Shown piece after piece: positions 1 through 40,005 of a DNA stretch of 40,005 nucleotides. Both the position numbers and the translations under genes were made by a program. Positions within the stretch are counted from its first letter, which is position 1. Every line of letters starts with the position of its first letter. Source of the DNA: Opitutales bacterium (GTDB lineage: Bacteria; Verrucomicrobiota; Verrucomicrobiia; Opitutales; Oceanipulchritudinaceae); assembly GCA_020831585.1 (NCBI GenBank), contig JAFIGE010000033.1, positions 1 to 40,005 of the forward strand, written 5' to 3'. A model generated the notes under the pieces. It had not been told where the DNA came from, made no database searches, and saw nothing but the letters and a program-made list of their open reading frames with translations.

Positions 1-818
1 ATCACTTTCACATCTTCGTGCGGCTGGATCCGAGGGAGACGGAGGATTTGGACGACGCGGGGCTGTTGGAGCGGTTTCGGGCGCTCTATGGTGGGACGCG
101 TTGTGCGTCGCTGGGGTTGGATGCGGATGATTTGGAGGTCATCCTGAAGAAGAACGGGGACTCCGCTGAGGGCATCCGGCGACGTCTGAGGGCGCGGATG
201 GGGGATGTCTCCGTCTTTATGCGGGAGGTGAAGACGCGCTTTACCTTGTGGTACAACGGAGAGCACGGGACGGTCGGCACGTTCTGGGCTGAGCGTTTCC
301 GCAGTGTGGTGGTGGAGGCGGATACGGCGGCGCAAAGGATGGTGGCGGCGTACATTGATTTGAATCCGGTTCGGGCGGGATTGGTGGAGGACGCGGGCAA
401 CTATGGATTCAGCGGGTTCGGGGAGGCGTGCGCAGGTGGCTCGGCCGCGCGGCGGGGAATCGCCCGGATCGAGGGCGGGCTGACTTGGGCGGCCAAATGG
501 CATGAGCGCTACCGGGCACGGTTGTGCAGCCGGCTGGGGCCGGGAACGCGACATCGCGAGGGAGACCAGAGAACCGCGGCAGCAGGTGCGATCAAGGGAG
601 AAGAGGGGTCGGGAGCGGATGCGGCTGAAAGATCCAAGCTTCTTTCGAAAATCCGCGCTTTCAGCGAGGGGTGGGTGGTGGGGTCGGTTGTTTGGGTCGA
701 GAATTTCTGTGCGGCCAATGGCTGGCTGGGCTATAAGAGGGGAAGAAAGGCCCAACCGGTTGCGCTGCACGGTGGGGCTGACTTCGCGACGGTCGCCACC
801 GCTGTGAAACGCCACTGA
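1..818 (+). CDS. RAYT / Y1-type transposase, copy A (5' end outside window)
   Basis: A REP-associated tyrosine transposase of the IS200/IS605-like Y1 (HUH) superfamily, which makes single-strand cuts at palindromic DNA. The frame is open from base 3 and its first visible residues are H-F-H, the metal-binding HUH motif, so the true start and about 60 residues lie left of the window. The catalytic tyrosine is expected in A-Y-I-D-L-N-P-V-R-A-G (Tyr codon at 351-353), by analogy with the Y-I-x-x-N-P-V motif of E. coli TnpA-REP. The conserved block M-R-E-V-K-T-R-F precedes it. After the core comes a C-terminal extension of roughly 130 residues, shared with copy D at the other end of the window but not with copy B. 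It is close to copy D in sequence and lies in the opposite orientation. Confidence 0.85.
   Translation, partial: HFHIFVRLDPRETEDLDDAGLLERFRALYGGTRCASLGLDADDLEVILKKNGDSAEGIRRRLRARMGDVSVFMREVKTRFTLWYNGEHGTVGTFWAERFRSVVVEADTAAQRMVAAYIDLNPVRAGLVEDAGNYGFSGFGEACAGGSAARRGIARIEGGLTWAAKWHERYRARLCSRLGPGTRHREGDQRTAAAGAIKGEEGSGADAAERSKLLSKIRAFSEGWVVGSVVWVENFCAANGWLGYKRGRKAQPVALHGGADFATVATAVKRH
459..533 (+). repeat. 75-bp block identical to 39682-39756 (inverted)
   Basis: By direct reading, these 75 bases inside RAYT copy A match the reverse complement of 39682-39756 inside RAYT copy D with no mismatch. Flanking parts of the two genes differ at many positions, mostly third codon positions. The pair is a long-range inverted repeat about 39 kb apart. 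Confidence 0.85.
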
Positions 819-921
819 AAGAGACCCCATTGAAGGGGATAAGGTTTATCACACCCAGTCTGGCAGACGCGGTGGGCGTTTCCGGCCCCCGGTTTCGAAG
901 CCGTGTATGGTGGGTGGGGGA

Positions 922-1893
922 TTACCCGGTCGGGTTCTCTGCCATGAAGCGGATGAGCCGGTCGTTGAACTCCTTGGCGGAATCGTGGCCCATCATCTTG
1001 AGAGCCTGGACCATGGAGGCCACTTCGACAAGGCGGGCGAGGTCACGGCCGGGACGGACGGGCAGGCGGATGTGGGGCACGCTCACCCCAAGGATGGTGA
1101 AGTGATCCTGCTCCAGACCGGTGCGCTCTTCGTTGATGCCGGCGTGCCATTCCTCAAAGGTCACCACGAGGTTGATGTTTTTCTCGAGGCGCACAGCGCG
1201 GATACCAAAGAGCTCGGCGATATTGAGAATGCCGAGTCCGCGACACTCCATGTAGCCGCGGTTGAGGTCGGAGGAGCGGCCCTGGAGCTCGTCGTGATCC
1301 CCCACGAGGCGGATGTAAACGAGGTCATCAGCCACGAGGCTGTGTCCGCGTTCAATCAGAGCGAGGGCGCACTCGCTTTTTCCCACGCCGCTGCGCCCGC
1401 GGATGAGCGTCCCGATACCGCGGATGTCCATGAGGGTGCCGTGTTCAGCCACGCGGGGGGCGAACTCGTGCTCAAGAATAAGGGCGATGCCGTTGCTCAC
1501 ATCGCGGGATGTGAGAGTGGACCGGAGAATGGGCGTTTGCGTGGCCTCGGCGATCTCCTGCATGGCTCGGGTGGGCACAAGGTTGCGTGAGACGACCATG
1601 CAGGGGATGTTGCGGGCGATGATCTGCCGGAGGATTTCCAATTGGCGCTCGTGCGGGAGGTCGCGCAGGTAGGCCATTTCCCCCGCACCGAAGAGCTGCA
1701 CGCGCTTGGCCGCGAAGTTCTTGAAGTAGCCCGTGAGTGCGAGGGCGGGGCGGTTGATGGACTTGTCGCGAATAAGCCGGTGCATGCCGTTACCGCCGGC
1801 GGTGACGGAGAGCTTGAGAATATCCTGCGCGTGCTTGAAGAAGGCATCCACGCTGAGGCTTTCGATGGCTTTGGGAGTTGGGCGGAGCGGCAT
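922..1893 (-). CDS. hprK: HPr kinase/phosphorylase
   Basis: A bifunctional serine kinase/phosphorylase that modifies the PTS phosphocarrier HPr or an HPr-like protein in the cytoplasm. The 323-residue product has the usual family length. It has a P-loop G-R-S-G-V-G-K-S at 166-173, the preceding H-G-T-L-M-D at 151-156 (the His expected to be catalytic), and the family signature region [10 protein letters not shown] at 216-225. The frame is open further upstream, but the start at M-P-L-R-P-T was chosen because it gives the family N-terminus; the upstream extension is low-complexity and overlaps dgt. It lies 50 bp after dgt on the same strand, so the two are probably cotranscribed. No PTS enzyme or HPr gene is visible here, so its partner is unknown. 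Confidence 0.93.
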
Positions 1894-1943
1894 GGGGGAA
1901 TCGGATGATTGGCGAAATGGGATGAGGCGATGGGCGCGGAGTT

Positions 1944-3233
1944 TTAAGAAAAGTGATCCATGATGGAACCAAAGTCCGCATCGTAGAGGCGTTTGTAGGT
2001 CCGGATGGCTTGGGAGTCGGTGAGGTTGGCGAGGAAATCGCAGAGGCGCCGACAGCGGGCGTTGCGGGATTCGCCCTGCTCGATCCACGTGCAATAAGGC
2101 TCGGGCAGGATGCGCAGACGGCGGGCCCCGTTATCGTCGAGAGCATGCTCGGCATAGGCGGCGAAGAGTCGACTGAGGACAAATCCGCCCTTGAACTCGA
2201 TCTGCTGGAGCTGCGCGGAGCGGAAAATCATGTCGATGGCGATGCGTTTGTGCAGGTCGCAGACTTCCTTCATTTTCGGATCGATGTGGAGGCGGAAGCG
2301 GTGCCGATTGGAGTGCGCGGAAAGCGCGTTTTCCATGGGTTCGAGCGTGCAGGCCTGGATGAATTGGCCAATACGCAGGCTCGAACGGGGTTCGAAGCCC
2401 CCTCGCCGGATCTCATCGATCATGTCTTCAACCACGTTTCGCTGGTAACCGCTCAGTGTGGATGCCTCCAGGTCGCTCCAGGTGCGGAGCGCTTCAGGCG
2501 TGATGAAGCGCGCCTGCACCCCGTCGACGATGTCGTGCAGGCTGTAGGCCGTGTCGTCCGCCCAGTCCATGATTTGGCATTCGAGGCTTTTCATGGCGTT
2601 CACCGCAGCCGGTGAGGTTCCGGCCTGAAAGTCCTCCCCGAGGGCAAAGCGGCGATAGGGCTCTTGCTCGTCGTAGAGGAAGTGGTGCGCGGGCAGCGTC
2701 TCGGTCGAGGCGGCGAGCCATTCCCGTCGCAGGGCCTTGTATTTGAGGATACCGTCGAGGAAGGCGCGGGTGGGCTTCATGCCCGATGGGCGCTGTTTGC
2801 GCGGGTAGATCAGCTCGGTAACGATGCGGAGAGTCTGTGCGTTGCCCTCAAAGCCTCCGGCCTCGGCCATCAGTTCGTTGAGTTTGCGCTCACCGATATG
2901 GCCGAAGGGCGGATGCCCGAGATCATGGGCGAGGCCGATGCCTTCCACGAGGTCGGGATCAATGAAAAAGTCCGGGCGCAGCCGCTCGCTCGTGCAATTG
3001 AGGTATTCAGCGATGGAGCGACCGATGCGCGCCACCTCAATGGTGTGGGTGAGGCGGGTTCGGTAGAAATCGTATTCGCCCGACTGGAAGACCTGCGTCT
3101 TGGATTGCAACTGACGGAAAGGCGCGGAAAAGAGAATGCGGTCGCGGTCGATTTGAAAGGGCGAACGGTAATCATTCTCCGGTCGTTTACCCGGTAAATG
3201 GGCATAATCAAATTCGCCGTAAAATCGATTCAT
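1944..3233 (-). CDS. dgt: dGTPase-like HD-domain deoxynucleotide triphosphohydrolase
   Basis: An HD-superfamily enzyme that hydrolyses dGTP or other dNTPs to the nucleoside and triphosphate. In the 429-residue product the metal ligands are His63 (in [10 protein letters not shown]), His103-Asp104 ([11 protein letters not shown]) and probably the Asp residues of D-W-A-D-D-T-A-Y-S around residue 200. The N-terminal Q-L-Q-S-K-T-Q-V-F motif is typical of the family. The ATG at 3233 was preferred over an in-frame TTG at 3269, because M-N-R-F-Y-G-E looks like a normal family N-terminus; neither has a clear Shine-Dalgarno, so the start is open by 12 residues. It is divergent from aroA and first in a probable dgt-hprK unit. 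Confidence 0.9.
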
Positions 3234-3377
3234 GGCTCTGGAGTAAGGCCCTCTCTTCAAGAATTGCAAAGCGAATCCCCGCCCCGTGGCAGGGGCGATT
3301 TTCGCCGGTCGGGATAGGCTCGCGAAAAGGATCAGGCTTGCCGCCCATCGCCCCCGTGTCCGCTATGGGAGGCTTCC

Positions 3378-4730
3378 ATGAAAGATCCTTTACCGATCAT
3401 GCCCATAACGTCAGCTCTCGCGGGGCGGGTTGCGCTTCCCGGTTCGAAGAGCCTGACGAATCGTGCCCTCGTTATGGCGGCCCTCGCGCAAGGGGCCGTT
3501 ACGATACAGGGTGCCCTCTTTAGCCGGGATACGGAGTTGATGGTCGCGGCCTTGCGCAATCTTGGCTTCTCCGTGGAGGTGGATGCCGACCGTCGGCAGA
3601 TCGCGGTGGAAGGGCGGGGAGGCCGCATTCCCCGGTCTGAGGCATCCCTTTTGGTGGGAAATGCCGGCACGGTGGCCCGCTTTCTCACAGCCATGCTGCA
3701 AGTGCATCCGGCCGGTTCCTTTGCTCTTGATGGCGATACGCCCATGCGTCAGCGGCCCATGCAGGGCCTGCTGGATACACTTGCGGGGCAGGGCGCGCGC
3801 TTTGTTTTTGGCGGGGAGACGGGGTGTTTTCCTTTTCAGATGCACACGCGGGGCCTTACCGGGGGGAATTGGTCCGTCGATGCCTCAGCCAGTAGCCAGA
3901 TGCTTTCCGCTCTTCTCATGATCGCTCCCCTTGCCGGATCGCTCGTGACGGTTTCGGCACCCGGGACGCGCCCGGCTTTCGTCAATCTTACGCTGGAGCA
4001 GATGCGCCAGTGCGGTATTCGCGCGGAGGCGGATTGGGAGACGGGGCGCTTTACGGTTTACCCCGGCACCTACGCCGTTCCCGACGGGGTCTACAAAATC
4101 GAACCCGATGTGACGGCAGCGAGTTATTTTATGGCATTGCCCTACGTGACCGGGGGAAGCCTCACCTTAGCCGATTTGCCCCCGAAGCCCTTGCAGGGGG
4201 ATGCCCGCTTTCGAGAGGTGGCCGAAGCGATGGGTTTGATTATTCAGACAGGTTCGGGTGGGTGGACCGTCCGTAAAGAGCGTGGTCCGGGGGGCGCGCT
4301 GGATTTTGATTTCGAAACTTTCTCCGATACCTTCCTTACCCTGGCTGCGCTCACCCCGCTGCTGCCTTATCCCACCACCATCCGCGGAATCGGCCACACC
4401 CGTCACCAGGAGACGGACCGGGTCAAGGCTATGGAAACAGAGCTGGGGAAGCTGGGCCAAACCGTGGAGGTTACCGAAGACACCCTACGCGTCATCCCGC
4501 GCAGACCGGTCTTGGAAGAGATGGCCATGGCGGGGAAGACAGCCATAAAGACCTACGAGGATCATCGGGTGGCCATGAGCTTCGGTGTTCTCGGGAGCGC
4601 GGATGTCCGGGGGGATGGGCAACCTTGGTTGGCCATTTGCGATCCCGTTTGTTGTGGAAAGACTTTTCCGGATTTTTTTCATGTTTTGGAAGGTTTGCGG
4701 TTGCGCCTGCCCGCCGGGCATAGGGAATAG
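3378..4730 (+). CDS. aroA: 3-phosphoshikimate 1-carboxyvinyltransferase (EPSP synthase)
   Basis: Transfers the enolpyruvyl group of PEP to shikimate-3-phosphate, the sixth step of the shikimate pathway. The 450-residue product shows L-P-G-S-K-S-L-T-N-R-A at 20-30 (the substrate-binding Lys/Ser/Arg loop), G-N-A-G-T-V-A-R-F at 94-102, and G-D-T-P-M-R-Q-R-P-M at 119-128, the PEP-binding signature. A second family block near the C-terminus includes D-H-R-V-A-M-S. A good Shine-Dalgarno GGGAGG at 3367-3372 fixes the ATG. It is the first gene of a tight aroA-cmk-kdsB run; cmk follows after 7 bp. Confidence 0.96.
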   Translation: MKDPLPIMPITSALAGRVALPGSKSLTNRALVMAALAQGAVTIQGALFSRDTELMVAALRNLGFSVEVDADRRQIAVEGRGGRIPRSEASLLVGNAGTVARFLTAMLQVHPAGSFALDGDTPMRQRPMQGLLDTLAGQGARFVFGGETGCFPFQMHTRGLTGGNWSVDASASSQMLSALLMIAPLAGSLVTVSAPGTRPAFVNLTLEQMRQCGIRAEADWETGRFTVYPGTYAVPDGVYKIEPDVTAASYFMALPYVTGGSLTLADLPPKPLQGDARFREVAEAMGLIIQTGSGGWTVRKERGPGGALDFDFETFSDTFLTLAALTPLLPYPTTIRGIGHTRHQETDRVKAMETELGKLGQTVEVTEDTLRVIPRRPVLEEMAMAGKTAIKTYEDHRVAMSFGVLGSADVRGDGQPWLAICDPVCCGKTFPDFFHVLEGLRLRLPAGHRE

Positions 4731-4737
4731 GAGGGAC

Positions 4738-5406
4738 ATGCCGGATTCATCTTTTTGTGTGGTTGCCATGGATGGCGGCGCGGCCTCGGGAAAGTCTTCC
4801 ACGGCGAAGCTAGTGGCTGCCCGCAGCCATTTCCTTCACGTCGATACGGGTGCGCATTACCGCGCCCTCACCGCAGCGGCCCTCTCCAAGGGCCTCGGTC
4901 CGGAAGAAGGCGATGCGCTTGACCAATTTCTGGAGACCGTCGAGTTGGAGACGGCGATAAATGGCCACGATGGCCTCATTCGCCTGAACGGGAGAATCCC
5001 TTCCAAGGCGGAGATTCGAGCGGAGAACGTCAATGCAGCTGTGTCCCGTTTTGCCGCCCTTCCGGCTGTGCGGGCCTGCGTCAAAACATATCAACAGGAA
5101 CAGGAAGCGGTCGCGCGGGCGGCGGGCTTCCGCGGCCTTGTCATGGATGGACGCGATATCGGCACGGTGATCTTTCCTCATGCGGACCTGAAGGTCTTTC
5201 TTGTTGCCGACCCCGCTGAACGCGCTGCCCGGCGGGCACGTGATGGGCAGAACGATACCATCTCGGATCGCGATCATCTCGACTCCACCCGTGACACGGC
5301 ACCTTTGCAGGCGGCGGCTGATGCCGTTGTAATCGATAACTCTCATCTTTCTCTGGAGGAAGTTGTCGAGCGCATCACAACCCTTCTCCGGGAGCGTGGC
5401 TTTTAA
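4738..5406 (+). CDS. cmk: (d)CMP kinase
   Basis: Phosphorylates CMP and dCMP with ATP, supplying CDP/CTP; CTP is also the substrate of the next gene, kdsB. The 222-residue product has a P-loop G-G-A-A-S-G-K-S-S at 13-21 and the Cmk signature D-G-R-D-I-G-T-V-I-F-P-H-A-D. The frame stays open upstream inside aroA, but the ATG at 4738 is preceded by AGGAGGG at 4729-4735, which overlaps the aroA stop codon. This decides the start and suggests translational coupling. Length and motifs are normal. Confidence 0.95.
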   Translation: MPDSSFCVVAMDGGAASGKSSTAKLVAARSHFLHVDTGAHYRALTAAALSKGLGPEEGDALDQFLETVELETAINGHDGLIRLNGRIPSKAEIRAENVNAAVSRFAALPAVRACVKTYQQEQEAVARAAGFRGLVMDGRDIGTVIFPHADLKVFLVADPAERAARRARDGQNDTISDRDHLDSTRDTAPLQAAADAVVIDNSHLSLEEVVERITTLLRERGF

Positions 5407-6132
5407 ATGGAGACGGCGATCATTGTCCCTGCCCGCCTCGGATCGCAGCGCTTTCCTAGAAAACTCCTTTATCTTTTTGAAGGCATCCCCCTCATTTTAT
5501 GGACGGCCAGGCGGATACGTGCGCAGGCACCGGAGTTTCCGCTTTTCTTCGCCGTAGCCGAAGAGGAGTTAGCGGATCTTCTTCGGCGGGAATCTTTCGA
5601 CACCATCCTCACCGATCCGGCCCTGCTCAGCGGGACTGATCGCTTGGCGCAAGCCAATGAGCGTGTCGGTGCGCGACGCGTGATCAATGTCCAGGCTGAC
5701 GAGCCGCTCGTTCGGGCGGAGCAAATCCGCCAATTGGATGCTACCCTCACATCCGGGCTTTCCATGGCCACTTTGGCCTTGCCCTTTTCTTCGGAAACCG
5801 AGTTTCGCGATCCTAACCGCGTAAAGGTTGTCATGGGGGCGAACGGCGAAGCGCTTTATTTTTCCCGTGCCCCCATACCCTTCGCCCGCGACGGCCAGCC
5901 ATGGGGCGAGTATCCTGCCTTTTTGCATCTCGGGCTGTATGCGTACACCGGGGATTTTCTGAGAACGTTCGGAGCGCTTCCCCCCGGTCGCTTGGAGCAA
6001 ATCGAAAAGCTCGAGCAACTCCGTGCTCTCGAACACGGCCATCGCATCGGTGTTGGCATAACCGCCATCCCCACCATCGGGATCGACACACCCGCTGACG
6101 CGACCCATTTCCTCGCCCACCTTCGATCCTGA
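5407..6132 (+). CDS. kdsB: 3-deoxy-manno-octulosonate cytidylyltransferase (CMP-KDO synthetase)
   Basis: Activates KDO with CTP to CMP-KDO for the lipopolysaccharide inner core, which implies a Gram-negative envelope. The 241-residue product begins with I-I-V-P-A-R-L-G-S-Q-R-F-P-R-K, the family nucleotide-binding loop. It has N-V-Q-A-D-E-P at 94-100, where most homologues have Gly in place of Ala97, then S-R-A-P-I-P-F and H-L-G-L-Y-A-Y. The ATG directly follows the cmk stop with no gap, so translation is likely coupled. Confidence 0.95.
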   Translation: METAIIVPARLGSQRFPRKLLYLFEGIPLILWTARRIRAQAPEFPLFFAVAEEELADLLRRESFDTILTDPALLSGTDRLAQANERVGARRVINVQADEPLVRAEQIRQLDATLTSGLSMATLALPFSSETEFRDPNRVKVVMGANGEALYFSRAPIPFARDGQPWGEYPAFLHLGLYAYTGDFLRTFGALPPGRLEQIEKLEQLRALEHGHRIGVGITAIPTIGIDTPADATHFLAHLRS

Positions 6133-6160
6133 ATCAGTATCCCAGTAAAGTTCTCAGGCG

Positions 6161-6187
6161 TGACTAAATATTCAGAATTTTATTTTC
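6161..6187 (+). promoter_or_regulatory. 5' leader element shared by RAYT genes B and C
   Basis: TGACTAA (6161-6167) followed by AATTTTATTTTC (6176-6187) lies 34-60 bases before RAYT B. The same arrangement, TGACTAA then AATTTTTATTTTC, occurs at 16079-16104 before RAYT C; about 21 of 26 aligned positions agree. The flanking genes are unrelated, so the similarity belongs to the RAYTs. It could be their promoter or the left boundary of a mobile unit. Confidence 0.45.
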
Positions 6188-6220
6188 GACAACTCTAGGG
6201 ATTTGGGAGAGAGTGGCTCC

Positions 6221-7027
6221 ATGTCTAAACACTTGAGGAGGCCTTCTGGTGAATATGAAGTCTGCGTGCACGTGATGTCGCGGGTCGTGCAAAAGCGATT
6301 TTTAATCGATGATCAGGGCATGGAGGAGATGCGCCGAATTCTGCGGACGCAGGCGGCTTTTGCGGGATTCGATGTGGTCACGTTCTGCTTTTTGAAGAAT
6401 CACTTTCACGTGTTGCTTCACCTCGATCCGTCGAAGGCGTGCAAACGGGTGAGCGATGCTGAGTTTGTTCGGCGATTCCGCTTGCTTTATGGCTCAAAGA
6501 GGTCCGCTTCACTGGGCGTGGATGGGGAAACTCTGGAGGCCTTGCTGAAGAGTGATGATGAACGGGCAGCGAGCGTCCGCGAAAAGCTGAGAGCGCGCAT
6601 GGGAGATGTATCGGTGTTTATGCGTGAGCTGAAGACCCGCTTTACCTTTTGGTATAACAGACACCACCAAACGGTTGGAACTTTTTGGGCGGATCGCTTT
6701 CGCAGCGTGTTGTTCGAGGCGGGATCGGCAGATTTACGGGTGGTGGCGGCTTATATCGACCTCAATGGGGTGCGGGCCGGGCTGACGGAGAATCCGAGAA
6801 AGTATCGGTTTTGCGGACTGGGAGAGGCTGAGCGCGAAGGACGTCGCGCGCGCGAAGCTTACGTCTGGTTGGTAAAAAAGGCAAACCGTCGGCGACCGCT
6901 CAGCCGCTCCATTGAAGAGATCTTCGCCGAATATGCGGCGTTCGTGGATCGGCATTTGGCAAGGATTCGAAGTGACTTGGTTGAGAGGGTCCATGCGGAG
7001 AGGAGTTCTCCGTCCCGTTCCTCGTAA
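6221..7027 (+). CDS. RAYT / Y1-type transposase, copy B
   Basis: A complete REP-associated tyrosine transposase, 268 residues. The HUH motif is H-F-H at 61-63 (in L-K-N-H-F-H-V-L-L), and the expected catalytic tyrosine is Tyr178 in [12 protein letters not shown], where Gly replaces the usual Pro. The block [18 protein letters not shown] is shared almost unchanged with copies A and D, but the C-terminus differs. The ATG at 6221 was chosen over a TTG at 6203 because a GGGAGAG sequence sits at 6206-6212. The gene sits alone between kdsB and hemL and shows no obvious inverted repeats or target duplication, as expected for a RAYT rather than a classical insertion sequence. Confidence 0.88.
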
Positions 7028-7134
7028 ACTCTCCAGTTGATTTGTGGGGAATGAGACGCGCTTTTTTTGGAGCCCGTCTGTTGCTTTCCGAAATCAGGCT
7101 TTGCATTTGGCGGAGGGGCTCCAAGATAGAGCGG

Positions 7135-8421
7135 ATGATGGTTCAGCCTGTATCCGAAGACCTTTTCGCCCGCGCCCGCCGTTTGATTCCGGGAGGGGTG
7201 AACTCACCCGTGCGGGCTTTTCGCGGTGTGGGGGGCACGCCGTTTTTCACCGCCTCCGCCGATGGGCCTTTTCTGCGCACGGCGGATGGGCAAGCGTTGA
7301 TCGACTTTGTCTGCACGTGGGGTCCGGCGATTCACGGGCACAATCACCCGGCAGTTCGGTCGGCGATCAGCGAGGCCCTTCAGCGGGGCACAAGCTTTGG
7401 CACACCCAATCCGTATGAAGTGGAGATGGCGGAGCGCCTGGTCCGCCTGATCCCATCAGTCGAGCAGGTACGCATGTGTAATAGCGGAACGGAAGCCACG
7501 ATGAGCTGTATTCGCCTCGCACGCGGGTTCACGGGGCGTTCCAAGATCGTGAAGTTCGAGGGGTGTTATCATGGGCATGTGGATAGCCTTTTGGTCAAGG
7601 CGGGTTCGGGGGCGTTGACATTGGGGCATCCGGATAGTGCGGGCATTCCGGCGTCCTTTGCCGCTGAGACGATCGTGCTTCCCTATAACGATCCTGAGGC
7701 GCTCCGCAGGGTCTTCCGCGAACACGGGGAGGGCATCGCTGCGGTCATCGTAGAAAGCTATCCGGCGAATTGCGGCCTTATCCTCCCGCTCCCCGGCTAC
7801 CTGGAGACACTGCGCGCGGTCACGGAGGAGGCGGGGGCGCTTCTCATCTTCGATGAAGTGATGACCGGTTTTCGGCTGGGGCTTGCGGGGGTTCAGGGGC
7901 TGGTGGGCCTGCGCCCGGATTTGAGCGCGTTCGGCAAGGTGATTGGGGGAGGCTTGCCGGTGGGGGCCTTCGGCGGGCGGGCCGATGTGATGGCCTTTCT
8001 GGCCCCGGAGGGTCCGGTTTATCAGGCGGGCACGCTTTCGGGCAATCCCTTGGCGCTGGCAGCCGGCTTAGCCGCTTTGCAATTACTCGAAGAGGAGGAT
8101 CCTTTCGACCGCCTGAGCGCGGCCAGTGAAATCCTTACGAAGGCTTTGCAGGAGGCCGCCGCACGCAAAGGCCTACCTCTGCAGGTGGTGGCGACGGGAT
8201 CGATGTTTGCCTTCTTTTTTGCGGAGGAGCCGGTGTTGAACGGGAGCCAGGCCACCCAGAGCGACCGTGCGGCCTTCGCCAAAGTCTTTCACTATGCGCT
8301 CGAAAACGGCGTCTACCTGCCCCCGAGTGCGTTTGAGACCTGCTTCATCAGCACGGCGCACACACCGGCGGTCATCGAACGGGCGGCGGATGTTCTCGCG
8401 TCGGCCATTGAGGCGCTTTGA
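7135..8421 (+). CDS. hemL: glutamate-1-semialdehyde 2,1-aminomutase
   Basis: A PLP enzyme converting glutamate-1-semialdehyde to 5-aminolevulinate, the last step of the C5 route to haem. The 428-residue product has the usual length. It shows [12 protein letters not shown] near the N-terminus, [17 protein letters not shown], and the PLP lysine Lys268 in [16 protein letters not shown] follows. Two ATGs in tandem (7135, 7138) give the family N-terminus; the frame is open upstream to 7042 but that stretch is not family-like. GGAGGGG lies about 17 bases upstream, further than usual. Its end is 10 bp from the end of the convergent sulfatase gene. Confidence 0.95.
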
Positions 8422-8431
8422 GGGCGGTCGC

Positions 8432-10873
8432 TCAGTTCCCCAATTCAAACTCCAGACGGAAAAAGCGTCTCTCCGGAGGCGGGGCGGAGAGCGTCCAGCT
8501 GTGCTCGCTTCCGTTAACGGCGTGAATGAATTCGCCGGAGGCATCGCTCCACGGGCCATTGAGTTGATCGGCGCTGGACGGGCGGATGTTCAGGCGGGCG
8601 CGCTCGCCCAGTTGCGTGGACAGGCGCAGGGAACGGTCCGGCAGGGGTTCAATCCGGGGCAACACGGGGAGAGAGACGAAGGGAAGGAAGCCGCCCGCGT
8701 AGTGCAGCATGAGGGGGGCGCGTGAGCCGGAGGCGGGGGTTGAAAGGTCGACCGGTGCATGGGGGAAATGAATGCGGTGCCAGCGTTCACCGTGCCGTTT
8801 ACCCGGCTGAGAAAGCGCACTCACGGCCGGTGGGGAAAGGGCCGTGGTCCACCATTGCAGGTTGCGCAGATGCCCGGTGAAGAAGAGGTCCGGGCGGCCA
8901 CTTTCCCCTCCGATCCACATCGGGGTCCCGGTTGTGGTGCGCACCCTCTGGGCCAGGGAGGCGCTGACGCTCTCTTCGAGGCCGTTCACAAACAGGCGCA
9001 CCCCGGTGATGTTGTCCCCGCGGTTTTCCGGATCGAAGACCACCGCGATATGGTGCCATTGGTTATTGGTTAGCGGGGTGCTGCCGATGATGAATCCGTT
9101 TTGCACTTCCACGCGAAGGGCCCGCGACGCAGGGTCGATGCGTACCACCCACGCTTCTCCTGGATTGTTCCGGCTGCCCCAGGCCACGAGAACCCCCGGT
9201 TCAGAACTGCGGAGCCAGGTGGCGAAGGTGCGGGGGGTGTTGCCTGCCGCGCCTGTGCGACCCTGAATAAGGAGATGTTGGGAGGTCGCGCCGTTGAACT
9301 GGAGGAAGCGGCCTGTGGCATCGCTCCCCCAGGCGGCCGGTGCGGAGAAGTTGATCAGGCTCGCGTGGGTCTCCCACCCGGAGTGGTCGAGCGCAGTGAG
9401 GCCCTCGGTTTGGTCTAGCGGGAGCCAACCGGCTTCGAAGGCGGGGGCTCCCGGCGGCGCGGGCGGCGTGGGCACGGCATCATCGAGGACCGTCGGCCAG
9501 GCTGTGGAGGGACGGCGCATGGTGATAAAGCGGTTTTCCATCGCGGCAACGATTGCCGGATGGGCGGCGGCCACGTTATTGGATTCGCCGATGTCGGACG
9601 GGAGGTGGTAGAGTTCCGTCGGTTCGTGCGGGTTTTGGCGCACCGCTTTCCAGTCGCCGAGCCGAATTGCCTGACCGAACTGGTCCTCGTGAAACTCCCA
9701 ATAGAGCGGGCGTTCGGTGAGTTCCGGTTGGTCGTGTCCGAGGAGCGTGGGGACCACACTCAGTCCGTCGATATCTGCTGGCGGCATCGCTCCCGCCAAC
9801 TCCGCGAGGGTGGGGAGCACATCGGGGAAATACCAGATGGCTTGGCTGACAACCCCTGTCGGCACGGTGCCCGGCCAGCGCACGAGCATGGGCGTGCGGA
9901 TGCCGCCCTCGTAGAGATCGCGTTTGCGTCCGCGGAGTTCACCGGAGCTTTGGAAGCGGGTGTCGTAGCGGTTGGCGGCCCCGTTGTCGGAGCAGAAAAA
10001 GATGATCGTCTCGCCGTCGATGCCGTGCTCCTGAAGGGTGGCGATGATGCGCCCGATATCGCGATCCATGCGGGTGATCATGGAGGCGTAGACTTTCTCC
10101 CGCTGCGTCCAGTTTGTGTTTGCCGCGTAGGGTTCCAGTTCAGGTATCTGAAAGGCCGAATGGGGGATGGTGTAGGGCAGATAAAGGAAGAAGGGCGATT
10201 CTCCCGGTGCGTGGCGGTCGATGAAACCGAGGGCGAAGTCGGTCAGGAGATCGTGCAGATAGTGCGCCTCGGTGACAAAATCCTGAAATGTTCCGGTATT
10301 TCCGGAGAGGAACTCCTTGGTTTGGTCGCGCCAGATGAAGGCGGGGTAGTGGGAGTGCGCCTGCCGCTGGTTGAGGAGGCCATACCATTCATCAAACCCC
10401 TGGAGGTTGGGAATGCCCGTGGTGCCCTCTTCGCCCAGGCCCCATTTGCCTGTGATGCCGGTCACATAGCCAGCTCCCCGCAACACCTCCGCCACGGTGA
10501 CATCCTCCGGGTGCAAGGGCACCCGCCAGTTTCCGTCGGCGTCCTGCACGCCGGAGCCGGGTGTGCCAAAGTTGCCGCGCACCCGCGTGGTGCCTGTGTG
10601 TTGGCCGGTCATGAGGACGCTCCGCGCGGGCGCGCAGACGGGGGAGCCCGCGTAGGCTTGTGTGAAGCGCATACCTTCGGCCGCCATTTGGTCGAGCACC
10701 GGTGTTTGGATGAGGGCCTGCCCGTAGGAACCCAGATCCCCGTAACCGAGGTCGTCCACCATGATGAATATCATGTTCGGGCGCGGAGCGTTTGCTTCCG
10801 AGGCCGGGAGGGTAGCGGGCGCGGATGCGAGGGCAAGCGGGAGGAGCCAGGGAAGGGAGGATCGGGGATGCAT
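8432..10873 (-). CDS. secreted sulfatase with LamG-like C-terminal region
   Basis: An arylsulfatase-type enzyme that removes sulfate esters, probably from polysaccharides, outside the cytoplasm. The 813-residue product starts with a probable signal peptide (about residues 1-24). The sulfatase domain spans roughly 32-470, with metal ligands Asp40-Asp41 (M-V-D-D-L-G-Y-G-D-L), the formylglycine motif C-A-P-A-R at 80-84 (Cys80 to be modified by a sulfatase-modifying enzyme not seen here), and G-K-W-G-L-G with Lys143. A LamG/concanavalin-like fold is likely around 500-690. The last 60-70 residues are a separate region rich in short strands. The nearest genes upstream on the same strand are two PEP-CTERM proteins, but a stem-loop separates them. 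Substrate unknown. Confidence 0.92.
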   Translation of the reverse strand: MHPRSSLPWLLPLALASAPATLPASEANAPRPNMIFIMVDDLGYGDLGSYGQALIQTPVLDQMAAEGMRFTQAYAGSPVCAPARSVLMTGQHTGTTRVRGNFGTPGSGVQDADGNWRVPLHPEDVTVAEVLRGAGYVTGITGKWGLGEEGTTGIPNLQGFDEWYGLLNQRQAHSHYPAFIWRDQTKEFLSGNTGTFQDFVTEAHYLHDLLTDFALGFIDRHAPGESPFFLYLPYTIPHSAFQIPELEPYAANTNWTQREKVYASMITRMDRDIGRIIATLQEHGIDGETIIFFCSDNGAANRYDTRFQSSGELRGRKRDLYEGGIRTPMLVRWPGTVPTGVVSQAIWYFPDVLPTLAELAGAMPPADIDGLSVVPTLLGHDQPELTERPLYWEFHEDQFGQAIRLGDWKAVRQNPHEPTELYHLPSDIGESNNVAAAHPAIVAAMENRFITMRRPSTAWPTVLDDAVPTPPAPPGAPAFEAGWLPLDQTEGLTALDHSGWETHASLINFSAPAAWGSDATGRFLQFNGATSQHLLIQGRTGAAGNTPRTFATWLRSSEPGVLVAWGSRNNPGEAWVVRIDPASRALRVEVQNGFIIGSTPLTNNQWHHIAVVFDPENRGDNITGVRLFVNGLEESVSASLAQRVRTTTGTPMWIGGESGRPDLFFTGHLRNLQWWTTALSPPAVSALSQPGKRHGERWHRIHFPHAPVDLSTPASGSRAPLMLHYAGGFLPFVSLPVLPRIEPLPDRSLRLSTQLGERARLNIRPSSADQLNGPWSDASGEFIHAVNGSEHSWTLSAPPPERRFFRLEFELGN

Positions 10874-10908
10874 GCGGGGTGTGGGAAAGAAGTGGATACG
10901 GATAGGAA

Positions 10909-10936
10909 AATGGCCGAACCCTGCGGCCCGGCCATT
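10909..10936 (-). terminator. stem-loop terminator after the first PEP-CTERM gene
   Basis: AATGGCCG (10909-10916) and CGGCCATT (10929-10936) form a perfect 8-bp stem with a 12-base loop. On the minus strand the stem runs into TTCC, giving a short T-tract. It lies 26 bases after the stop of the PEP-CTERM gene at 10963 and before the sulfatase start, so it may limit read-through into the sulfatase. Confidence 0.6.
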
Positions 10937-10962
10937 CTGTTGAAAGTGCGAAGTGAAAGGGC

Positions 10963-11724
10963 TTACTTGGAAGTAAACCGGCGGCGCCGGAGGAGAACCA
11001 GACCGAGGGCGGCGAGACCCGCCGCCGCCGCGTAGGTGGAGGGTTCGGGAACCGCCACAAGGCCGAGGCCGAAGTCGACCTGGTCGTCAAAGGTGGCGCC
11101 GAAGATTCCGCTCCCGGAGAGGAAGTTGCTCGCGTTGCCGTCCTGATAGTAGCCGAGTCCGCCCGCGTAAGCGTTGCTACGGTTGTATTGGGCGATCACG
11201 TGCTCGGCGTTCACCGTGCCCGTGCCATCGAAAACAAAGGCGTAGTGGTTTCCCGGGACAAGCATCACACTACCTCCGAGAACCCAGGTCAGGGTGGTCG
11301 CCGGATCTGCCGCCGTGACTGGCCCCGGCGCACCGAATCCCTGCTCCGCCGTGACGGTGTGGCTGATGGAGGCGAGGGCCGGGGTGCTCGAAACAACACC
11401 CGGGCTCACCGAGCCGCCCGGAGGCGTCGCCCCAAAATTCCGCAGGGTGAGGGTGAACGCCGCGTTGGCGACCGCCCGGCGGATGATCGTGTTTACCGCT
11501 GCCAGCTCAATCGGCTCACTCACTTGAAAGGTCTGCATGACCGCGCGCGGATCCCGCAGGAAGATGTTTGTGCCATTCTCCGCCATGAGGTTGGCGGAGG
11601 AGACCAGCACCGTGTCCGAGTTATCGTAGACGAGAGTTCCGGTGTTGAAGACGATGGATTGTGCGGCGAGGGCGGGCGCACCAGCGGCACAGAAAAGGGA
11701 AGCGAGAAGTCGGGTGGTTTTCAT
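10963..11724 (-). CDS. PEP-CTERM sorting-domain protein, paralogue 1
   Basis: An exported surface protein of unknown function, 253 residues. It has an N-terminal signal peptide (about 1-21, ending A-L-A-A) and a C-terminal PEP-CTERM signal: V-P-E-P at about 225-228, a hydrophobic helix, then R-R-R-R. PEP-CTERM proteins are processed by an exosortase; none is encoded in this window. The body is beta-rich and matches the neighbouring gene in several blocks: D-N-S-D / D-D-S-D near the start, R-D-x-R-A-x-M-Q-T-F, A-V-N-T-I-x-R-R-A-V and Y-A-G-G-L. The two are therefore tandem paralogues, 110 bp apart. No Shine-Dalgarno is visible before the ATG. Confidence 0.9.
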   Translation of the reverse strand: MKTTRLLASLFCAAGAPALAAQSIVFNTGTLVYDNSDTVLVSSANLMAENGTNIFLRDPRAVMQTFQVSEPIELAAVNTIIRRAVANAAFTLTLRNFGATPPGGSVSPGVVSSTPALASISHTVTAEQGFGAPGPVTAADPATTLTWVLGGSVMLVPGNHYAFVFDGTGTVNAEHVIAQYNRSNAYAGGLGYYQDGNASNFLSGSGIFGATFDDQVDFGLGLVAVPEPSTYAAAAGLAALGLVLLRRRRFTSK

Positions 11725-11763
11725 GGTGTGGGAAGTCGGGTGTCTTTGTCAGTTTGGGAAAAG

Positions 11764-11795
11764 CGGATGGCCGGAACTCCTTGTCCGGCCATCCG
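11764..11795 (-). terminator. strong stem-loop terminator after the second PEP-CTERM gene
   Basis: CGGATGGCCGGA (11764-11775) and TCCGGCCATCCG (11784-11795) form a perfect 12-bp GC-rich stem with an 8-base loop. On the minus strand it is followed by CTTTTCCC. It lies 39 bases past the stop of the gene at 11835 and before the start of the next PEP-CTERM gene. The core ATGGCCG is shared with the stem-loop at 10909-10936. Confidence 0.75.
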
Positions 11796-11834
11796 TCTGT
11801 ATATTTTCAATCCCTCAAGAAAGAAGAGGCAGCC

Positions 11835-12587
11835 TTAGGCGCGACGGCGGCGGTAGAGGGCGAGGGCGAGAAAGAGCCCGCCGAAAATGGCCGCGTAGGT
11901 GGAGGGCTCGGGGATGGCCACAAGCGCCAAACCCCAATCGGCTTCCTGATTGTTGCCACTGCCGAAGTAGTCATTGCCAGAGCGGAAGTTTGGGCTCACG
12001 CTTTCCTCTTGCCGGTAAGCGAGACCGCCCGCGTAGGGATTGCCGAGGCCGAACTGCATGACCATACTTTGGGTTGCCGAAGTGCCGTCGAGGATGAAGG
12101 CATAGGTGCGACCCGGAACCAAGGAAACGGTCGAGGGCAGCGTCCACGTCATCGTGGTGTGCGGGTCCAACGTGGTGTCAATACCCCCGCTACTTTGGCC
12201 AAAGGCGAGGGCGGAGGTGATGGAGATGTTGGCAGATGCCAGGCTGGAGGCGGCAGCAACCTCTGCAGGCGTGTAAAAGTTGGCCACCGGATCGGTGCCA
12301 AAGTCAATGAGGCTGAGGGTGAAGGTCGCATTCTCCACAGCGCGACGAACAATCGTGTTGACCGCCACGGTATCAATCGCGTCAGTCACGTTAAAGGTCT
12401 GCATCGCCGCGCGCGTATCCCGGAAGAAGTAATTGTTGGCGTTGGTAGCGGTCACGGCCGAAGAGGCTGCAAAGACCACATCTGAATCGTCGTAAGGAGA
12501 GGTCCCCGTGGTGAAAACCACTTGTCCGGAAACCGAAGCCGCGCCGAGGCCAAGGGAGGAGAGAAGGAGGAATGATCGAATATTCAT
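11835..12587 (-). CDS. PEP-CTERM sorting-domain protein, paralogue 2
   Basis: An exported protein of 250 residues with no known function, paralogous to the gene at 10963-11724. A signal peptide occupies about 1-21. The C-terminus has I-P-E-P at about 225-228 (Ile instead of Val), a hydrophobic stretch and R-R-R-R-A. Shared blocks with the paralogue run through the whole body, so this looks like a gene duplication, not just a shared sorting signal. It is divergent from the LacI regulator at 12778, which makes it a natural candidate for control by that regulator. The ATG has no visible Shine-Dalgarno, as with its paralogue. Confidence 0.9.
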   Translation of the reverse strand: MNIRSFLLLSSLGLGAASVSGQVVFTTGTSPYDDSDVVFAASSAVTATNANNYFFRDTRAAMQTFNVTDAIDTVAVNTIVRRAVENATFTLSLIDFGTDPVANFYTPAEVAAASSLASANISITSALAFGQSSGGIDTTLDPHTTMTWTLPSTVSLVPGRTYAFILDGTSATQSMVMQFGLGNPYAGGLAYRQEESVSPNFRSGNDYFGSGNNQEADWGLALVAIPEPSTYAAIFGGLFLALALYRRRRA

Positions 12588-12709
12588 AGGGTTAACTGTG
12601 TGAGCTTGTGTTTTTTGTACGTTGAGTTCGGAGGATGCAGGCTAGGGTCGGGACGACAGAACAAAACCCGCCGTCCGTGAAACCTATTGCATTCATTCAG
12701 CAACCTATC

Positions 12710-12727
12710 CTGCGGAAATCTCCGCAG
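12710..12727. promoter_or_regulatory. inverted repeat, possible LacI-family operator
   Basis: CTGCGGA-AATC-TCCGCAG is a perfect 7-bp inverted repeat in the 190-bp divergent gap between a PEP-CTERM gene and the LacI regulator, 51 bases before the regulator start. A second looser dyad, TTGC-N9-GCAA, lies at 12687-12703. LacI regulators often bind palindromes near their own gene, so one of these may be the operator. A small RNA hairpin is the alternative. Confidence 0.35.
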
Positions 12728-12777
12728 CGGCGAAGTTCTTTCTTTCTTTAACTATCAAACTGTGCAGGGTGGTGGGT

Positions 12778-13755
12778 GTGCGGGTGACAATGCGGCAGAT
12801 TGCGGAGGAGGCGGGAGTGAGCGTGCAGGCGGTTTCCCTGGCCTTGCGGGGGCACCCGACGGTCTCGGAAGAGCTGCGTCGGCGGGTGCGGGCGATTGCG
12901 GACCGCCTGGGCTATCGGCCGGACCCCGCCCTGAGCGCGCTTGTCGACCACCGGCGCTTTGGTCGGTCGGCTGAGCCCTCGACGCTGGCTGTCGTCGCCA
13001 ACGTGCGTTTGCGGGAGTTCGCCAAGCCGGAGTTTGTGCGCCTCCTATTGCGGGGGGCGCGTTGGCGGGCGGAGCGGCTGGGCTATCGCATGGCGTATTT
13101 CGCGCAACCCGATTTCGGGGGCATGGCGAGCCTGTCGCGGGCCTTGGAGGCGCGGGGCGTGCGCGGGGTTTTGCTGTTGCCGCTAGAGGAAACAGTACCG
13201 GTCGAGGGCGAGCTGGTGTGGGATCGGTTCTGCGTCGTTTCCACGGATACGGCGTGGTCGAAGCGGGAGCTGCTATGCGTGAAGGTCGATCACGGCGCAA
13301 ACGCACGTCTTGGCCTGGAAGCGTTGTGGGCGAAGGGGTCGCGCCAAATTGCGCTCCTTGTTCGCCCGACTCTGGCGGAGAAGAACCAACGCGCCTACCA
13401 TGCCGCTTACCTGGATTTTGCTCTTACGCACGGTATGGAACCGATGATCTTTCCGGAGTCGAAGGTGTGGAGTCCGCAGACCGTGCGAGCCTGGTTTGCC
13501 GGACTGGGAGCGGACACCCTCCTCACCTGCGGTCCCCACTTCCGCGAATGGGCGGGGGAGGCGGCGAGGGGACGGATCATCGCGGAGTTGCACCTCCCGG
13601 CCGGTGAACGGCATCGCCCCGGTGTTCGCCAAAACGAGGCCCTTGTCGGCGCGGTGGCGGTTGATCAGCTCCACGGCATGCTCGTCTCCCATCAGCCGGG
13701 CGTGCTCCGGCATCCGTGGTCGGTCCTTGTGCCGGGGCGATGGGCGGGCGGGTGA
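12778..13755 (+). CDS. LacI-family transcriptional regulator
   Basis: A DNA-binding repressor or activator of about 325 residues, likely sensing a sugar. The N-terminal helix-turn-helix V-T-M-R-Q-I-A-E-E-A-G-V-S-V-Q-A-V-S is classical, followed by the hinge L-G-Y-R-P-D-P-A-L-S-A-L. The rest is a periplasmic-binding-protein-like sensor domain. The end (G-V-R-Q-N-E-A-L-V-G, then V-L-V-P-G-R-W) fits the family. The start is not certain: several GTG codons are in frame from 12769. GTG at 12778 is preferred because AGGGTGG at 12766-12772 gives a Shine-Dalgarno and because V-R-V-T-M-R-Q-I-A is the usual family beginning. It is divergent from the PEP-CTERM/sulfatase block, which it may control. Confidence 0.9.
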   Translation: MRVTMRQIAEEAGVSVQAVSLALRGHPTVSEELRRRVRAIADRLGYRPDPALSALVDHRRFGRSAEPSTLAVVANVRLREFAKPEFVRLLLRGARWRAERLGYRMAYFAQPDFGGMASLSRALEARGVRGVLLLPLEETVPVEGELVWDRFCVVSTDTAWSKRELLCVKVDHGANARLGLEALWAKGSRQIALLVRPTLAEKNQRAYHAAYLDFALTHGMEPMIFPESKVWSPQTVRAWFAGLGADTLLTCGPHFREWAGEAARGRIIAELHLPAGERHRPGVRQNEALVGAVAVDQLHGMLVSHQPGVLRHPWSVLVPGRWAGG

Positions 13756-13801
13756 GGCGCTTTGGCGATCTGCTATCGAGAACGGCTGCCTGAAGAAGGG
13801 C

Positions 13802-14386
13802 TCAGGAAGGGTCTGCCGGGAAATCCAAAGGCGCGAAGCGCACCCACGCAAGGTCGCCGCGAAAGGGGGAGATCGCATTGAGGCGGCGACCGATGGAGGT
13901 GCATCCGGTCGTGAGCGCGCCCGGCCCCGCCGGTCCCCGGAGTTCCTCCTCACCATTTACCCATTGGACAATTTCCCGGCCGGTGTAGGTGAGACGAAGG
14001 GTTGCCCAGCGGTCGAAGGGGTGAAGGAGCGCTGGATCGTTCAGGAAACGCTCCTGGCCATTCACGCAAAGAAAGACGTCTGCATACCAACCATCCGGCG
14101 TAGACCGCAGCTCCAGGAGAGCGCGATCGGTCGATGCCTCGCACTGGATGTGCAGGAACCGTTGTTCGGCTTCCCCACCCTGCTGCGGCCGAAAGTGCGC
14201 CTCGCACACAAAAGCAGACCAGCCAGCGAGAGGATTTTCCGGAATGGTGAACGCGTCCGCCTCGCCTCCGAAGGAAAAATAGGAGCCTGCCGCGTCCTCA
14301 AAACCAGCTTTGGGCTGGCCGTGCCAAGCAGAGGCAGCTGATTGCCAGCGCGCCATATCCGTGAACTGCCAAAAGACCGATTGCAT
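13802..14386 (-). CDS. small LamG/concanavalin A-like domain protein
   Basis: A 194-residue protein consisting of what looks like a single LamG/concanavalin A-like beta-sandwich. It has alternating strands, L-L-E-L-R-S-T-P-D-G-W-Y-A-D-V-F-L in the middle, F-D-R-W-A-T-L-R-L-T-Y-T-G (the usual 'W-H-x-L-x-x-T-x-D-G' position), and I-G-R-R-L-N with F-R-G-D-L-A-W-V-R at the end. This matches the arrangement of LamG folds, which often bind carbohydrate. No signal peptide is visible: the protein begins M-Q-S-V-F-W-Q-F-T-D. It may therefore stay in the cytoplasm, unusual for the fold. It converges on the LacI gene (46 bp between stops) and is divergent from manC. Family assignment is by pattern only; function unknown. 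Confidence 0.65.
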   Translation of the reverse strand: MQSVFWQFTDMARWQSAASAWHGQPKAGFEDAAGSYFSFGGEADAFTIPENPLAGWSAFVCEAHFRPQQGGEAEQRFLHIQCEASTDRALLELRSTPDGWYADVFLCVNGQERFLNDPALLHPFDRWATLRLTYTGREIVQWVNGEEELRGPAGPGALTTGCTSIGRRLNAISPFRGDLAWVRFAPLDFPADPS

Positions 14387-14552
14387 GGGGAATTACCTGA
14401 CAAGGTGGCCCCCATGGGTCGAGACCGGAATTCAGGCAAGAGGTCTTCCCGGCACCGCGATCCGCCCGGCGTTCTGTGCATTGCCGGAGAGATTCGGGCG
14501 ATCCGGGTGTTTGCGATTGCACACCCTCTCTCCACCTCCAAGCTCATTCCCC

Positions 14553-15656
14553 ATGAGCCAAAACGATGAAAAGGCACGCTACGTTGTGATCATGGCGGGA
14601 GGAAGAGGAGAGCGCTTCTGGCCGCAGAGCCGCCTCGCCCGCCCCAAGCACCTGCTCCCCATTGTGGGCGACCGGCCCATGCTGGCGCAGACCATTGAGC
14701 GCCTCGCTGGTGTCGTGCCACCGGAGAATATTCTCATCATCACCAATACCGAACAGCAGGTCGCGGTCGGTGAATGTTGTCCGGAGCTACCCATCGACAA
14801 CATCATCGCCGAGCCGGTTGGGCGCGATACCGCTGCTGCCGTGGGTCTCGCCACTCTGCTCGTGCGGGCACGATGCGGGGATGCCACCTTTGCCATGCTT
14901 CCGGCCGATCATGTCATTCACGATGCCGCTACCTTCCGGCGCGATGTGGACGCCGCCTTTGCCGCTGCTGAGTGCGAAGATGCGCTCATTACCCTCGGCA
15001 TCCCGCCCACCCATCCAGCCACCGGCTACGGCTACATCCGGCGGGGAGAGGTCTCCGGTGAAGCCGGCGGCCAGCCGGTCTATGCCGTCGGGGAGTTCAA
15101 GGAAAAACCCTCCCACGATGTTGCCCGCCGTTATCTCGAATCCGGCGAATATCTCTGGAATGCCGGCATGTTCTTCTGGCGTGTTCCCGTCATCACCTCG
15201 GCCTTCGAGCGCCATGCTTCGGAACTCTGGTCTGCCATGGAACCGATCGCCACCGGACTGACCGCCGGCGAGCCCCTCGCTGCCCTCTTGCGCGATCACT
15301 ATCCCAGTCTGCCAAAAATTTCCGTCGACTACGCCATCATGGAAAAAGCCGATACCGTTCGCGTCATGGAAACCCATTTCGACTGGGACGACGTGGGCGA
15401 GTGGCCCGCCGTGGCCCGCCACACGAAGGCGGACAGCGCCGACAACGTCCTCAAGGGCGCGGCGATCATCCACAACGGCAAAGGAAACCTCGTCGTGGGC
15501 ACCGGCAAACGCCTCCTCGCCCTCGTTGGCACAGAAGATCTCATGGTCATCGAAACCGACGCCGCCACCCTCGTTTGCCCGAAGCACAAAGCCCAGGAGA
15601 TCAAGGAACTCGTCAAGCGCATCGGCGCAGACGCCGCCTGGAAGCACCTCACCTGA
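14553..15656 (+). CDS. manC: mannose-1-phosphate guanylyltransferase
   Basis: Makes GDP-mannose from mannose-1-phosphate and GTP, for surface polysaccharides or GDP-fucose/rhamnose routes. The 367-residue product is the single-domain type, without the phosphomannose isomerase domain of fused ManC/AlgA. It has the nucleotidyltransferase loop A-G-G-R-G-E-R-F-W-P-Q-S-R at 15-27 with P-K-H-L-L, then L-P-A-D-H-V-I, E-F-K-E-K-P, W-N-A-G-M-F-F-W and I-S-V-D-Y-A-I-M-E-K. The frame is open upstream, but the ATG at 14553 gives the expected N-terminus. No Shine-Dalgarno is visible. ruvX follows after 8 bp. Confidence 0.93.
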   Translation: MSQNDEKARYVVIMAGGRGERFWPQSRLARPKHLLPIVGDRPMLAQTIERLAGVVPPENILIITNTEQQVAVGECCPELPIDNIIAEPVGRDTAAAVGLATLLVRARCGDATFAMLPADHVIHDAATFRRDVDAAFAAAECEDALITLGIPPTHPATGYGYIRRGEVSGEAGGQPVYAVGEFKEKPSHDVARRYLESGEYLWNAGMFFWRVPVITSAFERHASELWSAMEPIATGLTAGEPLAALLRDHYPSLPKISVDYAIMEKADTVRVMETHFDWDDVGEWPAVARHTKADSADNVLKGAAIIHNGKGNLVVGTGKRLLALVGTEDLMVIETDAATLVCPKHKAQEIKELVKRIGADAAWKHLT

Positions 15657-15664
15657 GGCGTCCC

Positions 15665-16081
15665 ATGCGCCTCCTCGGGATTGATTATGGGGAAAAACGC
15701 ATCGGTCTCGCCTGGGCTGATGAACTCGGACTTGCCCTTCCCATCCCCGCTGCCGTCGAGCCCGAACCCACCCAGCGCTGGAGTCACCTCGCCCGCGAGA
15801 TCGAGCGGCGCCGCCCCGATGCCCTCGTTGTCGGCTATCCCTACAACATGGACGACTCTGTTGGCTTCAAGGCCCGTGAAGTCGACGCCTTCATCGAGGA
15901 ACTCGAAACCCGTTTCCGCCTCCCCATTCACCGCGTCGACGAGCGCCTCTCCAGCTATGCCGCCGAATCCCTCGCCCCGCGCCCCAAACGCCGCAACCTC
16001 ATCGCCTCGCGCAAAACCGGCGAGCTCGACTCCCGCGCCGCCGCCCTCATCCTCCAAGACTTCCTCGACAGCCCGTCCTGA
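15665..16081 (+). CDS. ruvX: RuvX/YqgF-type putative pre-16S rRNA nuclease
   Basis: A small RNase H-fold protein, 138 residues, of the family proposed to mature the 5' end of 16S rRNA. It begins L-L-G-I-D-Y-G-E-K-R-I-G, with Asp7 as the first acidic residue. D-E-R-L-S-S-Y-A-A (Asp92, Glu93) and L-D-S-R-A-A-A-L-I-L (Asp122) supply the other conserved acids. The G-L-P motif of the family appears as G-Y-P-Y-N-M-D-D. It starts 8 bp after manC and is probably cotranscribed. The stop codon overlaps the TGACTAA of the element preceding RAYT C. Confidence 0.9.
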   Translation: MRLLGIDYGEKRIGLAWADELGLALPIPAAVEPEPTQRWSHLAREIERRRPDALVVGYPYNMDDSVGFKAREVDAFIEELETRFRLPIHRVDERLSSYAAESLAPRPKRRNLIASRKTGELDSRAAALILQDFLDSPS

Positions 16082-16104
16082 CTAAGGAATCAATTTTTAT
16101 TTTC
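16079..16104 (+). promoter_or_regulatory. 5' leader element shared by RAYT genes C and B
   Basis: TGACTAA (16079-16085, its first three bases being the ruvX stop codon) followed by AATTTTTATTTTC (16092-16104). It matches the leader at 6161-6187 before RAYT B. This is the left half of the larger imperfect palindrome at 16082-16133. Confidence 0.45.
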
Positions 16105-16133
16105 CTCGAAAATTAAAGTTGATTTTTGCTTAG
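16082..16133. repeat. long AT-rich imperfect palindrome before RAYT C
   Basis: Three short nested stems share one axis: CTAAG (16082-16086) with CTTAG (16129-16133), ATCAA (16089-16093) with TTGAT (16119-16123), and TTTTC (16100-16104) with GAAAA (16108-16112), closing on CTC. The unpaired stretches between them are unequal, so the hairpin is bulged. It could be a ruvX terminator, a RAYT substrate, or the left end of a mobile unit. Confidence 0.45.
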
Positions 16134-16152
16134 ATTTTTGGATTGTAGGGGG

Positions 16153-17232
16153 ATGGAATATGCGGAATCGGAGAGAGGACGGCGTTTGCCGGTGAAGTCG
16201 CGGCGGTTTCCGAGAGCTCGGGTGCCGGAGGGCGAGGTGGGGCATTATCATGTGATCAGCCGTGTGAACGGGCGGGCGCGGATGCTCACGGCGGATCGCC
16301 GAGAGGTATTTCGGGATCTGCTGCGGCGGGTGGCTGGGTTCTGCGGGGTGGAGGTCCTGACTTTTTGCTTCATGGAGAACCATTTTCATCTGCTGGTGCG
16401 GGTGCCGGGTGCGGTCGGGGAGCTCACGGACGATGAGGTGCTGCGGCGGGCGGCTCTGCTTTACGGGGACGGGAAGGGGCGACAGCCACTGGATCTGGAG
16501 ACCGTGCGCTGGGCTTTGGCGAAGGGGGGTGAGACGCGCGGGAAAATCCGGGAGTTGCTCTTGGGGCGGATGGGGTCGCTGCCGATGTTCGTGAAGATTT
16601 TGAAGCAACGGTTTTCGGTGCGCTTTAATCGGGAGACTGGGCGGGTGGGCACGTTGTGGGAAGGGCCGTTCAAGAGTGTTTTGGTGGAACCTTCGCGAAG
16701 AATGCTGGCGGTTGTGGGGGCTTATATTGATTTGAACCCGGTGAGGGCGGGGATCGTGGAAGATCCCAAGGATTACCGTTTCAGCGGATATGGAGAGGCG
16801 GTGGGGAAGGGGCGTCCTGGAGAGCACCCGTTGCTCCGATGCTTGGTGAACTTGGACGCACTGCTGGCCGACGGCGCGGAAGGCAATTGTCAGGATGATG
16901 CTCGCTTGGACCGAGAGGCCCGGGAATATCGTAAGCTTCTCTATGTGAAGGCGGTGGTGGGATCGCCTTCGAACAAGGTCCGTGTGGAGGAAGGCCGCCT
17001 GCGGGAGGTGTTGGCAAAAAAAGGCGGGTTATCAACCGCAGAGCTTTTGCGGTGTCGGGTGCGTTACTTTACGGATGGTTTGATTCTCGGGGGACGTGCC
17101 TACATCGAACGGATGCGGCAGAACCAGCCGTTAACCGCCTCGTCCGCAAAGCGATCTCCGCGCGAAATGAGGGGAGGCGATTGGGGTGGGTTGTGTAGCG
17201 CGCGCGATCTGCAGAAGGGTGTGATTTCCTGA
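16153..17232 (+). CDS. RAYT / IS200-like Y1 transposase, copy C (divergent type)
   Basis: A 359-residue Y1/HUH transposase, longer than and clearly divergent from copies A, B and D. The HUH motif is H-F-H at 77-79 (M-E-N-H-F-H-L-L-V); the expected catalytic tyrosine is Tyr191 in G-A-Y-I-D-L-N-P-V-R-A-G. The block F-N-R-E-T-G-R-V-G-T-L-W-E-G-P-F is the equivalent of the G-T-F-W region of the other copies. About 140 residues follow the core, mostly charged, with no recognised motif. The ATG at 16153 was chosen over a TTG at 16126, but the purine run AGGGGG touches the ATG, so the start is uncertain. Imperfect palindromes lie on both sides (16082-16133 and 17330-17375). Confidence 0.85.
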   Translation: MEYAESERGRRLPVKSRRFPRARVPEGEVGHYHVISRVNGRARMLTADRREVFRDLLRRVAGFCGVEVLTFCFMENHFHLLVRVPGAVGELTDDEVLRRAALLYGDGKGRQPLDLETVRWALAKGGETRGKIRELLLGRMGSLPMFVKILKQRFSVRFNRETGRVGTLWEGPFKSVLVEPSRRMLAVVGAYIDLNPVRAGIVEDPKDYRFSGYGEAVGKGRPGEHPLLRCLVNLDALLADGAEGNCQDDARLDREAREYRKLLYVKAVVGSPSNKVRVEEGRLREVLAKKGGLSTAELLRCRVRYFTDGLILGGRAYIERMRQNQPLTASSAKRSPREMRGGDWGGLCSARDLQKGVIS

Positions 17233-17329
17233 ATCTGCGGATGCGGTTGGGGAGCGCGTCCGGTTTTCACTGCTTCGACTATATGCGGCTTCCACTGTTA
17301 TGGCTTCTATTATAAACGCGGTATAAAAA

Positions 17330-17375
17330 CTTGACATTTTGCGGAGTCAGGCGTCCGCTCCTAATAATGTCGAAG
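17330..17375. repeat. nested imperfect palindrome after RAYT C
   Basis: CTTGACATT (17330-17338) pairs with AATGTCGAAG (17366-17375) with one bulged C. Inside it GCGGA (17341-17345) pairs with TCCGC (17354-17358) around an 8-base loop. A bulged palindrome of this size is the form REP sequences take. It also lies between the convergent ends of RAYT C and mlaF, so it may act as a bidirectional terminator. Confidence 0.45.
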
Positions 17376-17380
17376 CTGAT

Positions 17381-18199
17381 TTACTGGGGGTCAGTTGATG
17401 ACGGGGAGGGGGCTTCGCGGCGGAGAAAAGCGCGGACCGCGTCGTTGGGGGGATTGTCCTTGAGGTCGGCAGGTTTTCCTTGAGCAGTGATCGTCTTCTT
17501 TACGGCATCAAGAAAGACCGCGCGGTCGCCGAGGTCGAGAAGGCTATCGAGTTCGTGGGTGACCATGACAACGGTCGTTCCCATGGAGTCGCGGATTTGC
17601 AGGATGGTTTCGTCGAGACGCCGACTGGTGACGGGATCGAGGCCGGCGGAGGGCTCGTCGAAAAAAAGGATTTCAGGATCGAGGGCCATGGCGCGGGCCA
17701 GGGCGGCGCGCTTTCGCATACCTCCGCTGATTTCGGAGGGGTAAAAATCCTCAAATCCGGAGAGGCCAACAAGGGCTAGCTTGTAGCGAACAATATCGTT
17801 GATTTCGCGTGTCTTGAGGGGCGTGTGGACCTCAAGAGGCAGAGCGACGTTTTCACCAAGAGTCATGGAGCTCCAGAGGGCACCCTGTTGGTAGAGGACA
17901 CCGATCCGTCGGCGCACGTGGGCCCGGTCTTTGTCACTTCCGGGGGCAAAGGGCGTATCGCCATAGAAGATCGCGCCTTTGGCCGGTTCAGCCAAACCGA
18001 TCATGTGTTTCAGAAGAGTACTTTTGCCGCAACCACTCCCGCCCATGAGGATGAAGATCTCGCCTTTGCGCACGTCAAAGTTGAGGTCGGACTGCACGAG
18101 AAATGCCCCGTAAGCCATGGTGAGATCCCGCACTGAAATCACCGGGGATGAGCCGGTGGAGGTTTCTTGGGTCGAGGATTTGGAGGGGAGGGGCGCCAT
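17381..18199 (-). CDS. mlaF: ABC transporter ATP-binding protein, MlaF-like
   Basis: The ATPase of a phospholipid/organic-solvent-resistance type ABC transporter that works at the inner membrane with the MlaE permease. The 272-residue product has Walker A G-G-S-G-C-G-K-S-T at 53-61, Q-loop Y-Q-Q-G-A-L-W-S, signature I-S-G-G-M at 157-161 and Walker B I-L-F-F-D-E at 177-182. T-H-E-L-D-S follows. The S-G-G-M-R-K-R form of the signature is typical of MlaF rather than sugar importers. It starts 5 bp after mlaE. The usual third gene, an MCE-domain MlaD, is not downstream: the locus ends here, facing RAYT C. Confidence 0.92.
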   Translation of the reverse strand: MAPLPSKSSTQETSTGSSPVISVRDLTMAYGAFLVQSDLNFDVRKGEIFILMGGSGCGKSTLLKHMIGLAEPAKGAIFYGDTPFAPGSDKDRAHVRRRIGVLYQQGALWSSMTLGENVALPLEVHTPLKTREINDIVRYKLALVGLSGFEDFYPSEISGGMRKRAALARAMALDPEILFFDEPSAGLDPVTSRRLDETILQIRDSMGTTVVMVTHELDSLLDLGDRAVFLDAVKKTITAQGKPADLKDNPPNDAVRAFLRREAPSPSSTDPQ

Positions 18200-18204
18200 G
18201 CGTA

Positions 18205-19341
18205 TCAGATGTTCAAAGTGGCGGCGATGTAGTCGATAAGGGCATTGAAGATGATGATAAGGGTGATGCCCAAAACAACAGCCCGTGTCGCCGCCACACC
18301 CACCGCCTGGGCACCACCGCCGCACTGAAGTCCCCTGAGGCAACCGGCGAAGGCGATGAGCAACCCGAAGACGAATCCCTTGGTCACACCGAGGAGCAAG
18401 TCGGCTATTCCGATCACCCGAATCATTTCGGAGAAGAAAATGGAGCGGGGCACGCCCATCATAAAGTCGGCGACGAGATAACCTCCGAGGATGCCGACCA
18501 CATTGGCATAGATCGTCAGCAGGGGCAGGGCAATGGCGAGGGCAAGGACGCGCGGGAGAACAATGAAGCCGAATGAGGGAATGGAAAAGGTTTCGAGGGC
18601 ATCGATTTCTTCGTTGACCTTCATGCTGCCGATTTCGGCGGCAAAGCCCGCTCCTGTGCGACCGGCCATGATCACCCCCGCCATGACGGCCCCCATTTCC
18701 CGCAACATCCCGTAGCCAACGAGGTAAGATACGGCAAATTCCGCGCCGAAGCGCCGAAGCACGACAGCGCCGAGAAAGGCGATGATGAAGCCGACAAGCA
18801 GGCTGATAAGGGAGACGATGGGCAGGGCCTGGACTGTCACCGTGCGAAGGACGTGAAAGAAATCGCCCGCCCGCATGGAGGATCGACCGACTGCGAGGCG
18901 GCAAAGCTCGGTGAAGGTGCGTCCGCAAAATTCGCACACTTCAATATGTTCCCGCCAAAGGGTGATACTTGCTTGCCCGAGGCGCTCGACGAGGGAGCGG
19001 GAGGCTTGGGGTTTGTCACGGTTGGCCGCGTTCCGGCGGCCCGCTTCGGCGAGGCGCTCGAGGGCGTCGACTTTTTCCGCTCCGGAGACGGTTTTCAACT
19101 CCCCTGCGCGCCACTCCTCGCGCAGGCGCACCAGAAAAGCCGGCAAGGTGGAGTCGAACGAGGTCACACCGTCCAAATCGATCACGGCGAATTTTTCTTT
19201 TTTCGCAGCGGCGGCGAGTTCACGGGCGATGCGAGCCGGACTCGGAAAACCACTCCCGACGGACCATTTTCCGCTCAGGCGAAGAATGGGGCGGCCCCCG
19301 TCTTCTTCGATTACATAGCGCGCTTTGGCATCTTTCGTCAT
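18205..19341 (-). CDS. mlaE: MlaE-type ABC permease with N-terminal STAS-like domain
   Basis: The inner-membrane permease of an Mla-type lipid transporter, 378 residues. The first 100 or so residues form a STAS-like domain (F-A-V-I-D-L-D-G-V-T-S-F-D-S core), a fusion common in this family outside Proteobacteria. The membrane part, from about residue 150, holds five to six hydrophobic segments and the MlaE signature N-E-E-I-D-A-L-E-T-F with downstream L-P-R-V-L-A. It follows the kinase gene after 137 bp and leads directly into mlaF. No MCE protein gene is present in the window. Confidence 0.93.
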   Translation of the reverse strand: MTKDAKARYVIEEDGGRPILRLSGKWSVGSGFPSPARIARELAAAAKKEKFAVIDLDGVTSFDSTLPAFLVRLREEWRAGELKTVSGAEKVDALERLAEAGRRNAANRDKPQASRSLVERLGQASITLWREHIEVCEFCGRTFTELCRLAVGRSSMRAGDFFHVLRTVTVQALPIVSLISLLVGFIIAFLGAVVLRRFGAEFAVSYLVGYGMLREMGAVMAGVIMAGRTGAGFAAEIGSMKVNEEIDALETFSIPSFGFIVLPRVLALAIALPLLTIYANVVGILGGYLVADFMMGVPRSIFFSEMIRVIGIADLLLGVTKGFVFGLLIAFAGCLRGLQCGGGAQAVGVAATRAVVLGITLIIIFNALIDYIAATLNI

Positions 19342-19478
19342 TCAAAATCAGGAAATCCGTTTTCCGCAGGAAGGGACTTGGCAGAGATGCACATGTAGAA
19401 GCCGTGGCAGCCGCGTGTCCAACTCATTCGCCTCCGGACCGCGTGAACGATCTGCCGAATTCTGTTGAACGGTTGAGC

Positions 19479-20492
19479 CTAAGGAGCCGTTGAGCTGCCG
19501 AGGGGAAAGCTCGCCGCGAGGTCGGCGTAGATGGCGTCGGGGAGGTCGCTGCCGATCTGTTGTACGACGGCCGCACCCATGGCAGAGGCGAGGGCTCCGC
19601 AGTCAGGTATGGGGCGGTCGCGCAAATATGCAGCGAGGAATCCGGCGGCCCACAGATCACCGGCCCCGGTTGTGTCTACGGGGCGCTCGACGGCCACCGG
19701 GAGGACGCGGTGAAGGGAATCTCCCTGAGCAATAAAGGCACCGTCCTTGCCGACCTTAACCGCCCCGATGGAGCAGATGCGGGCGAAGGCGCGTGCGTGC
19801 TCCGCGGGGGGGGCGTCATTCTGAAAATAGGCGGCGGCTTCCTCTTCGTTGGCGAAAACGATATCAACGGAGGAGGCAAGAAGTTCCGGGAGAAAGGAGC
19901 GGGTGGCCTCGACGACTTCAAAAGATGCCAGGTCCAAGCTTACTGTGCAACCGGCTGCTTTCGCGGCGGCCAAAACGGCGCGAAACAGGTCGGGATTGAA
20001 GAGGAGATACCCTTCGATGTGGGCATGGCGGGCACCGGTGAAATCAGCCGCTTCCACCTCTTCGGGAAGAAAGGTCACTGCGGCTCCCAGGCACGTGCGG
20101 AGGGTGCGTTCGGAGTCGGGAGTGATGAGGGAGAGGCAGCGCCCATTTGCTTGATGGGCGATTTTGAAGGCACCGGGATCGCCCCCGATTCCTTTAAAGC
20201 GGTCGCGGTAGAAGACCCCCGTGGCGTCGCTTCCCGTCTTTCCAAGATAGCGGCAGCGCAGGCCGAGGCGCGTTGCCGCGAAGGTCGTGTTGCCCGCCGA
20301 ACCACCGGGAGCAAGGGTGGGGGATTCGGGGAGGCGGGCGAGAAGGCTATCGAGCCCGGCGGCATCGACAAGGACCATACCGCCTTTGGCCCCCTCGACG
20401 GTTTCGAGGAAAGCGTCGTCGACGCGGGCGAGAAGGTCGACAATCGGATTGCCGACACCAATGAGATCACAGGTTGGGTGAATAAAAGACAT
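19479..20492 (-). CDS. PfkB-family carbohydrate/adenosine-type kinase
   Basis: A cytoplasmic ribokinase-family enzyme, 337 residues, which phosphorylates a sugar or nucleoside with ATP. It shows the first family signature around P-G-G-S-A-G-N-T at 62-69 and the second, P-V-D-T-T-G-A-G-D-L at 271-280, where Asp279 is the expected catalytic base. F-A-N-E-E-E-A precedes the second. The sequence I-G-V-G-N-P-I-V-D at the start and the overall length resemble adenosine-kinase-like members, but substrate cannot be decided by reading. It lies 30 bp after the DUF6941-like gene and upstream of mlaE on the same strand, so the four genes may form one transcript. Confidence 0.9.
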   Translation of the reverse strand: MSFIHPTCDLIGVGNPIVDLLARVDDAFLETVEGAKGGMVLVDAAGLDSLLARLPESPTLAPGGSAGNTTFAATRLGLRCRYLGKTGSDATGVFYRDRFKGIGGDPGAFKIAHQANGRCLSLITPDSERTLRTCLGAAVTFLPEEVEAADFTGARHAHIEGYLLFNPDLFRAVLAAAKAAGCTVSLDLASFEVVEATRSFLPELLASSVDIVFANEEEAAAYFQNDAPPAEHARAFARICSIGAVKVGKDGAFIAQGDSLHRVLPVAVERPVDTTGAGDLWAAGFLAAYLRDRPIPDCGALASAMGAAVVQQIGSDLPDAIYADLAASFPLGSSTAP

Positions 20493-20522
20493 GATGGGAA
20501 GCGGAGGAGGGCGGTGGCGGAC

Positions 20523-20909
20523 CTACCCGGAGACGCCGAGTGTTGTGGCGAGGATGGGGTCCTCGTCCACCTCGATGATGATGGTGTACTGCCCCTCGGT
20601 TTCAAAGGGGAGGTTGTGCATGTCATTGATCAGATTGATCTTGTGCAGGGGACTTTGGGACTCAAAAGGTCGTTTGAGGAGGGGTTTGAGGGCTTCCATA
20701 TCGGTGCCCATGGAGACCTTCAGCTCATGTTTGCCGACGCCAACATCGGTGAGGGTGAGGAACCAAACCATGCGGCGGTGCACGGTGGGGAACTGGCGCG
20801 CGCGGATATTGGAGAAGCAACCCATGAGGTAGTGCTTGCCCGTGGCCGGGTCGATGTGGACGGCATCGCACATCTGCCAGCACAGGACCTGTGGTTTTGC
20901 GGCATTCAT
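20523..20909 (-). CDS. DUF6941-like conserved protein
   Basis: A soluble protein of 128 residues, function unknown. The start region C-W-Q-M-C-D-A-V-H-I-D-P-A-T-G-K-H and F-S-N-I-R-A-R-Q-F-P, then R-R-M-V-W-F-L-T-L-T-D, resemble a widespread uncharacterised family of PVC bacteria that I recall as DUF6941; this is recollection, not a search. An in-frame ATG at 20996 would add 29 low-complexity residues. The ATG at 20909 was preferred because it begins just before the conserved block; neither has a clear Shine-Dalgarno. It is divergent from the flavocytochrome gene and first in the pfkB-mlaE-mlaF direction. Confidence 0.7.
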   Translation of the reverse strand: MNAAKPQVLCWQMCDAVHIDPATGKHYLMGCFSNIRARQFPTVHRRMVWFLTLTDVGVGKHELKVSMGTDMEALKPLLKRPFESQSPLHKINLINDMHNLPFETEGQYTIIIEVDEDPILATTLGVSG

Positions 20910-21031
20910 GCGCACAGCCGAATCCGCCGCCTCGGCAAAGTCAACGCCCAACCCCCCCTTGGGGGCTGCGGGTAGCGTCGCTGTCCATTTTCCCATTGCG
21001 AAATGAGGCTGAAGCGGAATGAGTAGGACCT

Positions 21032-22351
21032 ATGCCGCAGACTTCGACTCTTTACCGGCGCACAGCGGGCTATGGCCTCATTGGGGCCACTCTCCTTGTT
21101 GGCTACGCTTTGTGGATCGGGAGCCTTTGGGCGGCGGACGCCTGGTATGACAATCCGTGGAAATACCCCGCAAAGGTCGGAAGTCACGGTTGCCTCATGC
21201 TCATGTGCTGGGCCTTTATTTTGGCGACGCGCTTTCGCCCCATTGAGTGGCTCTTCGGGGGCCTCGACAAGGTTTACAAGGCTCACCGCTACGTCGGGGA
21301 GGCGGCTTTCTTTCTGATCTTCCTTCACCCGATCTTCCTCGCCGTGGCCCTGGGCGGGGAGGCCGGCGGGTTCTTCCGCTATCTCTGGTTTTCGGGGGAT
21401 TGGGTGCGCAATACCGGCATCATCGCCTTCATCGCCTTCGTCTTCCTCGTCGTCGTTTCGATCTACGTGAAGATTGCCTACCATAAGTGGAAGCGGACGC
21501 ATGATTTTTTTGGGCTCCTTCTGGTGCTCATCGTCGTTCATGCGGCCATATCGGGCGGGGAGATCATGGCTTTTCCCGTTCTCACTGTGTGGCACGGGAT
21601 TTGGGTGACGGTGGGGCTCTCGGCCTATGTTTACATCCGGCTTTTGTATCGGTTTGTCGGGCCCCAATACGATGTCCTTACCTCCGAAGTGCGCGAGGTC
21701 GGCGATAAGATCACGGAGGTCTATCTGGAGCCCGTTGGTCGCCCGATGAAGGCGGCGCCCGGGCAATTTCTCTACGTATCCTTCGACGCCGATGCGGTGA
21801 GCGAGGAACCCCATCCCTTCAGCCTTTCGAGCGCGCCGGAGGCTACCCGTATCCGCCTCTCCATCAAACGATTGGGCGATTGGACTGGAAACGTAGCCAA
21901 TATTCGCAAGGGCGAGCCGGCCCGGATCTGGGGACCCTATGGTCACTTCAGCGATGCCCTTCTGCAAAAGGGAACCTTTCCGGCCGTCCTCGTTGGCGGC
22001 GGGATCGGAATCACGCCCTTTCTCAGCATCATCGCTTCCGAAGCTTTCGCGCGTAGAAAAGGGCCTTCGGTTTTGTTTTACTCGGGTCCGCGCAAGGACT
22101 CCCTCGTTTATGATCAAGAAATCGCAGAAGCGGCCGAGCGACTAGATGAATTGAAGTATATCCGGCACGTCTCCGACGATGAGGGTTTCATGAACCGCGC
22201 TTACTTCGAGGCAAAGTTGGATCGACCGCTGAAGGACTATCTCTTTCTCGTCTGTGGACCCGGCCCCATGATGGAAGCATTCCGGGACTTCCTCCTGAGC
22301 GCGGACGTGCCGCGGACGCAAATCGGGATGGAGGACTTTGCCATCCGTTGA
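21032..22351 (+). CDS. ferric-reductase-like flavocytochrome (NADPH oxidase fold)
   Basis: A membrane oxidoreductase of 439 residues that would pass electrons from NAD(P)H through FAD to haem and an acceptor such as ferric iron or oxygen. The first 210 residues have about six transmembrane segments with paired histidines (G-S-H-G-C, A-H-R-Y-V-G, F-L-H-P-I-F, V-V-H-A-A) as likely haem ligands. An FNR-type domain follows: H-P-F-S-L-S-S for FAD, G-G-G-I-G-I-T-P-F for the pyridine nucleotide, and C-G-P-G-P-M-M. No ferredoxin domain is present. AGTAGGAC precedes the ATG. It converges on hisI, with 15 bp between them. The acceptor is not decidable from sequence. Confidence 0.9.
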   Translation: MPQTSTLYRRTAGYGLIGATLLVGYALWIGSLWAADAWYDNPWKYPAKVGSHGCLMLMCWAFILATRFRPIEWLFGGLDKVYKAHRYVGEAAFFLIFLHPIFLAVALGGEAGGFFRYLWFSGDWVRNTGIIAFIAFVFLVVVSIYVKIAYHKWKRTHDFFGLLLVLIVVHAAISGGEIMAFPVLTVWHGIWVTVGLSAYVYIRLLYRFVGPQYDVLTSEVREVGDKITEVYLEPVGRPMKAAPGQFLYVSFDADAVSEEPHPFSLSSAPEATRIRLSIKRLGDWTGNVANIRKGEPARIWGPYGHFSDALLQKGTFPAVLVGGGIGITPFLSIIASEAFARRKGPSVLFYSGPRKDSLVYDQEIAEAAERLDELKYIRHVSDDEGFMNRAYFEAKLDRPLKDYLFLVCGPGPMMEAFRDFLLSADVPRTQIGMEDFAIR

Positions 22352-22366
22352 GAGGCGGGGGACGGC

Positions 22367-22789
22367 TTAGGGGTGCAGATTGCGCAGGCGACCATCCTCT
22401 TCCACGACGCGGTAGTAGCAGGTCGGGCGGGATTGTCCATCCGCCTGGCGGGTGTGGCAGCATCCACCGGTGCGGGGACGGACGCGGTAGAGGAGCGAGT
22501 TTTGTTCACAGTTCACGAACACCGCTTCGAGGTCGAGAAGATCGCCGCTGGAAGCCCCTTTGCGCCAAAGCTCGTTGCGGGAGGTGCTCCAAAAGACGGC
22601 GATCTTTTCACGTAAAGTCGCGCGCAGCGCTGCTTCGTTGGCGTAAGCAACAATCAGGACATCCCCGGTTGCGGCATCCTGCACCACCACCGGCACCACC
22701 GCTTCGCCCGTTTTGGCCACGTCGGCAATTTTGGTGAAATCCAGTTGCAGGCTATCGCCTTCTTCGAGCTCGCGATTCATCCACTCCAT
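22367..22789 (-). CDS. hisI: phosphoribosyl-AMP cyclohydrolase, variant type
   Basis: Opens the ring of phosphoribosyl-AMP, third step of histidine synthesis. The 140-residue product has W-S-T-S-R-N-E-L-W-R-K-G at 67-78 and C-C-H-T-R at 110-114 with a later Cys124, all typical. The metal-ligand motif, usually D-C-D-x-D, reads N-C-E-Q-N at 93-97, so the first and third Asp are replaced. The spacing between the zinc cysteines is also longer than in standard HisI (Cys111 to Cys124). The same N-C-E variant occurs, as I recall, in other PVC bacteria. A second start at 22780 is possible. No other his gene is nearby. Confidence 0.85.
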   Translation of the reverse strand: MEWMNRELEEGDSLQLDFTKIADVAKTGEAVVPVVVQDAATGDVLIVAYANEAALRATLREKIAVFWSTSRNELWRKGASSGDLLDLEAVFVNCEQNSLLYRVRPRTGGCCHTRQADGQSRPTCYYRVVEEDGRLRNLHP

Positions 22790-23019
22790 GCTGAAGCAAC
22801 CAAATTCCCTGGCAAGAAAGCATCTGCAATTTCAACCTTCGTGGTAAAAAAATATTGACATTGTTCCCGCTGGCTCGCGAAAGAGGGTAGTGGATAGATA
22901 TTGAAGCAGGTTTGGCGAAAGTGCGTTAGGGATAAAATACATTCGCGGTAGCTTATTATTGACGTTTCCGTGGTTGGTTTGTGGGCAGTGGATAGAAAGA
23001 TATTCAGGCGGAGGGGGAC
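22790..23019. other. intergenic region with an imperfect direct repeat
   Basis: No gene is seen. TATTGAC and AGTGGATAGA occur in the same order twice: 22853-22859 with 22889-22898, and 22957-22963 with 22987-22996. The two copies are 46 and 40 bases long and about 100 bases apart. On the minus strand the region carries the hisI upstream sequence and the end of the giant-gene operon. No convincing promoter was found. Confidence 0.4.
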
Positions 23020-26000
23020 TTAGCGGAGGACCATGCGGAAACGCCAGAAGCGGGGGCTTTCCATGTCGGTTTGAAGGTGGAGGCGGAATTGGCCGCCGCC
23101 GATGTGGGTGGCGGTGACGCCTTCGTTGGAACCGTCGAAGTTGAGGTTGGGGCTGCTTTCGAGAACGAAGTGGAAGCGGTCGGCGTAGGCGGCGGGGTAT
23201 TGGAACGCGAGGGCGTATTGGCCCGGCGGGCCGAGAGGAGAGGCGATGACGGGCGGCGGGCTGAGGTCGACGGCGACGGGTGCGCCGCTGTTGGGATCGG
23301 TGGGGTCGGTGCCGTCGAGGACTTCCTGGAGGTTGGAGATACCATCGCCATCAAGGTCGCCGAAGGGGTCGGCGTCGACGAGGGCGGGGAAGAGGAGTTC
23401 GAAGGTGTCGGGAAGGAGGTTGCCGTTGAGGTCGGGGACGGAGGGCGGCGGGAGGCGCACGAGTTCGAAGTGGATGACTTCGAGGGCGTCGGCGAAGGGG
23501 GGCGCGGTGACATCGGTGAAGCCGAGAATGTGGAGTTCGGTGCCGACAGGGAAGCGGAAGACCTGGTCGAGGCGGAAGGGGTCGCCGTTGCGGTCGAGGA
23601 GGGCGGTGGGATCGGTGGAGCCGTTGGCGAAGACGACCGGTTGCGCGCTGTCGTAGGTGGCGCTGGTGGTGAAGTAGGTGCCGGAGCGGGTGGGGCGGCT
23701 GGCAGGCAGACCGAGGATCTGCGGAAGGGCGGCCCGGGCGGCGGCGACTTCGGCAGGGGTGAGGGCGAGGTTACCCCAGTAGCTGCTGTCCTCGCCGGGA
23801 TCGAAGAGGCCGTTGCCGTTGAGGTCGCCGGGCAGGCTGCCGGTGCGGAGGAAACCACGGAGGGCATCGAGGGGCGAGGGGAAGAGGGCGCGGCTCTCGC
23901 CGGTAGCGGCGGCGGAGAGGTAGTAGACCTCGTGGGCAAGGGTGAGGAGGGTTTCGATCTGGGGCGTGGGCGGGGCTTCGAGAGCGGTGCGCACGGTTTC
24001 GAGAAGATGGCCAAAATCCCAACCGTCGGTGTGGAGAAAGGCGGGCGGGGGTCCCGCAAAGGTGCGGAGGGCTTCGATTTCGTCGGGGGTGGCGCGGAAG
24101 AGGGCATCAGCCGGAGCGATTGCGGCGTCGGCGAGGGGGCGGGTGATTTCGGTGGGGCGACCGGGTGTGAGAGAGAGGCGCTGGTCCGGGCCGAGCATGC
24201 CGCGGCCCCGGAAGATCTCTTCAAGAACCAATTCGACGAGGAGAAGGTGAAGGGTGCTCGTGACGCTGAGGTCAATGGCTTCAAGGGGGCGGGGCTGGCT
24301 GTAGTGGGCTTGGGCCGCATCGACCCAGAGGGGCGCTTCATCGAGGAGGTCCAGGCCGCTGAAGGCGAAGGGCACGGGGCCGAGCTCAGTCGGGGGCACG
24401 CTCACGAGGGCAACCAGTTCGCGTCCCGCGCGGGGGTTGTTCTCGTCGGGATCGTAGATTTGGTAGGTGGCGGGCGTGCCGACCCAGTGACCCGTTTGCC
24501 CGGCGGTCACGGGCACCCGCGAAAAGTCGGCATAGGCGGCGAGGGGGAGGGCCGAGACGGTATCGGCTGTGCCGAGGAGATTACCGTCGGCATCGTGGAG
24601 GCGCAGCTGCGGGCTGTCGGGGGAGTTCGGCATGGCACTGCGCAGGGTGTAGGGATCGACGGGCGAGAGCGGGCGGGGGGTCACTCGGAGATCAATGGTG
24701 TTGCCAAAGAAGGCGTCGAAGATGGGGGCGGCACCCGGAGGGCCGTCGGGGCGTTCGGGGAAGTCGAAGTCCTGGATGGGGCTGGTGCCGGTGAGGATTT
24801 CGAGAAGATCGCTGACCCCGTCGCCGTCGCCATCGCTGCCGCTGTTCACGGGATCGAGACCGTAGAGGACTTCGATCCAGTCGGGGACACCATCCTCGTC
24901 GCTGTCCATTTGCTCAGGCGGGAAGGCGAAGGTGTAGGTGCCGGAGCGAATGGGGGTGGTGACGCCGTCGAAGCTGCGGCCATACCACTGGAGGGTGAAG
25001 GCCTGGTATTGCCAGCCCGGTGCTTGGGCGGCGAGGCTGGTCCATCCGGCACTTTCGCCAATGCGCCAGAAGACGCTGACGCCCGGCGGCGGTTGCAGGG
25101 TGGGGCGCACGGCGATGCGGTAGTGACCCGGGGGAGGGCTGACGGTGGCTTCGCCGATGGTCCGCCCGACAGGGGCGATGGCTCCGGTGGCGGAGGCATA
25201 GCTGGGGAGCCCGGCGACGTTGGAGGGCAGCTGGTTGGCGAGAATGAAGGTGGTGCCGGCGGGGGCGGTGCCCAGGGTGGCTCCGCCGAAGGGACCGAGG
25301 CCGGTGGTTTCGTTGACGAAGGTGGCCCGCTGGATCTGGATTAAACCGAGGGCAAGGCTGCCGTTGCGTGTCCAGTCGCCGGCGGCGTAGGCCCCGAGGA
25401 GGACGGCGTCGGTGCTCAGGAGGGGATTGGCCGAATAGGCAAAGACGTTCGCCCGCGCGGTGGCGCTGCGGATTGCGGGGAGAGTGGCGCTGCCGTTGTG
25501 GGCGTAGGCGCTGCCATTCCAGGTGTAGCGCTCGGTGCCCGTGCTGCGCCCGTCGGGGCCGCTGCGGAGAAAGTGGAAATCGCCGTTTTGCGTTACGAGA
25601 ACGCCGCGAAAGGACTGCCCGGCGGGGGGCGAAAAAAGCGGGCCGGGAGTGGGGTTACTTTGACCGTTGAAGGCGAAGAGCTGGGCCTCACCGGTCGTGT
25701 AGACCACCATGAGGGCCTGCGTGCCGCCCGCTGCCCGCACGGTCGAGACCTGCTCGGCAGGGTGCGGGAGGACGAAGGTTTGGAGGGGCTCGAAGGCGAG
25801 GATGGGCGTGGCGCGGATCCAGCGGAGGGCCTCGTCGCCGGGCCGCCAGAAGACAAACTGCACGGGCGAGGTGGTGGCCGCTCCGTCGAAATCGGCGTGG
25901 ACAAAGCGCGCGCCGGGGGGGATACCGGCGATTTCGGCCTGCACGGGATAACCGGCTGCGCCGAGGTTGGTGATGCGGAAAATATCCGCCCCGGCACCAC

Positions 26001-26607
26001 TGTGGAAGCTGCCCATGGCGCTGTTGGCAAGACCGCTGATGCGGCCGGGGCGGAGCATCGGGGCGGTGGGGATACTGTTGTGGTAGACCGCGCTGGTCGC
26101 GGGAAATCCCGTGAACCGGACGATGGAGCGGGCCTGCGGAGGCGAACCGTTGGCCTGATAGCCAATAATCAATTCCATCAGAGTGGAGCCTCCAAAGGCC
26201 TCTGCGGCGACAACGCCACCCGGTCCGACGTAACTCGAGAAAATCGATTGCGGCGCGCCACTCGGCGAGATCGAGTTGAGGGCGAAGATGTTGACGCGGT
26301 TGGAGGCGACACCGGCGACGGCCATGGAAATGTGGTTGCCGAGGAGCATTTCGCCCATGGCGAGGCTGTCGACGGGGGCAACACCGCTGTAGTGCGGTCC
26401 GCCCCAGGCGAGGGAGCCGTCGACGGCACCGTGAGCCACCCGGTAGGCTCCGGTGGCCTTGTCGACGACGACCCAGTCGATGCGGCCGTTGTTGTTGAAG
26501 TCGCCCGTACCAAACCACTCGTAGAGGCCCTCACGCACGGGATCGACGGCATGAAGCGGGATGGAGAGGAGGAGAAGGGCGGCGAGGAAGGTAAGGTGGC
26601 GTTGCAT
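23020..26607 (-). CDS. giant exported protein 3: FG-GAP-like N-terminus, thrombospondin type 3-like repeats
   Basis: An exported 1195-residue protein of unknown function. ATG at 26607 was chosen over GTG at 26619 because GAGG lies six bases before it and a clean signal peptide (about 1-19) follows. Residues 25-450 begin with G-D-F-N-N-N-G-R-I-D and look like FG-GAP/VCBS propeller repeats. Acidic thrombospondin type 3-like calcium repeats lie near 567-610 (D-S-D-E-D-G-V-P-D-W and D-G-D-G-D-G-V-S-D) and near 1056-1105 (D-L-D-G-D-G-I-S-N). A dockerin-like G-D-L-N-G-N-G-L-F-D lies near 924. The end, F-W-R-F-R-M-V-L-R, is like the C-termini of many surface proteins in this phylum. No sorting signal is visible. 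Last gene of the three-gene block, 23 bp after the second. Confidence 0.8.
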   Translation of the reverse strand: MQRHLTFLAALLLLSIPLHAVDPVREGLYEWFGTGDFNNNGRIDWVVVDKATGAYRVAHGAVDGSLAWGGPHYSGVAPVDSLAMGEMLLGNHISMAVAGVASNRVNIFALNSISPSGAPQSIFSSYVGPGGVVAAEAFGGSTLMELIIGYQANGSPPQARSIVRFTGFPATSAVYHNSIPTAPMLRPGRISGLANSAMGSFHSGAGADIFRITNLGAAGYPVQAEIAGIPPGARFVHADFDGAATTSPVQFVFWRPGDEALRWIRATPILAFEPLQTFVLPHPAEQVSTVRAAGGTQALMVVYTTGEAQLFAFNGQSNPTPGPLFSPPAGQSFRGVLVTQNGDFHFLRSGPDGRSTGTERYTWNGSAYAHNGSATLPAIRSATARANVFAYSANPLLSTDAVLLGAYAAGDWTRNGSLALGLIQIQRATFVNETTGLGPFGGATLGTAPAGTTFILANQLPSNVAGLPSYASATGAIAPVGRTIGEATVSPPPGHYRIAVRPTLQPPPGVSVFWRIGESAGWTSLAAQAPGWQYQAFTLQWYGRSFDGVTTPIRSGTYTFAFPPEQMDSDEDGVPDWIEVLYGLDPVNSGSDGDGDGVSDLLEILTGTSPIQDFDFPERPDGPPGAAPIFDAFFGNTIDLRVTPRPLSPVDPYTLRSAMPNSPDSPQLRLHDADGNLLGTADTVSALPLAAYADFSRVPVTAGQTGHWVGTPATYQIYDPDENNPRAGRELVALVSVPPTELGPVPFAFSGLDLLDEAPLWVDAAQAHYSQPRPLEAIDLSVTSTLHLLLVELVLEEIFRGRGMLGPDQRLSLTPGRPTEITRPLADAAIAPADALFRATPDEIEALRTFAGPPPAFLHTDGWDFGHLLETVRTALEAPPTPQIETLLTLAHEVYYLSAAATGESRALFPSPLDALRGFLRTGSLPGDLNGNGLFDPGEDSSYWGNLALTPAEVAAARAALPQILGLPASRPTRSGTYFTTSATYDSAQPVVFANGSTDPTALLDRNGDPFRLDQVFRFPVGTELHILGFTDVTAPPFADALEVIHFELVRLPPPSVPDLNGNLLPDTFELLFPALVDADPFGDLDGDGISNLQEVLDGTDPTDPNSGAPVAVDLSPPPVIASPLGPPGQYALAFQYPAAYADRFHFVLESSPNLNFDGSNEGVTATHIGGGQFRLHLQTDMESPRFWRFRMVLR

Positions 26608-26630
26608 GGAGGGCCTCACGGTGGTGGGGT

Positions 26631-29600
26631 TTATTGCGGGAGGATGTCGACCTCCCCGGCGGGGATGATGTAGGCCAGTTCGCGGCGTTCGTCGAAGACC
26701 GCAAGGAGGTAGGCATAGCGCGCCCCGAACGTCATGGGCAGGGTGTCGAGCAGGTAAAGATCAAACCAGGCTGAGGGCGTTTCCGGACTGCCTCCACTGT
26801 AGACCGAGGCGATGAAGGGATCGTAGATGCGGATGGCAGCGCAGGGGCTGGTGGTGGTGGGGGAGTCAAGGTTGGCATTGATGGCAGCGATCTGCTCGAT
26901 GAGGGGGCCGGCCTGCACGACTTCGCCGGATACATGGGGAAAGAGGTTGTTGGCTACCTGATATCGATAGAGCATTACGGGCAATAGATTGCGGTCACCG
27001 TTTTGGAAGATGTGGTCTTCGGGAGCGCCAAACGCCGGTATGTAGAAGACGGGACTGGTGGGATCGACGACATCGGGCGTGCATGGGCGGATGCTGGGGG
27101 CCCGCCCGATACGCACGCCCACGCGGTTGTAGCCGGGCATTTGGTTGTGCAGGAAGACGGGTTCGATGAGGCTGTTCCAATCGGCAGCCTCGATCTGGTC
27201 CGGGAGTGGACGCGCGGGCCAGGCGACTTCCGGCAGTTCCACTGCGGGCGGTTCCTGCCAGGCAAACTCGATGCGGTTGCTGAATTGGCTATTGAGGCCA
27301 TTCGTGCCGCGCGCACGCACACGCACAAAGTAGTTGGAGCCATCCTTCACGGGTATGACGACGGAGAACTCGGGACCATTGCCCCCGAAGTCGTGGCCGA
27401 CGATGCCGGTGAAAAAGCGACGATATAGAATGATCACTCCTTCGCTGTCCAGATCCTGAGGAATGACGCTGTTGGTGGTGTTGAGGGCGGGGGAGAGGTC
27501 TTCGGGCGGGCGGTTTCGGTCTTCGGAAATGTCGAGGGTGAAAATCTCGATGCCGGTGGGCGGGGTGAACCAGCGCAGGAGGACGTGCGGTTCGTCGTTG
27601 ATGAGGAGCGGGCGGGCGCGGGCGAGCACGGGGGCGGGCGGCGGCTTGCCCTGGTTGTTGAAGCAGCCGAGATCTTTGATGGGGCCACCGTTGCCGTGCT
27701 CATCAAAGAACTGCACGAAGTAGCAGACGCGCGCGCCGGTGGGGTTGAGAATAAGATCGGTGACAACAAAGAAGACGGGGTTGGGGGCGGGACCGTCGAA
27801 AACACCCTGGCGGACAAGGCCGAGGGGGCCGTTGTCGACGGTGCGGTAGAGGCGCCACTCCTGTGTGCTGACAGGGGCTTCGATTTCGATTTCAACCGGG
27901 TTGATGTCGCCGTCGGGGGTGAGGACTTCGTGGATGGCGCAATCGGGGAATTCTCCGCGAATGATGCGCGGGCGGCAGTCGCGCGTGGCGATATATTCAT
28001 TGCGGTGAAGGATGCGCAAAAGAGTACTCGAAAAGCTGTGGGTGACGATGTTCGAGACCCTGCCGTCGCTTTGGGTGACGCGGGCCCGCACCTCCCAGGG
28101 GCCGTCGTAGTCGCCGCGTGCGGCGGAGGCTTTGACTTCCAGCTTTTCCAGGGGATTGGTGGGGAAGGGTTCTACGGCGATCAGTTCCTCCGTCTGGCTG
28201 CGCGGGTTGTAGAGCCAAAATTCGGCGAGAACGAGTTCGCCGGGGTTCTCGGCGCCCCGCGTTACGGAAAACTCAAAGCGGAGTTCATCGGGATTTTGCG
28301 TGAAGGGACCGGAGACGGTTGTGTCCGCGCTGCGGGGAGTTTCCAGCTTAGGCTCGCAGCAGCGGATGGAGATCAAGCCGCCGCCCCCCTCGGGTGCCAC
28401 GCGGTCGCGCAAAACGCCGAAGCCGGGGGCGCTGTGGGCGGAGAAATTGCCCCCGCAGGCCGAGTTGTCGACAGCCACGACGGTGTACCAGATAGTGCGG
28501 CCGGCATCGTCACCGGGCGCGCCGTATTGCGGATTCTCACCGATCTGCGGAGCGAAGGCCCCGACATTGTCGACAACGCTGAGGGTGGTGCGGGTGGGGT
28601 CGTGGGCAATGGGACCAGCGACGCGGTATTGGGCCGGAAGGCTGAGCGGGTCTTCCAGTTGGAGGGCGTTGAGGTCGTCAAAGGAGCGCCAGCGGAAGAC
28701 GTAGTAGGCCACCGGGTTGTCCTCCTCGCGCACCTGCTGCCACTGGATGCGCAGGCGCTGGCTGGAAGTCTGTGCACCGGTGTTGAAGGCGAAGGTATTG
28801 GTCACGAAGACGCGCGACGGGGCGTCGGGGGGAAAGCGGTCGCAGGGGCGCAGAAGGGTGCCACAGGAGGTGCTGCCGAGGCGGCCCAGGATGTCTTCAG
28901 CGACGCTGAAGTAGTAGAACTGCGCGCCGGGGAGGAAGACGTTGTGGACGTCGAAGGGCTGACCCTCGTCGTCGAAGGCGAGGCCGTTGTGGCGGTTGTC
29001 GTCCTGGGAGTAGAAGTCGGTGTTGCCGGGCACGAAATTGCTCACGGTGGCATTGGTGTAGTAGCGGCGCGGGAGGATGGGGAGCCGGTTGACCTGAGCG
29101 ACGTTGGGGAAGTGGTCGGCGACCTCGGCACGCCAGTCGATTACGCCGATGCCGGCCAAAGGATCGGCGCAGGTGTGCCAGCCGCGGGCTTCGGCAAAGG
29201 CACGGGTGACCCGGTAGACATTGAAGCCGCGGAGAAGGAGCGACTGTTGCCGGAGGGCGTCGGGGGACATCCACCGAAGCTTGAGGTTCATGTGGCTGGT
29301 GACATCGCTGAGGGGCAGGACCTCGCCGCTCTCGCGGGAGTTGGGCACTTCGACGGGCGCGCCGGGGGCATGGAGGACGACGGGTTCGCCCGCGAGCACG
29401 GTGACCCGCCCGATGACGCTTGTGCAATCGGTTGTGCCCGGAAGGCATTCGCGCAGCTCGAAGGTCGTTGCTCCGGGGCCGATGGGGGCGGCGAAACCGG
29501 TGCCGAGGGCGAGGGCCGCACCGGGATGGGCGCGTCCGAGGAAGGTGAGGGCTTGGAAAAGTTCGTCGCTCCCGAATGACTCGGCCACGAGGACGGAAAA

Positions 29601-30038
29601 CATCATCTCCGGATCGACTGCCGGTCCCGGAGAGTATTCGGCGAAAAAGGTGGCGACCGCCTCTTGGAGGGCATCAAGGTCTTGGCCGAGGTGGCGGGAA
29701 CGGTTGAAGAGGAGGCGCGTGGCCCCCGGATCGATCTGCGGGGTGAGGATGCCGAGGAGGCTGTAGTCCGCCGGTGCGTCGGCATCGCCGGGCTTGCTGT
29801 AGACGGCGTAGGCGCGGTCGCGGAGGAGATCGGGCCGCGTGGCCATCCAGGAGAGGTAGGCCCAGTTGGAACCGTCGAGCGGACTCACGGCGGGCGTGCC
29901 TACGACGACGAGGGTCGCCTCGGGGGCCTGCGCCGGAGCGCTCGGGGAGGAAGCGAGGGCCGCCACCAGAGAAAGGGCGGTAAGGAACGGGCGGAAGGGG
30001 CGCGTCATGGGAAAAGGGATACGGGGTGGATTAGACAT
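26631..30038 (-). CDS. giant exported protein 2: fibronectin-like repeats
   Basis: An exported protein of 1135 residues (1125 if the ATG at 30008 is used). A signal peptide follows the second Met (M-T-R-P-F-R-P-F then a hydrophobic run to A-Q-A). The rest is a chain of beta-rich modules that resemble fibronectin type III repeats: L-R-W-M-S-P with G-F-N-V-Y-R-V, I-Q-W-Q-Q-V with Y-Y-V-F-R-W, and L-R-W-F-T-P. Several cysteine pairs are present. No enzyme motif or sorting signal was recognised. The ATG at 30038 overlaps the stop of the preceding giant gene by 8 bases, suggesting translational coupling, so it was preferred although no Shine-Dalgarno is seen. Function unknown. Confidence 0.78.
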   Translation of the reverse strand: MSNPPRIPFPMTRPFRPFLTALSLVAALASSPSAPAQAPEATLVVVGTPAVSPLDGSNWAYLSWMATRPDLLRDRAYAVYSKPGDADAPADYSLLGILTPQIDPGATRLLFNRSRHLGQDLDALQEAVATFFAEYSPGPAVDPEMMFSVLVAESFGSDELFQALTFLGRAHPGAALALGTGFAAPIGPGATTFELRECLPGTTDCTSVIGRVTVLAGEPVVLHAPGAPVEVPNSRESGEVLPLSDVTSHMNLKLRWMSPDALRQQSLLLRGFNVYRVTRAFAEARGWHTCADPLAGIGVIDWRAEVADHFPNVAQVNRLPILPRRYYTNATVSNFVPGNTDFYSQDDNRHNGLAFDDEGQPFDVHNVFLPGAQFYYFSVAEDILGRLGSTSCGTLLRPCDRFPPDAPSRVFVTNTFAFNTGAQTSSQRLRIQWQQVREEDNPVAYYVFRWRSFDDLNALQLEDPLSLPAQYRVAGPIAHDPTRTTLSVVDNVGAFAPQIGENPQYGAPGDDAGRTIWYTVVAVDNSACGGNFSAHSAPGFGVLRDRVAPEGGGGLISIRCCEPKLETPRSADTTVSGPFTQNPDELRFEFSVTRGAENPGELVLAEFWLYNPRSQTEELIAVEPFPTNPLEKLEVKASAARGDYDGPWEVRARVTQSDGRVSNIVTHSFSSTLLRILHRNEYIATRDCRPRIIRGEFPDCAIHEVLTPDGDINPVEIEIEAPVSTQEWRLYRTVDNGPLGLVRQGVFDGPAPNPVFFVVTDLILNPTGARVCYFVQFFDEHGNGGPIKDLGCFNNQGKPPPAPVLARARPLLINDEPHVLLRWFTPPTGIEIFTLDISEDRNRPPEDLSPALNTTNSVIPQDLDSEGVIILYRRFFTGIVGHDFGGNGPEFSVVIPVKDGSNYFVRVRARGTNGLNSQFSNRIEFAWQEPPAVELPEVAWPARPLPDQIEAADWNSLIEPVFLHNQMPGYNRVGVRIGRAPSIRPCTPDVVDPTSPVFYIPAFGAPEDHIFQNGDRNLLPVMLYRYQVANNLFPHVSGEVVQAGPLIEQIAAINANLDSPTTTSPCAAIRIYDPFIASVYSGGSPETPSAWFDLYLLDTLPMTFGARYAYLLAVFDERRELAYIIPAGEVDILPQ

Positions 30039-33000
30039 CGACGTCGAAGTCGCAGTCGTCGTTGACGCATTTCACGCGGACGGTGGCGCTGCCTTCGAAG
30101 CAGAAGAAGAAGCAAAACTCGACCCAGAGGCGGCCCCGACCGGAGAGGACGAACTTATTTCCGCTCTTGCCGCCGAGGAGGGTGATTTCGCCCCCGATAT
30201 CGAAGATGCAGAGGACCTCGCCCTGGATTTTCATGTAGAGCTTGGCCCCGAACTCAGGGTTTTCGATGAAGACCCAGATGCCGCTGCCGATGGTGCCGGT
30301 GATGGCGAGAAAGCAGGATGCGGGGATACCAAGGATCTCGTTCAGCGGGTAGCTCATTTCCCCGTAAACGTAGCCCCCGGTGAAGGGCGGGGAGCCGAGA
30401 ATGGAGGCGACGTCCTTGTCCACGAGTTTGAGGGGATCAATGGAGCAGGTTTTTCCAAAGAAGAAGCCGACGCGGATGGCCTTGCGGTTGAACTCGGCGC
30501 GGGCGCGGGCGCCGACGTAGTTTTCAAGGGCGCCAAACATGGCGGTGGCTCCGAAGTCAGTGATACCGAAGCGTTCAAATTGCGCTTTGCCCCCGGCAAG
30601 TTCAACGGCACCGCCCATTCCGAGGAGGCCGTCGGTCTCATGGAAGGTGAACTTCATGCCCACGTTGAGACGCATCTCACCGAGCCAGGAGGCCTCGATG
30701 TTGTCCGCGCCCAGGCGCACTTCGATCATGTAGGAACCGGCCGGTCCCCAGCTGCAGGCTCCGGTGCCGTCGGATTGGCGTGTATCGATTTGCAGATACA
30801 TGTCGGCGGAGAGGTCGGTCATGAGGGCGAGGCGCGCGCTCGTATCAAGGCGGAGGCTGCGCAGGGTGTCGTTTTGCATACGCGCGTAGCCATCGATGGC
30901 GGAGACCTGAAAGGCGGAGTTGGCGGCCAGCTGGCCGAGGGCGTTGGTCCACTTGGGTTCGGTTTGTTCCATGACCTGGATGAGGAGGTCGCGGGTGATG
31001 CGGTTGGCCACGCGGAAGCCCGAGTCGAGGTTGCCGCGGAGGGTGTCGTCGGTGTCGTAGAGGAATTGGCGCAGGGCTCCGAGGATGTCGGCGGTGAAGG
31101 GGCTGGCCCGCACGCGGATGACGAACCGTTCCATGATCTTCTCCTCAAAGACGGAGCGGTTGAACTGGGTGAAGTGCTGCTGCGCCTGGGAGGCGTTCAG
31201 GGCGATCTGCTGAGCGCGGACCTTTACGCTTTCGGCGATGACCTCCCCCTGTGCGACCAAGGGAAAGGGCGGGTTGGCATCGTCGATAATCTTTTTGAGT
31301 TTTTGCGTGAGCTGGCCGTTGGAGGTGCGCACGGAGTCCTGCAAGGCCACGAGGAGGGCGCGGGATTCGAGGAGGCTATCGCGTGAGGTGGCGAGGGAGG
31401 GGCCGTGGCGCTGCATGAGGTTGGTCACCTGCGCATCAAGGGCGGGGCCGAGGAGGCTGGCCACGGCGGCGCCGGTCTGCGGGCTGCCCACAACCATGAG
31501 GGCTTTGGCAAAGGCGGCGGTGTTGGGGTAGTTTTGCGCCGGACCCGGGTTAAAGAGGGCGCCGCTGCCGGAGCCGATGAATTGATCGAGGGCGAGGATG
31601 CTCGCGCCGAGTGTATTGTAGACTTCGATACGAAGGGCGGTGAGCAGGGTGGCGTTGGCCGGGAGGGGGAGGGGTGCGGTCGAGCTGGAGCCGGCGAGAT
31701 TGGCCGTGGCGGTGCCGATGAGGGTGTTGGCGATGGCGTTTTCGAGGGTCGTGAGAGGGCCGCCGGGGTTGGGACTGCCGGCGGCGTGGTCGGCCTTTAA
31801 CTGATCGTAGGCCGTGGCAATGATGGGCGCGATAACGACCTCCCTGTAGCGGTCGAGGAGCGGATCGATACGGTCGCCCGTGATGCGCCCGAGGCGCTGG
31901 AGCCCATCGGTGACGACAGGGCCGTTGATGACCTGGTTGAGGACATGCTGGAGGCCACCGGCGGGCGCGCCGTCGAGGACTTCATCGACGAAACTGAAGG
32001 AGGTGTTGCTGAGGGAGGCGGAGGGCAGACCGTCGAGCTTCATGCCGAACGTGATGTCGACCCATTCAGCGCTCATGCGGTCGATCTGGTGACCCACGCT
32101 GAAGATGAGGAGATCGTTCACTTGTGGCACCGGGGAGGTCCAGACGCGCGCACCGGAGATAAACTCAACGGGGTAATCAAAATCGATGATGTTGGCGACT
32201 TTTCGGCGGGCATAGACGCGGTATTGGCTGTATGGATCGGTCGCCGGGTTGGTTGTTGGATCAGGGAGGCGATGCGGTGCCTCGTTGCGGTAGCGGAGGA
32301 GGCGGTTGGTCGGGGTGCCGGCGAGGTCGGTGGGGAAACCGTGGTGGGCGAGGTCGAAGTCGGGGCTTTTGAAAAACGTCGTTCCCCCGGCCTCCCAGCC
32401 ACCCATGAGGTGGAGGCGGGCGACGCCCGACCCAACCGGCGGCTCAAAGGGCCGGGCGAAGGTGTGCACGTGGATGTCGAGCTTCTCGAAGAAGGGCACG
32501 GTCATGCGCGCGGCAAAGGAGATGAAGCCGCGCGGGGGCGGTGCGGCACCGGCGTCGGCGTTGGCCGTGGCGTAATCGTTGAAGTAGGCTTCGGAAACGG
32601 GGTTGATGGAGTATTTTTCGTTTCCCGGACCGGCGAGGGTGAGGAGCGAGGGCAGGGCGAAGCGCGAGGTCACGCTGTAAGTGGAGCTGGCGGGGACGAT
32701 GTTGCCGTTGGGGAACCAGCCCACGGTGCCGTAGAGCGGTGCGGGCACGTGGTGCATGTTCGTCTCGATGGCCATGACGAGGATGGCATTTCCGCCGGGT
32801 GCGCAGCCGTCCTCTTTCTCGATTTCGAGGGTGTAGGGTTTGAACTCGGCATCCCAGTAGGCGAGGGTCTGGATCTCACCGGAGTCGGGGATCGTTGCTT
32901 TCTTCAAGTCGCCGAGGCAGGTGAGGAGCATCTCTTCAAAGGACTGGATGAACTGCGACGGGTAGGGCACAGAAATGGTGCCGACCGTGGCGGAAATCAC

Positions 33001-33483
33001 ATTTTCTGAGCTAAGGAAGCCGAGGGAAAGGTTGGAGAAGGCCACGGGAAAGCCGTAAATGACGAGGTTGGCCGGGGGCTCGGCGGCGTCGTGGATGCCG
33101 GATACGCCGGAGTAGCGCACGTAGTATTTGGAGCGGTCCTTGAGCAAAAAGCTGGAGGACAATTGGTTGCCAATTCTGGAAACCCCGAAGGCGGAACCGG
33201 CGTGTTCGGAAACGCGGAGGTTGATGCCAGCGTAATCGAGGAGACCCTGGGCGTAAGCTGCGGAGAAGAAGCCGGGGCGCTCGGGCGGGGCGGCGGGATT
33301 ATCGGCGGAGAAGCCGCTCAGGTGGACGACACCGGGGGCCAGGCGGAGGTTACCGACCGGAACGCGAAGAAAATGCCCGGAAGCATGGAAGGTCCCTTGG
33401 GTGAAACGGCTTGTGGTGGAGTGGGCGAAGCGTTTTGTGAAGGTGGAGGAGCCCGGGTCGGGATCATTGATAAAGCCCCACAT
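30031..33483 (-). CDS. giant exported protein 1, C-terminal part (after frameshift)
   Basis: The C-terminal 1150 or so residues of a large exported protein whose N-terminal part is encoded one frame away at 33318-35573. Restoring one C in the run at 33505-33509 joins the frames as I-L-T-P-P-V-R-P-I-N-R and gives a single 1847-residue product; the span 30031-35573 is 5543 bases, one short of a multiple of three. The ATG at 33483 is simply the first in this frame and has no Shine-Dalgarno or signal peptide. The middle (about 31000-32000) is helix-rich; the last 250 residues alternate hydrophobic and polar residues like beta strands and end in a Cys-rich acidic tail. No known family recognised. 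Confidence 0.7.
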   Translation of the reverse strand: MWGFINDPDPGSSTFTKRFAHSTTSRFTQGTFHASGHFLRVPVGNLRLAPGVVHLSGFSADNPAAPPERPGFFSAAYAQGLLDYAGINLRVSEHAGSAFGVSRIGNQLSSSFLLKDRSKYYVRYSGVSGIHDAAEPPANLVIYGFPVAFSNLSLGFLSSENVISATVGTISVPYPSQFIQSFEEMLLTCLGDLKKATIPDSGEIQTLAYWDAEFKPYTLEIEKEDGCAPGGNAILVMAIETNMHHVPAPLYGTVGWFPNGNIVPASSTYSVTSRFALPSLLTLAGPGNEKYSINPVSEAYFNDYATANADAGAAPPPRGFISFAARMTVPFFEKLDIHVHTFARPFEPPVGSGVARLHLMGGWEAGGTTFFKSPDFDLAHHGFPTDLAGTPTNRLLRYRNEAPHRLPDPTTNPATDPYSQYRVYARRKVANIIDFDYPVEFISGARVWTSPVPQVNDLLIFSVGHQIDRMSAEWVDITFGMKLDGLPSASLSNTSFSFVDEVLDGAPAGGLQHVLNQVINGPVVTDGLQRLGRITGDRIDPLLDRYREVVIAPIIATAYDQLKADHAAGSPNPGGPLTTLENAIANTLIGTATANLAGSSSTAPLPLPANATLLTALRIEVYNTLGASILALDQFIGSGSGALFNPGPAQNYPNTAAFAKALMVVGSPQTGAAVASLLGPALDAQVTNLMQRHGPSLATSRDSLLESRALLVALQDSVRTSNGQLTQKLKKIIDDANPPFPLVAQGEVIAESVKVRAQQIALNASQAQQHFTQFNRSVFEEKIMERFVIRVRASPFTADILGALRQFLYDTDDTLRGNLDSGFRVANRITRDLLIQVMEQTEPKWTNALGQLAANSAFQVSAIDGYARMQNDTLRSLRLDTSARLALMTDLSADMYLQIDTRQSDGTGACSWGPAGSYMIEVRLGADNIEASWLGEMRLNVGMKFTFHETDGLLGMGGAVELAGGKAQFERFGITDFGATAMFGALENYVGARARAEFNRKAIRVGFFFGKTCSIDPLKLVDKDVASILGSPPFTGGYVYGEMSYPLNEILGIPASCFLAITGTIGSGIWVFIENPEFGAKLYMKIQGEVLCIFDIGGEITLLGGKSGNKFVLSGRGRLWVEFCFFFCFEGSATVRVKCVNDDCDFDVDV

Positions 33484-35573
33484 GAGACGGTTGATGGGTC
33501 GGACGGGGGCGTGAGGATGGGAATGAAGGCAAGATTGCCGCGGGAAATGAGGCCCCCGTCCGGGGTGAAGAGGAGGCGGTTGTTCGCCGGTGTGAGGGTG
33601 AAATTGCCCGCCGAGAAGGGAGAGGCGGAGCATCCGTTTTCGGGGTCGGGCGGACAGCTTTGCAGGTAAATGACGTTGATCGCGGTCACACCTTCGAGCC
33701 TGCTCTTCCCCGGGTCGAGGTCGATGACGTCATTCTCCACGACCATCTGCCCGCCGCCCATGGTGATGATGGCATCGTAGGGAAAGTGCGTGCGGAAGGT
33801 GCCGGGACCGAAGGCGAAGGCGGCGGTGAGGCGCGCGGACTGGTTGAAGGGGTGGGGTGTGATATGGGCGGAGGAACTGGCCAGTCCGGTAAGCTGGCGG
33901 TAGTAGCCGTCGTTGGAGCGCTTGATCTTTTGCGCGGAAGGGATGGGCGCAGCCGCGAGGTCGGCCCAGGCTTTTTCCTGGGTGTGGTGGGCGTTGCCAG
34001 TGGTCTCCAGATCGATGCGACCCTGATCGATTTCCCAGGTGATGCTGAGGCACTCGATCTGCACCGGTTTGGTCTCCTCGGCCACGTAGACCGGCGCGGC
34101 GGGGTTGCTGAAAGTCAGGCTGTTGACGATGGGGCGCAGTTCCTGTGTGAGGGCAATATTCAGGAAGGGCAGGAAAGCCATCCCCAGCTTATCACCGGGA
34201 TTGTTGGTGATGGTCATGCCTCCCGGGGGCATGAGGAGGATCGCACTGGAGACACCGCTTTGGCTGAGCTGGATGAGGGACCGGAGGTAGTCGATGCCCA
34301 GAATCGTTTCGCGGTCGGGCGTTTGCGGGGGCTGCACGATCACCGGGTCCATACCGTTGAAGACGGCGCGCCCGTCCGGCAGAAGGCGCACAGGGAAGGT
34401 TTGACCGGGCACGAGGGTGTGGCCGGATTTCGCTCCTGTGATGTGGGCGACATCCACCTGGAGGGTGCAGTTGATCTCCGTGCCCGAGACGGTATTGCCC
34501 GAGGCAGGGTTGTTTTGCACCGAGAGGAGCGTCGTCTGGATTGCCCCAAAATCGAGCCGCCCATTGAAGTGGAGAATGCGTAGATTGGAGGTCTGGCGGG
34601 TGTCAGCTGTGACGACAAGCGTCGGAAGAGCCCCGAACGCGGGGCGCTCCGCGTGCGAGAGCGTGACCACCACGTAGTGGCTGCGCCAGGAGTCGATTTG
34701 CTGGGCCGGGCGGAGGCGGATTTGCTGGGTGCCGGAAAAGGTGTGCGGGGCTTTGGGGGTGCCCGAGTTGAAGGCGGCCATGGCCACGGTGTAATTCCAG
34801 CTCGGATCGGGGAGCAGGGGGACCTCCACCGGGCTGCCCGACTGCGTGTTAAAGAGCCGCACCTCCCAGCTCACGGCGATGTTACTGACGGGGGGAGTTG
34901 TGGAGGCGAAACTATCGTAGCGCCGCATTTCGTAGGGCACCGAGACGATGGCGTGATCCTGCGTTGGGCTGTCGTCGATGAGAAACCGGCGGGTGTAGCT
35001 GGCGTTGCCGGTAGTGCGGGCGAGGACATTGAGTTCGAGGTCACTCGAAACGGTGCTCGTGAAGTGGTAGAAGCGCCGGAATTCGGAGTAGGCGGGGGCG
35101 GCGGAGTGGTTTAGCCAAAGAAGCAAACTACCCACCTGTGTCTGAATCTGGAGTTGCGCTTCCACGCGGTAGCGGCGGTGGTGATCGAGCTGTGCCGTCG
35201 GGGTGATCGCGCCGGAGAAACCGATCACGGGTGGTTGGGGCGTTCCACCGGAATAAAAGACGGGCCAGGGAGTGGAAGGGGTGTTGAAGGCCCCGAACAC
35301 CGCATCCGTCCCCTCTTCCAGAAGCCGGAAGCGCACCCGGTAGTTGCGCTGCGGCTCCGAGCTGGCCCCAAAAAAGGAAACGGCCACGCTCACCGGAATC
35401 CGGTCGCGGTTGTAACTGGGGCCCGCGTTGTCCGCATCGGAGGCAATGACGTATTCCGTCCCCGTCAGGTTGACCGTGCCCATCGTCGCGGTGGCCCCAT
35501 TGAGCAGGTGTGTGGTCAAGATACCTGTACAGAAGAGAAGCGCTGCGATTTTCCAAAATCGGACAGTTTTCAT
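33318..35573 (-). CDS. giant exported protein 1, N-terminal part (before frameshift)
   Basis: Starts at ATG 35573 with a clear signal peptide (M-K-T-V-R-F-W-K then a hydrophobic run to about residue 28); GAGG lies ten bases upstream. The following 650 residues are beta-rich repeats of unknown type. As read, the frame runs for 751 residues, but from about residue 690 it becomes a proline/serine-rich sequence unlike the rest, while the next frame continues sensibly. The real product is probably the fusion with 30031-33504. It is the first gene of the three-gene block. Confidence 0.7.
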   Translation of the reverse strand: MKTVRFWKIAALLFCTGILTTHLLNGATATMGTVNLTGTEYVIASDADNAGPSYNRDRIPVSVAVSFFGASSEPQRNYRVRFRLLEEGTDAVFGAFNTPSTPWPVFYSGGTPQPPVIGFSGAITPTAQLDHHRRYRVEAQLQIQTQVGSLLLWLNHSAAPAYSEFRRFYHFTSTVSSDLELNVLARTTGNASYTRRFLIDDSPTQDHAIVSVPYEMRRYDSFASTTPPVSNIAVSWEVRLFNTQSGSPVEVPLLPDPSWNYTVAMAAFNSGTPKAPHTFSGTQQIRLRPAQQIDSWRSHYVVVTLSHAERPAFGALPTLVVTADTRQTSNLRILHFNGRLDFGAIQTTLLSVQNNPASGNTVSGTEINCTLQVDVAHITGAKSGHTLVPGQTFPVRLLPDGRAVFNGMDPVIVQPPQTPDRETILGIDYLRSLIQLSQSGVSSAILLMPPGGMTITNNPGDKLGMAFLPFLNIALTQELRPIVNSLTFSNPAAPVYVAEETKPVQIECLSITWEIDQGRIDLETTGNAHHTQEKAWADLAAAPIPSAQKIKRSNDGYYRQLTGLASSSAHITPHPFNQSARLTAAFAFGPGTFRTHFPYDAIITMGGGQMVVENDVIDLDPGKSRLEGVTAINVIYLQSCPPDPENGCSASPFSAGNFTLTPANNRLLFTPDGGLISRGNLAFIPILTPPSDPSTVSCGALSMIPTRAPPPSQNASPTPPQAVSPKGPSMLPGIFFAFRSVTSAWPPVSST

Positions 35574-35875
35574 GTGTTGATGGCCTCAGCGTAGAGTTGT
35601 GAAAATGCGGTCCGCCCCGATTGGGCTAAAATAGCAATATCATTCTCATTAAGCCATTTCCCCCCGTTGGAAAGAAAAATTGATGATCTTGGTTAGAAGA
35701 CCTTATGAATGCGTGGGGGAAATACCACAGCACGGAGAGGCTTTGCGGTCGGAGCGGGAGGCTCACGGGGAGCGTGGCCAAGTTCAACCGGTGCCGTTGC
35801 CGAACCCGTAAAACCCGTAAGGGCTTGGAACAACCCGTGACTTTACGAAACGGTGAGGGTTAATCGCAAAGGTTT
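35574..35875. other. intergenic region upstream of the giant-gene block
   Basis: No gene is seen in these 302 bases. The part next to the giant gene is AT-rich and includes a Fur-like sequence (35635-35653). The part next to the sugar dehydrogenase stop has three copies of AACCCGT at 35803-35809, 35812-35818 and 35832-35838. No clear terminator stem was found for either gene. Confidence 0.5.
35635..35653 (-). promoter_or_regulatory. Fur-box-like sequence (weak)
   Basis: Read on the minus strand this 19-mer, CTTAATGAGAATGATATTG, matches the classical Fur consensus GATAATGATAATCATTATC at 12 of 19 positions. It lies 62 bases before the start of the first giant exported protein. The match is moderate and the region is AT-rich, so chance is possible. 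Confidence 0.25.
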
Positions 35876-37048
35876 TCAAGGCACCGGTTCGAGGCGGTAG
35901 ACGGCGCCTTGCCGGGCGTCGGTGGTGAGCCAAAGGTGGCCGTCCGGGCCGGTGCGGACCTCGCGGATGCGCCCGATTTCGCGGTCGAGGAGCCGCTCCT
36001 CGGAAACGACCCGGCCATCCTCCAGGACGACCCGGCGCAGGTGTTGTTGCACCAGGGCACCGATGAAGAGGTTGCCTTCCCATTGCGGAAACCCATCGCC
36101 CCGGTAGACCGTGAGGCCGGATGGGGCGATGGAGGTGGGTTTCCAAACGGCGACGGGATACACAATATCATCGCGTTGGTCCGGAGTGGTGCCGATGGTC
36201 CCTCCCCGGTATTCCTCGCCATAGGTGGCGATGGGCCAGCCGTAGTTGGCCCCGGCCTGGACGCGGTGGAGGGTGTCGCCGCCGCGGGGGCCGTGCTCGT
36301 GCAGCCAGAGCGTATCTGTGGCGGAATCAAAGAAGAGGCCCTGCGGATTGCGATGGCCGTAGGAGTAGATCCCCGGAAGGGCGCCGGGGCGGTCGACAAA
36401 GGGGTTGTCCGGCGGCACGCGGCCATCATCGAAGAGCCGGAAGACCTTGCCATGATGAACGGAAAGATCCTGTGAGCGGTGGCGGTCACCGCGCTCCCCG
36501 AAGGTGATAAAGAGATAGCCGTTGTCGTCGAAGGCCAGGCGGCAGCCGAAGTGTACCGCCCCATTGCCGGGCGGGCGCATACGGGTGATTTCATGGAGAT
36601 CGCGGAGCTCCGAGCCGTCGAGACGGGCGCGCCAGACGATCGTGCCCACGCCGCCGTCGTATTCCCCGGAGTGGGCAAAGTAGATCCAGTTGTTTTCCGC
36701 GAAGGCGGGGTGCTTGCGGACATCCATGAGCCCGCCTTGCCCGATGGCGCGCACCGGGGGCAGCCCGTTGATCTCCCCGAGTTGCCCGTCCTGCCAAACG
36801 CGGAGGCGTCCCGGCCGCTCCGTGATGAGGATGCGGCCGCCGGGCAGGAACTCAATCGACCAGGGGAAGGCGAGGCCATCGACAACTTTGACAGCGCGGA
36901 ATCCCTCACTGCCGTTTTCGCCCCGTGCGCCCGGGGGAGCGCAAGCGGCAACGTGCAGCAACAGGAGCGCCCCAGCAAAGAGGCGAGGGAAGGACGAGGG
37001 CAGTCGAAAAAGGGTGGGCGTCTGGGTGAGGCGAGAGGGAGCGGGCAT
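35876..37048 (-). CDS. PQQ-type aldose sugar dehydrogenase, probable lipoprotein
   Basis: A periplasmic or membrane-anchored six-bladed propeller enzyme of 390 residues that oxidises sugars, using PQQ in characterised members (soluble glucose dehydrogenase/YliI family). It shows A-F-P-W-S-I-E-F-L-P-G-G-R, I-T-E-R-P-G-R-L-R-V, Y-G-H-R-N-P-Q-G-L and H-E-H-G-P-R-G-G-D with A-N-Y-G-W-P, all family hallmarks. The N-terminus ends its hydrophobic stretch with V-A-A-C at 33-36, a lipobox, so Cys36 is probably lipid-modified. No PQQ synthesis genes are in the window. Neighbours do not clarify the substrate; rhaA and the sulfatase suggest sugar use in general. Confidence 0.9.
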   Translation of the reverse strand: MPAPSRLTQTPTLFRLPSSFPRLFAGALLLLHVAACAPPGARGENGSEGFRAVKVVDGLAFPWSIEFLPGGRILITERPGRLRVWQDGQLGEINGLPPVRAIGQGGLMDVRKHPAFAENNWIYFAHSGEYDGGVGTIVWRARLDGSELRDLHEITRMRPPGNGAVHFGCRLAFDDNGYLFITFGERGDRHRSQDLSVHHGKVFRLFDDGRVPPDNPFVDRPGALPGIYSYGHRNPQGLFFDSATDTLWLHEHGPRGGDTLHRVQAGANYGWPIATYGEEYRGGTIGTTPDQRDDIVYPVAVWKPTSIAPSGLTVYRGDGFPQWEGNLFIGALVQQHLRRVVLEDGRVVSEERLLDREIGRIREVRTGPDGHLWLTTDARQGAVYRLEPVP

Positions 37049-37369
37049 TTAGAGAGGTTACGGACGGAACCGGATGAAGCGCAACTATCCAGTCAAGACC
37101 CTGGTCGAGAGGATGGGCTTGTCGGCTGGAGGGTTGGGAAGATGCAGGCAAAGAGTTCGTTCTGCGGAGTCACTCATTTTCGAATGCAACCGGCAGCAGG
37201 TATGCCAATATGGGCCGTGAAGGTGGGGGGGAGTGCCCAACGGTTGGAAGAGAGGCCCCGATTGATTCCCCTTTGATGGCAATCGGGTCTCCCCATCCAC
37301 CACTGCCGCTCCGCGTGCCTGTTTCGATTTGGATTTCGACTGCGATTTCGATGTGTCCAGTCATTTGAC
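37049..37369. other. intergenic region with inverted repeat and degenerate hexamer repeat
   Basis: No complete gene. CCCGATTG (37257-37264) and CAATCGGG (37280-37287) form a perfect 8-bp inverted repeat with a 15-base spacer. The array at 37322-37355 follows. The frame of the downstream PEP-CTERM fragment is open from 37277 but contains no ATG. Confidence 0.5.
37322..37355. repeat. degenerate 12-bp / hexamer tandem repeat
   Basis: Units TTTCGATTTGGA, TTTCGACTGCGA and TTTCGATGTG follow each other directly, a 12-base period built from a TTTCGA-like hexamer. Short stretches of such hexamers occur between genes in several Verrucomicrobiota genomes, as I recall. Here it lies at the broken end of a PEP-CTERM gene. 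Confidence 0.6.
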
Positions 37370-37876
37370 TTGGATTCGAACGCCGGGCAGAATTTCACCG
37401 ACGTGTTCGGGTTCCGCAATGCGGATTCAACTCCTAACTTAATCTTTCTGTCTCCGAATACGGCCTTGGAGCAAGCGGGCTTTGATCCCGCTGTCGCATC
37501 CAACGGCGTCCTCGGACTTGCTGTGGGCGATGTTCCGGCCGCCAATTCTTTGATCAACGAAACGAACGCCCAGTATACGATGTGGCGGGCGCAACAGGTA
37601 AATGGAAGTTGGAACTCCGTCGGAAATATCGATTTTAACGACGCCGATGGCCAGATTCCTTACACGGTGACTTTTGAATACAACTCCGTGATCACGCCCC
37701 TTTACTTTGTTTGGGGGGCGACTGGGCCGGCGACGAACCAAAACAGCCGGGGAATCCGTGTGAACGCAAATGATCCGCTCTACGTGGCTGTTCCTGAACC
37801 CCGGTTCACCGTGCCTTTTGTCGCCATCATGGCCTTGCTGTGTGTTGCCCGGATTCGCCGCTCCGCGCGGAAGTGA
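37370..37876 (+). pseudogene. PEP-CTERM protein fragment lacking its N-terminus
   Basis: The C-terminal 168 residues of a PEP-CTERM protein unrelated to the pair at 10963-12587. The end is intact: V-A-V-P-E-P, a hydrophobic helix, then R-I-R-R-S-A-R-K. The body is Asn/Asp-rich and beta-like (D-F-N-D-A-D-G, F-V-W-G-A-T-G-P). The only start available is a TTG at 37370 with no Shine-Dalgarno, and there is no signal peptide, which such proteins need. The frame runs back through the hexamer repeat to 37277 without an ATG. The N-terminal half was probably lost or replaced. It could still be a real small gene with an odd start, but this is less likely. Confidence 0.6.
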
Positions 37877-37974
37877 GTCCTCCGACGGACTTTGAAGGCG
37901 TCGTGGCTTTTCCCGGGGCACTAGGGAGAAGCCCCCGCCCGGACGGCGAAAAGCAGCCTCTCCCGAAAGGTGCC

Positions 37975-39234
37975 TTACTCCCGGTTCCCTCTGGATTTTT
38001 CGTAATCCCGAATAGAGGAAAGCCACGCCCCGTCCAAGGGGGTATCCGCGCGCCGACAAAACTCATCCCAGACGAGGTTCCAAGGGAGCGTCCGGGCATC
38101 TTCAAGGAGGGCAAGCCGGGCCGTGTGGTCGCCCCTTTCCTCCGCTTCACAAAGGGCCGCGCGGGGGCGCAAGAGTCCGAGGAGAAGAGCCTTGCGGGTG
38201 TTGCGCGCGCCGATTGCCCAAGCCGCGAGGCGGTTGATGCTTGCATCAAAGAAATCCATCCCGATCGAGACATGGGGCAGGTGAGCGGGGTTGGCCACCT
38301 CGGCGAGCATGTCACGCGTGGGATCATCGAGGGTCACCACATGGTCGCTATCCCAGCGTACTCCCCTCGATACGTGCAGGAGGAGATGGGGAATGAAGGG
38401 GAGAACTGCGGAAATCTTGTCGGCCACGGATTCGGTTGGGTGAAAGTGACCTGCGTCGAGGCAGAGGCCCACCTGGTTCTTCACGGCAAAAGCTAGGTAA
38501 AATTCGTGCGAACCCACCGTGTAGGATTCCACCCCGATGCCGAAAAGTTTGCTCTCCACTGTGTCGATGTTCCATTTTTTGGATACATGGGCGGCGAAGA
38601 TTTCTTCGAGAGACTGGAGAAGGCGGCGGCGTGGGCCCGCGCGGTCAGCGGGGGTGTCTTTAAAACCGTCGGGTATCCAAATGTTGGTGACAACCGCATC
38701 TCCGAGCTTTGCGCCAATTTCGGCGCCGATGCGGCGAGAGGCGATACAGTGGTCGACCCAGAACCGGCGCACGGCGGGATCTCGATGCGCCAGAGTAAAC
38801 CCGTCGGTGGCCAGTCGATGAGCAAAGCAGGTCGGGTTGAAATCGATACCCCATTTGCGTTCAGAAGCCCAGTCGATCCAAGAGGAAAAGTGTTCGGCCG
38901 TGAGGGCATCACGGTCGACTTTGGCCGCATTATCGGTGGCGTAAATGGCGTGGAGGTTGAGCCGGAGGGGCCCCGGAATGAGGCGGGCGACGGCATCGAG
39001 GTCCGCCGAGAGTTCATCAAAGTTGCGCGCTTTGCCGGGATAGTTGCCTGTAGCCAGGCAGCCGGAGCCTGCGCTGCTCCCGGCACCTTCAAAGCCCGTA
39101 ACGTCGTCGCCCTGCCAGCAATGGAGCGAAAGGGGGACGCGCGCCAGAGTTTCGAGAGCAGCTTCGGTGTCGATCCCTGCGGAAGCGTAGCGTTCCCGGG
39201 CGAGCGCGTATATGTTTTGCGAAAGGGGCGTCAT
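37975..39234 (-). CDS. rhaA: L-rhamnose isomerase
   Basis: Converts L-rhamnose to L-rhamnulose, the first step of rhamnose catabolism; needs divalent metal. The product has 419 residues, the same length as E. coli RhaA. Visible family features are P-L-S-L-H-C-W-Q-G-D-D-V near the start, D-F-N-P-T-C-F-A-H, V-E-S-Y-T-V-G-S-H-E-F-Y, L-D-A-G-H-F-H-P-T-E, and W-D-S-D-H-V, which supply the metal ligands. The frame is open upstream to 39339, but ATG 39234 gives the correct N-terminus. No Shine-Dalgarno is seen. No rhamnulokinase or rhamnose aldolase is next to it in the window. Confidence 0.95.
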   Translation of the reverse strand: MTPLSQNIYALARERYASAGIDTEAALETLARVPLSLHCWQGDDVTGFEGAGSSAGSGCLATGNYPGKARNFDELSADLDAVARLIPGPLRLNLHAIYATDNAAKVDRDALTAEHFSSWIDWASERKWGIDFNPTCFAHRLATDGFTLAHRDPAVRRFWVDHCIASRRIGAEIGAKLGDAVVTNIWIPDGFKDTPADRAGPRRRLLQSLEEIFAAHVSKKWNIDTVESKLFGIGVESYTVGSHEFYLAFAVKNQVGLCLDAGHFHPTESVADKISAVLPFIPHLLLHVSRGVRWDSDHVVTLDDPTRDMLAEVANPAHLPHVSIGMDFFDASINRLAAWAIGARNTRKALLLGLLRPRAALCEAEERGDHTARLALLEDARTLPWNLVWDEFCRRADTPLDGAWLSSIRDYEKSRGNRE

Positions 39235-39396
39235 GATTTTTGAAGGAGGCTGGGCAGCTTTGATGGGGCAGTTTCCGATGGTGAAATCATAGGAGGGATG
39301 GAACCGATGATCCTCAATAGGCGGAAGAGAAAGGGTCAATCCATTCTCTTCTGTTTGATTGGCAGGCGGGTGTGATCACAAAGGTTGTCACATTTT

Positions 39397-40005
39397 TCAG
39401 TGGCGTTTCACCACGGTCGCGACCGTCGCGAAGTCGGAACCACCGTCCTCCACGAGCGGTTTGGGCTTCCTTCCCCTTCGAAACCCGAGCCAGCCATTGG
39501 GCGCACAGAAGCTTTCCACCCAGGCTACCGAACCCACCACCCAGCTCTCACTAAAGGCGCGGATCTTCGAGAGAAGCCCGAATTCTTCCGCCACAACGTC
39601 TCCAGGCATCTCTTCCTCCTTCGTTGCACCGGCTGCGGCGGTCCTCTGGTCTCTCCGAAGAGGCCGCATTCCCGGACCCGTCCGGCTGCACAACCGTGCC
39701 CGGTAGCGCTCATGCCATTTGGCCGCCCAAGTCAGCCCGCCCTCGATCCGGGCGATCCCCCGCCGTGCCGCCGAGCTACCCGCGCAAGCCTCTCCAAAAC
39801 CACTGAAACCATAGGCACCCGCGTCCTCCACCAATCCCGCCCGCACCGGGTTCAAATCGATATACGCCGCCACCATCCTTTGCGCCGTCGTATCCGCCTC
39901 CACGATGACACTGCGGAAACGCTCCGCCCAGAAAGTCCCCACCGTCCCGTGCTCCTGATTATACCACAAAGTGAAGCGCGTTTTCACCTCCCGCATGAAG
40001 ACCGA
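39397..40005 (-). CDS. RAYT / Y1-type transposase, copy D (5' end outside window)
   Basis: The C-terminal 200 or so residues of a RAYT that runs off the right edge; the frame is open to the last base, reading S-V-F-M-R-E-V-K-T-R-F. The HUH motif is outside the window. The catalytic tyrosine is in A-A-Y-I-D-L-N-P-V-R-A-G. It matches copy A almost residue for residue, including the C-terminal extension W-V-V-G-S-V and the final A-T-V-x-K-R-H, and shares a 75-bp identical block with it. The bases just after the stop are also partly alike (both read on into TCACACCC). It is oriented opposite to copy A. Confidence 0.87.
   Translation of the reverse strand, partial: SVFMREVKTRFTLWYNQEHGTVGTFWAERFRSVIVEADTTAQRMVAAYIDLNPVRAGLVEDAGAYGFSGFGEACAGSSAARRGIARIEGGLTWAAKWHERYRARLCSRTGPGMRPLRRDQRTAAAGATKEEEMPGDVVAEEFGLLSKIRAFSESWVVGSVAWVESFCAPNGWLGFRRGRKPKPLVEDGGSDFATVATVVKRH
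39682..39756 (-). repeat. 75-bp block identical to 459-533 (inverted)
   Basis: The reverse complement of these bases equals 459-533 at every position by direct reading, inside the matching coding segment of RAYT copy A. Confidence 0.85.

Follow-up and report, generated by a model that had tools for sequence, protein, structure and literature searches.

Several described systems share features with the locus analyzed here. Porin-type outer-membrane barrels (OccK/OprD, OmpT, LamB) consist of long up-and-down antiparallel strands with an alternating hydrophobic face and end in a hydrophobic/aromatic C-terminal tail; conserved cysteines are unusual in porins. Type Va autotransporters and two-partner secretion systems feature an exported N-terminal part, a helical segment, and a C-terminal beta domain in one protein, or linked exported partners. 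Classical autotransporter barrels have 12 strands. Fibrillar adhesins and related surface proteins, such as the NCBIfam protein MtsD, a cell-cell cohesion protein, carry TSP3, FG-GAP, or fibronectin-like (FN3) modules in large exported proteins. The giant genes of PVC bacteria, to the extent that PMC12057145 describes them, are single genes encoding products with transmembrane helices (West-Roberts et al., as cited in PMC12057145).

The locus lies in a 40,005-nucleotide stretch, hereafter the window, of an Opitutales bacterium (assembly GCA_020831585.1, contig JAFIGE010000033.1). On the minus strand, positions 23020-35573 encode three large proteins with export signals, p1, p2, and p3, the first of which is frame-broken:

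30031..35573, minus strand: p1, about 1847 codons across two frames; signal peptide, beta-rich N-terminal part, conserved beta core, helical region, and C-terminal beta domain; this copy is frame-broken
33318-35573, minus strand: p1 frame 1, 751 aa
30031-33633, minus strand: p1 frame 2, 1200 aa
33528..33543, minus strand: approximate p1 frame change, where the family profile passes from one frame into the other
26631..30038, minus strand: p2, 1135 aa; signal peptide, fibronectin-III-like modules, and conserved cysteines
23020..26619, minus strand: p3, 1199 aa from a GTG or 1195 aa from an ATG four codons on; signal peptide and TSP3-type repeats, with FG-GAP-like repeats in some relatives

The family profile of p1 matched the window copy at 13-678 in one frame and at 666-1812 in the other. 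The p1 and p2 genes overlap by 8 bases and 23 bases separate p2 from p3, counted from the p3 ATG; the gene coordinates thereby reproduce the spacing given in the original prediction. All three N-termini in the window are signal-peptide-like. Among family members, a simple rule detected signal peptides in 57/63 p1, 69/78 p2, and 60/71 p3; lipobox-like signals occur in just 4 p1, 3 p2, and 4 p3. The locus is confirmed as a three-gene block of giant exported proteins without recognized function.

Pfam, NCBIfam, and PADLOC recognize none of the three proteins over its whole length, and no curated family in these scans covers p1 or p2. The window's p1 has zero matches, its p2 has a sub-threshold DUF7728 stretch alone, and its p3 has TSP3-type stretches plus the NCBIfam rows Amuc_1099 and CglD, both weaker and below threshold. 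In profile searches against PDB sequences, the C-terminal part of p1 drew many generic helical proteins, p2 drew two weak rows (best E 0.041), and p3 and the N-terminal part of p1 drew none. The viral structure library gave no row at E <= 0.001, and a literature search found no title or abstract describing the three-gene set. A Tc-type toxin complex, considered for its large linked proteins with FG-GAP repeats, was rejected: SpvB/TcB-type and VRP1-type families are absent from the full Pfam family lists of the p1 C-terminal part, p2, and p3 members and from a scan of the window's p1 N-terminal part.

The three genes are strongly linked. Among 133 related genomes, p1 and p2 are present in the same 17, and p3 matches extending well beyond the TSP3 regions occur in those 17 only. 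Among the cases testable in 101 distinct loci, p2 comes after p1 in 79 of 84 and p3 comes after p2 in 77 of 79. Such recurrence, at dozens of separate loci, puts the arrangement well outside what chance would give. Gene order is the same and lengths are similar across several genera, amply bearing out what the original prediction had proposed to look for, and homologues do not occur singly and unlinked except for one dispersed set in Roseibacillus persicicus, where p1 stands without neighbors and a p2-p3 pair lies on a different contig. The block is best read as a single copy of a three-gene cassette that is autonomous, present in multiple copies, and spread across Verrucomicrobiota. Like the PVC giant genes, the cassette encodes very large exported proteins of PVC bacteria; unlike them, as they are presented in PMC12057145, it is a fixed three-gene set of about 1100-2200 aa each.

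The partners also diverge jointly. Distance matrices of the three proteins from 59 cassettes correlate with r of 0.88, 0.86, and 0.91 (Mantel), and none of 1000 permutations was as high. Compared pairwise, the gene trees have 26-31 well-supported splits in common (38-45 such splits per tree) and 9-16 conflicts at this level of support, so an occasional swap of partners is possible. If p1, p2, and p3 were independent surface proteins, co-transcribed for convenience without a physical complex, their different architectures would be expected. However, the correlated divergence, which common descent explains in part, the 7:7:7 copies in this genome, and the persistence of the full trio in the dispersed case exceed operon convenience and make this explanation quite unlikely.

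The architecture of p1 suggests where such a set would reside. Three of its regions are relevant:

32023..32217, minus strand: short beta strands just ahead of the helical region, partly included in model alignments with outer-membrane barrels
30934..32016, minus strand: helical region of about 360 aa with long helices; some relatives have apolipoprotein/coiled-coil-type Pfam matches
30034..30933, minus strand: C-terminal domain, predicted as a meander of about 16 antiparallel beta strands that resembles outer-membrane barrels

Full-length p1 relatives (58 distinct) span 1745-2229 aa (median 1857), and the last ~300 residues are the best-conserved part of the protein. The C-terminal 300 aa contain 18 amphipathic strand-like windows; elsewhere, no stretch of 300 aa exceeds 9-13. 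An outer-membrane-type tail (beta-signal), taken as a hydrophobic/aromatic last residue plus alternating positions and defined after the p1 tails had been viewed, occurs in 47 of 82 distinct p1, leaving 35 tails without the motif, versus 0/75 p2 and 0/62 p3. For a 736-residue model of the p1 C-terminal part (pLDDT 82.4, pTM 0.76), outer-membrane barrels head the structural rows (Z 14.6, rmsd 11.1 A, 271 aligned); such barrels reach Z up to 14.6 at rmsd 9-12 A, with TM by target length of ~0.3. The top rows belong to the porin types named above, whose strand arrangement and alternating hydrophobic face p1 is predicted to share, with a similar tail in the 47 members just counted. Model strands 504-517 and 559-598 show little face-to-face contrast. 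In Foldseek, the best porin row for this model was OmpT (prob 0.96, E 0.019), and 0 of its rows reached E <= 0.001. Unlike porin-type barrels, with which its Foldseek E-value is not significant, p1 has >1000 N-terminal residues, the ~360-residue helical region, and conserved cysteines. The C-terminal domain is predicted to be a barrel-like outer-membrane anchor. The original prediction had recognized no enzyme, toxin, transporter, or sorting motif; its transporter part needs qualifying, as the C-terminus of p1 is predicted to form a porin-like beta-meander, albeit one without a significant Foldseek match.

Alternatively, the domain could be a soluble, amphipathic lipid-binding sheet of the lipovitellin/apoB type, in a cassette that handles lipids or hydrophobic matter. 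The p1 order of beta, helical, and long antiparallel beta regions recalls large lipid transfer proteins, and its helical region matches apolipoproteins. In Foldseek, the lowest E-values for a first p1 model belong to ApoB100 and lipovitellin (1.5e-4, 2.4e-4, 4.2e-3), and lipovitellin is the top row for the second, 736-residue model (E 0.012). However, the ApoB100/lipovitellin rows have TM of 0.03-0.13 and rmsd >30 A, so a shared fold is unsupported, and the apolipoprotein matches are interspersed among many unrelated helical proteins. No vitellogenin-type Pfam domain was found in 27 p1 members; the only lipoprotein-type matches were to the apolipoprotein and apoLp-III helical families. A lipid-binding sheet also leaves the outer-membrane-type tail unexplained and is improbable.

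If the domain is a barrel, p1 could instead be a translocator of a new kind, with the C-terminal barrel and helical segment exporting its own N-terminal part, as in autotransporters, and p2 and p3, as in two-partner secretion. The products would then be released or stay surface-bound, and the cassette would form a secretion system complete in itself. The order of the p1 parts, ending in an outer-membrane-type tail, is that of such systems. The three proteins occur in equal numbers with no additional fixed gene found nearby, and ushers are among the weaker structural rows of p1 (FimD, prob 0.97, E 0.073, Foldseek). Nevertheless, at E <= 0.01 a set of 27 p1 members matched 13 Pfam families, and neither the type Va autotransporter barrel nor a TpsB family is one of them; p1 also has a predicted ~16 or more strands rather than 12. 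An N-terminal part of >1000 residues with conserved cysteines would also be hard to thread. Together with two partners of ~1100-1200 aa, these differences set the cassette apart from type Va and two-partner systems, and a translocator is unlikely.

The anchor reading leaves p2 and p3 as candidate outward parts. In Pfam scans at E <= 0.01, fn3 was found in 3/30 p2, and TSP3 and FG-GAP_3 each in 11/29 p3; no named adhesive domain was found in these p2 (n=30) and p3 (n=29). Two stretches of the window's p3 are TSP3-type:

24769..24909, minus strand: first TSP3-type stretch, residues 571-617; a short MtsD-model match far below that model's cut-off
23293..23358, minus strand: second TSP3 repeat, residues 1088-1109; PF18884, 26.0 bits against a cut-off of 25

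The MtsD match covers the short TSP3 region alone (26.7 of 800 bits). The predicted architectures hold in part, including the helical middle and conserved C-terminal cysteines of p1. The fn3, TSP3, and FG-GAP_3 domains are each found only in a fraction of relatives, and the TSP3 of p3 is the sole feature of the window's own proteins above a Pfam cut-off. Matches to eCIS_core in 2/29 p3 and T4 gp19 in 1/29 p3 (best E 0.0072 and 0.0078) were judged to be chance. No C-terminal hydrophobic stretch was found in 63 p1, 70 p2, and 62 p3; the letters PEP occur in 6/62 p3 tails, without such a stretch. In the modules that some of its members carry, the cassette resembles fibrillar adhesins; it differs in combining three proteins, one of them predicted to be barrel-like, and in its tails, where LPXTG is absent from p1 and p2 and present in 1/62 p3.

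These features would fit a surface complex for recognition or adhesion, predicted to be anchored by p1 and to include p2 and p3, a reading we give an even chance. The three proteins would be produced together and exported, presumably through Sec given the observed signal peptides. The C-terminal beta domain of p1 is predicted to insert as a barrel in the outer membrane, where the helical segment and large beta-rich N-terminal part may form a plug, stalk, or platform. The fibronectin-like p2 and p3, with its FG-GAP-like and calcium-type TSP3 repeats, would dock onto p1 as the outward part. Co-inheritance, the equal copy numbers, and the outer-membrane-like domain of p1 place the surface complex of the original prediction on better ground, and its proposed role in adhesion, envelope, or polysaccharide handling is still conjectural. 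Verrucomicrobiota are known for complex polysaccharide degradation, and a surface recognition complex would make the cassette a candidate glycan-capture or cell-contact system of this phylum. The cultured hosts Roseibacillus persicicus KCTC 12988 and Luteolibacter marinus NBU1238 make the proposal testable.

This genome carries seven copies each of p1, p2, and p3. Seven cassettes of ~12 kb amount to ~1.6% of the genome, a large investment. Among five own copies, p2 identity is 29-35%. Each diverged paralogue might, speculatively, bind a different ligand, such as a polysaccharide, a particle, or a neighboring cell. Tentatively, and with more doubt than belief, the cassette may be an undescribed, self-contained outer-membrane machine of Verrucomicrobiota, in which a giant barrel protein displays or exports two partners and the roughly seven diverged cassettes here each have their own specificity.

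The p1 gene is frame-broken or stopped in 5/7 own copies, so some copies may not work; p2 is broken in 1/7. These breaks, with copies at unrelated sites, would suit repetitive DNA, selfish or in decay, in which the block is duplicated and has little function. Against this, p3 is open in 7/7 own copies, 58 distinct full-length p1 frames come from other contigs and genomes, and paralogues within this genome have different p2 residues at roughly two thirds of positions while retaining frames of >1000 codons. No mobile gene fixed beside the cassette was found in neighbor clustering and Pfam scans, and p2 had no match in the plasmid records searched, nor the p1 C-terminal part in the phage records searched. 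Decay or selfishness as the general explanation is thus highly improbable. The individual p1 breaks may reflect assembly error or real decay, which look alike here. A programmed frameshift or phase variation was rejected as their general cause because the breaks lie at differing profile positions among copies and are of two types, in-frame stops and frame changes. Other products of the window, GSDH, RhaA, and MlaE, cover nearly the full length of their Pfam models.

Clustering of 601 neighboring frames and Pfam scans of neighbors found no fixed fourth gene. The scans covered 58 upstream and 60 downstream neighbors listed within 800 bases and 60 more distant ones, hand-picked from the first 100 of 153. 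LuxR-type regulators lie upstream in 5/58 cases, a small number, and appear at most once in the downstream or more distant sets. With a regulator gene beside this minority, copies may, speculatively, be switched on under different conditions.

An autonomous three-gene cassette of Verrucomicrobiota is represented by one copy in the minus-strand block at 23020-35573; its products, p1, p2 and p3, carry export-type signals. The genes in the window are as follows.

33318-35573 and 30031-33633, minus strand: p1, two overlapping frames
26631-30038, minus strand: p2, 1135 aa
23020-26619, minus strand: p3, 1199 aa

The frame of p1 changes near 33.53 kb. Long frames opposite the three genes, such as one of 757 aa at 23071-25344, are presumably due to chance in G+C-rich DNA. 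The flanking genes are ordinary, with a glucose/sorbosone dehydrogenase gene and an L-rhamnose isomerase gene upstream and, downstream, a gene that we take from its sequence to be HisI-like. Farther away, an 813-aa frame at 8432-10873, which resembles a secreted sulfatase, clusters with similar frames among the neighboring genes of cassette loci. A literature search, with subscription papers mostly outside its reach, found no paper describing the three-gene cassette.

The three proteins are conserved together. In 133 related genomes, with at most five candidates scored per genome, p2 was matched in 17 and the C part of p1 (the side of the 1200-aa frame) in exactly the same 17. p3 was matched in 31. 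In the 17 genomes with p1 and p2, its best E is at most 4.1e-17; in 14 others, matches are weak (best E 1.8e-8 to 9.5e-6) and restricted to residues 537-641 or 1010-1172, around both regions of TSP3 (calcium-type) repeats. Within an even sample of the phylum (387 genomes from 197 genera, at most two candidates scored per genome), the cassette is present in 22 genomes and 14 genera, a distribution that is widespread but also patchy. A scan of an 84,980-species prokaryote collection returned 96 stretches, 70 of which encode a p1 relative; it used a single peptide pattern, and absence outside Verrucomicrobiota and Kiritimatiellae is thus unproven. The record titles of the p1-encoding stretches name groups of these two lineages, except for two titled only "bacterium" (L117 and L160), and a few metagenome-bin titles may be wrong (e.g., Akkermansia muciniphila for L105).

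Gene order is conserved too. Judged by end sequence, 101 of the 123 loci gathered are distinct, some close relatives still among them. Of these 101, 84 could be tested for the p1-p2 step, and p2 comes immediately after p1, on the same strand, in 79; p3 comes after p2 in 77 of 79 testable cases. Inspection of the two p2-p3 exceptions showed a frame overextended at its 5' end (L076) and a p3 fragment (L160). Three of the five p1-p2 exceptions are related Verrucomicrobiales bins, in which the order is p2-p3-p1 (whole in L131) or p3 lies directly before p1 (L132 and L133). By clustering, each of these bins has a protein kinase gene close to p1, and an ECF sigma factor gene adjoins p1 in L132. In the fourth, a Pontiellaceae bin (L100), a 2124-aa exported-looking protein (5829-12203) separates p1 from p2 and matches none of the p1, p2 and p3 families. 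The fifth is L134 of Roseibacillus persicicus; in this species (L134, L166 and L167) p1 stands alone on one contig and a p2-p3 pair on a different one, and there is a second, complete cassette. That all three parts were kept after scattering argues for a joint function, and this set is a natural test case for parts acting at a distance.

Each of the three genes has seven copies in the window's genome. Six cassettes are contiguous, and the seventh would join a p1 from the end of contig 181 to a p2-p3 from the end of contig 142. Five p2 copies that were compared share 29-35% identity. In the p2 tree, these five fall on separate branches, and one of them, L052, groups with Verrucomicrobiales copies, so the set of cassettes seems to be old, and some may have been acquired by transfer. 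Pairwise distances of the three proteins, compared across 59 cassettes, correlate (0.88, 0.86 and 0.91), and none of 1000 permutations exceeded 0.13; such co-divergence reflects common descent besides any contact. The gene trees contain 9-16 conflicts among well-supported splits, indicating that the history of the three genes is imperfectly shared.

Broken frames affect five of the seven own p1 copies (contigs 183, 126, 36, 181 and 143, frame-broken or stopped), one p2 and no p3. Breaks in some other genomes are again mostly in p1, a count biased by the many loci collected through p1. A programmed site was ruled out as the general cause because the break positions differ. In a p1 subgroup (L055, L061, L081 and L083), the protein has about 2225 residues, with a longer N part, compared with the usual 1850.

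The C-terminal domain of p1 is probably an outer-membrane barrel, possibly a closed one, as predicted from two structural models of the window's own sequence. The first covers 1150 aa of the C part (27 sequences, pLDDT 73.6, pTM 0.51) and the second the last 736 residues (67 sequences, pLDDT 82.4, pTM 0.76). The predicted fold has short strands followed by long helices, which span about 360 residues, and then about 16 antiparallel strands, mostly of 11-15 residues with mainly short turns between them. The beta core that precedes the helices was also modeled, but the fold searches barely probed it. A second-look structural aligner ranked outer-membrane barrels top for both models (Z 14.6), but at an rmsd of ~10 Å. 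Foldseek returned nothing at E ≤ 0.001 for the 736-residue model; its top row is lipovitellin, ahead of porins. Large lipid transfer proteins have a similar succession of elements, but a shared fold is not supported by the TM-scores (0.03-0.13). Further sequence support for a barrel comes from three features. The C-terminal region is the best conserved of the p1 regions compared (0.59 vs. 0.40-0.47). Amphipathic strand-like windows, at author-chosen thresholds, are densest there (18 per 300 aa; maxima elsewhere 9-13). An outer-membrane-type tail, defined after viewing p1 tails and with p2 and p3 as the sole control, ends 47 of 82 distinct p1 sequences, 0 of 75 p2 and 0 of 62 p3.

The modules of p2 and p3 are recognized by Pfam in a minority of members only, namely fn3 in 3 of 30 p2 and TSP3 and FG-GAP_3 each in 11 of 29 p3. 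One TSP3 stretch of p3 also hits the MtsD model, which describes a cohesion protein, but the score of 26.7 bits is far short of the 800-bit cut-off. We infer that p1, p2 and p3 would form a complex at the cell surface, with a function in recognition.

Neighbor clustering and Pfam scans around cassette loci found no constant fourth gene. Immediately upstream of the cassette, 5 of 58 loci have a LuxR-type gene. A few copies adjoin ECF sigma factor/protein kinase genes, and others a gene for a histidine kinase that binds cyclic nucleotides (representatives scanned, relatives assigned by clustering), which suggests that some copies may be under separate control. One cluster of small proteins adjoins the cassette in five loci, downstream on the same strand in three and upstream on the opposite strand in two (L105, L109, L120, L137 and L148 in all); those of L105 and L109, the two scanned individually, match DUF1573.
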